DNA of 64,000 bases from contig NZ_AP018254.1 in assembly GCF_002368395.1 (NCBI RefSeq), positions 3,224,001 to 3,288,000 on the forward strand, read 5' to 3'. Of this stretch, positions 1 through 64,000 are shown one piece after another; position 1 is the first letter of the stretch, and the number at the start of each line of letters is the position of its first letter. The notes under the pieces were generated by a model, which saw only the letters and a list, made by a program, of their open reading frames with translations, was not told the DNA's origin and did no database searches. Made by a program: the position numbers and the translations under genes. The DNA is from Calothrix sp. NIES-3974. GTDB taxonomy: Bacteria > Cyanobacteriota > Cyanobacteriia > Cyanobacteriales > Nostocaceae.

Positions 1-75
1 TGTATTTGCAGCCAAAAAGCTAGCTGCAACTACTACTGGACTCAGCTTGATTACGTTCCAGAATAGTTTTGTCAT
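1..75 (-). CDS. N-terminus of a porin-like outer membrane protein (partial)
   Basis: Only the first 25 codons are inside the window; the gene runs off the left edge. The ATG lies at 73-75 on the minus strand, and the peptide starts MTKLFWNVIKLSPVVVAASF, a short basic start followed by a hydrophobic stretch, as in a signal peptide. This beginning resembles that of cyanobacterial SLH/OprB-type iron uptake porins, which often start M-[TS]-K-x-F-W-x-x-L-x-x-[ST]-P. That resemblance is from memory and the fragment is too short to be certain. The gene lies downstream of, and in the same direction as, the Crp/Fnr regulator, about 150 bases away. Confidence 0.5.
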   Translation of the reverse strand, partial: MTKLFWNVIKLSPVVVAASFLAANT

Positions 76-227
76 GGTTGTTCTCACTCACACCTATTTG
101 AGTATTACCACCGAGTAAAAAACCCTGGATATTTTCCTATCTCAGGGTAAATACTGATGATTTACAGTGCTAATTCTAGCAATACTAGGGGTGGTGAAAA
201 CAAGTAAAGCAATACACTTTTTGGCTC

Positions 228-842
228 TTACTTACGGACATTATTTTCCGGTGAACGTAAGATTATCCGGCGTTTATGGCGCACCATAATTTGTTCTTCT
301 TCAAATTGTTGCAGAAGTCTAGTTACGGTTACGCGTGTAGTATTTAGGACTTCAGCCATTTCCTGATGGGTGACATTCAAGTCGATTAGCTTGCCTTGTT
401 CAACGTCACGACCAAATTTTTCACTTAACCAGACCAAAAATTGCCACAATCTTAGGGAGATGGGTTTGCGGTGAACAATGCTCAAGAGTTCTTCTGCTTG
501 CTGAATGTGAGAGAGTAAAGCGTTGACATCTTGATGCCAAAGGTGAGGAGGAAGCACACTTACTTCAACACTAGTGAGACATTCAATTTGATAGGGTTTA
601 ACACGGGAGAGGGGATAACCAATCAAATCACCTGGTCCCCAATATCCCAAGGTGATGAAGGTTCCATCTTCACTCCAGGTGAGGGTGCGAACAGCACCAC
701 GTTCAATCCGCCACAAAACATCATTCCGTTGGGGAATAATTTCCCGACGGGTGAATAATCTCTGGGGTAAGGAACCTGGTGTGACGTTAGCATTTTGTCC
801 GCTAATGGCCGGGTTGGTATTGCGATTGCTGGAGTACATCAT
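228..842 (-). CDS. Crp/Fnr family transcriptional regulator
   Basis: This 204-residue protein has the two-part architecture of Crp/Fnr regulators. A cyclic-nucleotide-binding-type beta-roll spans about residues 30-100, followed by a long dimerisation helix (about 105-140) and a C-terminal winged helix-turn-helix at about 155-197, with the recognition segment NTTRVTVTRLLQQF. It is a cytoplasmic DNA-binding protein. There is no cysteine cluster for an Fnr-type iron-sulfur centre, and it does not look like NtcA itself. Two ATG codons in tandem (842 and 839) could both start it. It stands alone; the next genes on the same strand are phoX upstream and a porin start downstream. The ligand and targets cannot be read from the sequence. 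Confidence 0.88.
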   Translation of the reverse strand: MMYSSNRNTNPAISGQNANVTPGSLPQRLFTRREIIPQRNDVLWRIERGAVRTLTWSEDGTFITLGYWGPGDLIGYPLSRVKPYQIECLTSVEVSVLPPHLWHQDVNALLSHIQQAEELLSIVHRKPISLRLWQFLVWLSEKFGRDVEQGKLIDLNVTHQEMAEVLNTTRVTVTRLLQQFEEEQIMVRHKRRIILRSPENNVRK

Positions 843-1492
843 AGTTTTTTGTGATTGGAAGGTCTAGATTTGGTTAAGATTTTCAGCAAAATAATTCCGC
901 GAAGGAATTCGGTCGATTTAATCTTGTGTGGAGGTATCCTGTAAATCCGCAATTGACTCTGTGTTTATGGCAAAATTCAGTTCATAACCCATAATGATTA
1001 ATTCGTAACAGACTACGCCAAAGAACCACGTCTACCTAATTACGTAGCTTGGTTCCCGCGTAGCGGCTATTACCAATTACTGGATACTGTTTTTGCCTTG
1101 GTCAAAACAACCTCTGGACTCAGCCGACAGGTAGATGCTGATTGATGAGGATTTTTATATGCTCATCTTATATTGGTATGTAACTTACTTGTAATTATTC
1201 CCATTGGCAGAATATTGTCAGTAAGTATTAATCGTAACTAGTCTACGTGCTTGCCCATTGGCATGGGATTGATAAATAGGATTAACTATACAGTGCAATC
1301 ACCAGTTAATGACTTAACAATCCAGGGGCTGTAACCCATATTGCCTAGGTGAAGCAATATTGTTCTATTTCAACGCAACCAGTTAGCTGAGCGGAACCGG
1401 AACTTACTTGTATATTTTTGACTTTGCACCCGATGTATACAAGTATTGTAGATAACTTGAGAATTTATGTCAATTAGTTAAAAACTAATTAA
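843..1492. other. Intergenic region upstream of the Crp/Fnr gene
   Basis: About 650 bases between the Crp/Fnr start and the phoX stop with no convincing gene on either strand. It contains the inverted repeat listed separately at 1405-1445 and a short AT-rich palindrome near 1474-1490 that could end phoX transcription. Confidence 0.5.
1405..1445. promoter_or_regulatory. Inverted repeat TACTTGTATA...TATACAAGTA
   Basis: Two perfect 10-base arms (1405-1414 and 1436-1445) are separated by 21 bases just beyond the phoX stop codon. No T-run follows, so it is not an obvious terminator. A regulator-binding site or RNA hairpin is possible but unproven. Confidence 0.3.
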
Positions 1493-1499
1493 CTAGTAT

Positions 1500-3737
1500 T
1501 TAAGTTTTACGGATGGCGATAACTGCGGGTTTGGGTGGTGCGTCTGGAGTTTTCCCAGGCCAATTGGAACCCAGGGGTACTTGACGGGATTGGGTAAACA
1601 CTTCTCCCGTTGTTGTCCGCACAAGGAATTCCCGTGTTTCGCTGGCTTGATTTTTGCGAATACCGTAGGCTTCACCCGGATGTTGAACCGAAAGAAAGAG
1701 GGTGTTGTTGTCGGGGGTGAAGCATGGCCCTGTCATTTCACATTCCATCGGACCAGTACCAAACAGAAAGGCTTGACCTGCTTTTTCCCCACTGGTGGGA
1801 ATATACCAGAGGGAATTATTACCGAATAACCCTGAGATACTGGCGGTCTTGCCTTTGTCATCTGTGCGACTTTTAACTGCATTATTCATTTTTTTCGTGG
1901 AAATGTCTGTCACCATCCATACATTTCCGCTACGGTCAAGTAACAAATTATCAGGATTGGCAAAGCCCATACCACCGCTAGCGGGTTCTCCTCCGGTTGC
2001 CAGCATTTGCCAGCGAAATGTAGACGCACTGGGGTCGTTATTGTCTTCCACTAGACGCATAACCCAGCCATATTCGTAGGGGGTTTCTCCCTGGGGGCCG
2101 GCGAAAATACGCAGGTCGGGGCCACCTTCTTTACCTGGGGAACCGGAGGTAAAGCTAATGTACAAATCTCCATTGGGAGCAACTACGGTGTCTTCGGGAC
2201 GTGCTGTGCAGGTTGCACCGACTGCATTGGCTGCATAGTGAGCATCAATCAGAATTATGCCCTGTTTTTCCTCTGGTGTTCCCACATACAAGTCAGCCAA
2301 TTGGCGATATTTTTGTTTGTAGACATTAATATCTGCGTTGGATTTGGCGACAAAATGAAATCCTTCGATGGGTTCAAATTCGTCGTTGAACGACAATAGT
2401 TTTTTCCCAACCTTGGGACTTGCGGGTGGACCAGGGGGTAAGGGGAGGATATTCCCTGCGATATCCTGGGGTGAATCGGGAGCAATGGGGGTATCAGGTG
2501 CAAGGGGTATCCACTTACCTGTACCGTCGGGGTTGTATTTAGCTGCGTATAACATCCCTGATGATAAAAGTTGGGAATTGGATTTGTCTGTGACCGTGGT
2601 CACTGGGTCACGACTAACAAATTTATATACGTGACCACCACGGCGATCGCATCCGGAGTAAAATGCAATCGGTTTTCCGGGTTCGACGCGGATACCCACG
2701 GCTTCGTGACGATAACGTCCTAACCAGGTGTGTTTCGTCCCGAAATCCTTGGGGTTACTGGGGTCAACTTCGACAATCCATCCGTATTTATTACCAGCTA
2801 AACCAAACACATTCCCTTGTCCCATGATTTCCTCATCATCGATGGCAAAGGGACGTTCTTTGGGATTGAGGGATGTACCATCGGGATAGACGGGTTCGGG
2901 TACTTGTGTTTGGAAGTTTTCTTCCGCACTCAACACCGTTCCCCAGGGAGTTGTCCCTCCAGCACAATTGGCAAAGGAACCAATGATGCGATCGCCTAAT
3001 TTATCGATGTATCCTATTCCCTGGGATTTGCGAAAAATTGCGATCGCAGGTCCACTAACCCGCAGATAGCGTTTATCTTCTAATCCAGAAATCCCGGTAA
3101 TCCGTCGCTCGACGGAAGAATTGGTTTTTTGCCAACTACCGTCATCACCTTGACGAATCGAAATAATCCCTAAACCTTGATCGATTAATGCTTCACGGCA
3201 AATTTCCCGAATTTGGGCTTTGAGTGGATCGGTATCAGCTAGTGCAAAAGCGTCAATTTTCCCTGATGATTTTTGTAGTGATGCTTTCACCTCTGCAAAC
3301 GGTAATGACTTCCCAATAACCTTGGTATAGGTCTCCATCCAGGGGATAGCGCTGATATACTCAAAGTTAACCGTTAAGTATCCTGCTTGAGCTTGACCTG
3401 GAATCGGCACAAAGGAAAGATAGTCATTGTTATAACCAAAGCGGGAGTCACCCACCTTATCCCCCCAAGCTGCAACAATCTGGTATCCATAACCTTCTGG
3501 AAGCACCACATCATCTGCAACTGCAAGGGAAGCATATTCTGTTTTTTGTTGTGCAACTGGCAAACCTAATGTTTCCACCGGAATCACACCCCGAATGGGG
3601 TTAAACGGAAAAACCGCCTTGGTCATTTGTGTCGCAGTTTCCACACTCCGACGTTCACAACCTGTCAAATTTCCGAGAGCGATCGCCCCCGTACTACCTG
3701 CCATCAACAACAAAAAATCCCGACGTGTAATACTCAT
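1500..3737 (-). CDS. phoX: PhoX-family alkaline phosphatase (DUF839), Tat-exported
   Basis: The 745-residue protein begins with a twin-arginine signal (TRRDFLLLM near residues 4-12) and a hydrophobic stretch ending in LTGC (Cys27), so it may be exported folded by Tat and possibly lipid-anchored. The rest matches PhoX/DUF839 phosphatases, which use Ca and Fe cofactors to release phosphate from esters in the periplasm. Segments such as VLSAEENFQTQVPEP, WLGRYRHEAVGI, YSGCDRRGGHVYKFVS and PEDTVVAPNGDLY are typical of the family. It shares strand and neighbourhood with phoU, sphS and sphR, fitting a phosphate-starvation role. A weak Pho-box-like sequence lies upstream. The family call is firm; the substrate is inferred. 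Confidence 0.9.
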   Translation of the reverse strand: MSITRRDFLLLMAGSTGAIALGNLTGCERRSVETATQMTKAVFPFNPIRGVIPVETLGLPVAQQKTEYASLAVADDVVLPEGYGYQIVAAWGDKVGDSRFGYNNDYLSFVPIPGQAQAGYLTVNFEYISAIPWMETYTKVIGKSLPFAEVKASLQKSSGKIDAFALADTDPLKAQIREICREALIDQGLGIISIRQGDDGSWQKTNSSVERRITGISGLEDKRYLRVSGPAIAIFRKSQGIGYIDKLGDRIIGSFANCAGGTTPWGTVLSAEENFQTQVPEPVYPDGTSLNPKERPFAIDDEEIMGQGNVFGLAGNKYGWIVEVDPSNPKDFGTKHTWLGRYRHEAVGIRVEPGKPIAFYSGCDRRGGHVYKFVSRDPVTTVTDKSNSQLLSSGMLYAAKYNPDGTGKWIPLAPDTPIAPDSPQDIAGNILPLPPGPPASPKVGKKLLSFNDEFEPIEGFHFVAKSNADINVYKQKYRQLADLYVGTPEEKQGIILIDAHYAANAVGATCTARPEDTVVAPNGDLYISFTSGSPGKEGGPDLRIFAGPQGETPYEYGWVMRLVEDNNDPSASTFRWQMLATGGEPASGGMGFANPDNLLLDRSGNVWMVTDISTKKMNNAVKSRTDDKGKTASISGLFGNNSLWYIPTSGEKAGQAFLFGTGPMECEMTGPCFTPDNNTLFLSVQHPGEAYGIRKNQASETREFLVRTTTGEVFTQSRQVPLGSNWPGKTPDAPPKPAVIAIRKT

Positions 3738-3797
3738 TCGCTTCGATTAGTAACCAGACCAGAGGTGAGCTAAACAACATTTGCATTCGCCTCTGCT

Positions 3798-3820
3798 ACT
3801 TTAAACCGAAAAGTTTAAGA
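3798..3820 (-). promoter_or_regulatory. Possible Pho-box-like element upstream of phoX
   Basis: On the minus strand, 61-83 bases before the phoX ATG, the sequence reads CTTAAACT, TTTCGG, TTTAAAGT. The two TTTAA-like half-sites resemble the SphR/PhoB direct repeat of cyanobacteria, but the spacing differs from the usual 11-base period, so this is only a candidate. Confidence 0.22.
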
Positions 3821-4158
3821 ACAGGTAAGCTTTTTTTAAAATGTATGTTAGTTAGCCAATATTTAATTTATAACACGTAGCGAAATGGTCTAGTTACCTA
3901 ACCTATATTGCTTGCCCTATCTAGATTTTAGTCGCTTTTTTTTCTTTCCGCAGATGTATAACGATAAACTAGCTTTTTATACAATTTTTGGTTACAGTGT
4001 ATTTGCAATTAGATTAATTTTATTATCCTATTGATTCTAATAATTGCCTCTATCTTAAGAACGAATTTTTGTTAGCTATTGACACTTTATCGCATAAATC
4101 TACTTGTACTACAGGAGTTGATACATTCAGGGTAGTAAGATAAGCAGAACTTTTATCT

Positions 4159-4526
4159 TATCTAGAGACCATGCTCTGCGTGGTCACCCACTCAACGAAT
4201 ATCTTATCGAATATCTTATCTAGAGACCATGCTCTGCGTAGGCACCTACTCAGAAAAGCTCTGCTTCCTGATTTGAGGCAGTAGCCCTCGTGGAATGCGT
4301 CCCCACGCGAAGCATCGGGACGAGATAATCACAAAAACTGTGTGAGGCTATTACGAATTACAAATTACCTTTATCTAGTGACCATGCTCTGCGTGGTCAC
4401 CCACTCAGAAAAGCTCTGCTTCCTGATTTGAGGCAGTAGCCCTTGTGGAATGCGTCCCCACGCGAAGCATCGGGACGAGATAATCACAAAAACTGTGTGA
4501 GGCTATTACGAATTACAAATTACCTT
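4159..4526. repeat. 155-bp tandem duplication with a third partial copy
   Basis: Two head-to-tail copies of 155 bases (4217-4371 and 4372-4526) are almost identical, and a truncated third copy starts at 4159. Each unit begins TATCTAG(A/T)GACCATGCTCTG, contains small palindromes built on CCATGCTCTGCGTGG and CCCCACGCGAAGC, and ends in ACGAATTACAAATTACCTT. The last copy supplies most of the phoU stop codon (4525-4527). Similar GCATGCTCCGCGTGG-type words recur elsewhere in the window. Confidence 0.9.
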
Positions 4527-5193
4527 ATCCCCTCTGTCCAGTGACAATATAGGTGACACGGGAGCCAATATTAGTTGCGTGGTCAGCCATCCGTTCCAAA
4601 CAGCGAATAGTCAAACCCCACAAGATATAAGGCTCTAAAACACCTTTAACATCACGCTGTTGGGCGAGAGATTGGTACACCCGTTCGTAGGCATTATCCA
4701 CTTCATCATCAAGGTATTTAATATTACGTCCCTTGGTTTCATCCAAGTCACCGAGAGCTTCTAAACTACAAGCAAGCATGGCTTGAGCATGACGGGACAT
4801 CATTGCTACTTCGTTTAAGGTGGGATGGGATGGATAGGGAAGCAGTTTAACGGCGATATCAGCTAAATCCTGGGCATAATCACCGATGCGCTCTAAATCC
4901 CGTACCAATTGCATAAAAGCACTTAAACAGCGCAAATCCTGTTCTCCGGGATTGTGGCGGGTAATAATGCTGGTACAATCAGATTCAACCTGTTTGTAGA
5001 ATGCGTCAATTTTTTTGTCAAGTTTGGGTAATTGGGCAACTGCTTGAATATCCTGTTCAAAGAGGGCGCTATGGCTCAGACGGCAGGATTTTTCCACTAG
5101 TGCGCCCATTCTCAGGATATCTTGTTCTAACCGGCGAATGTCACGGGCTAGTTGGGGTTGGTCTGAATTGGGGTTATAAAGGGGTGTTTTCAC
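4525..5193 (-). CDS. phoU: Phosphate signalling regulator PhoU (SphU-like)
   Basis: The protein is about 222 residues, the usual PhoU size, with two three-helix PhoU domains. Family signatures are the N-terminal LARDIRRLEQDILRMGALVE and the repeated E/D-rich helix pairs LVRDLERIGDYAQDLADIA and TIRCLERMADHATNIG, which carry the metal-binding E/D-x-x-x-D pattern. PhoU (SphU in Synechocystis) keeps the SphS kinase off when phosphate is plentiful, acting at the inner membrane face with the Pst transporter. I chose the GTG at 5193 (reading M-KTPLYNPNS); an in-frame TTG at 5220 would add nine residues. It lies downstream of sphS, from which an IS630 element now separates it. Confidence 0.92.
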   Translation of the reverse strand: MKTPLYNPNSDQPQLARDIRRLEQDILRMGALVEKSCRLSHSALFEQDIQAVAQLPKLDKKIDAFYKQVESDCTSIITRHNPGEQDLRCLSAFMQLVRDLERIGDYAQDLADIAVKLLPYPSHPTLNEVAMMSRHAQAMLACSLEALGDLDETKGRNIKYLDDEVDNAYERVYQSLAQQRDVKGVLEPYILWGLTIRCLERMADHATNIGSRVTYIVTGQRG

Positions 5194-5522
5194 AGGACGG
5201 TCTAGAAGTAAATATATCAAACTTTATAAATATTTAGATAGGCTAGATAGGCAGGTTTTAGATGGGCAAGTCAGGAAATGGGTATGGATATTCCTCCTTT
5301 AACACAGTTGTTGGTGATGGCGAATCGGGAATTTGATAATTGCCATATTCAGACTTAAGCAAAGATAACGTATTTTCGTCGTTGCAACCGTAGGACGAAA
5401 ATTACGAAGGCTGAGTGTGCGTTTTAACTGCGTAAGTCTTTTCATAACTTGCCATAACCAACCAGGTAATTGATGGGTTGACCGATTGAGATTGTTCCAA
5501 TTCGTGGGTTTTAACTGCTTTA

Positions 5523-5617
5523 ATCCCGGATTTCTCGCAAGTCCCTAAAACTGATAGGGAGTAATCTGTGATGGGAGCAGTGGGCAAATTAATCCATTAC
5601 TCAACGCTCACCACTGT
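5523..5617 (+). repeat. Dispersed repeat, CCGGATTTCTC family, copy 1
   Basis: It begins ATCCCGGATTTCTCGCAAG and ends ATTAATCCATTACTCAACG. The same two end blocks occur, in either orientation, near 10863, 13620, 13836, 35945 and 55093, with a variable CCCTACTCCC-like middle. Confidence 0.6.
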
Positions 5618-5977
5618 ATAAGTCAGAAATGCAGGTAATGCACTAGACAAGAAATTTTATTTTTTTATTTCATCAACATCTTCCCTGGGAAGATGGGAAA
5701 ATTTCCATCCATTGCTGTGAAAAATCCTGATGGTATGTGGGTGGAGAAATTATCGTTATGGTTAGGGGGTAGGAAATAGGGTTTAAACTACATGTTAACT
5801 TAGTTTTCGCCATACTAGTCTGCGGGTAGATTTGCAGAACAAGGGTATTATTTATCTTCTCGCTAACGTTTGTATCTGTCTAGTGTCTATAGATAGAGTT
5901 GGTAGAGTTGGTTGAATCAATATCAGCAATTAAGTTAAGTAGGTGGGTGGTAAAAATTGTCGTTGAGATCAGGGAAT

Positions 5978-6002
5978 ACAGACGACCCGTCGGGTCGTCT
6001 GT
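5978..6002. repeat. Near-perfect palindrome ACAGACGACCC/GGGTCGTCTGT
   Basis: A 25-base palindrome with an unpaired centre base. The same sequence recurs at 16891-16919. It belongs to a set of roughly 25-bp palindromes scattered through the spacers. Confidence 0.75.
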
Positions 6003-6253
6003 ACAGGGAGAGACGCGATATATCGCATCTGTACGGGAGTAAGGCTTTGAGACGAATGATTGGTTACATTGCGGTTTTATGTTTAATTGCACCTACCTAA
6101 TTGTAATGTTTGAGTAACAGAAAGTAGGGACTTGACTCAACCTTTCCGTTCTTGATTTGAATGCATACAAGTAGGTGGGTAGAAAGATTGGTGTTGCTGA
6201 ATTTGGGTGAATTATAATTATTTACATTTTGTATTAAAACCACAATCGTCGTC

Positions 6254-6276
6254 GAGACGTAGCAATGCTACGTCTC
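6254..6276. repeat. Palindrome GAGACGTAGCA/TGCTACGTCTC
   Basis: A 23-base palindrome, perfect but for its centre base, about 40 bases from the left end of the IS630 element. It is a member of the GTAGAGACG-type palindrome family. Confidence 0.75.
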
Positions 6277-6369
6277 TGCACAATGTAAAATTTTCTTTTT
6301 TTCTTTTTTTACATACAGCACTTTCGAGGTAAATGAGGTACACTTGTTATTAGTGCATCAAAAATTAAA

Positions 6370-6762
6370 ATGAAACCCTACTCAATCGATTTACGAGAAA
6401 AAATAGTAAGTGCTTACGAAAAGGGTGATACATCAATTCGAGGAGTAGCTGTGCAGTTTGGTATAGCAAAAAGCTATGTGCAGAAGCTAATCAGGCAAAA
6501 AAGATTGGAAGGGCATCTAGAACCCAAAAAGCAAGGTGGAGCAATGAAGGGTAAGCTAGATGATTACGGTGGCGAATTAGCAGAAATGGTTCAAAGTTAC
6601 CCGGATTTAACTTTATTGGAATATTGCGAGTATTTTGGAGAAAAATATAACATTTGGGTGTGTGCAAGTGTGATGTGTTGTGCATTGCAAAAACAAGAAT
6701 TAACTCGAAAAAAAAGACTTTACGTAGCAGCCAAGCGAAAACAGAAAGAGTCCAAAAACTGA
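6370..6762 (+). CDS. IS630 transposase, upstream frame (orfA, DNA-binding part)
   Basis: This 130-residue frame holds the N-terminal helix-turn-helix of the transposase: MKPYSIDLREKIVSAYEKG followed by RGVAVQFGIAKSYVQKLIR, which binds the terminal inverted repeats. It overlaps the downstream frame by 109 bases. The homologous protein must be completed by a -1 shift on the run of eight A residues at 6708-6715, followed by G, where the codons AAA AAA AGA in this frame become AAA AAA AAG in the next. This resembles the programmed frameshifting of many IS630 members, so I regard the split as functional rather than as decay. Confidence 0.88.
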   Translation: MKPYSIDLREKIVSAYEKGDTSIRGVAVQFGIAKSYVQKLIRQKRLEGHLEPKKQGGAMKGKLDDYGGELAEMVQSYPDLTLLEYCEYFGEKYNIWVCASVMCCALQKQELTRKKRLYVAAKRKQKESKN

Positions 6763-7316
6763 GATTAGAATATTGGGAGAAAGTAAAACACATAGACCCA
6801 GAAAACCTTGTGTTTATAGACGAAATGGGTGTTTTGCTTGGTTTGACTAGAACTCATGCTCGAAGCGATCGCGGGAGTAGAGCTTATGATTTTAAACCAT
6901 ATTACCGAGGTGCAAAAATAAGTGTAATTGGAGGAATTAGCTTCAAAAAAGTCTTAGCTGTGATGACTTTAAATGGCTCAATGAATGGAGAAGCTTATAA
7001 AGTTTTTGTAGAGCATTTTTTACTTCCACAATTATGGGTTGGTGCAGTCGTTGTAATGGATAATCTGCCAGCACATAAAGTCGAAGAGATTAAGCCTTTG
7101 ATTGAATCTGTAGGAGCAAGTGTTCTTTATCTATCTCCTTATTCCCCTGAATTTAATCCAATTGAACATTGGTGGTCACAATTAAAAGCGTTCTTAAAAC
7201 AGTTTTCTCCTAAAAGTGCATCTGTAGTTGATGGTTTAATTAAAATTGCACTGACATTAGTTGATCCAAAGCATCTAAAAAATTGGTTTACTAATTGTTG
7301 CTACTGTACCTCATAA
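6654..7316 (+). CDS. IS630 transposase, downstream frame (orfB, DDE catalytic part)
   Basis: The frame contains the DDE/D nuclease core of IS630 transposases: the first Asp in VFIDEMGVLLGLTRTHA, the second in VVVMDNLPAHK, and the Glu in YSPEFNPIEHWWSQLK. These acidic residues coordinate the metal ions that cut and join DNA at TA sites. The first 20 or so residues of this frame are probably not translated on their own; the product would be joined to orfA by a -1 shift at 6708-6715. The stop codon lies inside the right inverted repeat. The last 177 codons are also present in the partial copy at the window end. Confidence 0.9.
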   Translation: MGVCKCDVLCIAKTRINSKKKTLRSSQAKTERVQKLRLEYWEKVKHIDPENLVFIDEMGVLLGLTRTHARSDRGSRAYDFKPYYRGAKISVIGGISFKKVLAVMTLNGSMNGEAYKVFVEHFLLPQLWVGAVVVMDNLPAHKVEEIKPLIESVGASVLYLSPYSPEFNPIEHWWSQLKAFLKQFSPKSASVVDGLIKIALTLVDPKHLKNWFTNCCYCTS

Positions 7317-7415
7317 ACCTCGAATCTGCTGTAGTTTGGCTTATATATGCCTACCAACTTAATTGGTTGCGAGAAATCCTGTGTAACCCAACGGAAAGCA
7401 ATAATTATCGATTCT

Positions 7416-8762
7416 CTAAACACTTTTCACCATGACATCGGGAAATTCGATTTTTACCCAAGCTCCACCTGTTTGGGGGTGGTTCATGGCTTTAATGGAA
7501 CCTCCGTGGGCTAAAACGATTTGCCGGACGATTGCTAACCCTAATCCACTACCGACTGTGGTTGTATTTGTGGTACTAGTTGATGATGGGTAGGAGGGGG
7601 AAGGTAAACTCAAAGAGTCATGACGCGATCGCGCGGTGTCTCCTCGATAAAACCGCTCGAAAATATGGGGTAAATCTGCTTCGGAGAATCCTGCACCGGA
7701 GTCAATGACGTTGACTTCTAAACTGGATGCATGGGGAGGCATATCGGCGGTCATTTGTTTTTCTGGCAACATCCTCGCTTGTACCTGAATCTGAGCGTGG
7801 GGGGCGCTGTATTTGATGCAGTTATCAAGCAAGTTTATAAATACCTGATACATTCTAGTTTGATCGGCGTTAATCCACAAGGGGTTGGGACCATCGTAGG
7901 AAAACTTAATATCTTGTTTTTGAGCTAGGGGTTCCAGGGTTTCCCAAACGGAATGGATCAGGGTGTAGAAATCGAGGGGTTGACGGTTGAGTTGAATCGT
8001 GGGATTGGTTTCCAATTGGGTAAGGTCAAGCCAACTTTGGACTAAACCAATCAAACGGTCAACTTCGTACATCAGTCGGTTTACCCAACGGTCAAGGGGA
8101 GGAGAAATCCGGTCTTGGAGGGTTTCCACCACTAGGCGAATCGAGGTGAGGGGGGTACGCAGTTCGTGGGCTAAATCGGAAAAAGCGCGATCGCGTGCTT
8201 GGTTCACATCCAGTTGGGGTTGGAGATTTTCCAGGAAGACACCGACATGACGATTGTAGAGCGGAAAAGCGATCGCCCGTAGTTGTCGGTCTTTGAGTTC
8301 TGGACTAATGCTGGGATTATCGTAGGTAGGGTGGAATAGCCATTCTTTGACTTGGATTTTTTGGCGATCGCGGGTTTGTTCAATGAGGCGATCCAATTCG
8401 TAGGAACGCACTAACTCTAACAACAAACGAATCTGTTCTGGTTGCCAGCGCTGTAAATATAATATTTCCCTAGCCTGTTGATTACACCATAAAAGTTGAT
8501 TTTCCTCATCTACCTGAAGATAACCAATTGGTGCATTCTCCAAAATTTCTTGATGGGTTTGTAATTCCTGGTGTAAATGGTGGCGCTGATGTTTCCAGAG
8601 GAGGATTTTTTGGCGTAATTGCGGCAACATCAACATTCCCATTGGCAGCTTCTTGGGAAGAGGTTGCATTAGTAGTGTGAGGTAGCGATGCAGTTGCAAT
8701 TGCTGCCAAACCCAAAAACCCATACCAATGCCGAAACCGACAATTAACCCCAGTACAAACAT
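7416..8762 (-). CDS. sphS: Phosphate-sensing histidine kinase SphS (PhoR-like)
   Basis: The 448-residue kinase starts with one membrane-associated hydrophobic segment (residues 1-20), then a PAS domain (about 72-180, ILENAPIGYLQVDEENQ), a HisKA dimerisation domain with phospho-acceptor His199 in LAHELRTPLTS, and an HATPase domain with N-box NLLDNCIKY, G1 box VIDSGAGF, F-box IFERFYRG and G2 box GSGLGLAIV. It follows sphR by 47 bases on the same strand, so the two are probably one operon. In cyanobacteria SphS phosphorylates SphR on phosphate starvation, and PhoU/SphU restrains it. Assignment rests on the domain order with a weak N-terminal hydrophobic anchor plus PAS, and on phoU and phoX nearby. 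Confidence 0.88.
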   Translation of the reverse strand: MFVLGLIVGFGIGMGFWVWQQLQLHRYLTLLMQPLPKKLPMGMLMLPQLRQKILLWKHQRHHLHQELQTHQEILENAPIGYLQVDEENQLLWCNQQAREILYLQRWQPEQIRLLLELVRSYELDRLIEQTRDRQKIQVKEWLFHPTYDNPSISPELKDRQLRAIAFPLYNRHVGVFLENLQPQLDVNQARDRAFSDLAHELRTPLTSIRLVVETLQDRISPPLDRWVNRLMYEVDRLIGLVQSWLDLTQLETNPTIQLNRQPLDFYTLIHSVWETLEPLAQKQDIKFSYDGPNPLWINADQTRMYQVFINLLDNCIKYSAPHAQIQVQARMLPEKQMTADMPPHASSLEVNVIDSGAGFSEADLPHIFERFYRGDTARSRHDSLSLPSPSYPSSTSTTNTTTVGSGLGLAIVRQIVLAHGGSIKAMNHPQTGGAWVKIEFPDVMVKSV

Positions 8763-8809
8763 TGACAGGTCAGCCTTTAGTAGTTTGCAACTATTAGATT
8801 AGCAACTAT

Positions 8810-9562
8810 CTAACCAAAACGATAGCCAAATCCACGCACCGTCACAATATATTCGGGATTACTGGGGTCTTGTTCTAATTTTTCTCGCAACCAGCGAATA
8901 TGCACGTCCACGGTTTTGCTATCACCGACAAAATCCGGTCCCCAAACCTGATCTAACAACTGTTCCCGCGACCAGACCCGTCGCGCATAACTCATAAATA
9001 CTTCCAATAAACGAAACTCCTTCGGAGATAAATTTACCTCCTCTCCCCGCACTATCACCCGACATTCCTGGGGATACAATGTTACTTCCTTATGCTGGAG
9101 AACCGGAGCTTGGGGTTGGATGCTTAATCGCTGTCTACGCAACAAAGCTCGACAACGAGCAACTAATTCCCGCACACTAAAGGGTTTAGTTAAATAATCA
9201 TCCGCACCCACCTCTAAACCCAGCACCCGGTCTGTTTCGCTACCTTTGGCACTGAGCATTAAAATTGGTACAGGATTGCCTTGATGACGCAATAGCCGAC
9301 AAATATCTAAGCCATTGATGTAGGGTAACATCAAATCTAGCAATACCAAGTCGAAGGAGCTATCCGTTGAATTGGGATCTCCCCCCTTGAGCAAATCCAC
9401 CGCAGTCCGACCATCATTTGCAGTCACCACTCCGTAGCCTTCTTCTTCTAAGGCTAGGACAATCATCTCCCGAATTAATTCTTCATCTTCAACGACTAAA
9501 ACGCGACTAACTTGTCCGAAGTCTGTAGTCGGAGGATATTTGGCAAGTTCGCTAGTATACAT
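8810..9562 (-). CDS. sphR: Response regulator SphR (PhoB/OmpR family)
   Basis: This 250-residue OmpR-family regulator has an N-terminal receiver (about 20-135) with the acidic pair VVEDEE, phospho-acceptor Asp76 in LVLLDLMLP and the conserved Lys in YLTKPFSVREL. A winged helix DNA-binding domain follows (about 155-248: LSPKEFRLLEVFM, KTVDVHIRWLREKLE, TVRGFGYRF). It is the partner of the adjacent SphS kinase and is expected to bind Pho boxes and switch on phosphate-scavenging genes such as phoX. The ATG at 9562 gives a protein a little longer than typical, with about 18 residues before the receiver. Confidence 0.9.
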   Translation of the reverse strand: MYTSELAKYPPTTDFGQVSRVLVVEDEELIREMIVLALEEEGYGVVTANDGRTAVDLLKGGDPNSTDSSFDLVLLDLMLPYINGLDICRLLRHQGNPVPILMLSAKGSETDRVLGLEVGADDYLTKPFSVRELVARCRALLRRQRLSIQPQAPVLQHKEVTLYPQECRVIVRGEEVNLSPKEFRLLEVFMSYARRVWSREQLLDQVWGPDFVGDSKTVDVHIRWLREKLEQDPSNPEYIVTVRGFGYRFG

Positions 9563-10007
9563 TAGATGTGCTGATTATCGTGTTTTTATTTATAGACGTT
9601 GTATTTTGTCATGAATCTTCAAAAATCTTCAAAAATCGGCTGATGAACAAGCACCATCTGACAAAAAGTAATCTATTTCACAGAATCTGCACCAGCCATT
9701 ATAAAGCAATTTGCACCGAATAAACATGCTAAATTTAGCACAGGAAGGACAGGATGCTTAAATAAATGTTAACTGAAGTTCTGTGGGAATGACCTGGAGA
9801 GGGGGAATAGGGAGTAAGAGAAGAAACACTTTCACAGGTTCTGGTGTACGCAGTACATGTAGGCGAATGATCTGTGTCATTAGTTCTGATGGGTTCGTAG
9901 GTGTGGCTCTAGCCCCAAAAAAGCTTTCAGATGAAGGCACTAAAGCCTTGCTCCTGCATCCTAATATCCTGTATCCTGTATTTTTCCATACTAAAAACTG
10001 GAAATAC
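9563..10007. other. Spacer upstream of sphR and the TRADD-N-associated gene
   Basis: A divergent promoter region of about 445 bases. The reading frame of the right-hand gene stays open back to 9783, but the stretch 9830-9990 contains words repeated in non-coding DNA elsewhere: TTCTGGTGT.CGCAGTACATG again near 57800, and GTGTGGCTCTAGCCCCAAA, also at about 12335. I therefore treat it as non-coding. Confidence 0.5.
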
Positions 10008-10847
10008 ATGGGCAAAACAAAAATATTGTTATTAGTGGTAGCGATCGCTTGCTGTGGAAAAATCCCCTCAAGTCCATCGTTTTCAGTACCAGTGATCGCT
10101 GCAAGGGTGACCAGGTGGGATCGGTTATCTCCTTCGGTGGTGGAACATCAACTTCCGAACCAGTTGCTGCTCGCTGGAGTTAGTGCATTGGGAATAACAA
10201 GTTTAGGATTGTTAGTATCTGTCCTATCGGGTAAAAATCGTCAGCAACTGGAAGCAAATCTTCGCCATACGGAAAAGTTGCTCACCAATGGGGGAAATCA
10301 GCGATTTCAACCAATACCCAATAACGGCACAAATAAATCAACCCACCAAGACTTTCAAGTAGTGACCCGTGACCTGGTTGAATCATACCACACCCAAGCC
10401 CTAGCCCAGGCAACTTCCCAATATTGGTTTAGTGTGATTGCTGCATCCTTTGGCTTTGGAATTATTATTTATGCTTTAGTGGGACAATTACATTCTCCAC
10501 AGCCACAAATAGCCCTGCTTCATGTTATACCTGGTTTAGCGATTGAAGGAGTTGCGGTTTTATTTCTTACCCAAGCTGATGGAACCCGCAAACGCGCAAC
10601 AGAACTTTACGACAGATTACGTAGCGACGAAAAACAACTAAATGCGATCGCCTTAATCGAATCGATTGAAGATGGAAAATTACGGGATATAGTTAAAGCT
10701 CAATTAGCTTTACAACTAGTGGGAATAGTTCCCCAAATCCCCAATTTTAGTCAGTCTTCCCAAATCTCCCCCAGTAAAACTCCCCCTGTAGTGGACTTGG
10801 TGGAAATGACTGAACAAACAATGTTAAATGAAAATCAGTGGAAATGA
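10008..10847 (+). CDS. Two-TM membrane protein of the cyanobacterial TRADD-N-associated type
   Basis: From the ATG at 10008 the protein has 279 residues: a hydrophobic start that may be a signal or membrane helix, a hydrophobic segment near residues 48-65, and a C-terminal two-helix membrane hairpin (YWFSVIAASFGFGIIIYAL and LHVIPGLAIEGVAVLFL). The hairpin is followed by an amphipathic helix, RKRATELYDRLRSDEKQ...ALIESIEDGKLRDIVKAQLA. That hairpin plus helix resembles the two-TM domain described next to TRADD-N modules in cyanobacterial conflict systems. The recognition is from memory of the family pattern, so it is moderate. An upstream extension to 9783 is open but lies in repeated DNA. Its partner genes are not evident here. 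Confidence 0.6.
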   Translation: MGKTKILLLVVAIACCGKIPSSPSFSVPVIAARVTRWDRLSPSVVEHQLPNQLLLAGVSALGITSLGLLVSVLSGKNRQQLEANLRHTEKLLTNGGNQRFQPIPNNGTNKSTHQDFQVVTRDLVESYHTQALAQATSQYWFSVIAASFGFGIIIYALVGQLHSPQPQIALLHVIPGLAIEGVAVLFLTQADGTRKRATELYDRLRSDEKQLNAIALIESIEDGKLRDIVKAQLALQLVGIVPQIPNFSQSSQISPSKTPPVVDLVEMTEQTMLNENQWK

Positions 10848-10862
10848 TTGGTATTTCCTGTA

Positions 10863-10966
10863 TTTGGAGCAAGTGAAGAGTAAGCCTTAAGTAAAGGCTG
10901 AATTTTCTTTCTACTCCCTATTCCTTATTTCCTCAGAGTTGGAGGGATTTGTGAGAAATGCTGATT
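10863..10966 (-). repeat. Dispersed repeat, CCGGATTTCTC family, copy 2
   Basis: Inverted copy containing GGAGGGATTTGTGAGAAAT at one end, AGTAAGCCTTAAGTAAAGG at the other and a CTACTCCCTATTCC middle. It lies just after the stop codon of the upstream gene. Confidence 0.55.
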
Positions 10967-11150
10967 ACAGGGAAGCACACCACACCGAAAAATAATGATC
11001 GCCGAGTCAAGAATAGAAATAGCTAATTTCTGCATCTCCAACAGCGACTAGTCCACCAAGGGAACTATACTAAGCTAAAAATCCCATAAATCACGTAACT
11101 ACCTGATCTGCTGTTGACGGCTAACGGCAATTTCGGGGATTATTCGAGAA

Positions 11151-11732
11151 CTACTTTGTTTTTTGTTTGTAGGCTAAACCCAATCCTGTTTGAGCAGAGG
11201 GAAAAGCAAAAGCAGCCGACTGTACCACAGGTTTACTGTCGCGAATCACTTCATATTCAAACCCAGGAGTGGTTGTTCCCACTGGTTCACTCGGTGCTTC
11301 AACCTCTGGGATTGGTTCATGGGGAGTGGGAATTGTCGTGTCTGCTAACACGGTTGGTTGGCTTGGTTCTTCATCCATAAACCACTTCAACTGGGACATC
11401 ATCGGACTAGATGGTTCCACCTTCAAGGCTTGAATTTGCTGTTCCCGTTCTGCAATCAGTTTCTGGAGTTTACTGACTTCATTTTCCAATTGACTTGATT
11501 TTTTTAATGAATATCCACAGCCAATTGCAGTCCAAGCTGCTAAACCAACTCCTGCGCTCAATAATACACCCATTGCCGGCGTAAATACATCGCTGACCCT
11601 TCCATTGAATATCTGTTCATTATCACTACGCACTTCAACCAATTTTGGCCCTTGAGTTGCAATCAAAGTGGCAAATGCGGCTAAAAAGGAACCGGAAACA
11701 ATCAATGCTGGTAATACAACTTTTCTGAACAT
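11151..11732 (-). CDS. Hypothetical membrane protein with coiled coil
   Basis: I do not recognise a named family. The 193-residue protein has a hydrophobic N-terminus (about 5-27), a second membrane segment (about 52-75, FTPAMGVLLSAGVGLAAWTAIG), a predicted coiled coil at about 78-104 (SSQLENEVSKLQKLIAEREQQ) and a Pro/Glu-rich, probably disordered tail. The layout suggests a membrane anchor with a cytoplasmic coiled coil that might bind a partner. It starts with ATG at 11732 and has no co-directional neighbour within 600 bases. Confidence 0.65.
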   Translation of the reverse strand: MFRKVVLPALIVSGSFLAAFATLIATQGPKLVEVRSDNEQIFNGRVSDVFTPAMGVLLSAGVGLAAWTAIGCGYSLKKSSQLENEVSKLQKLIAEREQQIQALKVEPSSPMMSQLKWFMDEEPSQPTVLADTTIPTPHEPIPEVEAPSEPVGTTTPGFEYEVIRDSKPVVQSAAFAFPSAQTGLGLAYKQKTK

Positions 11733-12423
11733 AGTTTTTGATCTTTTTGTCCTGTTTAGATTTGTTTACCAAGATTTCACCATTTTGCCATGTCACAGGT
11801 GACTAGCTATTGGTCTCATCTTTAAAAATTGGTGACCGAATTCGGAGTCTATGGAAGTGCCTTGATGGATATTGACCGTGTATCGAGAGCAAAAGCAAAA
11901 CACCTAACACCTCCGAATCCGTCAATTTCTGTCTTTTTCAGCACTTTCCCGTACAATTCATCCCTCAACACCCTAATTGCGTATTTATACGCCTCTATAA
12001 TATTTTAAATTCAATAACCCTTAATACAAAATATGTATAATTTTCATGAAGAAATCAAAAACTTTATATTTTTTTGGTCAAAAATCCTTCTAAATACCGA
12101 ACATACGGAAACAACGAATTTTAAATTATACTTTATTCACCTAAAAATCGCAAAACGGGCAATATTATATAAATTAATACTGAAACAGTTAATCTATATG
12201 CCCGTCAAATAGTTAATATGAAGTTTTAAATTATACTCTGATGACGAAAAAATAGAAATTTCCCCTTGAATCACCCCTTCTATCGGTAAGCGATCGCATG
12301 ACCATCACGGGAATAACTAGTGGTCTATACCATATGGCTCTAGCCCCAAAAAAGGGTTAATATGAAGCTCTAAAGTGCAACTACTGACCCTTTCTCACCC
12401 ATCAAAATTAACACGATCAACCA
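11733..12423. other. AT-rich spacer
   Basis: About 690 bases with no convincing coding frame. Near 12335 it shares the block GGCTCTAGCCCCAAAAAAG with the spacer at about 9905. I see nothing else in it. Confidence 0.45.
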
Positions 12424-13020
12424 CTAGGGGAGAAATTGGGGCGATCGCATATAGTTACCATTATCCCGAACTAGTAATTGTAAACCCAGCAACTCCTGTC
12501 GTAGGGTGACATAATCAGGATGAAATCTTTGAATAAACTCATCAATTTCAGTTTCAGTGTAGCTAACCCCCACTTCTAAATGGCAAACCAACCACTTGAG
12601 AACCACCAAGCGCTTTTGTCGATTTGTAGGGATTTCCCGCAACCGGATAACAGCATCGGGATTATCAAAATCCCCTTCAATCACTGCTTTGAGAACCTTA
12701 ATGTCCCACACCTCTGTGTTTAAATCCTGTACCAAACTTGCCATTTTTTCTAGTGTAAAGATTTCTCGTCCAAAAGCCTGTAATGTTTCTAAATTGATTT
12801 GATATAAATGCACATTTCCTTCTACCTGCATCTTCACTAAATCTAATTGCTTTAACTTAGTTAAATGGTGGGATACCGTTGGTTCTTTTAAATTCAACAA
12901 AGTTGCTAACTCCTCAACACTGCATTCTTGATTTGCAAGAATACCTAAAATCTTTAAGCGACTCTCATCCGCTAACGCTTTCAAAAAGCGCAACCACACT
13001 TTTAGTTGCTGATCATTCAT
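12424..13020 (-). CDS. ArsR-type regulator with C-terminal DUF2087
   Basis: The protein (198 residues from the ATG at 13020) has an N-terminal winged helix of the ArsR type: FLKALADESRLKILGILAN, then VEELATLLNLKEPTVSHHLTKLKQLDLV. A C-terminal DUF2087 domain follows (about 120-195: FDNPDAVIRLREIPTNRQKRLVVLKWL...YTETEIDEFIQRFHPDYVTLRQEL). The ELCVCDL metal site of classical ArsR/SmtB proteins is absent; the matching position reads NQECSVEEL, so direct metal sensing is doubtful. An in-frame TTG two codons upstream is less likely as start. No co-directional target gene is adjacent. Confidence 0.85.
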   Translation of the reverse strand: MNDQQLKVWLRFLKALADESRLKILGILANQECSVEELATLLNLKEPTVSHHLTKLKQLDLVKMQVEGNVHLYQINLETLQAFGREIFTLEKMASLVQDLNTEVWDIKVLKAVIEGDFDNPDAVIRLREIPTNRQKRLVVLKWLVCHLEVGVSYTETEIDEFIQRFHPDYVTLRQELLGLQLLVRDNGNYMRSPQFLP

Positions 13021-13619
13021 ATCCAATCACGACTAAATATCGACATTCATCTAATTAGACAAATGTCAACTTAGCTCGCAGCCCTCCTTTAGCCCAGTTC
13101 CAGACTTCGATTGCAGAATTTCAAATAATTTTCAATTTTGGAATCTTTTTGACGAAACATTAAGTTTCTTAAGTAGTTTTTTACATTTTCTCAGACAAGT
13201 TACCAAATAATAATTAAAACTTATTTAAAAGCTGGCTTGAGGATGATTTTTAGTATAGGTAAAACTGTAGAGATCAAGGATATTTCCGTTTTTTTCAACT
13301 TTCAAAAACCATCAACTCGGAATGCATAAGCAAAACTAAATATATCAATTAATAATTTAAATTCTATTTGGGAAAACTCATATCCCCCCTTGAGAGCAAA
13401 TCCCTAAAACTTTCAGGGAATAGGGAGGAGGGATGGGAGGATTTTTTAAAAGTCGATTTTAATACTTAACAAGCTCGTTTTTTGGGAGTCGGGAGTAGTT
13501 TATAAGTTTATTATTGGTAAAGCTTTAAAAAGATTTAGCCCATTAATCGCACTTCAGTTCTTTAACAGCTTTTTGAGTCACCTAATCTCCTGGCTAACGC
13601 TTTATTTAATTTCAAAGTA

Positions 13620-13741
13620 CAAGACCTACATTTCTCACAAGGGAGTGATAAGCCTTGAGTGATGGGTTAATTTTCCTACTACTCCCTACTCCCCGCTCCC
13701 TACTCACTGAAAGCTTTAGGAGTTTGTGAGAAATCCGGGAA
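13620..13741 (-). repeat. Dispersed repeat, CCGGATTTCTC family, copy 3
   Basis: Contains GATAAGCCTTGAGTGATGGG, a CTACTCCCTACTCCC middle, and ends TTTGTGAGAAATCCGGGA. The next copy follows about 95 bases later in the same orientation. Confidence 0.65.
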
Positions 13742-13835
13742 GAAAATCGATATAATACCATTTCACTAAAATTTTGACATATTTTCTTCCCCTGTATCCC
13801 GTCATGTATCAGTTCCAAGGTAAAACGGTATAAGT

Positions 13836-13940
13836 CTGCATTTGGAGCGAGTTAACGGTAAGCGTTGAGTAATAGCTTAGTTTTCTTTCTATTCCCTACT
13901 CCCAACAAGTTTTAGGAGTTTGTGATAAATCCGGGATAAG
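13836..13940 (-). repeat. Dispersed repeat, CCGGATTTCTC family, copy 4
   Basis: Contains GGTAAGCGTTGAGTAATAGC and ends TTTGTGATAAATCCGGGA. It has the same orientation as copy 3. Confidence 0.65.
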
Positions 13941-14055
13941 TTACTGTTCTGAAATAGTACGGCGATGAAAATTTTAACTTGATTTCTCTGTGAGGTACAC
14001 TTTGGGATTATGATATTGAAACTGTTGACGTTTCCATTTTTGTTGTTAAGTACCT

Positions 14056-15144
14056 ATGGCTGCTCAATACCGAATCACTATTCTTCCTGGCGATGGCATT
14101 GGTCCAGAAATTATGGCCGTAGCCGTGGATGTACTCAAAGCTATAGGTAAAAAATGTGCCATTGAATTCACGTTTACAGAAGCATTAATTGGTGGTGCGG
14201 CGATTGATGCCACTGGAGAACCTTTACCAGAAAAGACTTTACAGGAATGTCGCCAGAGTGATGCCGTTTTATTGGCGGCAATTGGTGGGTATAAATGGGA
14301 TAGTTTACCACCTCAGCAGCGACCGGAAGCAGGTTTATTAGGGTTGCGTGCGGGTTTAGAACTATTTGCCAATCTACGTCCGGCGAAAATTCTTCCCCAG
14401 TTGATTGACGCTTCCAGCCTAAAAAAAGAGGTGGTGGAAGGTGTGGACATTATGGTGGTACGGGAATTAACGGGAGGGATTTATTTTGGTAAACCGAGGG
14501 GAATTTTTAGTGATGAAAGCGGTGTCAGACGGGGTGTGAACACGATGGTTTACAGCGAAGCCGAAATTGATCGCATCGGTCGAGTTGCCTTTGAAACTGC
14601 TCGGAAACGCCGGGGTAAACTCTGTTCCGTTGATAAAGCTAATGTGTTAGATGTTTCCCAGCTATGGCGCGATCGCATGACCAAATTGAGTATAGAATAC
14701 CCCGATGTGGAGCTTTCCCATCTCTACGTAGATAATGCGGCTATGCAATTACTACGCGCTCCCAAACAATTTGACACAATTGTCACAGGTAATCTGTTCG
14801 GGGATATCCTTTCCGATGCAGCGGCCATGTTGACAGGTAGTATTGGTATGTTACCATCGGCTAGTTTGGGTGCATCCGGACCAGGGCTTTACGAACCCGT
14901 CCACGGTTCTGCACCTGACATTGCTGGTCAAGATAAAGCCAACCCTTTGGCACAGGTTTTAAGTGCCGCCATGATGTTACGCTATAGTTTAAATCAACCA
15001 GCTGCGGCTGATCTCATCGAAGCTAGTGTGTCGCAAGTTTTACAGAGTGGTTTCCGTACAGGCGATATAATGGCAACAGGAATGACCCAGTTAGGGTGTC
15101 GAGGGATGGGTGATGCATTATTGCAAGCGATCGCCGCAATGTAG
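14056..15144 (+). CDS. leuB: 3-isopropylmalate dehydrogenase
   Basis: This 362-residue enzyme performs the oxidative decarboxylation of 3-isopropylmalate to 2-oxoisocaproate with NAD in leucine biosynthesis, in the cytoplasm. Family features are [14 protein letters not shown] at the N-terminus, the substrate-binding Arg segments [15 protein letters not shown] and [11 protein letters not shown], the Mg-binding [20 protein letters not shown], and the NAD-binding loop [14 protein letters not shown]. Length is normal (about 360). A hairpin with a T-run ends it at about 15213-15240. It stands as a single gene. Confidence 0.97.
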
Positions 15145-15212
15145 TTGAAAACTGTTAGCTAACAGAAAAGAAACGGAATTTCCTAGCCGTTGACCAAAAG
15201 AATGGGATACAG

Positions 15213-15240
15213 AGCCATCGTGCTTCTAGCACGGCTTTTT
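15213..15240 (+). terminator. Intrinsic terminator after leuB
   Basis: The hairpin CGTGC-TTCTA-GCACG, extended by a flanking GCC/GGC pair, is followed directly by TTTTT, about 70 bases after the leuB stop codon. Confidence 0.6.
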
Positions 15241-15289
15241 GCTATGCTTCTACTAGAGCTACTGGCTATTATCCCTCTGGACTCAAGAC

Positions 15290-15560
15290 ACGTTGAACGG
15301 CAGCAGCCACTACAGCGACGGTGAGAGTAGGAGCAGAGAATGCTCTTTGAGGCAATGGTCTAAAGTCCAACCTTAAAAGCACCCATGTTTTAGGGTTTTC
15401 GGACAAAAGTCGGCATCGGGCATGGGCACGACTCTAAATGGACGGGGAGAGAAGGTAAGACGGGTTCGCCCGCGCATCTCGGTGAGCCGTCAAGAATCAC
15501 CGCTCCTTTTGGAGGGTGAGTATGTCAATTTTCGATTAATTCCAAACCATAAATCTAACA
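15290..15560 (+). pseudogene. Decayed tnpB 3' end with omega-RNA-like terminus
   Basis: One frame near 15412-15560 reads GMGTTLNGRGEKVRR...SRQESPLL, resembling the extreme C-terminus of IS605-type TnpB proteins. Stops and shifts interrupt it further upstream. The DNA ends with the hairpin-bearing stretch GTCAAGAATCACCGCTCC...GGAGGGTGAGTATGTC, the form typical of IS200/IS605 right ends, where the tnpB tail overlaps the guide RNA. A related but different stretch lies at 42130-42520. Boundaries are approximate and no tnpA is present. Confidence 0.4.
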
Positions 15561-15578
15561 TACAGAAAAAAGTAAACC

Positions 15579-15839
15579 GTGTACGCTTATAGACAAGAAC
15601 AAAACGAATTCACCAAAGTGCGACCGCAAGCTGCATTAATTGACCCAGCAGTCATCCGCGCAGCTGGTCAAATCTATCACACCTATTGTGAAGTGCATCC
15701 AGAAATCACTGGTCAAGCAACGGGTGTGGCAATAAAACGCACGAATTTGCGAGGTAAGGTGATTTTTATCGAAAATCCAGCCTTGTTACCGGATGAATGT
15801 TTCATTCCCCTAAGTCAAATAGAATCCTATGTTTATTAG
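15579..15839 (+). CDS. Small hypothetical protein
   Basis: An 86-residue frame starting at GTG (15579), with no recognised family. The composition is protein-like (YRQEQNEFTKVRPQAAL, AAGQIYHTYCEVHPEI, CFIPLSQIESYVY), with no membrane segment or signal peptide. It is the only sizeable frame between the tnpB remnant and the prepilin peptidase gene and runs the same way as the latter. It is possibly a conserved cyanobacterial orphan; I cannot give a function. Confidence 0.55.
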   Translation: MYAYRQEQNEFTKVRPQAALIDPAVIRAAGQIYHTYCEVHPEITGQATGVAIKRTNLRGKVIFIENPALLPDECFIPLSQIESYVY

Positions 15840-15952
15840 CTCTTGGAAGCAGGTAAAAACAGATTTTTTCTGATTGCAACACCCTATTGCCTACTCCCAA
15901 GCAAAGGCTATATTTGTAGCCGATGTTGCTTTTTTGGTGAGTGTATTTGGCG

Positions 15953-16771
15953 ATGGATATGGTAGTTTTTATTCCTGCAAGTGCGATCGCATTTGTGGTG
16001 GGTGCTGCGGTTGGTAGTTTTCTCAATGTTGTCGTTTATCGTTTACCTGCGGGTTTGTCGCTGTTACATCCACCATCCCGTTGTCCCCAGTGTTTTACAC
16101 CCCTTAAACCCCATGATAATGTCCCCGTGTTAGGGTGGTTATGGTTAAAGGGTCGGTGTCGTTATTGTAAAACTCGTATTTCTCCCCGGTATCCGGTGGT
16201 AGAGTTTACCACTGGAATAGTTTTTTTACTGGTTTTCGGGAATTTTCAATTTTCCCTTTCAACCTTGGGCTATTGGGTATTTTGTAGCTGGTTGATAGCT
16301 TTGGCTTTAATTGATGCGGATACCATGACCCTTCCGAATCCCCTAACCGCATCGGGAGTTATTTTAGGTATTGGTTTTAAATTAATTGAGGGATGGCAGC
16401 AAGGGGGTTGGTCACCAGCTGTAAACTCCTTATTTGCAGCCATTTTTGCGAGTGTGATTGGTATTTGGCTATTTGATACGATTCGCATCCTGGGTTCGGT
16501 TGCTTTCGGTAAAACCGCAATGGGTGGAGGAGATGCAAAACTCGCAGCAATGATGGGTGCTTGGTTAGGATGGCAAAATCTGCTGTTAGCGAGCTTTATT
16601 GCTTGCTTACTCGGTGCAGTTGTTGGAGGGATAATGCTAAGTCGAACTTCCCAGAAAAGTAACAGTATGCTGAAGATACCATTTGGACCCTATTTAGCAA
16701 TTGGAGCTATCTTGGCGATGTTTTTTGGAGAAACGTTTATCTCTAACTATCTGAATTTATTTTCCGTTTGA
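15953..16771 (+). CDS. pilD: Prepilin leader peptidase / N-methyltransferase (A24 family)
   Basis: The polytopic inner membrane protein (272 residues from the ATG at 15953) processes type IV prepilins by cutting the leader and methylating the new N-terminus. The N-terminal methyltransferase part carries the zinc cysteine pairs CPQC and CRYC around residues 40-75, and the A24 aspartic peptidase core shows its two catalytic Asp regions, ALIDADTMTLPN and GGGDAKLAAM. At least six hydrophobic segments follow. A GTG at 15941 could extend it by four residues. It stands alone, as is common for pilD in cyanobacteria. Confidence 0.93.
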   Translation: MDMVVFIPASAIAFVVGAAVGSFLNVVVYRLPAGLSLLHPPSRCPQCFTPLKPHDNVPVLGWLWLKGRCRYCKTRISPRYPVVEFTTGIVFLLVFGNFQFSLSTLGYWVFCSWLIALALIDADTMTLPNPLTASGVILGIGFKLIEGWQQGGWSPAVNSLFAAIFASVIGIWLFDTIRILGSVAFGKTAMGGGDAKLAAMMGAWLGWQNLLLASFIACLLGAVVGGIMLSRTSQKSNSMLKIPFGPYLAIGAILAMFFGETFISNYLNLFSV

Positions 16772-16890
16772 ATATATTATTTCCAGGATGTATTTCCCAG
16801 ATTTAGATACACCTACATCGGGGAGTAACTATCATCAACTGAGTACACCTGAACTGATAAAAGTGGTTTTGTCCCCACTCCCTACTCCCT

Positions 16891-16919
16891 GTACAGACGA
16901 CCCGACGGGTCGTCTGTAC
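16891..16919. repeat. Palindrome GTACAGACGACCC/GGGTCGTCTGTAC
   Basis: A 29-base palindrome, perfect apart from its centre base, embedded between two CTCCCTGTA words. It is nearly the same as the one at 5978-6002. Confidence 0.8.
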
Positions 16920-17093
16920 TCCCTGTAGATTTGAGGAATATTTGAGAAATGCGGGGTCAGAGTTTATAACTGTTAATTTGATTACAAGCAGCAGGGTTTT
17001 TCTTCTGATAGTATCAATTTGTGGTTAGAATTACCCTCAGCCCTTCCGCAAATCACTAATCTTCTGGTATTAGGGCTTACTGAAAAGTAGTAA

Positions 17094-17113
17094 AGACGCG
17101 ATATATCACGTCT
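17094..17113. repeat. Palindrome AGACGCGATATATCACGTCT
   Basis: Imperfect copy (one mismatch pair) of the palindrome found perfectly at 32773-32796 and 39001-39028. Confidence 0.7.
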
Positions 17114-17696
17114 CTATATCTTGTAAGCGTTAGAGGGTATGTTAGTCGCAAAAAGTGCAAACAAAACTAGACCTAATAGAAGCTCAAAAAACCTTGCATC
17201 TGTAATTTGTGGGAGCCAAGCAAAAGTGGAATTGTTAGGTTATGAGGTTTTACTTTGGGGGAAACTTGCGGAAGTCGGAGAAGAAAATGTATCAACATTT
17301 TTGTGAAATGGTATTAAAACCCTACTACCTACTCCCAACTCACCGTACAGAAGTGACATGTCCCATCTGTACCCAACTCCCCACTCCCTATTTATACTAA
17401 GTGTTTACCTTTCGAGAAAAATATCCGGAGATACTTGATTTTATGAGCTTGTTAGCAATAAATTACTAAGCCGAAATGGGTTTATATATTTTCATTAAGC
17501 TGGCAACCAAAGCAGTAAAATCGGGTCTGAATGGTAGAGGGCACGAACTTGACCGATTAGTCAAGAGGTAAAAGTAATAACTCCTAGCACCCTTAACCGA
17601 ACTTTGTAATTTGATCAAAATCGGATTATCTTTACCTAAAGAAGAAAAAAGATTTAACTATTTTCTCAAAAACTACCAACCAAAAAATCAGCAAAA

Positions 17697-18689
17697 ATGG
17701 CAAACAACGAAGAATCGCGCGGTTTAAAGTCTCTATTTGATTGGTTTGCAAACCGACGCAAATCAGGTGCAACAAGTATAGAAAGGCAAGAACGGGAAAT
17801 AGCGGATGGATTGTGGCATAAATGTCCCAAATGTGGGGTTTTGTCCTACACTAAAGACCTCCAAGCCAATCAAATGGTGTGTAGTGAATGCGGTCATCAT
17901 AACCGGGTTGATAGTGACGAGCGTATCCGTCAACTGATAGATAAGGGGACATGGCAAGAGATTAATAATCATTTATGTCCGACAGACCCGTTACAATTTC
18001 GCGATCGCAAACCCTATAGCGATCGCCTACGGGAAATGCAAGCCAAAACCGGTTTAATCGATGCGGTGAAAACGGGTTTAGGAGAAATTGACGGTTTACC
18101 AATAGCTCTAGGGGTGATGGATTTTCGCTTCATCGGTGCGAGTATGGGGTCGGTTGTCGGCGAAAAATTAACTCGACTAATCGAAAAAGCCACCGAATTA
18201 CAGTATCCAGTGGTGATTGTGTGTACTTCTGGGGGAGCAAGAATGCAGGAAGGGATGTTGTCCCTGATGCAGATGGCGAAAATATCTGGTGCTTTACAAC
18301 GTCACAGGGATGCAAGATTACTTTATATCCCCGTTTTAACCAACCCGACCACTGGTGGTGTCACCGCGAGTTTTGCCATGTTAGGTGATATAATTATCGC
18401 CGAACCCAAGGCCACAATCGGTTTTGCTGGTAGACGGGTAATCGAACAGACCCTACGGGAAAAACTACCTGAAGATTTCCAAACCGCAGAGGATTTACTC
18501 AAGCATGGATTTGTGGACGAAATCGTCCCTAGAACCCAACTGAAAAAGGTTTTAGCCCAGTTAATCGCCCTCCACCAACCTTCCACCCCCATAGCATTAG
18601 AAAACTTCGCAGCCAACGCACTACACCACGAAAATAACCATAAGGTGTTGATGTTAGACCGTGGTTTTTCTTCCAGTACGGCTGAATAA
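17697..18689 (+). CDS. accD: Acetyl-CoA carboxylase carboxyltransferase subunit beta
   Basis: The 330-residue subunit, with AccA, transfers CO2 from carboxybiotin to acetyl-CoA to form malonyl-CoA for fatty acid synthesis. It has the N-terminal zinc ribbon (CPKCG at about 42 and CSECG at about 61) and the crotonase-like carboxyltransferase core with [37 protein letters not shown] and [17 protein letters not shown]. Length and motifs are normal. Start ATG at 17697. The accA gene is not adjacent. Confidence 0.97.
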
Positions 18690-18694
18690 TTAAG

Positions 18695-18726
18695 GGATTT
18701 TGGATTTTGGATTTTGGATTTTGGAT
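18695..18726. repeat. Heptamer tandem tract (GGATTTT)n
   Basis: Four and a half copies of GGATTTT start immediately after the accD stop codon. The tract matches the short tandemly repeated repetitive (STRR) sequences of heterocystous cyanobacteria. Further tracts lie at 19067-19099 and 20091-20125, with shorter ones near 29165, 33980, 34935, 37180 and 42553. Confidence 0.8.
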
Positions 18727-19066
18727 TACTCTTCGGTCGATCCGCGCTACGCGCGTCTATGGATTTTGGATTAACTAAAATCTTGCATCTCCTATCATGT
18801 TGTACTAGGTACATATACCGCATTTCGAGCGGGATTTGTGAAATTTTAGATTTAGGGTTGTTATTTCGTTTACGTTAATGCTTGCTACATATCAGGAGCT
18901 GTAACCGCTGGTTATTCTAGTTTCATTTACTGCAAAGTACAAGAGAATCGATATTAACGGTTAGTAGTCAACGGCACGCTATTTTTCACTACTGAAATCG
19001 GATTGCTATTAACCACCCTTTGGAAATTCTAGATTTTGAATCTAGCCTGCGCAAAGCTCTTGCGAC

Positions 19067-19099
19067 AATCCAAAATCCAAAATCTAAAATCTAAAATCT
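19067..19099. repeat. Heptamer tandem tract (AATCCAA/AATCTAA)n
   Basis: STRR-type tract of four to five seven-base units next to the 3' end of the rhomboid gene, inverted relative to the tract at 18695-18726. Confidence 0.75.
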
Positions 19100-19111
19100 C
19101 GGTCAACAAAA

Positions 19112-19813
19112 TCAATAATCATCCTGACGGAATATACCAAAAACGGGAGCAAGTATCAAACCAAACACAAAACCACCAATATGGGCCCAGTATGCCACAC
19201 CTCCAGTTTCTACGCTCATTCTTGCCATTTCTTGGAGATTCACTAACCCGGCAATGACGTTTTGAACCACAAATATACCGATGAGTAATATGGCTGGAAC
19301 CCGTAGGGTAGTTACAAAAAAGCCTAAAAATGCCAGTGTCATAATTTTGGCTTGGGGAAAACGAATTACGTAGGCTCCCAAGATTCCCGAAATCGCTCCA
19401 CTTGCACCCAAGGAGGGAATTGCGGAACTGGGGTTGATTGCCCATTGACACAGGGCTGCTAAAGCACCGCAAATTAAATAAAAAATAATATACCGAATCC
19501 GACCCATGCGGTCTTCGATGTTATTGCCAAACACCCACAGAAACAACATATTAGAAATTAAGTGCCACCAACCGCCATGTAAAAATTGAGACGTAAAAAG
19601 GGTTGCCCATTCAGGAATTTCCTGTCTGCCGATTTCTCCTTGAAAACTGGCCGTGAGTTGCTGGGGAATGACAGCATAGGTTTGGAAAAATAGGTCGAGT
19701 TCTTGGCGAGATAGGCTGATTTGGTGTAAAAACACAAAAACATTTGCGCCAATAATTAGGTACGTCAAATAGGGGGTAATTCGAGTGGGATTTTCATCGT
19801 ATAAAGGAAACAA
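19112..19813 (-). CDS. Rhomboid-family intramembrane serine protease
   Basis: A polytopic membrane protein with the rhomboid catalytic dyad: Ser in SLGASGAISGILGAYV (GxSG motif) and His in YWAHIGGFVFGLILAPVFG. The WR-type loop is seen as the GGWWHLISNMLFLWVFG segment that precedes the helix with the conserved His and Asn. The start is chosen from the ribosome-binding site: GGGAGG lies eight bases before a TTG at 19813, giving M-FPLYDENPTRITPYLTY, which fits the typical N-terminus of cyanobacterial rhomboids. The open frame extends 12 codons further without a good site. Rhomboids cut membrane proteins inside the bilayer; the substrate is unknown. Confidence 0.92.
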   Translation of the reverse strand: MFPLYDENPTRITPYLTYLIIGANVFVFLHQISLSRQELDLFFQTYAVIPQQLTASFQGEIGRQEIPEWATLFTSQFLHGGWWHLISNMLFLWVFGNNIEDRMGRIRYIIFYLICGALAALCQWAINPSSAIPSLGASGAISGILGAYVIRFPQAKIMTLAFLGFFVTTLRVPAILLIGIFVVQNVIAGLVNLQEMARMSVETGGVAYWAHIGGFVFGLILAPVFGIFRQDDY

Positions 19814-20131
19814 AGATTTATCCTCCCAGAAAGTTTGTTGTGCAAGCAATTAGGATTCCTTATTCCTAATTTAAGCTCTTTAAAGGGATGGGGGACAGAT
19901 GGGAGCGATAAAGTGGGAAAATAAATACAATTAGTACTCGATAAGCGCCAAAATTGACGGTTAGGTGTCAGGGAGTAGAGACGACTGGTGGATTATCTTG
20001 ATTGGGGGAGCAGGGGTAGAAAGACCACTAGAGTATAATCATCAAAAATCAAGTAGATATTTATACCTCATCAAAATTGAAAAGAATGCTAAATCCAAAA
20101 TCTAAAATCCAAAATCCAAAATCCATTGATT
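19814..20131. other. Divergent spacer with heptamer tract
   Basis: A promoter region of about 320 bases between the rhomboid and cysteine desulfurase genes. An STRR-type tract of AATCCAAAATC units (20091-20125) sits immediately before the desulfurase start and displaces any Shine-Dalgarno sequence. Confidence 0.5.
20091..20125. repeat. Heptamer tandem tract before cysteine desulfurase
   Basis: Five units of the AAATCCA/AAATCTA heptamer end seven bases before the ATG at 20132. Confidence 0.8.
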
Positions 20132-21277
20132 ATGCAAATTTACCTTGATTACAGTGCTACTACCCCTCCACGTCCGGAAGCGATCGCCAGTTTGCAAATT
20201 GCTTGTACCCAACTATGGGGAAATCCCTCCAGTCTCCATGCTTGGGGAAAAAATGCGGCAACGGTGCTGGAAACTGCACGGATGCAGGTGGCACAATTAA
20301 TTAATGCTCCCCACCCAGAATCGATTGTTTTCACCTCCAGTGGTACGGAAGCGGATAATTTAGCGATTATGGGTGTGGCCAATTTATACTCCCAACCTCA
20401 ACATGTGATTATTTCTAGTGTGGAACATCCTGCTGTTTCTGAACCTGTCAGATTGTTAGAAATGCGAGGATGGGAAGTTACCCGTTTACCAGTGGATAGC
20501 AAAGGACGTGTCAATCCCCAGGATTTAAGGGAAGCGATTCGGCAAAATACCGTATTAATTTCGATTATTTACGGTCAAAGTGAGGTGGGAACCCTCCAAC
20601 CCATCCCGGAATTAGCAGAAATTGCCCAGCAACATCAGATTTTGTTCCATACCGATGCAGTGCAGGTTGCTGGTCGCTTACCAATTTGCGTGCAAAAATT
20701 ACCAGTGGATTTACTGAGCATCTCTAGTCATAAAATCTATGGATGTCAGGGTGCAGGTGCTTTATATGTGCGTCCCGGTGTGGAAATAATGCCAGTTTTG
20801 GCGGGGGGAGGACAGGAAAATCGACTACGTTCGGGAACCCAAGCAGTACCCGTCATCGCTGCATTTGGGACTGCTGCACAGTTGGCTGCATCGGAATTAC
20901 CAGAGGAAACAGCTAGATTGACCCAATTGCGCGATCGCTTGTTTACCCTATTAGCTGATACACCCGAATTAGTCCCTACGGGTGATTTAGAATACCGTCT
21001 CCCCCACCACGTCAGTTTTTGTTGGCAGCACAGTGACTATCAGCATCGAAATGGTCGTAGTCTTGTGCGTCATTTGGATATGGCAGGAATTGCCACTAGT
21101 GCAGGTTCAGCCTGTAGTAGCGGTAAACTTAAACCTAGTCCAATTTTACTGGCAATGGGCTATTCCGAAACCGCAGCCCTGGGGGGAATTCGCCTCACAC
21201 TAGGAAAATCAATAACAATGGCAGATATAGAATGGACTGCGATCGCCCTCAAGCAGGTTTTAGCACGCTTACATTGA
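20132..21277 (+). CDS. Cysteine desulfurase (NifS/IscS type)
   Basis: A 381-residue PLP enzyme of aminotransferase class V. It removes sulfur from cysteine as an enzyme-bound persulfide for iron-sulfur cluster assembly and tRNA thiolation. Visible features are YLDYSATTPPRPEA at the N-terminus, TSSGTEADNLAIMG (PLP phosphate binding), the PLP lysine in SSHKIYGCQGAGALYV, RSGTQAVP, and the catalytic cysteine in TSAGSACSSGK. I use the ATG at 20132; a TTG two codons upstream lies in the heptamer tract. No isc, suf or nif partner is adjacent, so the physiological pathway cannot be decided between nifS- and iscS-like roles. Confidence 0.94.
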   Translation: MQIYLDYSATTPPRPEAIASLQIACTQLWGNPSSLHAWGKNAATVLETARMQVAQLINAPHPESIVFTSSGTEADNLAIMGVANLYSQPQHVIISSVEHPAVSEPVRLLEMRGWEVTRLPVDSKGRVNPQDLREAIRQNTVLISIIYGQSEVGTLQPIPELAEIAQQHQILFHTDAVQVAGRLPICVQKLPVDLLSISSHKIYGCQGAGALYVRPGVEIMPVLAGGGQENRLRSGTQAVPVIAAFGTAAQLAASELPEETARLTQLRDRLFTLLADTPELVPTGDLEYRLPHHVSFCWQHSDYQHRNGRSLVRHLDMAGIATSAGSACSSGKLKPSPILLAMGYSETAALGGIRLTLGKSITMADIEWTAIALKQVLARLH

Positions 21278-21924
21278 CATCCTCCCCAGCCGTTATTGTC
21301 TTCAATAAGTGGTTGATAAGGAAGTCAGGAAAGAAAGTTATGGGATAGAGCGGTTTTTTTCTTCTTTAACGTGAATTCGACGGATTATAAACGCTACAAT
21401 CCCTGTGAATCAATGATTTTGAAAGTTAAGGCTTAAAGTAACCTCATCCATTAGTTGAGAACAAACTCAATAACTGACTGATTCCTGGTTTAATGATTTT
21501 ATTCTCAATATTCGGAGGTTTTTAAAAACTTCTATTTCCTACGAATAATACTGGACAAGAGTTTCAGGCTTTATAACTCATCGAACTCACGTTGAACAAG
21601 TAAAAAAGGAAAAAATCCAGACAGAAAAAGTTGCTGAAGTTGCAAATACATAAATTGTAGAAAAGAAATATGGACAACCAAAAGTAAGCAAAAACAGGGA
21701 TAACAAAGAAGTAGATTTAAACAAGGAACTTCTATGTATTCAAAATTATATTTTCTGTAGAATGCAGGTTATGATGTTTTGAGCTTATAGGAAAAGCACC
21801 AATCTTTTGAATTAGAATAGGGTTGAGCGGAAGTGATGGTGACTTACAAGCCACCATCACCCTTTGGCTATAATTTAGCCAAGCCAGATTGCCCTTGGGG
21901 GCAATGAGTTTCACAATTACTTCT
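21278..21924. other. Spacer between cysteine desulfurase and vapB
   Basis: About 645 bases. It starts with TTGACATCCTCCCCAGCCG, a word typical of the ends of IS200/IS605-type elements, perhaps a relic. A Lys/Glu-rich broken frame near 21590-21730 looks like gene debris. No intact gene is supported. Confidence 0.4.
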
Positions 21925-22137
21925 ATGAAAATTACGGTCAACCTCGACGACTCCCTTCTGAATGAAGCTTTGCAGCTCACTAATCTCACGACTCAAGAGG
22001 AGTTGGTTAACCTCGCTTTGAAAGAGCTAGTAAGATCGCGCCGCAAGAAGAACCTTCTCGACCTAGCGGGGCAAATTCAATTTACAGAAGATTTTGACCA
22101 CAAAATGCTTCGCGAGACTCGCCATGCTGCTGATTGA
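21925..22137 (+). CDS. vapB: VapB-type antitoxin
   Basis: This 70-residue protein (ATG at 21925) begins MKITVNLDDSLLNEALQLTN, the ribbon-helix-helix DNA-binding start typical of VapB antitoxins of the type II TA class. Its C-terminal arm, LAGQIQFTEDFDHKMLRETR, would fill the toxin's active site. The frame is open a further 12 codons upstream, but the internal ATG matches the family start. It overlaps the vapC gene by 14 bases, the usual coupling in these operons. Since the toxin gene is interrupted, the antitoxin may be a relic or act on related toxins elsewhere. Confidence 0.85.
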   Translation: MKITVNLDDSLLNEALQLTNLTTQEELVNLALKELVRSRRKKNLLDLAGQIQFTEDFDHKMLRETRHAAD

Positions 22138-22522
22138 TACGTCTGTTTGGATTGGTGTCTTTCGCGATCGCACAGGTCAAGTCCGTCAAAAACTCGAAAC
22201 GCTGATTGATGATCGTGACATTTTCCTGGTACGGTTCACCCAGCTTGAACTGCTTCAAGGGAGTTTGAATGAAAAAGAGTGGATGCTCCTTTCCACCTAT
22301 CTTAAAACTCAGGACTAGGTTGAACTGGCGAATGATTCTTGGCAAGCGGCAGCGCGGATTTTCTATGATTTGCGTCGTCAAGGACTAACAGTTCGGAGTC
22401 CGATTGATTGCTGCATTGCCCAGGTAGCTTTGGAGAATGATTTACTGTTGATTCACAACGATTGTGATTTTGAAACAATTGCTCAGGTGCGATCGCTCCA
22501 ACACTTTCGTTTTCAACCTTAG
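22124..22522 (+). pseudogene. vapC: VapC-type PIN-domain toxin, interrupted by an in-frame amber stop
   Basis: The frame from ATG 22124 encodes MLLIDTSVWIGVFRDRTGQV (first PIN Asp), then TQLELLQGSL (conserved Glu). It stops at TAG 22316-22318 and continues in the same frame with VELANDSWQAAARIF, SPIDCCIAQVALEN (Asp) and LIHNDCDFETIAQ (Asp) to TAG at 22520-22522. All four acidic residues of the PIN RNase site are therefore encoded, but the last two lie beyond the stop. Total length would be 132 codons, normal for VapC. A single base change, for example Tyr TAT/TAC to TAG, explains the lesion, so it looks recent. Confidence 0.88.
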
Positions 22523-22620
22523 AAAATTGTCAATATATAAACTTCCTCTACTGCGGTTTTCACGTAAAAGGATGTCTTGGCTTGTTAAACCTGTTAACTC
22601 TGATTATCCCGACTCTCGAC

Positions 22621-23331
22621 TTATCGTAACCCTTGTAATTTCCGCATTTCCCCTTGCACATCGAGGGCAATTTCTAGGGCTTCGTTTAATAATCTACCGT
22701 GTTCGCTAGCTTTTTCCTTAACCTGTAATGCTGATAGGGTAGCTAAATTATCAGCAAATAAATCGGCATTATTAATGATAAAGCTTTGATTTTCCCGCAT
22801 AATGCGCTCGGTTTTCAAGGCTCGCACTAAATCTACCCGGGTTAGCTCTAAAGCCTGAATCACCTTAGCGCGATCGCGAATTTTCACATCTGGATTTCCA
22901 GCTGCTTCTAATTCATCATTAATATGAATTGCCTGAATGGCATTATTATATCGTTCTACATCGTATAATAATATTCGTAAACTGGGGGTAAGTGCGGTCG
23001 ATAATTGTTTTTGTTTTTGTTTCCAAAGCAAATAAAACCCTAACTGGGCTAACCCATTTATCCCTAGGAATGATAATATAAATACCATCCATGAAGGAAG
23101 CTGCATAAATACACCAACCAATGCATACAGCAAACAATAAATAATCACAAAACTGGAAATACCAATAAATACAGCCGTCGCAGCTTCTGGTCCCCGCAGT
23201 CTTTCGACAAACCTTTGTCCGAGTGTTTGCCAAAAATTGACGACCCGCACCAATTCATAATTCACAGGTAGATTTGTCAGTTGCTGCAACTCGCGTGTGC
23301 TAATTTTTAACCCTTGTAAATCACTACGCAC
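22621..23331 (-). CDS. Hypothetical two-TM membrane protein
   Basis: The 236-residue protein starts at GTG (23331), with no family I can name. Two membrane helices lie at about 52-76 (TAVFIGISSFVIIYCLLYALVG) and 80-103 (WMVFILSFLGINGLAQLGFYLL). A long helical cytoplasmic domain follows (about 105-236), rich in charged and Leu residues (ILLYDVERYNNAIQAIHINDELEAA..., VKEKASEHGRLLNEALEIALDVQGEM) and probably coiled. This type of small helical membrane protein is common and conserved in cyanobacteria. It is convergent with the vapC remnant. Confidence 0.65.
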   Translation of the reverse strand: MRSDLQGLKISTRELQQLTNLPVNYELVRVVNFWQTLGQRFVERLRGPEAATAVFIGISSFVIIYCLLYALVGVFMQLPSWMVFILSFLGINGLAQLGFYLLWKQKQKQLSTALTPSLRILLYDVERYNNAIQAIHINDELEAAGNPDVKIRDRAKVIQALELTRVDLVRALKTERIMRENQSFIINNADLFADNLATLSALQVKEKASEHGRLLNEALEIALDVQGEMRKLQGLR

Positions 23332-24012
23332 AGCTTTTATTTCCCCGTATCAAAGTAGTTTATCTGATATCTATAATCAAACCACAATCTTTCCCTTCAG
23401 GATAAAGCTAATTGCCAGTTTCTGAATCCAGGATAAATCTAGGGAGTAATTTATACTTTCTGTAATAGGCTTGATGTCTCTGAGAGGATGTTAGTCAAGT
23501 GTAAATAAATACTTGAACAACCACTTTTTGAAGACGGTCAATAGGCTCAAACGGTATATTTGTCGTTATAAACTACTCCCGATTCCCTTCTCCCTACTCC
23601 CAAACAAGGATAGGTTAAGTATTAAAATCAACTTTTAAAACATCATCTGAGATTACAAACACCTATCTTAACTGGATATTTTCGGAATCGCCAGGGTCAA
23701 AAATTACAAAAATCTAAATCCTGTCTCCATCATAATTGCAAGCAGTATTTTCGGGAGAAGTATTCCGGTAGTCGGGTTTTCCGCAAAAATTATCCAGTCT
23801 TCCCCTGGATTTTGAGCGAGTAAGTTGTAAGCCTTGAGTAACGGATTGATTGTCCTTTTAATGGTACTTAGACCAGAAAAACTACTCAAATGTATATATA
23901 GCAAGACTTTGACATCGTTTTGAATCGCTTCTTGCTATCTCTGGGTTTCAAGCATTTTGGAACATGTAGTGTATTTTCCTTCCCCTGTATGGGTTTGAGG
24001 CTTATTTCTACC
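23332..24012. other. Spacer with repeat fragments
   Basis: About 680 bases without a supported gene. A partial CCGGATTTCTC-family copy (GTAAGCCTTGAGTAACGG) lies near 23812-23862, and CTCCCTACTCCC occurs near 23588. Confidence 0.45.
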
Positions 24013-24220
24013 TCAAAAATGTTTGAGTCCCGTTAATAGGGTTTTTACTATGTCAGAAATTAAATCTTTGGGGATTTCATGTTCAGGGAGAGGAACCATA
24101 ATTTCTAGAGTCCACTTCAAGAAGTTTTTGACCCATTTCTTGCAACAATGATTCAAACTCACTCCAATTCAGATCCGGAATCGTCACCTGACTCCCTGGA
24201 GCAAGGTGAATTTGACTCAA
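24013..24220 (-). pseudogene. Remnant of a Uma2 (DUF820) endonuclease gene
   Basis: Minus-strand frames read LSQIHLAPGSQVTIPDLNW then SEFESLLQEMGQKLLEVDSR, and, after a frame change, VPLPEHEIPKDLISDIVK and TLLTGLKHF followed by TGA. Together these match the N-terminal third of Uma2-family nucleases (…PGQ.v.ipd.tW.eyE.lL.e.g… followed by …plpeHE..K.li..lv..l). The rest of the gene is missing. It may extend upstream to a GTG near 24250. Confidence 0.6.
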
Positions 24221-24329
24221 TTTTTTGATATTGTGTCCATGTATCTTCACAACTTCCTCATTATTTTGATCTAAATTTTAATCTAACTTCAAAACCAGAT
24301 TCAATCCAGGGGCTAGAGATTAATGATAT

Positions 24330-24510
24330 GAAAAACTTTACTCAACTAATTCATTTTTTAGAAGCTGATTTAGAAATTCCGACAGATAATTGACTTCTGG
24401 CATTACGCCATCCAGAACTTAATCCTCACACTTTACCCATGATTTTGTGGCAATATGGATTAGTGCAAACCTATCAGTTAGAGCGTATTTTTGATTGGTT
24501 GCTGGAATAG
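24330..24510 (+). pseudogene. Remnant of a DUF2949 gene
   Basis: The frame ending at TAG 24508-24510 reads LLALRHPELNPHTLPMILWQ then YGLVQTYQLERIFDWLLE, which matches the C-terminal half of the small cyanobacterial DUF2949 proteins. A TGA at 24391-24393 interrupts it, and the upstream part (FTQLIHFLEADLEIP) matches the family's N-terminus but appears to be disrupted. The gene is therefore broken; its exact left boundary is approximate. Confidence 0.55.
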
Positions 24511-24540
24511 GAAATCGGTAAAAATAACGAAATTGTCCCA

Positions 24541-24567
24541 GTAGAGACACGATTATCGTGTCTCTAC
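24541..24567. repeat. Perfect palindrome GTAGAGACACGA/TCGTGTCTCTAC
   Basis: A 27-base palindrome next to the 3' end of the pentapeptide-repeat gene. It is a member of the GTAGAGACG palindrome family and could act as a transcription end. Confidence 0.8.
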
Positions 24568-24587
24568 TGTTCCCTATTTAGTTAATA

Positions 24588-25133
24588 TCATTTTCCAGCC
24601 CATGTCACCCATCGGTGAGATTGTCCGGGATGCATCCGCATTCCACTCATTTCCTCTTCGGATAGGGAGATACCCGTGAGGTTTGCACCGGATATTTCAG
24701 CTTCGTTGAGGTTGCAATCGCTGAAATCGGCATAGCTAAGATTTGCACCGCTAAAGTCTGCACCGCTCAGTTCGGCAGAATCAAGACAGGAACGGGTCAT
24801 GTCTGCCAAAATTAAGTTGGCTGAACGTAGGTCTGCTCGTGTTAAATTTGCACCTTCCAAATTGGCGTGTATTAAATCAGCGCCGATTAAGTTAGTTTCG
24901 TATAACATTGCACCGTGGAGGTTTGCACCACTTAAATCTGCGTCGGTGAGGTTAGCACAGCGCAGGTCACAATTTTGTAGGTTTGCGCGACAAAGGTTAG
25001 CACCACTTAGGTCTGCTCCAGCGAAATTGGCACCTTGTAGGTTGGCATCGCAAAAGTTGGCTTGGTGAAGATTTGCTCCATGAAAATCGCGATCGCCTTC
25101 TGCATAGCGACTGAGGACTGTTTGTGCATCCAT
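24588..25133 (-). CDS. Pentapeptide-repeat protein
   Basis: The 181-residue protein (ATG at 25133) is built almost entirely of A(D/N)LXX pentapeptide repeats, from about residue 19 (GANLHQANFCDANLQGANF) to about 160, predicting a right-handed quadrilateral beta-helix. There is no signal peptide or membrane helix, and a short unrelated tail (GMRMHPGQSHRWVTWAGK) ends it. Such proteins are abundant in cyanobacteria. Some mimic DNA and inhibit gyrase, but most have no known role, so I assign no function. A TTG five codons upstream is a less likely start. Confidence 0.9.
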   Translation of the reverse strand: MDAQTVLSRYAEGDRDFHGANLHQANFCDANLQGANFAGADLSGANLCRANLQNCDLRCANLTDADLSGANLHGAMLYETNLIGADLIHANLEGANLTRADLRSANLILADMTRSCLDSAELSGADFSGANLSYADFSDCNLNEAEISGANLTGISLSEEEMSGMRMHPGQSHRWVTWAGK

Positions 25134-25465
25134 GTTAATTTGCCTCAATATTTCAAAGTTCTGTGTTAACTTGGCTATTGATTCCCCTCAAACCACACAT
25201 CAATCAGTCATTTTAGTTCGCGACAAATTCAGTTTGTTTGTTCACAATCATTAATTTACATTGTGTGGTAAATTTGGCAGTTTGACACTTTTTCTTTACA
25301 GAAATATAAGAATTAATTGTTGAGTATTTGTTGATAGGTAAATATCATTAGTGGGAATTGTTGAGGATAGAATTCAAGAATACAGGAGATAAAATAAAAA
25401 GTTCTGGATGTGGGGAAAGAATTAATTCTATGGGTTTGAGGTATTGGATGTGGAGATATTTTAGC
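25134..25465. other. AT-rich spacer
   Basis: About 330 bases between the pentapeptide-repeat gene and the SGNH hydrolase gene. I see no gene or repeat in it. Confidence 0.4.
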
Positions 25466-26467
25466 TTATTTATAGCTATTAGCTGATGAACTTTCCCACG
25501 GGAGGTGTGAACTTACTGGCACAAATAATTCCTGTATTTTCGCTGTTAAAATATCCCTGATGAGCATATTTCCTTGCACATTTAAATGAATATGGTCGTG
25601 GTAGAGTGTTTCCGGTTGGGGGTGATGATTAAATATGGGTAAAACGTCGATGTAGGGAATATTTTCTTGGTTTGTAAATGTTTGTAATCGCTCTCTAGCT
25701 TTGAATTCATAGTCACGGGGTCCGGGTGTTCCTAGTTCCCGCTTCAGGGGTGTCATAATTAGTAAAAACCTACTTTGGTGAGCGATCGCAAATTCATGGA
25801 TGTGTTTAATTGCTTCTAGGTTAATCCCCACCCTGTCACCGGGTTCCTGCTGCAATTTTGCTAGTTCTGGTATTGCTGCGGGTTTTTGGAGGTAACGCTG
25901 ATATACTTCCACTAGCGCTAAACCCGGTTTCCGGTCAGGATAATTGCGATCGCGTCCAACAACCACCGAATAGGGGGCGATCGCAAATAAATCATCGGTA
26001 TTAATCACTAGGATAATTATCTGCGCTCCAAAATTACCAAATTTACGTAGGTAAGCTAGTTCGTTACGCGGTCCCCAGGAATTGGCTGATGCATTGAGTA
26101 CTTCTGCTTGAGTAAATTCCCTTGGTATTTTTTGCTTTAAACCTTGGGCAATTAAATTAGAGATAGTATTACTCTGGTCTGTCCACCATCCTCCATTCAG
26201 AATCGAATCCCCCACCATCAACACCCGCAGGGTTTTTACTTCTGGAACCGCTGTCACCCCCTGACTACGCATCGAATATTCATTAATCTCGATTAAATTT
26301 CCATTTCGACGGGTACGTTGATTGGGAGCGATTAAATAGCCAATCTCCGGGTCAGTTGTGTAGAGCAAAGGATTACCAAAACCATAACGCGATCGCAAGC
26401 CAATTTCCACAATCACCACCAATCCCATTAACAAACCAACCACAGTCCAAAGAATCATTTTCATCAT
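25466..26467 (-). CDS. SGNH/GDSL-type hydrolase, membrane-anchored
   Basis: The 333-residue protein starts with a hydrophobic anchor (about 4-24, ILWTVVGLLMGLVVIVEIGL). The SGNH fold follows, with the catalytic block-I serine in LMVGDSILNGGWW, a block-II/III region NASANSWGPRNELAYL, and the block-V pair in LYHDHIHLNVQGN (Asp and His). SGNH enzymes are esterases or acyltransferases acting on lipids or acylated polysaccharides; the anchor suggests work in the periplasm. The substrate cannot be told. The ATG at 26467 is preferred over a TTG three codons upstream. Confidence 0.8.
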   Translation of the reverse strand: MMKMILWTVVGLLMGLVVIVEIGLRSRYGFGNPLLYTTDPEIGYLIAPNQRTRRNGNLIEINEYSMRSQGVTAVPEVKTLRVLMVGDSILNGGWWTDQSNTISNLIAQGLKQKIPREFTQAEVLNASANSWGPRNELAYLRKFGNFGAQIIILVINTDDLFAIAPYSVVVGRDRNYPDRKPGLALVEVYQRYLQKPAAIPELAKLQQEPGDRVGINLEAIKHIHEFAIAHQSRFLLIMTPLKRELGTPGPRDYEFKARERLQTFTNQENIPYIDVLPIFNHHPQPETLYHDHIHLNVQGNMLIRDILTAKIQELFVPVSSHLPWESSSANSYK

Positions 26468-26572
26468 CACTACCAATTGTGCTACATAGTGCTTGTCAAA
26501 AATAACACATTAATGATTCTGTGACATCAATGAAAACCCCTTCCCTTCTTCGTTGTCGGAGAAGGAAAGGGG

Positions 26573-26714
26573 TAATACCAATTTAATGTAAAGTTGCACA
26601 TAATTTGAACCCACTCCTTCACCTACGAAGAGGGAGAAATCTAGTCCCCTCCCCGTAATCGGGGAGGGTTAGGGTGGGGTTCTTTCTATGCCTCTTCATA
26701 TAAAATTGGTATAA
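26573..26714. repeat. MITE-like element with ATACCAATTT ends
   Basis: A stretch of about 140 bases is bounded by inverted copies of ATACCAATTTA/TAAAATTGGTAT and contains the GGGGAGGGTTAGGGTGGGG word common in cyanobacterial spacers. It has no coding capacity and lies between two minus-strand genes. Confidence 0.55.
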
Positions 26715-26742
26715 GGTTGGGATTTGACTGACAACCACCTAT

Positions 26743-27159
26743 TTACCAGTGGGAATAGTTGTTGTGGTGGTAGTTTCCATACCCACCATTGCGATAGTAG
26801 TTGTTGTGGTAGCCATTATGTCCACGATGGTAATAGTTGGAGCGGTAGTAACGATTGTGCCCATAACCATTATGGTAGTAGTTACTGCGTCGATAACCAT
26901 TATTGTAGTAGCCACGACGATAGTATCCAGAGCGTCGGTATTTACAACCCCCGTTGTAGTAGTTGTGAGCAAGTAATTGGTTGGGGTTGGGAATTTCGTT
27001 GCTAACTAGGTTTGTATCTGTATCAGTGGTTACTAAAGTGTTGGCTGCAAGGGTGATTTGTTTCGCTGTTTGTTCGGGAACTGCATTACTAGCTTGTGCG
27101 CTTCCAAATCCTAAGCAAGTTGGCAAAATCAACGCACTGATAGCAAATTTCCAAAACAT
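26743..27159 (-). CDS. Exported Tyr/His/Asn/Gly-rich low-complexity protein
   Basis: The 138-residue protein has a clear signal peptide (MFWKFAISALILPTCLGFGSAQA, cleavage near residue 24), a 40-residue linker, and from about residue 65 a tail made almost wholly of Tyr, His, Asn, Arg and Gly (SGYYRRGYYNNGYRRSNYY, NYYHRGHNGYHNNYY). A strong AGGAG ribosome-binding site precedes the ATG. The tail is likely disordered, and the His and Tyr content could bind metals or form a sticky extracellular matrix. That is inference; I know no named family. The repeated codons make antisense frames stay open, but these are shadows. Confidence 0.75.
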   Translation of the reverse strand: MFWKFAISALILPTCLGFGSAQASNAVPEQTAKQITLAANTLVTTDTDTNLVSNEIPNPNQLLAHNYYNGGCKYRRSGYYRRGYYNNGYRRSNYYHNGYGHNRYYRSNYYHRGHNGYHNNYYRNGGYGNYHHNNYSHW

Positions 27160-28344
27160 TTTTTTACTCCTATAAATTGTAGCAATTAACTTTTCAGAGA
27201 CGGCAAATATGTGATGTCGGGTAAAATGATTTGTTGATGCTGGATTTGGAAATTACTTACGTGCAGATGGTTCTAGCTCTTTCAGGTGATGAGAACAAGG
27301 ATGAAATCTGTCTTGAATTACAGATAGAAGCATCAATCCTGATATCACTCACTTATTATGGGAAAAGGAAAAAACGTAAGTTTTGAACGGTTTTTTGGAG
27401 AGAATCTAGAAAATTTAATTCCTTCTAGATAATCAAATATCCGCATCAATTTCAAAATCACAGGACTGATGCAAGGACAATGTAAACACCGTCATTACAA
27501 CTTCAGGTAGACGCGCAGCAGCTTCTTGCAAAGTAGCAATCCCAAACACCTGATTTCTCCATCAAGAGTGCCTAAGTCCTCAATCAATTGAAAATCTACT
27601 CTGGAGAAATTATGTAATATCGTAATGTCTGATTTTGCCAATTTATTCTTGATGACAATGGCATGACATGACAAATTATGGCTACCTCAATTTATCCAGA
27701 AATCAAAATCATTTCCCTCATAACCCTCTGATTAATTAAGAGTTATCATGATTTTTTTACTAAAATAGTTAGCCGCGATCGCAATATTTTTATTTGTGTC
27801 TGTTCTTATTATTTATTTACAAATAAAGTTATTAATTAACTGTTTTTAACCGTACTGACAAAAATCCTTATTTTATCTCATGACTTATCCCATTTCATAA
27901 AAATGTTGATCCTATTTTCTCTCACCACTTCAATCAATATACCGTTTGAACCTATTTACTGTTTTCAATAAATAAAAATTGATCAATTATTGATAGACAC
28001 TTTCCAAAAATCCTCTCAGGGTAATCTTGTCGAAAAATTGACAACTGTCCGATTGCGTTACTAGCAAAACTCACTTTTTCGTTTATATTGTGACTATTGA
28101 GGGGAGAAAAACCCCTTGATCACAAGCTCTACAAGGAAAAAATCTTGACTCTATTGCCCACTCCCTATTCCCTACTCCCTCTTTCCAAGATACTATGTCA
28201 CCTACTGTTGACAATGACTGGTGGAGATGGGATATTCGCGTTATTAATGAATATAATCACCTAAAATATCAATTTCAGATCACGGTTAAATACCACACTA
28301 TACATAATATCTAAATAATTAAATAAATATAAAAAAATACAAAT
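27160..28344. other. Long gene-poor spacer
   Basis: About 1,185 bases, AT-rich. Near 27435-27560 a minus-strand frame, FGIATLQEAAARLPEVVMTV, could be debris of an unknown gene, but it is short and broken. CCCACTCCCTATTCCC words occur near 28160. No RNA gene was recognised. Confidence 0.4.
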
Positions 28345-28956
28345 ATGGGTTTTTTTAATGATAATGTTCCCCCCCTGCGTCGGAAGCGGGAAAATTTAGA
28401 TATACAAGATTTAGAAGGGTTGTGGCGGGTGAATTGGCGGATTGGGAAATTGCAAGTTTATTCTACTTACTATACCAGAGTCGATCAAGCATTCATTCTC
28501 TGGGGGATTTTATTGCTGCCAATGTTTATCACAGCCCAGTTTTTTCCTGTTAGTTGGACACTGCAAGCGATGGTCTGGTCGATTTTGAGTTGTTTCGGTG
28601 TGCTAGCGATGATGAATTGGACTCGTTATTGGGTAGTGAAACGGAATGTGAACTGGATTTTATACTGTTGGGCATTTTTAATGTTATTTGGAGTGATATT
28701 GACGAATTTAGGGATTTTTGCCGGTTGGGGAGGAATTTTATTTCATATTTGTCCCCTGTGGTTGGGATTGAGTGCATTAGGTTATTTTTGTACAGGTTTT
28801 GCCGTGCGATCGCGAATGTTAATCCTCACAGGAGCTTTACACGTAGTGGGAATCACAATTTTACCCTGGATGCTAGGTTGGCAATTTTTGCTGACAGGTG
28901 GGTTAATGGCTGCTTGTTTGTTATTGTTAGCCGAGTTTGAATGGGATCATGTTTGA
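28345..28956 (+). CDS. Hypothetical polytopic membrane protein
   Basis: The 203-residue protein begins with a short charged N-terminus (PLRRKRENLDIQDLEGLWRV) and then has five or six hydrophobic helices between about residues 48 and 195, ending in EFEWDHV. I do not recognise a named domain; it looks like a conserved inner-membrane protein. It starts with ATG at 28345 and is the gene before mnmG on the same strand, 250 bases away. Confidence 0.65.
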   Translation: MGFFNDNVPPLRRKRENLDIQDLEGLWRVNWRIGKLQVYSTYYTRVDQAFILWGILLLPMFITAQFFPVSWTLQAMVWSILSCFGVLAMMNWTRYWVVKRNVNWILYCWAFLMLFGVILTNLGIFAGWGGILFHICPLWLGLSALGYFCTGFAVRSRMLILTGALHVVGITILPWMLGWQFLLTGGLMAACLLLLAEFEWDHV

Positions 28957-29203
28957 AGTAGGGAGTAGGGAATAGGGATGCAGGGGTTAGTAGAGACGAC
29001 CCGGTGGGTCATCTCCAAACTAGGCAAAATACAAGAATTCCCGCAAGCACCAGAATAGGCTAAAATTAACAATGGCTAAGAATAATCACCAAATGTCCTA
29101 TGTTTATTGAAACAAGGAATTAAATCCAACATCCATTCCCCTCCTGCATCCCGTCTCCCTGTATATTCCCAAATCCAAAATCTAAAATCCCAAATCACCG
29201 GCC

Positions 29204-31147
29204 ATGCACAAATCAGTTGAATTCCAAGACGAATTTGATGTTATTGTAGTTGGTGCAGGTCACTCCGGTTGTGAGGCAGCGCTGGCAACTTCTCGCCTCG
29301 GATGCCGGACGCTGCTACTGACGTTAAATCTCGATAAAATCGCTTGGCAACCCTGTAATCCCGCAGTGGGTGGTCCAGCTAAATCCCAACTCACCCATGA
29401 AGTCGATGCTTTAGGTGGGGAAATTGGCAAGATGGCTGACCGAACCTACCTGCAAAAGCGTATTTTAAATTCGTCACGAGGTCCTGCGGTTTGGGCTTTG
29501 CGCGCTCAAACTGATAAGCGAGAATACGCGGCGGTAATGAAAAATATTGTCGAGAACCAAGCCAATTTGTCGATTCGTGAGGCAATGGTGACAGACTTGG
29601 TTTTGGGCAAGAATGAGGAAATTATCGGTGTTGAAACCTATTTTGGTGTCGCTTTTGCATGCAAAGCAGTTATTCTCACCACCGGAACATTCCTGGGTGG
29701 ACGCATCTGGGTGGGGAATAAATCAATGGAAGCTGGACGAGCTGGGGAATTTGCAGCTGTTGGCTTGACAGATACCCTGAATCGGTTGGGATTTGAAACT
29801 GGTCGGTTGAAAACTGGTACACCAGCACGGGTTGATAAACGTTCCGTTGATTATACGAAAATGGAACTGCAACCCGGTGATGAGGAGGTGCGCTGGTTTA
29901 GTTTTGACCCGCAAGTGTGGGTGGAACGGGAACAAATTCCCTGTCATATGACTAGAACCACCGCCGAAACCCACCGATTAATTAGGGAAAATTTGCATTT
30001 ATCTCCCGTATATGGCGGTTGGGTTGATGCTAAAGGACCCCGCTATTGTCCCAGTATTGAAGATAAAATCGTCCGTTTTGCCGATAAGGACAGCCACCAA
30101 ATTTTTATTGAACCAGAGGGACGGGATATTCCCGAACTCTATATTCAAGGTTTTTCCACGGGTTTACCGGAGAATTTGCAATTGCAAATGTTGCGCAGTC
30201 TACCCGGTTTAGAAAATTGTATTATGCTGCGTCCAGCCTATGCGGTGGAATACGACTATTTGCCTGCAACCCAATGTTATCCTACCTTGATGACGAAAAA
30301 GGTGGAAGGGTTATTTTGTGCTGGACAAATTAATGGGACAACGGGTTACGAAGAAGCAGCAGCGCAAGGTTTGGTTGCGGGGATTAACGCTGCGAGATTT
30401 GTCCGCTCTCAGGAGTTGATTATCTTCCCCCGTGAACAAAGTTATATCGGTACGCTAATTGATGATTTGTGTACCAAAGACCTCCGTGAACCCTACCGGA
30501 TGTTAACTAGTCGCTCGGAGTATCGGTTATTACTACGGTCGGATAATGCGGATCAGCGGCTAACTCCCCTGGGTCGGGAAATCGGTTTAATTGATGACCG
30601 TCGTTGGCAATTGTACACCCGCAAACAAGCCCAGATTACCGCCGAAAAGGAACGTTTACACACCACCAGAGTCAAAGAACACGACCCAGTGGGTCAAGCG
30701 ATCGCCCAAGCAACTCAACAAGCGATAAAAGGATCGATTACTCTGGCAGATTTATTACGTCGTCCCGGTTTCCACTACCAGGATCTACTGAACTATGGTC
30801 TAGGAAACCCTGAATTGACAAGGGATGAGACCGAAGGTGCGGAAATCGAAATCAAATATTCCGGCTATCTCGCTCGTCAACAAAATCAAATCGAGCAAAT
30901 CGCCCGTCAAGGAAATCGTCCCCTGCCATCGGACTTAGATTATGCATCAATTGATACATTGTCAAAGGAGGCACGGGAAAAACTCGCGAAGGTCAAACCC
31001 CTAACAATTGGTCAAGCAGCCCGAATTGGTGGGGTTAACCCTGCGGATGTGAATGCGTTATTAATTTACTTAGAAATTCGTAAAAACCAGTCTAGTCCTG
31101 GCGTGGAGGCAACTGATGCAACAAATCTTCATGAAGTGCGCTTATAG
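29204..31147 (+). CDS. mnmG: tRNA uridine-5-carboxymethylaminomethyl modification enzyme MnmG
   Basis: The 647-residue FAD enzyme, with MnmE, modifies the wobble uridine (U34) of several tRNAs in the cytoplasm. Visible features are the FAD-binding [21 protein letters not shown] near residue 13, the family signature [36 protein letters not shown], the second signature [19 protein letters not shown], and the C-terminal helical domain containing [13 protein letters not shown]. Length is normal (about 630-640), with a short extra C-terminal tail ([20 protein letters not shown]). mnmE is not in the window. Confidence 0.97.
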
Positions 31148-31450
31148 TAGTAGGGTATACCATTAAAAAGAGGGTATGATGGAAAACATATTAGTGGTGC
31201 CTCTGTCAGTATTCTCCGAAGAAAAATAAAAAAAATCTGCTTCAGGTGTTTATTCAAATTAAAAATTTGGGAATGATAAATATCAAGATGATTTAAATTC
31301 CTAAATTACCCAGTTTGAATTTAATTCCAGTTGTTCATATATCCGTGTGATTACGCGGATGATTCATGAAAAACTTCAACTTTTGCAGTTTTGGCGGAGA
31401 GGGTGGGTAATCCAAACCGCTCGATTAAGCCATTATTAAACACAATTGCT

Positions 31451-32755
31451 ATGTCTACTCAAGCTAGTACCAACACTTTTATTCCCGAACCAGCTGATGA
31501 TTTCATCACCAATGAACCCTGGTCGATTGAAAAATACGCAGATGGTTTAATGGATGAGTTATTTGCGGATTTAGATCGAGCTGTCGATGGGGTGAAACAG
31601 CAACCAATCCGGACAATTGAACCGGAATATGTGCGGGTATCAACGGTGAAACTTCCCACAAACATCGGCAATGAGAGCGAATTGCGTCCGGTACGGGCTA
31701 CCCAAATACCCAATCAACCCCAAAAAGTTGGTTCATCGACCCCAACAACTCGCAAAACCGTAGTTAAAAGTCGTCGGAAATCCCGTAATTGGTTGGGACA
31801 GGTTATTACTTGGGGGGCAATGGTGGGCATAGCAGTTGCCGGTGTAATATTAGTGCAAAATAGCGAATTAATCAACCGTTTGACCTTCAAGCGATCGCTG
31901 CAATTCTCCATTCAACCGGATGTACCCCAGAATCAAGTTGAAACCCTGACCCAAGCGGATTTACGCGCTAACTTGGCTAACTATATGTTAGGTGCAATGG
32001 CAGTCATTGAGCGCGAACAGGCAAAAGTCCAGCAACAACCAACAACAATTAACCAAAATCTTCCGACTGCTCCCCAACAAACAGTCGCAATGGCAAACCC
32101 CACAGGTAGCCAATTACCCCCACCAATGGCAGCCAATAATACAGCTCCCGCAGTTCCCCGTTCCACCACCCTAGTTGAACGTATCTACATCCCCGTTTAC
32201 CAAGCTCCCCTCCCCATGCGCTATGCACCTCCAGCCATTCCGGGGACAAATGTAGCGACTACCCTACCACCCATACCAACAAACGCCAAAGCATCACAAC
32301 CAGCAACGCAAACAGCTGCAAATCCACCAGCTAAACAAGTCAAAAATCAAACAGTTCCTCCCCAACCAATGAATGTGTTAGCGGCTGTACGTCCCAACAT
32401 CAAACCGATTAAAATTCAAAACCAGCCGATAACCCTGAGTCAACCCCAACCGCCAAAAGTAGCGCGTGTTACACCTAGTCAACCGCAAACCCCTAAAGTA
32501 ACAGCACCAGCCAAAGCAACAACACCCACAGAAGTTGCAGTCGCTCCTGCTAGTGCCAACATTATTTTAGAAGGACTACTAGAACTAGGGGAAAAATCAG
32601 CCGCATTGTTTAAAATTGGCGATGTCACCCGACGGATTGAAGTGGGTGAAACAATTAGTTCCAGTGGATGGACACTGGTGGAAGTTGCGAACGGTGAAGC
32701 CATAATCCGTCGCAACGGGGAAGTTCGTTCCATTTATGCAGGTCAGAGATTTTAA
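31451..32755 (+). CDS. Membrane protein with Pro-rich linker and PilP/GspC-like C-terminal domain
   Basis: From the ATG at 31451 (434 residues) the protein has an acidic cytoplasmic region, one membrane helix (about 130-146, LGQVITWGAMVGIAVAGVIL), a long Pro/Gln/Thr-rich periplasmic linker, and a compact C-terminal domain of about 60 residues. That domain (ILEGLLELGEKSAALFKIGD, IEVGETISSSGWTLVEVANG, AIIRRNGEVRSIYAGQRF) resembles the homology region of GspC and PilP proteins, which contact secretins. The resemblance is by eye. A type IV pilus or secretion role would fit, but no other pilus gene adjoins. The frame is open to 31391, giving a less likely longer start. Confidence 0.65.
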   Translation: MSTQASTNTFIPEPADDFITNEPWSIEKYADGLMDELFADLDRAVDGVKQQPIRTIEPEYVRVSTVKLPTNIGNESELRPVRATQIPNQPQKVGSSTPTTRKTVVKSRRKSRNWLGQVITWGAMVGIAVAGVILVQNSELINRLTFKRSLQFSIQPDVPQNQVETLTQADLRANLANYMLGAMAVIEREQAKVQQQPTTINQNLPTAPQQTVAMANPTGSQLPPPMAANNTAPAVPRSTTLVERIYIPVYQAPLPMRYAPPAIPGTNVATTLPPIPTNAKASQPATQTAANPPAKQVKNQTVPPQPMNVLAAVRPNIKPIKIQNQPITLSQPQPPKVARVTPSQPQTPKVTAPAKATTPTEVAVAPASANIILEGLLELGEKSAALFKIGDVTRRIEVGETISSSGWTLVEVANGEAIIRRNGEVRSIYAGQRF

Positions 32756-32772
32756 CCGAAAAAACCATTTGT

Positions 32773-32800
32773 AGAGACGCGATATATCGCGTCTCTTTTT
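32773..32800. terminator. Perfect palindrome acting as shared terminator
   Basis: A 24-base perfect palindrome (AGAGACGCGATA and its complement) followed by T5 lies between the convergent PilP/GspC-like and M48 genes, with 17 and 18 bases to each stop codon. It belongs to the dispersed palindrome family and is well placed to end transcription on the plus strand and perhaps on both. Confidence 0.7.
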
Positions 32801-32814
32801 GGTAATCCCATTGA

Positions 32815-33672
32815 TTACAGATTACTGATGCGAGCGCGGTATTGGGAAGTATTTAAACCATCTTGTCCAATGGTTGGTTCCGAATTAATCAAACGTTGCA
32901 AAGCCGCAATGCGATCGCGCATCGGAGGATGGGTACTAAGGAAAGCGGGTATGGAGGGACTTCTGCGTTGTAAAGTTTGCATAAACGAAATCATCGCCGA
33001 TTGCGCATATCCAGCTTTCGAGAGCATTCGTAGTCCTCGTCGATCTGCATCAAATTCATCTTGACGACTCCGGGGAAGGTTCAGAGCAAGTTCAACCCCC
33101 AAAGAAACTGCTGTATTCCGGTCAATACCCGCAGCACTCGCAACTCCACTTGCGATCGCTCGTTGACGCAATTGACCGATTAAATGTCGTCCGGTGATAT
33201 GACCAATTTCATGACCCAGGACACTGGCTAATTCCGCTTCATTTTCCACACTTTTAATCAATCCGCTATGGAGATAAACAAAGCCCCCTGTGGTGGCAAA
33301 GGCATTAATGGTATTATTATCAACAACCTGGAAAGTAAACGGATAATCTGGACGCTCCGACTGGGAAACTAAACGCTGACCAATTTGCCGGACATATTCG
33401 TTAATGTTCGGGTCACGTACAAAACGCATATTTTGGCGAATTTGATCGTTCATTTGTCTACCCAATTCAATCTCTTGACGGGGTGATATATTGGATAGCT
33501 GGTACACCTGCACGCCACGAATAATACTGGGTAGCCAACGATTTATATTTGCTTGAGCAGGTACAACATTAGCCAAACCAATAGAAACAGCGACAACCAC
33601 GGAAATAACAGGGTATAACCAGCGTCGTCGCACTTGATGATGAAAATTAAACAACTTCCCAAACATATTCAT
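32815..33672 (-). CDS. M48-family zinc metalloprotease, periplasmic
   Basis: The 285-residue protein has a signal peptide or anchor (about 19-41, YPVISVVVAVSIGLANVVPAQA). A gluzincin core follows, with HEIGHITGRH at 154-163 (two zinc His and catalytic Glu) and the third ligand Glu in the RQDEFDADRRGLRML segment. The N-terminal SPRQEIELGRQMNDQI and the C-terminal LSTHPPMRDRIAALQ are typical of the BepA/LoiP branch, which degrades misfolded outer membrane proteins. There are no C-terminal TPRs, so it is closer to LoiP-like short forms. Start ATG at 33672. Confidence 0.9.
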   Translation of the reverse strand: MNMFGKLFNFHHQVRRRWLYPVISVVVAVSIGLANVVPAQANINRWLPSIIRGVQVYQLSNISPRQEIELGRQMNDQIRQNMRFVRDPNINEYVRQIGQRLVSQSERPDYPFTFQVVDNNTINAFATTGGFVYLHSGLIKSVENEAELASVLGHEIGHITGRHLIGQLRQRAIASGVASAAGIDRNTAVSLGVELALNLPRSRQDEFDADRRGLRMLSKAGYAQSAMISFMQTLQRRSPSIPAFLSTHPPMRDRIAALQRLINSEPTIGQDGLNTSQYRARISNL

Positions 33673-34237
33673 ATATTCATCCGGTAGTTATTAAAGATTT
33701 TGCCAGAACGTACAATAAGTACAATCAACAGATAAAACAGGTAGATTTTTTATGCGATCGCTGCGATACCAATTTGAACCATCAATTGCGACAGATGTCC
33801 AGATGAAAAGCTGAAGTAAGTAGGCGTAAAAAAATCAATGTACATCCGAAGCGAATGAAACCTAGTGAAACCTACGGATAGACTTCGCCAACACAAAGGT
33901 TTGACGCTTGTTTACATTCTTTTACATGATTGGGTTTATTTTTGCCGACTTAACTTACATAGCAAATATTGTACAATCCATAATCTAAAATCCCAAATCC
34001 CATAACCATCCATAACACAGACGACTTAATCGATATATTAGTTGCAATACCTCAGTCAAATTATCGTCTTGTCCCATAGCATCAATCCCCTCAAAGGTCT
34101 ATCCTGGGGATTGACAGAGTTAATTTTTCTCCATACCGATCTATCTAGCCTTGACGAAAAACACTCTTTGCTGTTAAACATACCTATCGTTTGTTCTGCA
34201 CATAATCAAAATATATTTAATCTGGGAAAACAGTATT
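33673..34237. other. Divergent spacer
   Basis: About 565 bases. It contains a GACTTCGCCAACACAAAGG-type repeat word near 33883 (also at 35887) and a short AATCTAAAATCCCAAATCCC heptamer-like tract near 33980. No gene is supported. Confidence 0.4.
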
Positions 34238-34768
34238 ATGGCTCTGTTAGATTCTAAAGGTCGCCTATTTGGCAAATTTAATCTGCTCGATGTCGGTGCA
34301 GTACTAATTATTCTCCTAGTCATTGTTGGTATTTTTATCATTCCCGGACCAACGGGTTCCGTTGCGCAAGTCAACAGCAAAAAAGTACCCATCGAAGTAG
34401 ACCTGGTAGTTCGTGGTCTTAACGTCCGCAATGTTGAGCAACTAGAAAAACAAGGATTTAAAGCAGAGGGAAAAACCAGGGTGATTATCCGTAATCAACC
34501 CTATGGCGAAATCGGCATCAAATCAGTGCAAATCCTCCCCCGCACCATTGTTATCCCCCTACCCAATGGAACCGCAAAGGAAGTACCTGACCCCCGTTCT
34601 AATAACTTTAGCACCGATATGTTATTAACCCTCCAAGGTCAAGCGGATTTAACAGATACAGGACCAGTTCTTGGCAATAGCAAAGTCAAAATCGGTATGC
34701 CTTTTGAATTAGAAGGCTTCAACTATAATTTCAATGCCAGTGTAATTGATATTCGATTACTCGAATAA
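34238..34768 (+). CDS. DUF4330 domain protein
   Basis: The 176-residue protein matches the cyanobacterial DUF4330 family: MALLDSKGRLFGKFNLLDVG, a single membrane helix (about 18-36, AVLIILLVIVGIFIIPGP), then a periplasmic beta-rich domain with VDLVVRGLNVRN, IIRNQPYGEIGIKSVQILPR and MLLTLQGQADLTDTGPVLGN. The family is often near exopolysaccharide or outer membrane genes, but its function is unknown. Start ATG at 34238; it is a single gene. Confidence 0.85.
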   Translation: MALLDSKGRLFGKFNLLDVGAVLIILLVIVGIFIIPGPTGSVAQVNSKKVPIEVDLVVRGLNVRNVEQLEKQGFKAEGKTRVIIRNQPYGEIGIKSVQILPRTIVIPLPNGTAKEVPDPRSNNFSTDMLLTLQGQADLTDTGPVLGNSKVKIGMPFELEGFNYNFNASVIDIRLLE

Positions 34769-35214
34769 GCAAATCTACTTAGCAACTTCATCACAAATAT
34801 CAAAGCAATTCACCATTGTCTGTATTTATCAGTCAGTGGTTATTTTATTGTTATAAACAATACAAATTTGCGTATTTGAAGCATAAATGTAACAAATGGG
34901 TGTGCAAAGATATTCTTGTATAAGATTTGGCAAATCCCAAATCTAAAATCGTATAAGTTTACTCTCGAATAAGGGTATTCAGATGCTTTTATTTTCCCCA
35001 AAAATCTTAAAATTTATAGTATAATTCCATTTTTTGTAGTTGCAATTCCCAATTTTTATATGTTAGGTTAATGATGTAATCAAATATTTAAATGTAAAAT
35101 AATAGACCTTTTTTCGGGGTGGAAGCTGTGTCGAAAACTTGTATTTGTTAAGCAAATTACAAGTAATAAATAAGTGAATATTCTCTGTGAATATATCATC
35201 CGTATATTCAAGGT
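34769..35214. other. AT-rich spacer upstream of the rusA-like gene
   Basis: About 445 bases with no supported gene. A minus-strand frame across 35063-35287 is open but antisense to the RusA start region, so I consider it chance. Confidence 0.4.
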
Positions 35215-35262
35215 ATGACGACTGTTGCAGCAAATTTTCTACCTCATCAAGGAAATTATTAA
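35215..35262 (+). CDS. Possible 15-codon leader peptide coupled to the RusA gene
   Basis: ATG at 35215 opens MTTVAANFLPHQGNY, ending in TAA whose last base is the A of the next gene's ATG (TAATG). Such one-base overlap is typical of translational coupling. The peptide is too short to judge otherwise, and the AAGGA ribosome site for the next gene lies inside it. Confidence 0.3.
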   Translation: MTTVAANFLPHQGNY

Positions 35263-35687
35263 TGTTACCATTTGAATTTGTCGTCATTGGTAAGCCTGTT
35301 TCCCATCAAACAAAAGAACGTAAACGTATACAAGCTTGGAAAGAAAAAGTTCGGCAAATAGCTGAAGCAAACTGGTCTTCAGAAACACCAATCGGTAATT
35401 TTATTCAAGTAGTAATTACCCATTACTATGATGCACCCTATGGAGATGAATCTTCCGTCCCCGACAGTGATAACATTGTTAAACCAATCCGTGATGCTCT
35501 TAATGGTCTAATTTATGTAGATGATTATCAAATTACAGATTTTGTCAGTCGCAGACGCAATTTAAACGGTTCTTTTCGTGTCCGGGGAATTTCTCCAACC
35601 CTAGCACAAGGTTTTTCCCAAGGAGAGGAATTTATTCATATTCGCATTGAAGCAGCTCCTGACCCAGTAAATTTAAATTACCAGTAA
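35262..35687 (+). CDS. RusA-family Holliday junction resolvase
   Basis: The 141-residue protein has the RusA fold signature: an N-terminal FVVIGKPVSHQTKERKRIQAW, then PDSDNIVKPIRDALNGLIYVDD with the metal-binding Asp residues and the conserved Lys. RusA enzymes are dimers that cut four-way DNA junctions and are often of phage origin. The ATG at 35262 is set by an AAGGA site eight bases upstream; the frame is open further back. No phage genes surround it, so it is either a domesticated copy or chromosomal by descent. Confidence 0.85.
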   Translation: MLPFEFVVIGKPVSHQTKERKRIQAWKEKVRQIAEANWSSETPIGNFIQVVITHYYDAPYGDESSVPDSDNIVKPIRDALNGLIYVDDYQITDFVSRRRNLNGSFRVRGISPTLAQGFSQGEEFIHIRIEAAPDPVNLNYQ

Positions 35688-36324
35688 ATTTAATTAAATT
35701 TACTGGTACACAAAACCGAGACAATAATAATTATAATTTGTAATTTCTTTACCTCATTCCCTCGCTAAAAAATAGGGAATAGGGAGCAGGGAGTAAGTGC
35801 TGATGCAATACTGCGTAAACACGTAGCGTGTCCGAAGGATTTGGAACATTGACGAAGCCTTCTCGAAGAGTAGCATAAGTCCTTCAGACAGACTTCGCCA
35901 ACACCATGATTTCAGCATTTCCGAATGTCAAATTAATTTTGCACTACTACTTAGAAGGGAAATTAATCCGTTACTCAAAGCTTACAACTTACTCGTGAGA
36001 AATCTAGGTACTCCCTCTTATAATAAATAGAGATTTCTCTGGGTTCACCTTCAAAAGTTAATCATTTTTATAGGGTTTTCGTATACTTTAGGACAGTGGA
36101 TTTACGGAGATAGATTGTACAATCAGGAATATCTCAAAAAAATACCGTATTATCACGTAGTTAAATATCTATTGAGTTCGCGTTTGAGCTACGTTCAACA
36201 AGTTCTGGTTTTTGCATCTACAATTAGATATGTAGCAAAGTAAAATTCGTCATCCCAATTTCCATCTCAAGCAGGGTATAATCTCCTGATTCGGCTAGAT
36301 TTGTTTTTGCCGTTTTGAGACAAA
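35688..36324. other. Repeat-bearing spacer
   Basis: About 635 bases. It holds CTTCGCCAACACC/GTAGCGTGTCCGAAGG-type repeat words near 35823-35905 and a copy of the CCGGATTTCTC-family tail (ATTAATCCGTTACTCAAAGC) near 35945-36000. No gene is supported. Confidence 0.45.
35945..36000 (+). repeat. Dispersed repeat, CCGGATTTCTC family, partial copy
   Basis: Only the tail block is preserved: ATTAATCCGTTACTCAAAGCTTACAACTTACTC is the complement of the block at 13640-13660 and 23815-23840 (quoted in part: ATTAATCCGTTACTC). Confidence 0.5.
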
Positions 36325-36678
36325 ATGGGTATCAACAACTCCCTATTTTCCAATTCCTATAGTCATGCCATGAGTTACCGAGAACATCCAAATCGGCTAG
36401 AAGATAAACGTGTTCGCAAACTCGCTCAAGAGTATACACAAAAAGGCTACGTTGTCAGTATCTACCCTTCTGCAGATTGTCTACCTCCAACCTTGGCTAA
36501 TTATTCCTTAGATTTAATTGCCACTAATGGTACAAAAGTGATTGCAACTAGTGTCAGAACTAGGGAAAATCTCAGTTTGAATGGTAATAAAGACCTATTG
36601 CGGATTAGTGAGTCCGTTGAAAAAATTCCCGGATGGGAGTTTGAATTGGTGGTGACGAATTCACGTAAACGTTCTTAA
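36325..36678 (+). CDS. Small protein resembling AHJR-like restriction-endonuclease fold
   Basis: The 117-residue protein reads LEDKRVRKLAQEYTQKGYVV, IYPSADCLPPTLANYSLDLI, then VIATSVRTRENL and PGWEFELVVTN. This order (helix, strand, PS...LP, LDLIA, strand with R-rich end) matches the small AHJR-like REase-fold family. In active members the last strand is E-x-K; here the matching positions read S-V-R, so nuclease activity is doubtful. Start may be ATG 36325 or ATG 36370 (MSYREHPN...), which resembles relatives more. A GC-rich hairpin follows near 36766-36782. The family call is by eye. Confidence 0.55.
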   Translation: MGINNSLFSNSYSHAMSYREHPNRLEDKRVRKLAQEYTQKGYVVSIYPSADCLPPTLANYSLDLIATNGTKVIATSVRTRENLSLNGNKDLLRISESVEKIPGWEFELVVTNSRKRS

Positions 36679-37463
36679 TTAAACTTTCTCCTATATTCTT
36701 CGGGAATTTCCTAGTTTCGAGGAATTACGTAACTGGCGAATTTACCCAGAAATTGGGTCTAAAGCTCGCCCTTCAAGGGCGACTTTTGTGATACGGTTAC
36801 GGAGTGCGAGATTAACGTCATAATGTTAGTACAACACGGCGTAAATAAAGCTACTATATGGAAATGTCTGAAAAGTCTATAAAATAAAATAGGCTTTGTG
36901 ATTTTTTGACTAATAGTACGGGTTGGCGGAAATATCCAGACCATTTGTCCGGTGACTATGCTCTGCGTAGTCACCCAGTGAATGAAGCCTCACACCCTTG
37001 GACTCCCATGCGGAGCATGGGAGCTAGGGCAATGCTAGGCGTATTTCCGCCAACCTGTGCTAGCGTTATTTATTATACATTTATAATATACTTGCTGATA
37101 ATACTGAGTGACATATTACACTTTTGCGTTAAAGTTAGATAGACGTTAAAAAAAGTGTGCAAGGAAGTCATTAGGGTGTATCTATTTTGGATTTTGGATT
37201 TAGTGCTTTGTCCCATTAATTTTGATGGGTGAGGAAAGGTTCGTAGTAGCGCTTTAACGCCCTTATCTTAAGAATTTTTCGAGACCAAAGCCACAGATAT
37301 AGCAGTCCTAAATGATACGTGAGAATAGAACAAGGCTAGGATGCTTGTAGACTGAGTATTTTTCTTTGAGTGTTTTCTCACGAATGGTTCTGGATGGCTA
37401 TAGTACAGCAAAGCGGAAATAAAAAAACTGCTATTTAGGTTTTATTTTCATTGGGTGCATTGC
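36679..37463. other. Spacer with a MITE-like element
   Basis: About 785 bases before recQ. It contains the MITE-like element at 36914-37062, a hairpin TCGCCCTTCAAGGGCGA at 36766-36782, and a heptamer-like TTTTGGATTTTGGATTT word near 37186. No gene is supported. Confidence 0.5.
36914..37062. repeat. MITE-like element, copy A
   Basis: 149 bases with inverted ends TAGTACGGGTTGGCGGAAAT and ATTTCCGCCAACCTGTGCTA. Inside are two palindromes, GTGACTATGCTCTGCGTAGTCAC and CTCCCATGCGGAGCATGGGAG (quoted in part: CATGCGGAGCATG). It has no coding capacity. Copies with the same ends lie at 57839-58013 and, less complete, near 49370-49523. Confidence 0.8.
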
Positions 37464-38891
37464 ATGGCGGTAAACCAGGATATCATTCTTCGAGAATTCC
37501 GCAGGATATGGGGATATGATGATTTTCGTCCCCCCCAGGGTGAAATTGTTCAGACCTTATTGACGGGTCGGGATGCGTTGATTATTATGCCTACCGGTGG
37601 GGGAAAATCGATTTGCTTCCAGTTACCAGCTTTGTTGCAAACGGGGTTAACCTTGGTGATATCACCCTTGGTAGCATTGATGGAAAACCAGGTGCGGGAG
37701 TTGCGGGAGAAACAATTACCTGCGGCTTTGTTGCATAGCGAGTTATTAGTCGGACAACGGCGACAGGTGTTTACGGCGATTGAGCAACAAAAGTTACGCT
37801 TACTGTATCTTTCTCCAGAGACTTTACTGAGTCCACGACTCTGGGAACTTTTGTGTAAACCAGAACTGAAAATTAACGCAATTATACTGGACGAGGCCCA
37901 TTGCTTAGTGCAATGGGGGGACACGTTTCGTCCAGCGTACCGGAGGTTAGGAGCGGTGCGTCGTTCCTTGATGGCAGCAAAACCAAAGGGAACAAAAATC
38001 AGTTTTGCGGCTTTTACTGCAACCGCCGACCCTCTAGCCCAAACTGTAATTACTGAATGTTTGGAATTGCAACAACCGCAGGTTTTCCGTCTCAATCCCT
38101 ATCGTTCTAATTTAAACCCGTCGGTGCGGATTTGTTGGTCGTCTAGACAAAGGTATCATAATTTACTGTACTTTATTCAAAAAAAACAGAAACAGCCCGG
38201 ACTAGTTTATACACGTACTCGTCGAGATAGTGAAGAGTTGGCAAGTCGGTTATCTAGTCAAGGTTTGGTGACAGTTGCGTACCATGCGGGTTTAGGTGGG
38301 GAAGTACGACGACGAATTGAAGGAGATTGGATTGAAGGGAAGATACCGTTTGTGGTGTCTACGAATGCTTTTGGTATGGGTATAAATAAAAGTGATGTGC
38401 GGTGGGTGGTACATTATCAGGTACCGTTGCTGTTATCTGAGTATGTGCAGGAAATTGGTCGAGGGGGTCGGGATGGTGAAAGTGCGGATGTCTTGGCTTT
38501 GGTGAGTGAACCGACGGGGTGGTTGGATCGGGAGGATAAACGAAGAGCAGAATTTTTTATCAATAGTATGGGGGAAACCCAAAAGCAAGCATTACAGTTG
38601 CGTCGCAAATTACCGCAGGTGGGGGATATTGAGGAGGTGAGTAAACGGTATCCCCAAGCAGCGATCGCTCTAGCAATTTTACATGCTCAAGGTTATTTGT
38701 ATTGGCAAGACCCGTTTAAATATACAATTAGGGATAACTTAGCGAAAAAACCCCAATCACCGACAGATATTGGGAACGCGATGCATAGGTATTTGTATGG
38801 TCGGGGTTGTCGTTGGGGATATTTGTTAACGGCTTTCGGATTTTCCCAGGGTTCAGATTTTCGCTGTGGACATTGCGATCGCTGTCGTTAG
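37464..38891 (+). CDS. recQ: RecQ-family ATP-dependent DNA helicase, short form
   Basis: The 475-residue protein has the DEAH-type helicase core: motif 0 GYDDFRPPQGEIVQ, Walker A MPTGGGKSICFQLP, motif II ILDEAHCLVQWG, TATADP, motif V VVSTNAFGMGINKSDVRWVVHY and motif VI QEIGRGGRDG. The C-terminus ends with a zinc-binding cysteine cluster (RGCRWG, CGHCDRC). It lacks an HRDC domain and much of the RQC winged helix, so it is shorter than E. coli RecQ (about 610). RecQ unwinds recombination intermediates. I prefer ATG 37464 to the GTG three codons upstream. Confidence 0.92.
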   Translation: MAVNQDIILREFRRIWGYDDFRPPQGEIVQTLLTGRDALIIMPTGGGKSICFQLPALLQTGLTLVISPLVALMENQVRELREKQLPAALLHSELLVGQRRQVFTAIEQQKLRLLYLSPETLLSPRLWELLCKPELKINAIILDEAHCLVQWGDTFRPAYRRLGAVRRSLMAAKPKGTKISFAAFTATADPLAQTVITECLELQQPQVFRLNPYRSNLNPSVRICWSSRQRYHNLLYFIQKKQKQPGLVYTRTRRDSEELASRLSSQGLVTVAYHAGLGGEVRRRIEGDWIEGKIPFVVSTNAFGMGINKSDVRWVVHYQVPLLLSEYVQEIGRGGRDGESADVLALVSEPTGWLDREDKRRAEFFINSMGETQKQALQLRRKLPQVGDIEEVSKRYPQAAIALAILHAQGYLYWQDPFKYTIRDNLAKKPQSPTDIGNAMHRYLYGRGCRWGYLLTAFGFSQGSDFRCGHCDRCR

Positions 38892-39000
38892 GAGATGCAT
38901 CTGTACGGGTGTAGAGACGTAAAATTTTCAATTCATATTTGCATCCAACAACGTCATATATTTATTTTTGACGTTGGTGAATCCAGGTATGAATTTAAAT

Positions 39001-39028
39001 GTAGAGACGCGATATATCGCGTCTCTAC
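39001..39028. repeat. Perfect 28-base palindrome between recQ and DUF3370 genes
   Basis: GTAGAGACGCGATA and its exact complement, in the convergent spacer. It is identical in its core to 32773-32796 and may terminate both genes. Confidence 0.85.
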
Positions 39029-39099
39029 AAGGGTTTTAAATGTTTTATTCAATTTGCAGATTTAATGCTGACCGTTGACTGTCAACAGTCAACAGTCCC

Positions 39100-40491
39100 T
39101 TAATTTCCCGGAAACGGTGCAATATTCTCCGGTTGTAATGTTTGCACTGTTAATACTTGCGGTGGAGTTGCGTCGGGAGGGTAGAGAAAGTCCACTTCCA
39201 CTAATCGATTTTCCTGGGGTTTTAGATTTAGTTGGGCTAAAGCTTCACCGGGTTGGCCACGTCTTTGGACTAAATGGATGTATCTCGCTGCGGGTCTACC
39301 AGCATCGTCTCGATAACGTACTAGGACGGTTCCCCGGAAGAAGGTGGGTCGAGCAAGTTCGGCAAAAAATCTCAATCCTTGTTTACTGAGGGTATCCTCT
39401 TTAATGGGGGTTTGGAGGGCAATATTTACGGTTTGATTGCTACTGGTATTGTTGTAGAGGGGAATGCGGATGCGATATTGAATCCCGTAGTTTCCGTGGG
39501 CAAAGTAGGCTGTGTCAGGATAACGAACTAACATCGGCGCACTTTGGGATTGGTTGGTTCCTAGCATCCCTCCCGGAAGGGTGCTAATGCCGTAGGAAAC
39601 AGCTTGTCCTGGTTCGGGTATGGTTAAAAAATTACTTCTGGGTGTATCCGTGATTCTGGCACGCCAAGAGGAACCCTGAGCCACACCAGCAACCCGTCCA
39701 TAAATCCGAGAAGTTTGTTGTTCTGGGGGAGTAGGAGCTTTATCGCGGGGACCCGCAAGGTTGCCATTTTCTAGTAAATTTTGCCACTCTTCTAGGGTCG
39801 GTGGTCGTTCGCTACCATCCCCATTAGTGGGTGCAAACATGGCTAAACTGGCAACATGGACAACACCAGTACTACGTAAACGTGCGTAGGTAGAGCGTCC
39901 GTTCAGGGGAGGAGTTAATTCTCGCACCGGGATAGGTGCGTTCAGTAACATTTGGCTACCACCGGGGGGGATGGTAATTTCGGCTGGAAAGGTATCCTGG
40001 CGACGACCCCGGAGAATATCACTCATGGCACGACTACCGGGACCTGCGTAGACATTACCGAGCATGTTGATGGCAAAGGAGGGTAAATCAATAAAAGGTG
40101 CGTCCGGTTGGCTAAGGTAGCTCGCAGCTTGGAGAATATTCACCCGTACCGGGGTCGAACCGGGATTGTGGAGGAGGATACCGTGGTAGAGGGTGCGCAG
40201 GTCTTCCGGAGTCGGTGCTTGGGCTACATGGTGGGAAAACACATCAAAGCGATCGCGGAAGGCAAAGTTGAGATGGGCTTGGGGATGTTTTTTCCCTTGG
40301 GGGGGTAAGGTGGACAGAAGAATCCCTTCGGTGAGAACTTTTTCCGGACTGTTGCTGTTAAAGACCGGAACCCGATCGAGTCCTCCCGGTAAGGGTCTCA
40401 CTTGATGGGGTTGGACTACTTCCGCAGGGGGAGGTGGTGGGGGGGTCTGTGGTGTTTGGGCTAGGGTAAAACTAAGTAAGATTGGCAACAT
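39100..40491 (-). CDS. DUF3370 domain protein, exported
   Basis: This 463-residue cyanobacterial protein starts with a short hydrophobic leader (MLPILLSFTLAQ) and a Pro-rich stretch, then a long beta-rich DUF3370 region containing VVQPHQVRPLPGGLDRVP, LYHGILLHNPGSTPVRV, FAINMLGNVYAGPGSRAMSD, AYFAHGNYGIQYRIRIPLYN and DAGRPAARYIHLVQRRGQPG. The family is probably periplasmic or on the cell surface; its role is unknown. It follows the C15-like peptidase gene by 23 bases on the same strand, so they may be co-transcribed. Confidence 0.85.
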   Translation of the reverse strand: MLPILLSFTLAQTPQTPPPPPPAEVVQPHQVRPLPGGLDRVPVFNSNSPEKVLTEGILLSTLPPQGKKHPQAHLNFAFRDRFDVFSHHVAQAPTPEDLRTLYHGILLHNPGSTPVRVNILQAASYLSQPDAPFIDLPSFAINMLGNVYAGPGSRAMSDILRGRRQDTFPAEITIPPGGSQMLLNAPIPVRELTPPLNGRSTYARLRSTGVVHVASLAMFAPTNGDGSERPPTLEEWQNLLENGNLAGPRDKAPTPPEQQTSRIYGRVAGVAQGSSWRARITDTPRSNFLTIPEPGQAVSYGISTLPGGMLGTNQSQSAPMLVRYPDTAYFAHGNYGIQYRIRIPLYNNTSSNQTVNIALQTPIKEDTLSKQGLRFFAELARPTFFRGTVLVRYRDDAGRPAARYIHLVQRRGQPGEALAQLNLKPQENRLVEVDFLYPPDATPPQVLTVQTLQPENIAPFPGN

Positions 40492-40514
40492 ACACGGATA
40501 TATTTTTTTGAAAT

Positions 40515-41093
40515 TTAGTGACGCGACATGGGGGCTAAAAGTGCCAACTGATGAATCATTAACAGAAAATCATCAATTATGCTACCCCGATTCTCCTCGG
40601 TTAAAATCGGAACGTGGACAAAAAGACATTGGGTTTTACATTTTTTTTGTTTGAGATAATCAAGAATCGAGTAATAAAATCCCTCACAAACAAATTTGCC
40701 ACAGTCATGACTGAGGGATATTTTTGGTATCACGGCTACCAATTTTGCTAAATCAATTTGCGTATAGAGAGTTTGGAGATGGTAATTTTCTTCCTCAACT
40801 AATTCCGACTGGGAATTTAGCATACTCCAATTTGTGGCATTTTCCTCTAAACTTAAATTGTGGCGACTTGCAGCCATCCCACAAGCAACGACAAAATCCG
40901 GTTGAGTCCGATTAATTTCGGCAATCACTTGGGAAGAAGCAAGGGAAATATCAACGGGAAGTCGGCGCAAAAAAATCAAGGAATAGGGAAAATTTGCCCT
41001 TTGGCAAACAGCCTCTAATAAATCATCTGAAGAATTTGATTCTTGATGGCTCAACCAAGTGTCAAAAGAAGTTAAGAGAAATCTTTTCGTCAT
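40515..41093 (-). CDS. Pyroglutamyl peptidase-like (C15) protein
   Basis: The 192-residue protein resembles C15 cysteine peptidases, which remove N-terminal pyroglutamate. It shows LLTSFDTW at the start, RRLPVDI, the ACGMA strand, a Glu in SLEENATNW, the catalytic cysteine in SHDCGKFVCEGFYY (the usual form is S-x-D-A-G-x-Y-x-C-N) and the His in CLFVHVPI. The residues of the triad (Glu, Cys, His) are present, but spacing and several consensus positions differ, as in the divergent cyanobacterial branch; activity on pyroglutamate is not assured. The DUF3370 gene follows closely. Confidence 0.75.
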   Translation of the reverse strand: MTKRFLLTSFDTWLSHQESNSSDDLLEAVCQRANFPYSLIFLRRLPVDISLASSQVIAEINRTQPDFVVACGMAASRHNLSLEENATNWSMLNSQSELVEEENYHLQTLYTQIDLAKLVAVIPKISLSHDCGKFVCEGFYYSILDYLKQKKCKTQCLFVHVPILTEENRGSIIDDFLLMIHQLALLAPMSRH

Positions 41094-41155
41094 AAAAAAT
41101 ATTATTTACAATAAGAGATAGCCGACATAATCAAAATCATATCGGGAGCAAAACG

Positions 41156-41791
41156 ATGGCGGTGATTGCAGTTGTTGATTACGACATGGGAAATTTACAC
41201 TCGGTCTGTAAAGCATTAGAAAAAGCAGGAGCAACTCCTCAAATTACCGATTCTCCAAAATTGATTGAACAAGCAGATGCGGTTATCTTACCAGGAGTAG
41301 GAGCCTTTGACCCAGCCGTGCAACACCTACGCAAACGGGGATTAGAACAACCAATCAAAAATGCGATCGCGTCTGGTAAACCCTTTTTGGGTATCTGTCT
41401 CGGATTACAAATTCTATTTGAATCCTCCGAGGAAGGAATCGAAAAAGGATTAGGAATAGTTAAAGGAAAAGTTAAAAGATTTCGTCCGGAACCAGATATT
41501 ACAATTCCCCACATGGGTTGGAATCAACTACAACTGCAACAACCCCAATCAATTTTATGGGAACACCTCCCCCCTAATCCCTGGGTTTATTTTGTCCACT
41601 CCTATTATGTAGACCCAACCGACCCCGATATTCGCGCTGCTTGCGTTAGTCACGGGAATCAAACAGTAACTGCGGCGATCGCTCGTGATAATCTCATGGC
41701 TGTCCAATTCCACCCCGAAAAATCCTCCAATATCGGTTTGCAAATTCTCTCGAATTTTGTCTCCCAAGTCTATCAAAAAGTCGCTGCTTGA
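41156..41791 (+). CDS. hisH: Imidazole glycerol phosphate synthase glutaminase subunit HisH
   Basis: The 211-residue class I glutamine amidotransferase supplies ammonia to HisF for ring closure in histidine biosynthesis. It has the VVDYDMGNLHSV start, the oxyanion strand PGVGAFDPAV, catalytic Cys81 in FLGICLGLQILF, and the His186/Glu188 pair in VQFHPEKSS. A GGAG ribosome site lies eight bases before the ATG. It diverges from the C15-like gene. hisF is not adjacent. Confidence 0.96.
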   Translation: MAVIAVVDYDMGNLHSVCKALEKAGATPQITDSPKLIEQADAVILPGVGAFDPAVQHLRKRGLEQPIKNAIASGKPFLGICLGLQILFESSEEGIEKGLGIVKGKVKRFRPEPDITIPHMGWNQLQLQQPQSILWEHLPPNPWVYFVHSYYVDPTDPDIRAACVSHGNQTVTAAIARDNLMAVQFHPEKSSNIGLQILSNFVSQVYQKVAA

Positions 41792-42129
41792 GGGGGTCGA
41801 GACAGGAGACAGAATACAGGAATCAAAACACAGAATATGCTCGTGGGGATATAGAATCTTGGGAAATAGGAATATACGTAAGTGGCTTTTTGTCATTACG
41901 TTACTTGAAAGTTCATCCCCAGGATTTAAATGTTTCGGAATGTAAAAATAGAAAAATAGTAAGTAGGGAATAGGGAGTAGGGAGTAGGAATGAACTATTT
42001 TGAGGTCTATGATGTCTAAACTTGAGGTAAGACCAGCTTCAAAAAAGCAGCTTTGCTGTAGAAAAAACGTTTTTCCCTCGGTTACCGAAAAATAGGGTTT
42101 AAAGCCTCCCCCTTCTAGGGGGACTTTAA
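41792..42129. other. Spacer after hisH
   Basis: About 340 bases containing a GTAGGGAATAGGGAGTAGGG tract near 41961 and a hairpin CCTCCCCCTTCTAGGGGGA near 42104-42122 that may mark the left boundary of the tnpB remnant. No gene is supported. Confidence 0.45.
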
Positions 42130-42520
42130 TGCTAAAATTTAGTTGGCTTCAGGTTGAAAATCCGCCAGAACGTGCCCGACAAATATGGCTGAAACAGTGC
42201 CACACGACAGCCTGGGAAATAGAAAAGACCACGAGCAACGATAACTCGTTAAACAGTGCATTAAGTCTTCAACAAGGCTGAATGATTTAGAAAAACAATT
42301 TCGGAGTAATCTGCGTACCGTGGGGCACACGGGAACGTACCCTGAAATGGGTAAACGCTTGGAGATTAGTCCACTCAAAGGGCGTCTAGATATTAAGTGA
42401 TATTCTAGTAGGCTCGGACTAGACATAATCGTGTAAGACCTCAGTAGGGGGGAACCTGAAAGGCAGTGATTAGCTCAAGAATCTCCGCACTTCTAGGGCG
42501 GAGAGTGTCAAGATGTAATT
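42130..42520 (+). pseudogene. Decayed tnpB fragment with omega-RNA-like 3' end
   Basis: Short plus-strand frames read VENPPERARQIWLKQCHTTAW, then NLRTVGHTGTYPEMGKRLE, and finally LAQESPHF followed by TAG. R-T-x-G-H-T-G-T-Y and the x-Q-E-S-P-x-x ending are typical of cyanobacterial TnpB C-termini. The DNA ends CTCAAGAATCTCCGCACTTC followed by a GGGCGGAGAGTGTC arm, the hairpin form of IS200/IS605 right ends. Frames are disrupted and no tnpA or full zinc finger remains. It ends about 60 bases before rsmD. Confidence 0.45.
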
Positions 42521-42573
42521 TATATTATGACAGCTACCGAATTTATGATCTCAAATCCAAAATCCAAAATTCG

Positions 42574-43119
42574 ATGTCTCTGAGAATCCACGGTAATCGA
42601 GCGCTAAAAACACTACCAGGAAATCAAACTCGACCCACAGGTGCGAGGGTACGTGCTGCTGTCTTTAATATTTGGCAAGGATACATCGAGGGTGCATCAT
42701 GGTTAGATATTTGCGCTGGAGCAGGAGCAATGGGTGCAGAAGCTCTCTGTCGAGATGCGAAACAAGTAATTGGAATTGAACAATCCAGTCGAGCTTGTGC
42801 AATTATTCAAGAAAACTGGCAAAAAGTCGCCCGTCCCCATCAAGAGTTTCAAATTATACGCGGCGACGTAGTGCAAATATTACCGCAACTAGGGGGACAG
42901 CAATTTGAGCGAATTTACTTTGACCCACCCTACAAAAGTAATTTATATCCAATAGTTTTAAATGCGATCGCCACATACAAATTACTTGCACCCGACGGAG
43001 AAATTGCCGTAGAACACCCTGGAAAAGGTTGGGAAGCACCAGCGATCGCGGGTTGGGAAATTTGTCGTCAGAAGACCTACGGTAGCACTGGTTTGACCTT
43101 TTATCGGTATCAGACATAA
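42574..43119 (+). CDS. rsmD: 16S rRNA (guanine966-N2)-methyltransferase RsmD
   Basis: The 181-residue Rossmann-fold methyltransferase modifies G966 of 16S rRNA with SAM during 30S assembly. Motifs are the N-terminal LRIHGNRALKTLPGNQTRPT, SAM-binding WLDICAGAGAMGAEAL, acidic IGIEQS, the catalytic FDPPYKS (DPPY) and the final FYRYQT. The ATG at 42574 gives the family start MSLRI; the frame remains open to 42466 but that part is the tnpB remnant. A short AAATCCAAAATCCAAAAT heptamer tract stands before the start. Confidence 0.93.
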   Translation: MSLRIHGNRALKTLPGNQTRPTGARVRAAVFNIWQGYIEGASWLDICAGAGAMGAEALCRDAKQVIGIEQSSRACAIIQENWQKVARPHQEFQIIRGDVVQILPQLGGQQFERIYFDPPYKSNLYPIVLNAIATYKLLAPDGEIAVEHPGKGWEAPAIAGWEICRQKTYGSTGLTFYRYQT

Positions 43120-43292
43120 GTCAGATTAATTATACAGGGATGTTTTTTCATCATTTTTGGAGCGAATTATCAACCAAAAGGGGAAGTGCAAAATACTGTA
43201 AGATTAGTTTTTGACCAGAGTAAAAAACCGCGATTAAAAAAGCGTCAAACCTCTGGGTTATTCCTACCACAACCCAATATTCAAAAAACTGC

Positions 43293-44114
43293 GTGAAAAC
43301 CGACAGCCTATTCTACCGAATATTTCAAGAATTTCCGGATATTTTCTTTGAACTAATTGGAAATTCCCCCGAAACTGCCACAAATTACCAATTTTCCTCA
43401 GTCGAAGTTAAACAAACAGCCTTGCGTATCGATGGTGTTTTTCTTCCAACAACCCCAGAACAAGCCATTTACTTCGTCGAAGTTCAATTTCAAGCAGACA
43501 CAGAAATCTACTCACGACTATTTACCGAAATTCATTTATACCTAAGGCAAAATAAGCCAGAGAATGATTGGTTAGCCGTGGTGATTTACCCATCTCGCAG
43601 CATCGACACCGCATCAACCATTCATTACCGCGAATCCTTTACCTCTGGTAGAGTCACCCCTATTTATTTAGAGGAACTAGGAGAAAATTCATCCTCACCC
43701 ATCGGTATTGCTACAATTAAATTAGTCATAGAAGATGAAGATACAGCAATCAATTCAGCAAGGGAGCTAATTAACAGAACTAACCAGGAAATCGATTCAA
43801 TACAAAAACAGCAGCAATTATTGCAAATTATTGAAACTATTTTAGTTTATAAATTTCCCCGCATGGACATTGAGGAGATACAGCAAATGTTTGGATTGAG
43901 CGAATTAAAACAAACACGAGTATATCAACAAGCCTTTGCAGAAGGAAGAGAAGAAGGAAGAGAAGAAGGAAGGGAAGAAGGAGAACGTAGAGGAAAGTTA
44001 AAAACAGTACCCCTATTTTTAGCATTGGGTTTAACAATCGAGCAAATTGCTCAGGAGTTAGATTTGACCGTTGAGGAAGTAGCACAAGCAGCGCAACAAC
44101 AGTCTTCCAGTTAA
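43293..44114 (+). CDS. DUF2887 / Rpn-like PD-(D/E)XK nuclease-family protein
   Basis: The 273-residue protein starts at GTG and has the N-terminal DUF2887 pattern MKTDSLFYRIFQEFPDIFFE, ALRIDGVFLP, then IYFVEVQFQ (the E-x-Q/K nuclease strand), YSRLFTEIHLYLRQ and WLAVVIYPS. Rpn-type proteins are DNA nucleases linked to recombination; activity is inferred. Residues about 222-236 are four EGRE-type repeats from a 12-base tandem repeat. A C-terminal helical segment follows, IEQIAQELDLTVEEVAQAAQ. Its stop overlaps the stop of the convergent mannosyltransferase gene by four bases. Confidence 0.82.
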   Translation: MKTDSLFYRIFQEFPDIFFELIGNSPETATNYQFSSVEVKQTALRIDGVFLPTTPEQAIYFVEVQFQADTEIYSRLFTEIHLYLRQNKPENDWLAVVIYPSRSIDTASTIHYRESFTSGRVTPIYLEELGENSSSPIGIATIKLVIEDEDTAINSARELINRTNQEIDSIQKQQQLLQIIETILVYKFPRMDIEEIQQMFGLSELKQTRVYQQAFAEGREEGREEGREEGERRGKLKTVPLFLALGLTIEQIAQELDLTVEEVAQAAQQQSSS

Positions 44115-45553
44115 ATCCAAGAACTAAACCACATGCGTAGGGAGTATTGGGAAGTGGTTAGGGGTAAACCCAGATAAATCGGTAGCCAAAAGATAAATCC
44201 ACCGATTACAGTCCAGATAATAGCAGTACCAATGATTTGTAAGGGAGTATTTTTCGTTTGTAGACACCAATCCACAAACCAAGCTAACCCTAAAAAAGCA
44301 AACACAACTCCAGTCATATAGTGATAAATAAAGACGCAGCGACTGACTTTTACCCAGGGTGCAAGATGGATAAAATAGTTAATTACTATATATAAACCAA
44401 TCCAGGTACGACTATGGAAGTTACTGGGAATTGTCAATTTTGGCTGACGTAGCCATTTATATAGTTGTTGTCCTAGCAAAGCAGCAATTAATAAAACCGC
44501 AGCTAAACCGAACCACCATAAAAACGGATTACCCATCGCATGAACGTCATAGACAATTCGATGGGTTCCCGGTGGTAAGGGTGGACCATAAACCGGTAAA
44601 GGGTCATTGACACTCATAGCAGTTTTATATAAATATGCCATTGGTCGAATCATTAGTGGCCATGTGTACCAAGCAGCACAATAGGGATGTATTTTAGTCT
44701 CATTACCACCAAGTCGCTCGTGGAAGCTAAAAATTTGCTGGTGAACTTGGATAAAGTCGTAGCGAGTATCCAGTTGGAGATGGGGAATCCAAATTAAACT
44801 ATAGGTAATTATAGGAATAATAATCAGATAAAAAATAACGTGAAATATATTTAATTCAATTAGGTTTTGCAGAGGATTGGGTTTTTCATTATTTATCTGC
44901 AAAAATGGCTGAGATTTTCCTAACCAATTAACTAACCAAGCTAATCCACCTAGCAGATATATTCCCAGTAAATACCATAATCCATTCCATTTACTGGCAA
45001 TCGCAGCACCAAAACAAATTCCAGAAATCAGTAACCAAAATTGACGGTAAAAAAGACGGTGATTTAATGCTAGTAAAAAACAAAAATGAGCTAATAATCC
45101 AAATATAACTATATATTGATTTATCAGTGCATAGCGAGCTTCGACGAGAAAAATTCCATCAACAGCAGCAAAACCACCAGCGATGATTGCCAAACTGCGT
45201 CGATGACTAAGTTGATAGGCAATACCCGCTAAAAGTACGGGAATAAAAGACCCCAACAAAGCATTTAGCCAACGATAACTCATCGGCGATCGCAGTGACC
45301 CTGTTAAGCCGTTAAGATCATCTTGCCACCAAGGTACATGACTACCCAACCATATCCCCCCAGCAATAATTAATTTACCCAAGGGGGGATGACCGTCAAA
45401 AAATGGTACATGCGTAAGATAATTATTACCAAACTTTGCGTAATAAACTTCATCAAATACCAGCGTATTAAACCGAGCTAATCCCCAAAATCGGCAAGCA
45501 AGAGCAAATAGAAAAATTCCTAATAGCGCGAATTTAAACCAACTTTTAGTCAT
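44111..45553 (-). CDS. PMT-family (phospholipid carrier-dependent) mannosyltransferase
   Basis: The 480-residue polytopic membrane protein is of the protein O-mannosyltransferase (GT39/PMT) type. The first loop has the catalytic LVFDEVYYAKFGNNYL with D-E, followed by FFDGHPPLGKLIIAGG. About ten hydrophobic helices follow, with a large loop containing the HERLGGNETKIHPYCAAWY and PMAYLYKTA segments, and a PMT-type C-terminus. Such enzymes transfer a sugar from a polyprenyl phosphate to exported proteins or glycans. The acceptor is unknown. It is convergent with the DUF2887 gene. Confidence 0.88.
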   Translation of the reverse strand: MTKSWFKFALLGIFLFALACRFWGLARFNTLVFDEVYYAKFGNNYLTHVPFFDGHPPLGKLIIAGGIWLGSHVPWWQDDLNGLTGSLRSPMSYRWLNALLGSFIPVLLAGIAYQLSHRRSLAIIAGGFAAVDGIFLVEARYALINQYIVIFGLLAHFCFLLALNHRLFYRQFWLLISGICFGAAIASKWNGLWYLLGIYLLGGLAWLVNWLGKSQPFLQINNEKPNPLQNLIELNIFHVIFYLIIIPIITYSLIWIPHLQLDTRYDFIQVHQQIFSFHERLGGNETKIHPYCAAWYTWPLMIRPMAYLYKTAMSVNDPLPVYGPPLPPGTHRIVYDVHAMGNPFLWWFGLAAVLLIAALLGQQLYKWLRQPKLTIPSNFHSRTWIGLYIVINYFIHLAPWVKVSRCVFIYHYMTGVVFAFLGLAWFVDWCLQTKNTPLQIIGTAIIWTVIGGFIFWLPIYLGLPLTTSQYSLRMWFSSWI

Positions 45554-45852
45554 TATCTATACATTTAATCTGGATGGATAAATCGCCATCAAATCAACAG
45601 TAATTAGATCCGATGGGACATCATTTCCCATCTTACTGTTCGTGGTTCATATGCGGGGATTAATTGTCAATTTTACCTGGGGGGGTGACAATCTAGCTTC
45701 AAAGGTTTGTGCAGCAAGGATTATGGAATAGCTTTCGCCCTAAGTATAAAAGGAAGATAGACATGGATTGAGTGTGTTCAAGATTACTGTCAGCTTGGTA
45801 GGGGTAGATATAGGGTAGGTGACACAGGGAGCAAAATAAGCTGTCTCCAAGT

Positions 45853-47436
45853 TTATAGCATGAACGACTCAATCGATAAAATCGTCAGCGCATTTTTAGC
45901 GATAAATTGTCTGTCGTGACTGATAAATAACAAACCACCGGGAAATTGACAAAGTAATTGGTCTAGAACTTCTAAAGATTCGATATCCAGATGATTTGTT
46001 GGTTCATCTAAAAAGAGAAACTCTGATGAAGCAAGGATGGCACTAACAATAGCCGCTCGCATTAGTTCGCCATAACTAAGGGTAGAAATTGGTTGCAGAA
46101 CTCTTTCTCGGCGTAATTTTGCTGCTCCTAAAAATTGGCGTACAATTGCTTCTTCTACTCCATAACTCATGAGATTATGCAGTAAAATTTTTTCGGTGAA
46201 ATAATCTTGGATATTTTGGGGAAAATAAAGCCATTTTGCGTAGTTGTTACGGTGTATTTGACCGCTCGAAGCTTGCTCATACCCTAGCAAACATTTCATC
46301 AATGTTGTCTTACCGCTACCATTATCGCCAATAATCGCGACTCGGTCTTGAGTTGTTAGCTCTAAAGAGACATTTTCAAATATTGCACGCTCGCCAAATT
46401 TTTTAGATAAATTTTGGGCAGAGAGTATATGTTTGTTGGCAACAGTATAATCAGCAAAGGAGAGGTTTAACTTCTTTTCGACAAATGGCTTTTCTGCTTT
46501 GAGGGTTTCCAGCATTTGCTGTTGTCTTTGTTCTACAACCTTAGCTCGTTTAGCTAATTTGGCTGCTCTAGCACCAATAAAACCTTTATCTGCGGCTCCA
46601 TTTTTTTCTTTTTCTTTGCGTCCAGCCCAAACTTTTTTCCTCCGAGCTTCTGTTTCTAGTTTTTTAATTTTATCTTGAATATTTACTGCTAGTTCCTGTC
46701 GGCTTTGAAAGTCTTGTTCGAGATGCACTAGTAGCTGAGAATATCCACCACGTACAAGTATACTTTCTCCTCTTTGAATATAAAGAGTGCGGTCAGCTAT
46801 TTTATCGACAAAAACGCGGTCATGACTGACAACAATAAAAGAGCGTCCTTTTTGTTTTTCTTTGCAAATTACTTTTTCTAAATAGAGACACATTGATATA
46901 TCTAGGTGGTTCGTTGGTTCGTCTAAAATAAGTAATTGTGCGTCACTCGCTAAGATTTGCAGCAAGGGGAAAATTTGCTTTTGTCCTTCAGAAAAGTCTT
47001 GTAATTCTCTTGATAAATCAGTTTCATCAAAGCCAAAGGATAATAGCAAGCGCGCAAACTTGCTTTCTAATTCATATCCACCAATTTCTAGATACTCTGT
47101 AATTGCATTAGCATATTCGATAGTTTCTATATTACGAGAATGCATTTTCTGGTAGCTTTTGTGGATTTCGGGAAAATCTCTGAGGAGAAATTCCATCACG
47201 GATTGCTTTTCTGTTGGTCTAGATTGGGGTAAATAAGCAAAGTGAATGCCTTTTTGCAACTGAATTTCCCCGCTCGATGGTGCTAGGGTACCTGCGATAC
47301 ATTTTAGTAAAGAGGACTTTCCTGCTCCGTTTGCACCTGTAATTGCAATTACTTCTCCTGCGTTTAAACCAAAAGAAATATTTTTCAAAACTTCTTGAAG
47401 TCCGAAGTTAATTTGTATAGCTCTCACATTGAGCAT
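45853..47436 (-). CDS. ABC-F family ATPase (ribosome-protection/translation type)
   Basis: The 527-residue protein has two ABC domains in one chain and no membrane segment. The first has Walker A ITGANGAGKSSL, a degenerate signature FSEGQKQIF and LILDEPTNHLDIS. The second has IGDNGSGKTTL, signature TLSYGELMRAAI and FLFLDEPTNHLDIES. A Lys-rich interdomain linker (KIKKLETEARRKKVWAGRKE...) matches the ARD/P-site tRNA interaction motif of ABC-F proteins, which act on stalled or drug-bound ribosomes. The shape is closest to the Lsa/Vga/Msr type, but the drug class cannot be told. A strong GGAGGA site precedes the ATG. Confidence 0.9.
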   Translation of the reverse strand: MLNVRAIQINFGLQEVLKNISFGLNAGEVIAITGANGAGKSSLLKCIAGTLAPSSGEIQLQKGIHFAYLPQSRPTEKQSVMEFLLRDFPEIHKSYQKMHSRNIETIEYANAITEYLEIGGYELESKFARLLLSFGFDETDLSRELQDFSEGQKQIFPLLQILASDAQLLILDEPTNHLDISMCLYLEKVICKEKQKGRSFIVVSHDRVFVDKIADRTLYIQRGESILVRGGYSQLLVHLEQDFQSRQELAVNIQDKIKKLETEARRKKVWAGRKEKEKNGAADKGFIGARAAKLAKRAKVVEQRQQQMLETLKAEKPFVEKKLNLSFADYTVANKHILSAQNLSKKFGERAIFENVSLELTTQDRVAIIGDNGSGKTTLMKCLLGYEQASSGQIHRNNYAKWLYFPQNIQDYFTEKILLHNLMSYGVEEAIVRQFLGAAKLRRERVLQPISTLSYGELMRAAIVSAILASSEFLFLDEPTNHLDIESLEVLDQLLCQFPGGLLFISHDRQFIAKNALTILSIESFML

Positions 47437-47957
47437 ATATTATTCCTCCAAGTCCTAATTAGTAGAGACGTAATTTATCGCGTCTTTACAAAAGTCAAAA
47501 TAATAAAATGGTGAGAAATATTTTGACAAAAGCTTTAAGCTGTTATTTTCAACTCCATAGATTATCATAGCTTGCTCTAACTCATCCGCGATTCAATCAA
47601 AGTTAAAGTCGCTTGCTATGGAAAATTTTCGACAACAAGTATTTGAGCGTCGCTATCTTGCAGGGACGCATTATTTGAAAAGACTTTTGCTAATTAGTGC
47701 TTGGAGTTGAAAACAATTTAATTAAGAGAGCTTCATTTTTTACTTTTGGTTGAAAAATATATTTTTACTATTCTATGAGATGGGGTCGCTCTTGGTTTTT
47801 GAGAGACACATTTGAGATATTTTCAGGTTTGACAACCTGACGAGGACTATTTTAGCATCGATAGCTTGTGTTGTGTTCAAAAGTTAGATTCACGAGCGAC
47901 CCCGGTCATTCCGGAATGTAGTCACACAAATCCCCCGGAAGGGGTTTGGTAATTTTC
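47437..47957. other. Spacer with a palindrome and a 30-residue open frame
   Basis: About 520 bases. An imperfect palindrome lies at 47462-47489. A short frame at 47618-47710 (MENFRQQVFERRYLAGTHYL...) has no known relative. Nothing else is supported. Confidence 0.4.
47462..47489. repeat. Imperfect palindrome GTAGAGACGTAA/TTATCGCGTCTTTAC
   Basis: Member of the dispersed palindrome family, with two mismatched pairs, just upstream of the ABC-F gene. Confidence 0.6.
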
Positions 47958-48372
47958 TAGACAACAAAATTTTCTACTACGCTAATGTCTTCTAAAGCTA
48001 TCTTGACGCTGAAATTATCTCCCACAGCAGCATTAAACTCCAAATCAATTTTTTGTTATAGTTTTTGGTCTTAGCCTCCATCACAGTAGTTGCTTCTTCA
48101 TCTAAAATCATTACATGCAGAGAAGATGGCAAGTACTCTTGAGCATTGGTTGGATGTAACTCTATAATAATTTTCACCTCCTCAAAGTTGTTTTCGTCAT
48201 GACTGACTTTAACAACTATCCCTACTGCTCCCTTTTTAGCTCTTATCCCAAAATTAATCAATTTAGCCCTTTCAACAGAGTTTTTTAACCCATCTTCAGC
48301 ACTTATAAATTGCCAAACTGGTTCAGTTAAAAATCTGAAGGGGTGACGAAAATATCTGCAAAGCTGATTCAA
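47958..48372 (-). pseudogene. DUF1822 gene fragment with a frameshift
   Basis: The minus-strand frame reads EDGLKNSVERAKLINFGIRA, VGIVVKVSHDENNFEEVKII, then IELHPTNAQEYLPSSLHVMI, like the C-terminal half of cyanobacterial DUF1822 proteins. After KNYNKKLI the true family ending, EFNAAVGDNFSVKIALEDIS then VVENFVV, appears in another frame and stops at 47958-47960, so a frameshift lies near 48040-48060. The N-terminal half of the family is missing and the open frame starts only at a TTG. I regard the gene as broken. Confidence 0.7.
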
Positions 48373-48567
48373 TAAGCATCAGAGGAAAATTAGTAGCAAT
48401 AAACCAGCCTTATTTTGGTATAACTCCTTTCACCTTTTTTTCCCATTTACAAGCCAAATTAACTGGTTTAAATCCTTTTGATTTAGTAAGCTCTCAAATT
48501 TAGTGCTTGATAATTGAGGTAATATCATTCCGAAGAGTGATTATTAAAGAGCGTTCAATCGATAAAT

Positions 48568-49125
48568 TTAACTAGCAATGCCTTCTAATCGCTGCAATTT
48601 TTGGTTCTGATCCAGTTTACAACGCTGTGATTCTCTCCAAATACGGGGAGTATTTTGATAGCGATCGCGAAATTGACAGTAGAAATGATTGATATTTTGA
48701 TAGCCTACATCTAAAGCAATCTGCTCAACAGAATTATTAGTTTCTAAAAGTAAGGAGCTTGCAGCTGCAATCCGACGCTCGATAATCCAATTATTGACCG
48801 TTTTCCCGGTCAGTTTTCGCACTAAGTCGGTTAAGTAAGCTGGGGAATAACCAACAGCTTGAGCTACTTCTTTTAGTTTAATATTTTGATGATAATTCAA
48901 TTCAATAAATTCAAAGACCTCCCGCAGTCGGGGAATCGATGGAAATATGGACTTCTGAGTATTTGATTTTCGATTTTCGGTAGTAGTAGATAATTTCTGG
49001 TGTGCTAACTGCACATTAACAAGACCATTTTCTGTGATAATTACCTCAAATCCTGCTGTTGACAAGCATTTCATTAAGAGGTTTTTTGTTTCAGGATGTT
49101 CATCAATTAAAAAAATATTACTCAT
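48568..49125 (-). CDS. AraC-family regulator with a truncated receiver domain
   Basis: The ATG at 49125 is fixed by a GGAGAAAGT site directly upstream. Residues 1-42 (MSNIFLIDEHPETKNLLMKC, STAGFEVIITENGLVNVQLA) copy the first strand-helix-strand of a response-regulator receiver. The chain then jumps to an AraC-type double helix-turn-helix (about 72-170: FEFIELNYHQNIKLKEVAQA, VGYSPAYLTDLVRKLTGK, VGYQNINHFYCQFRDRYQNT). The phospho-acceptor Asp strand of the receiver is absent, so normal phosphorylation is unlikely. It may be a natural single-domain regulator that kept a stub, as seen in related cyanobacterial AraC proteins. The inducer is unknown. Confidence 0.82.
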   Translation of the reverse strand: MSNIFLIDEHPETKNLLMKCLSTAGFEVIITENGLVNVQLAHQKLSTTTENRKSNTQKSIFPSIPRLREVFEFIELNYHQNIKLKEVAQAVGYSPAYLTDLVRKLTGKTVNNWIIERRIAAASSLLLETNNSVEQIALDVGYQNINHFYCQFRDRYQNTPRIWRESQRCKLDQNQKLQRLEGIAS

Positions 49126-49617
49126 ACTTTCTCCTAATATTGATTTTTTGAATACTTTGAACATGCTTGACACAAATTACTCGGTTAAGAAAAAACCTCT
49201 TTATCTGAAATATAGCCAATTTGTTACAAAACTTTACATAAGAGATGGATGTCTATCCAAAAAGCTCATAAGTCTTTTGGAGTATCATCTTCAGCACATG
49301 TTAAAATGAAATACTATTACCCTAATGGGTACTTTACTAACGGCAGAATTGCATAAAAAAAAGTGCAATTATCCCCTCGCTCCCATGCTCCGCGTGGGAG
49401 AAGAATCTGCGAGGTTCCTGCTTCGTGAATGAAGGCAGAGCCTTCAACTCACTAAGCGACTACGCGGAGCATGGTCACTAGATAAAAAGTTAATACTCGG
49501 TTTATTTCAGCCAACCTGTACTAGTGACTTTATCTTTTAGCAAAAGTTTTATTAGTCCACTAGCACCTTTGAGATGTGCCTCTGCTAAAATGCCAGAAAT
49601 GATGATTGTGATGGGTT
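49126..49617. other. Spacer with a degenerate MITE-like element
   Basis: About 490 bases between the AraC and CHAT-WD40 genes; the right part holds a MITE-like element (about 49370-49523). No gene is supported. Confidence 0.45.
49370..49523. repeat. MITE-like element, degenerate copy C
   Basis: The right end TTCAGCCAACCTGTACTA matches the inverted ends of copies A and B, and the interior contains CTCCCATGCTCCGCGTGGG and CTACGCGGAGCATGGTCAC. The palindromic blocks are in an order different from copies A and B, and the left end is not recognisable, so the boundary is approximate. Confidence 0.55.
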
Positions 49618-52600
49618 TTAAAATAAACTTTGAATTTCTTTATCAGTGAACGGATTCATACCAGTACGTAGGGTATTAATCCAGTGTTGCCGTTTTAATT
49701 TATCTTGCAGATTAGAAGTCCAAGCGATGAAAGCTTGAAAATCCGCGATCGCTCCTTCGGTATTACCTGTTAATGCTCTAGCAAGACCGCGACTATCTAA
49801 AATTTCTCCATCATTAGGCACAAGAGCTACTGCTTGTTCACAGGCATATATGACATCAGCAGCATGTTTATGTAGACTACCAAACCAACAGAGGTGACTC
49901 CAAGAACTGGGAGAAATTTCCAAGGAGGGGTCGAATTTTTGGGCTTGTGCGTAAGCTGCGATCGCTTCCCAAATTTTGCCATTTGCGGCACATTTTTCCC
50001 CTTTCCTAATTAAACCTAAAGATACAAACTGACGAGCTTTTGTCTGTGGTTCAAAACCGAGATTTGGATCGAGTTCCAACGCGGATTGAAACTTAGCACT
50101 CGCAACTTCTAAATTACACTGTCGTCCTGCATCTTCTCCTTCTTTAACCTTAGTTAAAGCCTCTACCTTGGCTGTGAGATTAAATTTCAACTTAGTCGGA
50201 TTCCAATTCAGCGCAGTGCGAAACTTGGCAATTCCATCTTCAATATCGCCTTTGATAATTAGTTTTTCTCCTTGAGTTACCATGACAAATGCCGAAGCCG
50301 CTCTGATAGCGGGAGTTTCACATTGTTCTAATTCATTGAGTGCATCAGGGTGGGTGATGAGATAATCTGCAAACCAGGTACACCCACGCATTTGTAAATC
50401 AGCAAAATCGAAATTCCATAAAATTACCCTTTTGTCATTACCTGCTGTAGCGAGGGTTTTACCATCAGGACTAAATGTAGCGTTATTGACTACATCGGTA
50501 TGTCCGGTAAGGGTTTGTAGCAATTGACCATCCCGATTCCATAGTTTGACCGTCTTGTCTTCACTTGCTGTAGCCAAAATTTTACCATCGGGGCTAAAAC
50601 TGACACTGCGGGTATGGTTGCTATGTCCAATCAGGGTTTTGAGAAGTTTACCCTCCCGGTTCCATAGTTTGACCGTCTTGTCTTCACTAGTTGTCGCGAG
50701 GGTTTGACTGTCGGAACTAAATGTAGCGCTGTTGACCCAACTGCTATGTCCGGTGAGAGTTTTTAGTAACTGACCGTCCCGGTTCCATAGTTTAGCTGTA
50801 GTATCATTACTAGTAGTGGCAAGGATTTGACCGTCGGGACTAAATGTAACGCTATTGAGTTGATCATTATGTTGAGCGGTGAAGGTTTTTAGCCACTGAC
50901 CTTCTCGACTCCACAATTTAACTATATGATCATCACTGGCAGTGGCGAAAGTTTGACTGTTGTCGTGGCTGAAGGTGACACTATTGACCCTATTTTTATG
51001 CCCAGTGAGGGTTTTTACCAGTTGACCCTGCCGATTCCACAATTTAACTGTCTGATCATTACTAGTTGTCACCAGGATTTTGCCATCAGGGCTAAATGTA
51101 ACCCTATTGACGCGATCGCTATGTCCAGTTAAAGTTTTTAAAAGTTTACCCTCCCGGTTCCACAGTTTAGCAGTCTTGTCATTACCAGTTGTCGCCAGGA
51201 TTTTACCATCGGGGCTAAATGCAACCTGATTGAACTGCTCGTTATTTTGGGTAAGGGTGGTAAACAGCTTGTGTTCCAATTTCCACAGGATTACAGTGTT
51301 GTCAGTACTGGCACTAGCAAGGGTTTTGCCGTCACGACTAAATGTAGCACTATGAACTGCATCGCTATGTCCAACAAAGGTTTTGAGAAGCTTACCTTCG
51401 CGGTTCCAGAGTTTAACTGTCTTGTCATTACTAGCTGTCACCAGGGTTTCACCATCAGGACTAAATGTAACGCTATTAACATGACCTTCATGTCCAGTGA
51501 AGGTTTTGAGCAGCTTACCTTTGGTGTTCCATAGTTTAACTGTCTTATCATTACTGGCTGTAGCTAGGGTTTTACCATCAGGACTGAATGTCACCCTATT
51601 AACCTGTTCATTATGTCCAGTGAAGGTTTTGAGCAGTTTACCTTCGGTGTTCCATAGTTTAACCGTCTTGTCAGTACTAGCTGTAGCCAGGATGTTACTA
51701 TCGGGGCTAAATGCAGCGCTATTGACATTATCCTCATGTCCGACAAAAGTTGCAATCAATTTGCCTTCGCGACTCCATAGTTTAGCTGTATCGTCATTAC
51801 TATTAGTCACAATTTGACCGTCAGGGCTGAAACTAATGCTATTAATCAGCCTCGCATGTGCATCAAAACTTTTGAGCATCTGACCTTTGCGATTCCACAA
51901 TTTAACTGTCTGATCGTCACTTCCAGTGGCAATAGTTTCACCGTCGGGGCTAAATATAACACTTCTGATATAACTATTATGTTCTTGCAAGCGATTAAAC
52001 TGTTTAACTTCATTCATCACTTGCCCCAATACAACTGTAATAGGAATTTTTAGCTCTATATTTTCCCCTTGAATTTGTGTGACTTTTTTCGCAGCCTTGA
52101 GAATAGTTTTCAACGCATCAAATTCTTGTCCTAAAGTCAGAAGTGCTTCTGAGGAGTTCGTGAGGGATATAATTTCATTCTTGGCTGAGTTTTGTGATTG
52201 CCACCAAGCCACCCCAGTCAAACTCAAGGCTACAACCAAACCACCAGATAGCCCGAAGACAGTAAATTGTCGTCTCCGCTTTTTCTTCCTGCTCTCACGC
52301 TCCCGAAATTCCACACTCAGCCTAATAAAACTCCTCTCTACCGGACTCAATTCTAAAAAACGCTGTCTTTCCCAATACTCCGCATCTGCCAGTGGTTTTC
52401 CTCGCAACAATGCCCCTTCATCAAAACCACTACTCTCCCAAGTACGCATTGCTACCCGTAACTGCTCTTGCCAGTGGCGAAAGTCCCTATCTTGCTGCAT
52501 CCACCGATGTAATTGTCCCCAATTACGGATTAAAGCTTCATGGACAACCTCTACCGTATCCAAACCCGTTTTCTCATCCCTTCCAGTAACTACCAAACGC

Positions 52601-54747
52601 GCGTCAGCCAAGCGAGTTACCAAATCCCAATTCTCTTCACCCACCTCAGTGCGGGTAGCGATGCGACGGGTATCTTCCGCTCCTTCCCCTGGATGTACTA
52701 GCTGGATAAAAATTCGCTGTGTCCTTTCTTTTTCCTCGAAATTTAACTTGTTATATGCTTGGTCAGCATAACTTGCTAATGCTGCTTCTACTCCGCCAAT
52801 TTCATCGTAGGCAGCGTGATTTAATTGAGCATTCAGTTGTTTTGCCCATAGTTGAGTCAAAGCAAACTCTAATAAAGGTAAATTCCCCGGTTCGACACTA
52901 ATAGTAGCAAGGATGCGTTCCACCAACCCCTGTTCGATTGTTACTCCCAATAAATTCGCAGGTTTTTCCACTACTGCTTGCAATTCCTCATCCGTCATCG
53001 GACCAAGCTTTAAGTCTGCATATTGTAAGGCATCGGCAAAGGGACGATAAGACAATGCTTGTCCGAGAAAATCTGCCCGCAGAGTGATGACGAAGGTGAA
53101 ATGACGACAGCGACAGATAGCTTCGAGTAATCGATCGAGAAAAGTTTGGCGTTCCTGTGCATCTGTGCAAAGGGTATAAAGTTCTTCAAATTGGTCGGCG
53201 ATCAGCAAAAAATGCTGGCTAGGATTTTGTTTGAGGATATCATCCACCACATCCCGCAACCCATTCTGGTACTGTCCCAGGTCGCTAGCCAGGTTTCTCA
53301 TCTCCCGCAAGCGTTCAGTGCGGCTAAGTACAGGTTTGGTGACTTGGGACTCTTTTTGATTAGAACTGCGGTCTTCTTGTTGTTGGTCAACAAGGGCAGT
53401 TGCCAGATTAAACAAAGGTCTGGAACCGGGACGAAAGTCAACAATATGCCAATTACCAGCATCTCGCAGACGCTTTACTAAACCTGCGAACACCACACTG
53501 GACTTACCACTACCACTAGAACCAATCACCGCTACCAAGGGTTGATTTTGCACCGCATCCACCAACATATTGGTGAAAGTTTCCCGTCCAAAAAAAAACT
53601 GTGCATCTTCTTCACCAAAGGCGAATAAACCACGATAGGGAATAATATCGGTGGGACAACGACCCAAGTCTAACCAATGGGGTGGGTTTGCATCCGTATT
53701 TTGACAAATTACTGGTAACCAGGAAGCACAGGGATATTTATCCTCCAGTCCATGCAACTTTAATCTAGCTTCCTTGACTGCTTGATATAAGGACTTACTA
53801 CCCGATGCAAAATCTGATAAAAAATGCTTTAAAAATACCTGTGCTACTTCATCTGGAACTTGTTCGCGCATGACAATAATTTGGGGAATGTGTAGCGTTT
53901 CTAAATCAGACGCTAATCCCAAACCATCACAGGAATTGAAAATTGCTACAGCTAACCCGTTACTCTTCGCTTTTTTCAAACCATATTTGAGGTCATCCGT
54001 AGTTAAGCTTTCTTGGTTTTCATTAATATATATGCGACCGCTATCTTCCACTGTTTGGCTATGACCGGCAAAAAACAAGATATCCCAAGGTTTTTCCCAC
54101 AATTGGTCGTTGATTTCATAGCGTTGGGGTTGTACTAAAAAGGTGACATCGGCATCCGGTAAACTATTGAGTAACCTGCGGTCTGTTTGGACATCAATAC
54201 CAGTACTGTTACCCAAAATCGCCAGAACTTTGACTTTACCCCTCATACTTGGGGTTTTGGTTGGGGGTGTTTTTTGGTAATCGGTTGCACTTAAAGCTAG
54301 TTCGGCATGGGGATATTCTTCCACCAAATCCCAAAGATGCCAAGGTATTTGTCGCAATTGTGGATTAGATGTGCGAATTAGTATCCGTACTATTTCATTT
54401 TCTTGTAATTCCTTTAACCAACTCTCCCGGATGGAGCGAAAAGATTCCGAAAGTAGCCAGTTATTCAATCGTTTTTTTAACTCAGTTGCTGAATTTTTGC
54501 AGTCTGACTGTTTCTGAGTAATAGAACCATCATAAGTAACTTTTTTTGCTTTGATAGCACGATTACCACTACCTAAACTCCGATAGTGCGATCGCCACTG
54601 ATCAATTGTTGTCTGTAATTCCGTAACTGCTGGTAGATTACCAGTTACTTCTTTATGGGGACTAACACCTTCCAAAGCAATTGAAAGCGTTACCCTTACA
54701 CCCTGCTGCAAATCGCCGTCCAATTTTAAGACAACTAATTTTGTCAT
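49618..54747 (-). CDS. CHAT protease - STAND ATPase - WD40 - TPR protein
   Basis: The 1,709-residue protein (ATG at 54747) combines four modules. A CHAT caspase-like domain (about 170-350) has catalytic His229 in LFFAGHSQ and Cys273 in IFNSCDGLG. A STAND-type NTPase (about 370-690) has Walker A GSSGSGKSS (409-417) and Walker B HFLLIADQFEELY (about 512-524). After a charged stretch and a membrane helix (about 820-840, VFGLSGGLVVALSLTGVAWW), 13 WD40 repeats of about 41 residues (about 920-1450) form one or two propellers. A TPR-like tail ends it. Such proteins are signalling or self-harm devices in bacterial defence; WD40 senses, the STAND part oligomerises, CHAT cuts. The role is inferred. The repeated DNA makes plus-strand shadow frames. 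Confidence 0.9.
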   Translation of the reverse strand: MTKLVVLKLDGDLQQGVRVTLSIALEGVSPHKEVTGNLPAVTELQTTIDQWRSHYRSLGSGNRAIKAKKVTYDGSITQKQSDCKNSATELKKRLNNWLLSESFRSIRESWLKELQENEIVRILIRTSNPQLRQIPWHLWDLVEEYPHAELALSATDYQKTPPTKTPSMRGKVKVLAILGNSTGIDVQTDRRLLNSLPDADVTFLVQPQRYEINDQLWEKPWDILFFAGHSQTVEDSGRIYINENQESLTTDDLKYGLKKAKSNGLAVAIFNSCDGLGLASDLETLHIPQIIVMREQVPDEVAQVFLKHFLSDFASGSKSLYQAVKEARLKLHGLEDKYPCASWLPVICQNTDANPPHWLDLGRCPTDIIPYRGLFAFGEEDAQFFFGRETFTNMLVDAVQNQPLVAVIGSSGSGKSSVVFAGLVKRLRDAGNWHIVDFRPGSRPLFNLATALVDQQQEDRSSNQKESQVTKPVLSRTERLREMRNLASDLGQYQNGLRDVVDDILKQNPSQHFLLIADQFEELYTLCTDAQERQTFLDRLLEAICRCRHFTFVITLRADFLGQALSYRPFADALQYADLKLGPMTDEELQAVVEKPANLLGVTIEQGLVERILATISVEPGNLPLLEFALTQLWAKQLNAQLNHAAYDEIGGVEAALASYADQAYNKLNFEEKERTQRIFIQLVHPGEGAEDTRRIATRTEVGEENWDLVTRLADARLVVTGRDEKTGLDTVEVVHEALIRNWGQLHRWMQQDRDFRHWQEQLRVAMRTWESSGFDEGALLRGKPLADAEYWERQRFLELSPVERSFIRLSVEFRERESRKKKRRRQFTVFGLSGGLVVALSLTGVAWWQSQNSAKNEIISLTNSSEALLTLGQEFDALKTILKAAKKVTQIQGENIELKIPITVVLGQVMNEVKQFNRLQEHNSYIRSVIFSPDGETIATGSDDQTVKLWNRKGQMLKSFDAHARLINSISFSPDGQIVTNSNDDTAKLWSREGKLIATFVGHEDNVNSAAFSPDSNILATASTDKTVKLWNTEGKLLKTFTGHNEQVNRVTFSPDGKTLATASNDKTVKLWNTKGKLLKTFTGHEGHVNSVTFSPDGETLVTASNDKTVKLWNREGKLLKTFVGHSDAVHSATFSRDGKTLASASTDNTVILWKLEHKLFTTLTQNNEQFNQVAFSPDGKILATTGNDKTAKLWNREGKLLKTLTGHSDRVNRVTFSPDGKILVTTSNDQTVKLWNRQGQLVKTLTGHKNRVNSVTFSHDNSQTFATASDDHIVKLWSREGQWLKTFTAQHNDQLNSVTFSPDGQILATTSNDTTAKLWNRDGQLLKTLTGHSSWVNSATFSSDSQTLATTSEDKTVKLWNREGKLLKTLIGHSNHTRSVSFSPDGKILATASEDKTVKLWNRDGQLLQTLTGHTDVVNNATFSPDGKTLATAGNDKRVILWNFDFADLQMRGCTWFADYLITHPDALNELEQCETPAIRAASAFVMVTQGEKLIIKGDIEDGIAKFRTALNWNPTKLKFNLTAKVEALTKVKEGEDAGRQCNLEVASAKFQSALELDPNLGFEPQTKARQFVSLGLIRKGEKCAANGKIWEAIAAYAQAQKFDPSLEISPSSWSHLCWFGSLHKHAADVIYACEQAVALVPNDGEILDSRGLARALTGNTEGAIADFQAFIAWTSNLQDKLKRQHWINTLRTGMNPFTDKEIQSLF

Positions 54748-55235
54748 TGGTAGCAAAAAAAATAAACACTTTTATTTATGCTACAGCTTTCCTCATCAGT
54801 TTACGCAAAAATTAAACTTTAATCAGATTAATTCTTCCAATGAGCCTACACCTAGAAGCGATAGAAGCATTGCTATATATGGATTTCTTAATTACAAATC
54901 CCGTAGCTTCCTTCTGCTAAGATTATTGCAAAAAGGTATAATAACTATAGAGATTCCCATTCAGATATGGTACAAAATTATATCATCAGATACTGATAAG
55001 GGCACAACATTGCTGTGCCCTTATTAGTATATTTAACTAGGCGAAGAAATTTCATGTAAGTAGTAGCACAACCATCGTGATATTAACAACTAATCCCGGA
55101 TTTCTCACAAATCCCTCAAACTCCCAGGGAATAGTCCGTGACGGGAGTAGGGAATAGCAATAAAATTAAGCTATTACTTAACGTTTGTTCCACAAGAAAT
55201 TTATTGTTGGGTTATGGACATGTGCCGACCATATT
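54748..55235. other. Spacer with a dispersed repeat copy
   Basis: About 490 bases upstream of the CHAT-WD40 gene. A copy of the CCGGATTTCTC dispersed repeat occupies 55093-55190. A hairpin AAGGGCACAACATTGCTGTGCCCTT at about 54999-55022 (quoted in part: GGGCACAACATTGCTGTGCC) may end the Uma2 gene or regulate the large gene. Confidence 0.5.
55093..55190 (+). repeat. Dispersed repeat, CCGGATTTCTC family, copy 6
   Basis: Begins ATCCCGGATTTCTCACAAAT and ends AAGCTATTACTTAACGTTT, with a GGGAGTAGGGAATAG middle. It is in the same orientation as copy 1. Confidence 0.65.
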
Positions 55236-55865
55236 TTATCGTGGCAGAGCTGCATTAAACACTTGTTGTGCGGTAAGTTTTAGTTGGGGGAATGTTGGAG
55301 AAATAATTAAATCATTGCCCGTGAACTTGGTAACTTGGTACTCATCTCCAATCAGTTGACATACTGAGAAAGTAGGCTGTTTTGGGTCTCCAATAAATTT
55401 TTTACCCCCTAACCCTTTGTAGTCAGCAATCCAGAATTCAGGAATGCCCATTTCTTCATAATCCGCAAACTTCTTATGGTAATCATCCCGCCAGTTAGTA
55501 CTCACAACTTCAACTACTAAGGGTACGGATGCAGCATCTATTACCGTTGATTCTTTTTTCCATAAGGGTTCCGAATCCATATTATCAAGATTGTCAAGGT
55601 TTAATAACAATACATCGGGTGAGTAAACTGACAACGTACTGGGGGTTCGGACGAATGCAGTTTTTGGAATGGTGTAGGGTAAATCCATTCGGTCATATTC
55701 TATCGTTATTTTTCGAGCCAAAAATCCAACAACCTTCTCATGGTCTCCGCTAGGTGGTGCCATCTCAACAATTATTCCTGAGTGTAGTTCGTACCGCTTC
55801 CCGTCGTTGGGATACCATTCGATAAATTCTTCGTAGGTTACGGGCTTGGTTAGGGTTTGGGTCAT
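55236..55865 (-). CDS. Uma2-family (DUF820) putative endonuclease
   Basis: The 209-residue protein starts at ATG 55865, set by a GGAGG site eight bases upstream. It has the Uma2 pattern: TYEEFIEWYPNDGKRYELHS at the start, IVEMAPPSGDHEKVVG, the PDVLLLN strand with the active-site Asp, PLVVEVVSTNWRDDYHKKFADYEEMGIPEFWIADY with the E-x-V/K strand, and a final LKLTAQQVF. The fold is a PD-(D/E)XK nuclease. Copies are very common in cyanobacteria, where their job is not known. The gene is intact, unlike the remnant at 24013-24220. Confidence 0.88.
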   Translation of the reverse strand: MTQTLTKPVTYEEFIEWYPNDGKRYELHSGIIVEMAPPSGDHEKVVGFLARKITIEYDRMDLPYTIPKTAFVRTPSTLSVYSPDVLLLNLDNLDNMDSEPLWKKESTVIDAASVPLVVEVVSTNWRDDYHKKFADYEEMGIPEFWIADYKGLGGKKFIGDPKQPTFSVCQLIGDEYQVTKFTGNDLIISPTFPQLKLTAQQVFNAALPR

Positions 55866-56199
55866 AGTTACAACCTCCACATCTATTTGACTTTAACATT
55901 TCTCACTTGGATGGGATTCCTGATACTTTTTCCATAACCAAAATATTTTAATTACTCGTTACTAAGTATATGGGTTGAATTAAATGTAGGATGGGTTAAC
56001 GCAGCGTAACCCATGTTGTTCAAAGGTTAAGTGTTTATTTCCGGAAGCACGGGTTTTACAAAAAATTACACCTTCCTACTTAACGATACCGTTTAAAGTT
56101 TTACCAGGTTTTAAGACCCTGGGGGTGACGAAAATCTCAATAACCAAGATATGACAAAATACGGTTCTCTGAGAACAGAACCGTATTGTCAACGGAGGC
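55866..56199. other. Spacer with a terminator hairpin
   Basis: About 330 bases between the Uma2 and holin-like genes. It contains only the hairpin at 56158-56187 and a GTAGGATGGGTTAACGCAGC word. No gene is supported. Confidence 0.45.
56158..56187 (-). terminator. Intrinsic terminator after the holin-like gene
   Basis: An 11-base perfect stem (AATACGGTTCT with its complement) around an eight-base loop is followed on the minus strand by TTTTG, 12 bases past the stop codon at 56200. Confidence 0.75.
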
Positions 56200-56484
56200 T
56201 TACTTTTCAAAATCTGACTTATTTGGTCCAGGTAGACCATTCGGAGTGTAAATTTGTGCTTGGGCATCGACACGTCCAACAATTGCAGTTCCTACGCCAC
56301 ATAAAATTAGTACTGCCTGTCCCACGTCGTCAATGGTGATTTCGCCTTCCTTGATACTATTCACAGACAGTGGAACTAAGGATGCTACTCCTGCTAAGAT
56401 GGCTCCCCAAAATGTTCTACTAGCAAAGATACTTTTGGCTTCTATTTTATCAGAGGAATTTGGCGGATTTGAAGGATTCATCAT
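56200..56484 (-). CDS. Small holin-like membrane protein
   Basis: The 94-residue protein has a polar N-terminus, a hydrophobic helix (about 24-42, FASRTFWGAILAGVASLVPL), a second helix (about 54-70, GQAVLILCGVGTAIVGR) and a polar tail ending IYTPNGLPGPNKSDFEK. The SRTFWGA...GLPGP arrangement recalls small phage-type proteins found beside lysis genes, but there are no phage genes here. It starts with an ATG pair preceded by GGAG and ends in a strong terminator. It may be the last gene of the RiPP-side operon or independent. Confidence 0.6.
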   Translation of the reverse strand: MMNPSNPPNSSDKIEAKSIFASRTFWGAILAGVASLVPLSVNSIKEGEITIDDVGQAVLILCGVGTAIVGRVDAQAQIYTPNGLPGPNKSDFEK

Positions 56485-56630
56485 AATTCTCCAGTTTAAA
56501 AAATTGAGCTTTATTGAAAATGCAAAATTGAGCTTATTTCCTAACGATGAAGCTCTGGGTTAATATCAATACTATTGTTTCGGAATTGGATTGACGATTA
56601 ACAATCTTTCGGAAGTCGTCGAAGCGATGA

Positions 56631-57704
56631 TTAATTATTTTTAGATAGTGATAATTTGTTGGAATCAATGTCCAGTAGAATGGAAAATATTTGGGGAAGA
56701 AATTTCCAGCTAATGGCATCAGTGGCAACTTCTTGCTTTACCAGAAGTGAGAAAGGTTTGTCAAAATCGTTACATAATGCGACGAAATCGACAACAGCAG
56801 CATACCAAAGCAATGGTGTATCCGTACATCCCTCTGCGAGGAAGTGAGATGCTTGTTCTAAAAATGTAGGAATATCGTTCTCTAAAAAAGATTTTTTCAG
56901 GAGAAACCAATCATAAGCTCGCGGGTGTCCGTGATAATTTTTCTGTAATTGTGGTGGTATGTGATGCCTAACAATTGCCAATAATTCTCTAGCTAACCGA
57001 GGAGACTTTCCTGCCAAAATCACAGCGATTTCACTCGCTATTTGTGCAAAGGTTGCTGCTACAAGTTCTTTGGGTTGGGAGACGACATGCTCAAAACCCC
57101 AAAATCCTGGAAATGGCAAAGTCTTGATTACTCCTTCCAGGTAAGCTAGTAGTTTGGCTGCAAGCTCAATTGCCTGATTGTAGCGCATTTGTCTGGCTTC
57201 AGTGCGTACAAGATTATGGAGGAGTTGAATACGATGTATGTGCATAATCTGGTATTCGTATTTCTCCTCCAAAACTGCATCTATGGCTAGAGCAACAGAT
57301 GTGCGAGCATAAACTTGCTCAAAATTACCCTTGCGGTAATCAAGGTAGGCTTCAGCCTGTTCTAGGAAAGATCGATGTAGCAGACTGCTTTCGGGTGAAA
57401 GCAAATTAGATTCCAGGGGGATACGAGCTTTTGCAAACAGATGCTCTGCCATGATGAATTCCCCACGGCGAACAGCAGTTAAAGCATGTTCACGGGTATT
57501 CGCCGCTTGTTGCATAATAACTTGCTCAGACTGCGGTAAACGACTCTCCATCAGTAGATATAGTCTGTGAGTGAAGAAGTCTCCATACTTATTCAATACA
57601 AACTGAATTGGCTTGACGCGACCCAATCGATAATTTTGTAGAGTAGTTTCCAGAACATGCTGATAAACCTCTAAATTGTGTTGGGATAATTGCATTTTTA
57701 ACAT
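56631..57704 (-). CDS. Helical-repeat (TPR-like) protein of unknown function
   Basis: The 357-residue, cytoplasmic-looking protein starts at ATG 57704 after AGGAGA. It is almost wholly alpha-helical, with TPR-like helix pairs (ANTREHALTAVRRGEFIMAE, SFLEQAEAYLDYRKGNFEQV, MRYNQAIELAAKLLAYLEG), suggesting a protein-protein scaffold. No catalytic motif is visible and I do not recognise a named family. It lies on the same strand as the LanM, protease and precursor genes, beyond a MITE-like element, so membership in that locus is only a possibility. Confidence 0.6.
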   Translation of the reverse strand: MLKMQLSQHNLEVYQHVLETTLQNYRLGRVKPIQFVLNKYGDFFTHRLYLLMESRLPQSEQVIMQQAANTREHALTAVRRGEFIMAEHLFAKARIPLESNLLSPESSLLHRSFLEQAEAYLDYRKGNFEQVYARTSVALAIDAVLEEKYEYQIMHIHRIQLLHNLVRTEARQMRYNQAIELAAKLLAYLEGVIKTLPFPGFWGFEHVVSQPKELVAATFAQIASEIAVILAGKSPRLARELLAIVRHHIPPQLQKNYHGHPRAYDWFLLKKSFLENDIPTFLEQASHFLAEGCTDTPLLWYAAVVDFVALCNDFDKPFSLLVKQEVATDAISWKFLPQIFSILLDIDSNKLSLSKNN

Positions 57705-58173
57705 TGTTTCTCCTAGATTGTGGAAAAATAACCATGAAAATAGCTCATTCCTAACTTGAAAGTGAGTAGGGAGTAGTGGGAAAAACTACTCTCATAGATT
57801 CTGGTGTTTGCAGTACATGTAGGCTACTCCTGACAAGCTAGTACGGGTTGGCGAAAATATCCATACCATTTATCTGGTGACTATGCTCTGCGTAGTCACC
57901 CAGTGAATGAAGGCAGAGCCTTCATTCACGAGGCTGGAGCCTCACACTCTTGGACTCCCACGCGGAGCATGGGAGCTAGGGAAATGGTAGGCGTATTTCC
58001 GCCGACTTGTACTAGCGATCGCATTAAGTAGGAAGGTGGAATAAATCAGCGTAAACCATGCAGAAGAAGACTTTGATGCGTTACGGCTACTCCTAACACA
58101 TCCTACTTTTAATTAAACCTGACTACTTAAGATTTTTTGGCTTCACATTTTCCAGTATCTAGCCATTCCGCTT
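57705..58173. other. Spacer with a MITE-like element
   Basis: About 470 bases between the helical-repeat gene and the C1A protease gene, largely occupied by MITE-like copy B. It also has the TTCTGGTGTTTGCAGTACAT word seen near 9840. Confidence 0.5.
57839..58013. repeat. MITE-like element, copy B
   Basis: 175 bases with ends TAGTACGGGTTGGCGAAAAT and ATTTCCGCCGACTTGTACTA, and the same internal palindromes as copy A plus an extra GAATGAAGGCAGAGCCTTC block. The insertion separates the helical-repeat gene from the protease. Confidence 0.8.
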
Positions 58174-58998
58174 TTAGCAGTGTCCACCAATCATAGGATA
58201 ATGTTCGGATAATGTTCTTAAAACATATTCATAGGGAAGCCAACCATAGCCTTGATCACCCCACTCAGTTCCCCATGAGTTTCTAATCAGAATCGCTCCC
58301 GTTGTTTCTATTCCTGTCGGGTCTGTATTCTTAATTTTGATGTCGTCATCATATCCCACTGCTACCATCACGTGACCATCGTACCTGGTTTCAGATGCGA
58401 TAGGAAGCGGTATCATCCCAGTTGTAATAGATTGTTCTAGGCTGCTTTGATAGAGAAGAGCACCAAACATGAGAGGACGATTCGCTGCTAGATTTGCCTT
58501 AATCTGTTGCAGAACCACATCTCTAGTTCTGCCTTTAATATCAATTCGATAATACTCTAAAGCCTGATAATTACTGGCAAAGGCATAGCAAAAAGCCGGA
58601 GGTTCTTCGTCGAATTTTGCTTCATCATAGGGCCAATATTCTTCCGGAGGTGTACCGAAAAGCGCTAGCGCTTTCATCGTGGTTCTCGGATTTGCTCCTT
58701 GATCTCCTGTCCACTGAAGCAAATTCCTTGTGGCTTTGTAGAGAAACAATCTAGATAAATTCAAATCCTTCCCGGATGCTTGTCTTTGATAATACTCTAC
58801 TAATGCCACTGCTGCATTGGCTGTACAGGACTGGATTTTACCTTGGTGCTTAATCGGAGAACACCAATCTCGCAAATTTACCGATTTTGGTAGGTCAGTC
58901 AAAACTTCAATGTAATAAGTTTTGTCCCGTTCATCAATCGGGTCTTGAATCCATCCAGTTCCTTGTTGTTTTAGTTGCAGTGTTTGAATGTTATCCAT
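58174..58998 (-). CDS. Papain-type (C1A) cysteine protease in the lanthipeptide locus
   Basis: The 274-residue protein (ATG at 58998 after a GGTGA site) is a C1A peptidase: oxyanion Gln52 and catalytic Cys58 in KHQGKIQSCTANAA, His209 in YDGHVMVAVGYD, and Asn240 in ILIRNSWGTEWGDQGYGWLP. There is no signal peptide or pro-region, and the short N-terminus (GTGWIQDPIDERDKTYY) resembles other bacterial cytoplasmic C1A proteins. The chain ends GGHC. It follows lanM by 209 bases on the same strand, so it may remove the leader of the modified precursor or give self-protection. This is inference from position; classical leader proteases are C39 or subtilisin types. Confidence 0.88.
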   Translation of the reverse strand: MDNIQTLQLKQQGTGWIQDPIDERDKTYYIEVLTDLPKSVNLRDWCSPIKHQGKIQSCTANAAVALVEYYQRQASGKDLNLSRLFLYKATRNLLQWTGDQGANPRTTMKALALFGTPPEEYWPYDEAKFDEEPPAFCYAFASNYQALEYYRIDIKGRTRDVVLQQIKANLAANRPLMFGALLYQSSLEQSITTGMIPLPIASETRYDGHVMVAVGYDDDIKIKNTDPTGIETTGAILIRNSWGTEWGDQGYGWLPYEYVLRTLSEHYPMIGGHC

Positions 58999-59207
58999 GA
59001 TATTCACCTGAAGTAGATTAATGGTGGGTTCAGTGAGTAGGGAGTAGTAAAGTGAGTACAAAGAATCAAAGTTGGTGTGGTGGACTACTAGATTTGTAAA
59101 CGCTAGAGGCTAACTTCAGTCCGATAGAGCAATTGCTCGGCTGGAATGTTCTGAATTTTTAGACTCTCCTGTAGTCATGGGAAGAGAGTGTCAACATCGT
59201 GCTAACC

Positions 59208-62200
59208 TCATTGCCATAGCAATACCGAGGGCATTTGTTCTGGATATGCTAACCTCAATAGTTCATATCCAATTCCAGCCGTTCCTTGAAAGAAACCAGG
59301 ATTATAAGCTCCTTGGAAACGGTTGGGGAATATCTGAAAAGAACCCGTATTGATTGCCCTGGTGACAGCCCATGCTGCTTGTTTTTGAGCGATTTCTGCA
59401 AGTTCCGGTCGCTTCAGTTGAATGGCTGCAACTAGAAGCGTTTCCATCCGACCAAAGTTACCGCAACACAGGTGATCAATTTCATGCATTCCTGATATTT
59501 GCGTGGTTTGCAAAGCGATCTCAATGTCTTGGCGAATGTCATCAGTATCTAGGATTGCCAAACCACCTAAACGAGCCAAACCAATACCAGGAGCGCCATG
59601 ACACCAACTGGCACTAAAGAATGGCTTTTCGCTGCGGAAATCTGGCCAATTTTGGGCGATCGCACAAAAAACCCTTTGTTCGTAAGCAATCGCATCTGTG
59701 GCGGCTGCGAGAAAATCGGTATTTTTTGTGACTTTATACAACCGTAGTAAAGCGTAGGCAATACCAGCCGCACCATGAGAAAAGCCCGTCAATGTTTTTC
59801 CATTCAAGGTTTTCCATACTTGCAAACCTGCATCACTGGTAATGCGATGGTTCAACAAATGATCGCCACAGATTACTGCTTGCTCTAGAATGGCTACATC
59901 TGCGGTAGCTTGATGCAACGCTAACAGCCCTAAAATGGTACCAGCCGTCCCCGACACAACATCAAATTTGCGATCGCTCCCAATGAGTTCTGGTGTAATG
60001 AAAGAGGCGATAGATTGAGCATGATCCAGGAGTGTAGGTTCTCCTAAAAACTGGCTGCACCGTACTAGGGTATAGAGAATGGAACCGAGACCTTTCCCTC
60101 CACCAATACCGATGTTTTTCAGTATTCTCTGCTTGTCTACGGACTCTAATTGCAAAAGTTTGAATAGGGGTTGTAGCGCTCCTAACACCAAATGACGATT
60201 TTCTGCGTTTTTGGTAACTTGCGCTAATGCAGACAGAAATAAAGCAACTCCCGAAACTCCATCATAGAAGTCATAACCCATTGGCTTTTGTTGTAGTCGT
60301 CCAGCTTCCGGTAAATATTCCATCCCGATCCACGTCACGCTACCATCCGTGGCACAAATTGCCCGTTCTTGTAATTCCCATGCGATCGCGATCGCTTGCT
60401 CAATTAACATTTCTCTAGCTACTGGAGCGATCGCGTCATCACCTAGTGTCGGCTGTCTAGATGAAGCTAATGAACCCGCAACATCGCTAGCAAAATTGGT
60501 ATATAGGGAACTGCGAATAAAACCAATCTGCTGTGCTAAATCGGTTTGATTGAGTTGTTCAAAACGAGCCATTACGTGGTCATAACTTGAGTCAACAAAA
60601 TAGTTTTTAATTGACTGATTAGTACCAATTTGCAAATCCTGACTGTAGGGATGAATACTAAAGATGGGAATATCTAAATGAGACAGGGCTTTTTGTTCGG
60701 CTGCAATAATACTCCAACAATTGGGTTTTGTCTCATGTTTCAGGAGTGACTTACTGAGTACATCTAACCCAATACTGCGATCGACACCATTTCGGAGAAA
60801 TTTCGGCTGTAGTGTTTCCTTGAGCAGCGAACTATAAACTTGAGTTGCACGAAAAATAGCCCGAACCTGTTGATGAGCTAACACCACCAACAAACCATTC
60901 TCAGCCATCAGTGTTTGTTTATGGTCAATCAAGAACTGATACATTTGCTCAAATCCTTCCACCAGTTCTTCTACATAATCGCTGAGTGATATCTGTACAC
61001 CATTTAAAGTCACAATGTTGGAGTATGATGGCGTTTTCACCGCTTCCCGACGCAAAACCATACCGTCAGTGTTGATGTTTTGCCACACTAATCTGTGATA
61101 ACTGGTTTGTTGATTTCCCGATCCACCAAAACCGCTCATATCGTAAGCAACCCCGTCCTGTCCTAATTGCCAACTGGGTAGCAGGTAAGTGCTTAACACC
61201 GAGTAAGTAAACTGCTCAAACGCCATAAATAAAGCACTTGTAGCCTCTCCACTTTCTTCCTGTCGAGCGATCGCAGACATCAACATTTCTAGGTCGATGG
61301 GAACAGGTTGCTCTCCACAGGCGATAATATTCTCTTGATGAAAATCTGTACCTGAGAGTGCATACAGCAAGCACAGTAGCATCCCCGCTCTTTGGTAATA
61401 TCGCTTGACGGCTAGTTGGTCGGTACAAGGGGAATGTTCGACGTATTCAACCCAACCATAATTTGAGCAATTAATTAATTTTAGCACCTTCAGTTGCAAA
61501 GGAATCCCATTTTCATTCAACCAAGCCACTAGCCGAAAATAGGCTTCCTCTAAACCGAGAGCTTTGGGTTTATAAATTAGCTTTAAACCAGAAGCAAAGG
61601 TAATTTTGATGACCGATCGCCCATTACAATGGGAGTCAGAAAGACCAGGCTGAATCGCAACGACTTGTCCAAGTTCTGCATTGCTTTGAAAAGTTGTCTG
61701 AATTTTTAACCAATCTGCGGCTAATCGTTGTAGAAATTCGCAGAGATTATTTACCCAAAAGTTTGTGACAGTTGCCACCAGTCGAGCTAAAACAGGGTAT
61801 TCCAGAAAAAAATCAAGCAGTTCCCCTGCTAACATATTTCTGATAAAATTACGGTAGTGCTTCGTGGAATGACTCCCCTCTAGTTGCCCAATTAGTCGAA
61901 TGAGTGAGGATTTTTGATAAAGCCGAAACACCAGGAAATTTTCTCCGAGTGCCTGAGAACAAAGGGAGGTTAATGACTTGAGCAAAGACCGTTCTAAAGT
62001 AGCGTGAGACTCGGATGAAAGAAGGAAATAATTTTCACCAGATTGAGTAGTTAATCTTTGCCGTGCAACATCGATAAACGACAAAAATAGTTCCTCAAAG
62101 GGGAGCGACTGTTGAGAATCTAAAGGATATTTCTTATCTAAGAAATCTTTCTCGAAAGCATCAGCAGAATCTGGGGTAATGGATTCCAAAAGCGTCCTCA

Positions 62201-62477
62201 GAGTTTCTGCCCAAGTTGGTAAATTTTGCCGATCAACTAGACGAACAGAACCGAGAACATGACGGATTTTATCTAAATCTAGACCATCCCAAGCCAGACG
62301 CTTCTCAAATTGAGCTTCGTTTCCATCAGCTATTGTTTGACACCAACGTTCAATTCGTGCGTTGATAGCATTGTCATCAACTGATATTTGATTGGATAAA
62401 AACTCCCTTCCCAAGCGCTCAGGAATTGTGCTGGCTTGTTCTACAATTTTAATTAAGTCTTCTTGAGTAATTTGCAT
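59208..62477 (-). CDS. lanM: Class II lanthipeptide synthetase LanM
   Basis: The 1,089-residue enzyme dehydrates Ser/Thr of the precursor and then cyclises Cys onto the dehydro residues. The N-terminal dehydratase half has the kinase-like motifs LKLIYKPKALGLEEAYFRL, GTDFHQENIIACGEQPVPID with conserved His and Asp. The C-terminal LanC-like half (about 740-1089) has GFSHGAAGIAYAL, zinc Cys959 in SASWCHGAPG and Cys1004-Cys1005 in HLCCGNFG, the C-C-G form of the ProcM branch instead of C-H-G, plus GFFQGTAGIGYELLR. A GGGAG site precedes the ATG. The precursor gene lies 485 bases upstream on the same strand. Confidence 0.95.
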   Translation of the reverse strand: MQITQEDLIKIVEQASTIPERLGREFLSNQISVDDNAINARIERWCQTIADGNEAQFEKRLAWDGLDLDKIRHVLGSVRLVDRQNLPTWAETLRTLLESITPDSADAFEKDFLDKKYPLDSQQSLPFEELFLSFIDVARQRLTTQSGENYFLLSSESHATLERSLLKSLTSLCSQALGENFLVFRLYQKSSLIRLIGQLEGSHSTKHYRNFIRNMLAGELLDFFLEYPVLARLVATVTNFWVNNLCEFLQRLAADWLKIQTTFQSNAELGQVVAIQPGLSDSHCNGRSVIKITFASGLKLIYKPKALGLEEAYFRLVAWLNENGIPLQLKVLKLINCSNYGWVEYVEHSPCTDQLAVKRYYQRAGMLLCLLYALSGTDFHQENIIACGEQPVPIDLEMLMSAIARQEESGEATSALFMAFEQFTYSVLSTYLLPSWQLGQDGVAYDMSGFGGSGNQQTSYHRLVWQNINTDGMVLRREAVKTPSYSNIVTLNGVQISLSDYVEELVEGFEQMYQFLIDHKQTLMAENGLLVVLAHQQVRAIFRATQVYSSLLKETLQPKFLRNGVDRSIGLDVLSKSLLKHETKPNCWSIIAAEQKALSHLDIPIFSIHPYSQDLQIGTNQSIKNYFVDSSYDHVMARFEQLNQTDLAQQIGFIRSSLYTNFASDVAGSLASSRQPTLGDDAIAPVAREMLIEQAIAIAWELQERAICATDGSVTWIGMEYLPEAGRLQQKPMGYDFYDGVSGVALFLSALAQVTKNAENRHLVLGALQPLFKLLQLESVDKQRILKNIGIGGGKGLGSILYTLVRCSQFLGEPTLLDHAQSIASFITPELIGSDRKFDVVSGTAGTILGLLALHQATADVAILEQAVICGDHLLNHRITSDAGLQVWKTLNGKTLTGFSHGAAGIAYALLRLYKVTKNTDFLAAATDAIAYEQRVFCAIAQNWPDFRSEKPFFSASWCHGAPGIGLARLGGLAILDTDDIRQDIEIALQTTQISGMHEIDHLCCGNFGRMETLLVAAIQLKRPELAEIAQKQAAWAVTRAINTGSFQIFPNRFQGAYNPGFFQGTAGIGYELLRLAYPEQMPSVLLWQ

Positions 62478-62962
62478 ATTCTCCCATCTTGCTGTTAGGC
62501 TTTTATAAATATTAAAAACTGTCTCTATCGCACTTTATATGCCAATTTCCCTGATGAAAATTTCGAGATTGGCTAGGAAGATGTTTGGAAAGCGTCAATC
62601 AATACTTTTTTAACTTTTTTAACGTGAGTTCGATGAACCTCACCCCAACCCCTCTCCAGAATGGAAAGGGGCAGAAAAATCTATAGTTTAAACCCAAAAT
62701 AACTGCTTTCAAAGCCTCTGTTATTGTATGAGGGAGCTTTGAAGAGGTATTCTCTCGTTTCCACGCTCTGCGTGGGGACGCATTTCACAATCAAACGTTT
62801 TAAATTCAATAGGCGATTTCCAGACTCGTTCCCACGCTCTGCGTGGGGACGCATTTCAAGAGGCTCTGCCTCGATTGTATCTGAACTGTTACTAACCTAA
62901 AAAGGCACAAAATACACAGCCTAACTCCTACCTCGTGAATCTATCACAGCTTGGAGAAGGTA
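62478..62962. other. Spacer between precursor and lanM genes with hairpin repeats
   Basis: About 485 bases. It contains two near-identical blocks with the hairpin CCACGCTCTGCGTGGGGACG (62763 and 62831) and a CACCCCAACCCCTCTCC word near 62641. No further precursor gene was found. Confidence 0.5.
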
Positions 62963-63313
62963 TTAGCGATAAACAAAACAATCAGCCAAAGTAATTGACC
63001 CCATCATACAGGGTCCTAAATCCCCTATACCGTCTCTAACTATGAACGTACCGCTTGCCACTGCTTCCAATTGCTCCTCTGTCATGGCTTCAGTTGCAGG
63101 TACGTGAGGTAAAACCAGGTATGCTGTATCGGCAGTTTCTTGCAGCACTTGCACTTTAAAATCATCAGGTACTTTTTGTCCAATGGCTTTTTCAATTTCA
63201 GCTTTTGCAACTCCAGGATTAGTAAGTAATTGTTGCTTGAACGATTCATCTTTTAAAGCACGAATAATAATTTGAGTTTCGTAATCTTGACGTTTTTCGA
63301 TTTGATTAGCCAT
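62963..63313 (-). CDS. Lanthipeptide precursor with nitrile-hydratase-like leader (NHLP)
   Basis: The 116-residue peptide starts at ATG 63313 after AAGGA. The leader (1-88) has the nitrile-hydratase alpha-like fold signature: IIIRALKDESFKQQLLTNPG, AEIEKAIGQKVPDDFKVQVL and QETADTAYLVLPH, then a Glu-rich helix MTEEQLEAVASG. It ends in Ala-Ser-Gly, a weak double-Gly-type site. The probable core (89-116) is 28 residues with Thr89, Cys102, Ser106, Thr108 and Cys112: TFIVRDGIGDLGPCMMGSIT followed by LADCFVYR. One or two thioether rings are possible. It lies directly upstream of lanM, its likely enzyme. The frame is open further upstream but the family start is at 63313. Confidence 0.92.
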   Translation of the reverse strand: MANQIEKRQDYETQIIIRALKDESFKQQLLTNPGVAKAEIEKAIGQKVPDDFKVQVLQETADTAYLVLPHVPATEAMTEEQLEAVASGTFIVRDGIGDLGPCMMGSITLADCFVYR

Positions 63314-63449
63314 GATTTTTCCTTTGAAAAATAGAGTGTTGTTTTTTTTTAAAAGCAAGGTTTCTTCAAATTTTGCACCTTGCAAGTAAATACCTAGATA
63401 AACATGTTTATGGTACAATACGGTTTAGTTAGAGCCAAAAAGCTTGAAT

Positions 63450-64000
63450 TACAGCAGATTCGAGGTTTATGAGGTACAGTAGCAACAATTAGTAAACCAA
63501 TTTTTTAGATGCTTTGGATCAACTAATGTCAGTGCAATTTTAATTAAACCATCAACTACAGATGCACTTTTAGGAGAAAACTGTTTTAAGAACGCTTTTA
63601 ATTGTGACCACCAATGTTCAATTGGATTAAATTCAGGGGAATAAGGAGATAGATAAAGAACACTTGCTCCTACAGATTCAATCAAAGGCTTAATCTCTTC
63701 GACTTTATGTGCTGGCAGATTATCCATTACAACGACTGCACCAACCCATAATTGTGGAAGTAAAAAATGCTCTACAAAAACTTTATAAGCTTCTCCATTC
63801 ATTGAGCCATTTAAAGTCATCACAGCTAAGACTTTTTTGAAGCTAATTCCTCCAATTACACTTATTTTTGCACCTCGGTAATATGGTTTAAAATCATAAG
63901 CTCTACTCCCGCGATCGCTTCGAGCATGAGTTCTAGTCAAACCAAGCAAAACACCCATTTCGTCTATAAACACAAGGTTTTCTGGGTCTATGTGTTTTAC
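63450..64000 (-). mobile_element. IS630-family insertion sequence, second copy (partial)
   Basis: It begins with the inverted repeat TACAGCAGATTCGAGG (63450-63478) and continues past the right edge. Over the 551 bases present it corresponds without length change to 6783-7333 of the first copy, in opposite orientation, and I see no difference in the stretches compared, so it moved recently. It lies 137 bases upstream of the precursor peptide start. Confidence 0.92.
63467..64000 (-). CDS. IS630 transposase, catalytic part (partial)
   Basis: The last 177 codons of the transposase are present, read from VKHIDPENLVFIDEMG to WFTNCCYCTS. They include all three catalytic acidic residues (FIDEMG, VMDNLPAHK, PIEHWW). 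The DNA-binding N-terminus and the slippery A8 run of the first copy would lie beyond the window. Confidence 0.92.
   Translation of the reverse strand, partial: VKHIDPENLVFIDEMGVLLGLTRTHARSDRGSRAYDFKPYYRGAKISVIGGISFKKVLAVMTLNGSMNGEAYKVFVEHFLLPQLWVGAVVVMDNLPAHKVEEIKPLIESVGASVLYLSPYSPEFNPIEHWWSQLKAFLKQFSPKSASVVDGLIKIALTLVDPKHLKNWFTNCCYCTS

What the first reader, a model, noticed from the sequence alone, without database searches (positions are those of the whole stretch)
58174..63313. Three-gene lanthipeptide locus: NHLP precursor, LanM and a papain-type protease
On one strand lie a precursor with a nitrile-hydratase-like leader, a full LanM synthetase and a C1A cysteine protease with an intact Gln/Cys/His/Asn site. 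NHLP precursors and LanM enzymes are known partners; a C1A protease in place of a C39 peptidase-transporter is not the classic arrangement. The product should be a cyclised 28-residue peptide. This is the best candidate here for a little-described system.
Basis: partly seen in the sequence, partly recalled or inferred. Interest (0 to 1): 0.85.

Follow-up and report, generated by a model that had tools for sequence, protein, structure and literature searches.

The report
Lanthipeptide cluster with stand-alone papain-type protease
A cyanobacterium carries genes for making a small ring-bearing peptide in which a free-standing papain-like protease sits where related clusters carry a protease fused to an exporter; the same pairing recurs in five other cyanobacterial loci, so it looks like a real but little-described variant of a known pathway.

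Summary
Confirmed and extended. On the minus strand lie an NHLP-type precursor (63313-62963), an intact ProcM-type LanM (62477-59208) and a papain-family (C1A) protease (58998-58174). The LanM-C1A pairing recurs in five other cyanobacterial loci. In four of them, as here, C1A is the next gene after lanM, the slot held by a C39 peptidase-transporter after ten other cyanobacterial lanM genes; no C1A locus has a C39 gene nearby. The six LanMs fall in at least three lineages with two precursor types (NHLP, Nif11), yet their C1As form one clade, so the protease behaves as a transferable maturation module.

Corrections: the locus is larger than three genes. A second precursor lies just outside the window beyond an IS630. 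Conserved partners are a TPR protein (57704-56631), which recurs next to LanM or radical-SAM RiPP genes across Nostocaceae, and an AraC-type regulator (49173-48568). The C1A keeps Gln/Cys/His/Asn, but an 11-bp duplication has frame-shifted its conserved C-terminal tail, so its activity in this strain is uncertain.

Most likely mechanism: LanM installs lanthionines, including a conserved Cys-x-x-Gly-Ser ring; C1A removes the leader in the cytosol. Known precedents are PoyH and ThoK. New variant of a known kind; no biochemistry tested.

The parts
62963..63313 (-). NHLP-type precursor 1, 116 aa: 88-residue leader ending LEAVASG, 28-residue core TFIVRDGIGDLGPCMMGSITLADCFVYR (one Ser, two Thr, two Cys)
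   Evidence: (TIGR03793 77.6 bits)
59208..62477 (-). LanM class II lanthipeptide synthetase, 1089 aa, ProcM-type CCG zinc site
   Evidence: (TIGR03897 988.6 bits)
58174..58998 (-). C1A papain-family protease, 274 aa from the ATG, no signal peptide seen; catalytic Q52/C58/H209/N240 kept; C-terminal tail frame-shifted
58196..58217 (-). 11-bp tandem duplication (GAACATTATCC twice) that shifts the frame of the protease's C-terminal tail
   Evidence: the homologues' tail LSxDWWTLLKxxWLDTGxF is readable in another frame just downstream
56631..57704 (-). Unannotated TPR-fold protein, 357 aa, recurrent partner of LanM and radical-SAM RiPP loci in Nostocaceae
   Evidence: (no Pfam)
56200..56484 (-). 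Small protein with a hydrophobic segment, 94 aa; downstream of the C1A gene in three of the C1A loci, but elsewhere mostly not RiPP-linked: doubtful member
48568..49173 (-). AraC-family regulator; homologue directly upstream of the precursors in Nostoc punctiforme NIES-2108 and near other RiPP loci: probable member displaced by rearrangement
63450..64000 (-). IS630-type element (part inside the window; full element L005 7451-8470 with 29-nt inverted ends) that separates precursor 1 from precursor 2

Best explanation
This is a class II lanthipeptide cluster with proteusin (NHLP) leaders, matured by a stand-alone cytosolic protease. LanM binds the long leader, phosphorylates and dehydrates Ser/Thr of the core, and its ProcM-type LanC domain closes thioether rings. 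For core 1 I predict a reverse-oriented ring between Cys14 and Ser18 (the C-x-x-G-S motif conserved in all five cores read from this LanM clade) and a methyllanthionine between Thr20 and Cys24. The C1A protease then cuts after the ASG motif, the job that the C39 domain of a peptidase-transporter does in related clusters. Shown by sequence: domain architecture, intact catalytic residues of LanM, recurrence, positional replacement of C39 by C1A, one C1A clade across different LanM lineages and precursor types, and recurrence of the TPR gene in RiPP clusters. Inferred: dehydration, ring pattern, that C1A is the leader peptidase, and a peptide- or leader-binding role for the TPR protein. Export is unexplained: no transporter gene adjoins the cluster, so a transporter encoded elsewhere, or an intracellular or lysis-released product, must be assumed. 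The C-terminal frameshift may have weakened the protease in this strain.
For: LanM matches TIGR03897 at 988.6 bits and keeps the CylM residues: D281/H283/K303 and D378/H380/N383/D395 (phosphorylation), R539/T545 (elimination), C959/C1004/C1005 (zinc, CCG type) (numbering read off that alignment; roles of the CylM residues from general knowledge; CCG type per PMC10783134). The C1A protease has invariant Q/C/H/N and the papain fold, best match xylellain 3ois. LanM-C1A pairing: the window, Nostoc punctiforme NIES-2108 (L001), Phormidesmis priestleyi MAG (L002), G005 (L066), G398 (L068) and, divergently at 3 kb, G727 (L094). In five of the six, C1A lies about 20-410 bp after lanM. Ten other cyanobacterial lanM genes have a C39 domain starting 24-372 bp downstream; no C39 ORF lies in the held flanks of any C1A locus. 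Trees: C1A-linked LanMs need at least 4 label changes, while their C1As group together (80/100 support, 78% of bootstraps, 0 of 500 shuffles). Replacement within one LanM clade: G547 (L137) has a related LanM, an NHLP precursor with the same CMFGS motif and the TPR gene, but NHLM-type C39 export genes; L002 keeps a remnant of L137's aldo-keto-reductase gene between lanM and C1A (E 1e-14). Landornamide, a proteusin cyclised by OspM, has Cys2-Ser7 and Cys10-Thr14 rings (PMC10028609). PoyH removes a proteusin leader and acts on other RiPP precursors bearing its recognition sequence (PMC10885120).
Against: Nothing biochemical was tested. The protease's conserved tail is frame-shifted here. The genome encodes seven C39 domains elsewhere that could cut and export in trans. 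The C1A family in cyanobacteria is mostly not RiPP-linked. Only six loci have the pairing; in L068 the LanM frame is 687 aa (apparently shortened) and in L094 the C1A is divergent. Support for the single RiPP-linked C1A clade is moderate, and the tree program warns of long branches.
Confidence: 0.72

Rival explanations
1. The leader is removed and the peptide exported by a C39 peptidase-transporter encoded elsewhere in the genome; the C1A protein does something else, such as degrading the precursor or conferring self-protection.
For: Seven C39 domains elsewhere in the genome; the cluster itself has no adjoining transporter; PCATs can act unlinked (general knowledge).
Against: C1A takes the C39 slot in five loci, no C39 gene lies nearby in any C1A locus, and one C1A clade follows several LanM lineages.
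Confidence: 0.15
2. The locus is decaying in this strain: the frame-shifted protease, IS630 between the two precursors and displaced regulator mean that little or no mature product is made.
For: 11-bp duplication in C1A; IS630 with 29-nt inverted ends between the precursors; regulator about 7 kb beyond the other genes while it sits beside the precursors in Nostoc; no C1A or TPR homologue found in the other genome of the genus, G465.
Against: LanM, precursor 1, precursor 2 and the TPR gene are all open, and the four catalytic residues of C1A remain.
Confidence: 0.3
3. The C1A protein is a chance neighbour of lanM without functional link.
For: C1A genes occur widely in cyanobacteria without RiPP neighbours.
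Against: Six occurrences in different families with two precursor types, one C1A clade, mostly the same slot and strand.
Confidence: 0.04

Closest known systems
Landornamide A cluster (osp, Kamptonema sp. PCC 6506; proteusin cyclised by the lanthionine synthetase OspM)
   Same: NHLP precursor, lanthionine synthetase, rings with Cys before Ser/Thr, one of the CxxxT kind (PMC10028609)
   Different: No epimerase or peptide arginase noticed next to this locus; this locus has a C1A protease and a TPR protein
Polytheonamide/PoyH and thioholgamide/ThoK (C1A leader peptidases)
   Same: Stand-alone C1A protease in a RiPP cluster, NHLP leader (PoyH), GG-like cut site (PMC10885120)
   Different: Those clusters are not LanM lanthipeptide clusters; I could not fetch PoyH or ThoK, so sequence kinship is untested
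ProcM-type class II synthetases of cyanobacteria (prochlorosin, nostolysamide)
   Same: CCG zinc motif, long Nif11/NHLP leaders, cyanobacterial host
   Different: Those are paired with C39 peptidase-transporters (for example NpuT, PMC13060382)
NHLM-export RiPP clusters of Nostocaceae (NHLM_micro_ABC1/ABC2/HlyD)
   Same: NHLP precursors, the TPR protein and AraC regulator; L137 has a LanM of the same clade
   Different: C39/ABC/HlyD export genes present, no C1A

Membership tests
Class II lanthipeptide cluster (LanM) | Bifunctional LanM with dehydratase (DUF4135) and LanC domains | tested here: met
   both domains over cut-off, TIGR03897 988.6 bits
Class II lanthipeptide cluster (LanM) | Catalytic and zinc residues intact | tested here: met
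   against CylM and LicM2: D281, H283, K303, D378, H380, N383, D395, R539, T545, C959, C1004, C1005
Class II lanthipeptide cluster (LanM) | Lanthionine or methyllanthionine in the product | not testable with these tools
   needs co-expression and mass spectrometry
Proteusin / NHLP precursor | Nitrile-hydratase-like leader ending in a GG-like motif | tested here: met
   TIGR03793 over cut-off in precursor 1; both precursors...EAVASG
ProcM-type LanM | CCG motif with three Cys zinc ligands | tested here: met
   ...HLCCGNFG; motif definition PMC10783134
Peptidase family C1A (papain) | Papain fold and Gln/Cys/His/Asn site | tested here: met
   (xylellain 3ois best match)
Peptidase family C1A (papain) | Proteolytic activity on the cognate leader | not testable with these tools
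   and the conserved tail is frame-shifted in this genome
Classic class II system with C39 peptidase-transporter (LanT) | C39-ABC transporter next to lanM | tested here: not met
   nearest C39 domain listed for this genome is about 160 kb away
Polytheonamide-type proteusin | Radical-SAM epimerase and methyltransferase genes in the cluster | tested here: inconclusive
   none noticed among the frames in and beside the cluster, but judged by reading, not by a dedicated profile search
TPR-fold protein (357 aa) | Tandem helix-pair superhelix | tested here: met
   pLDDT 89.6; TPR chains, Z about 10-15; no Pfam match, so the TPR assignment is by predicted fold

The most novel reading that the evidence does not exclude
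The 357-aa TPR protein is a general, class-independent partner of cyanobacterial RiPP clusters (a leader receptor/carrier or a Rap/NprR-like sensor of the peptide) serving both LanM and radical-SAM maturases, and here, together with the C1A protease, it supports a maturation route without a dedicated transporter.
Probability: 0.25. Interest if true: 0.7.

Novelty: new variant of a known kind. Interest (0 to 1): 0.5.

Why it matters
Leader removal is a usual bottleneck in making lanthipeptides outside their hosts; a soluble C1A enzyme that follows both NHLP and Nif11 leaders would be a useful single-domain alternative to C39 domains. Natural replacement of the peptidase-transporter by a soluble protease also makes testable how such peptides leave the cell, or whether they act inside it. 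The unannotated TPR family next to both LanM and radical-SAM clusters is a candidate shared RiPP component.

Tried and rejected
(1) Chance neighbourhood of lanM and C1A: rejected by recurrence and trees. (2) The 94-aa protein as a dedicated exporter: its relatives elsewhere in the family lie mostly in non-RiPP surroundings, so it is listed only as doubtful. (3) Chagasin-type inhibitor partner: I42 inhibitor genes adjoin non-RiPP sister C1As (L095; L097 by similarity) but none was noticed in the RiPP-linked loci. (4) A transporter in the flanks: none adjoining the cluster. (6) Foldseek on the TPR model gave no significant hit (best E 0.012); VIA-align rows are tied and typical of helical repeats, so no specific function is claimed. 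(7) The C1A AlphaFold model is of moderate quality (pLDDT 68.5) and was used only for the fold. (8) Literature searches for a C1A protease with LanM found reviews naming PoyH and ThoK only; the library is open-access only, so absence there is weak evidence. (9) PoyH, AerH and ThoK sequences could not be fetched for comparison.

Full report
Observation. The window is bases 3,224,001-3,288,000 of a 5.99-Mb single-contig genome; its named relatives in these searches are cyanobacteria (Nostoc, Phormidesmis). On the minus strand lie precursor 1 (63313-62963), LanM (62477-59208) and a C1A protease (ATG at 58998, end 58174). Profiles confirm all three.

The locus is larger. A second NHLP precursor lies outside the window at genome 3,289,072-3,288,707 (L005 9073-8708), separated by an IS630 element with 29-nt inverted ends. 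The two leaders are 81/88 identical, while the cores differ: TFIVRDGIGDLGPCMMGSITLADCFVYR and FIGGSIGGNLRVGCILGSITFTDGVNIGVNVGR. Both cores, both Nostoc NIES-2108 cores and the L137 core share C-x-x-G-S. In landornamide, another NHLP product with lanthionines, rings are Cys2-Ser7 and Cys10-Thr14 (PMC10028609), so a Cys14-Ser18 ring is my prediction for core 1, with Thr20-Cys24 as the second. Core 2 has a single Cys, so it can form only one ring.

LanM. The dehydratase and cyclase residues known from CylM are present, and the zinc site is of the CCG (ProcM) type. LanMs of this type are described as substrate-tolerant (PMC12328550).

C1A protease. Gln52, Cys58, His209 and Asn240 are invariant; the closest solved fold is xylellain. 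There is no obvious signal peptide and only a short N-terminal stretch before the catalytic domain. An 11-bp tandem duplication (58217-58196) shifts the frame after ...YVLRTLS, replacing the tail DWWTLLKxxWLDTGxF, conserved in most homologues, by EHYPMIGGHC. The catalytic residues precede it; whether activity survives is unknown.

Recurrence. LanM and C1A lie together in Nostoc punctiforme NIES-2108 (LanM 65% identical), a Phormidesmis priestleyi MAG (73%), G005, G398 and, divergently at 3 kb, G727. In L001 the precursors are NHLP; in L066, L068 and L094 they are Nif11-type (for L066 and L094; L068 by similarity); L002's upstream side is cut by the contig end. C1A lies about 20-410 bp after lanM in five of the six. 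Ten other lanM genes have a C39 domain 24-372 bp downstream instead. Further lanM loci have neither close by.

Evolution. C1A-linked LanMs fall in at least three lineages (at least four label changes), but the C1As group together (80/100). Within the window's own LanM clade, L137 (G547) has the same core motif and TPR gene but NHLM-type export genes; L002 keeps a fragment of L137's aldo-keto-reductase gene between lanM and C1A. This is what replacement of a downstream segment by C1A would leave.

TPR protein. The 357-aa product has no Pfam or NCBIfam match and a confident all-helical TPR-like model (pLDDT 89.6). It occurs in 2 of 386 genomes sampled across the phylum and 19 of 218 of the family. 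Of 21 loci read, 8 have a LanM within about 7 kb, 10 a radical-SAM gene beside it or one gene away, 1 a Nif11 radical-SAM gene at 4 kb, 1 only exporter genes at a contig end, and 1 is on a 3.3-kb contig (radical SAM verified by profile for L122, L125, L127 and L129, and otherwise by motif and similarity). Its role is unknown; peptide-binding TPR folds (NprR, Rap, LGN) are among the tied structural matches, which is only suggestive.

Regulator. An AraC-family gene at 49173-48568 has homologues near ten RiPP loci (counting L001 and its duplicate record L067 once), directly upstream of the precursors in Nostoc NIES-2108.

Known versus new. C1A leader peptidases exist in polytheonamide (PoyH) and thioholgamide (ThoK) pathways (PMC10885120). 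I found no description of one paired with LanM in the open-access library. I therefore rate this a new variant of a known kind. Its function is inferred, not shown.

Noticed in passing
L104 (G685:C80) 9629-17645 and L106 (G423:C2) 3344-10613: A C1A homologue lies beside an APH-like kinase, a HopA1-family protein and a LanC-like protein (class V-like lanthipeptide machinery). In L104 two proteins of 401 and 534 aa between them are very rich in Pro, Thr and Cys (31 and 33 Cys): possible unusually large lanthionine substrates.
   Followed up: partly
window 56631-57704 and 20 other loci (A2, L120-L138): Unannotated TPR-fold family that recurs beside LanM or radical-SAM RiPP genes and NHLM exporters in Nostocaceae.
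   Followed up: partly
L095 9357-9812, L097 8797-9243: Sister C1A proteases without RiPP neighbours adjoin a chagasin-family (I42) inhibitor gene (profile match for L095, similarity for L097).
   Followed up: no
L068 633-2696: LanM frame of only 687 aa directly before the C1A gene; looks shortened, apparently without its cyclase domain.
   Followed up: no
window 49618-54756: 1712-aa STAND NTPase (nSTAND1) with many WD40 repeats lies between the lanthipeptide genes and the AraC regulator.
   Followed up: no
L094 6224-7420: Two Nif11-type precursors with Cys-rich core ends (...FCCFGMTDCWASVC in the second) beside a LanM and a divergent C1A.
   Followed up: no
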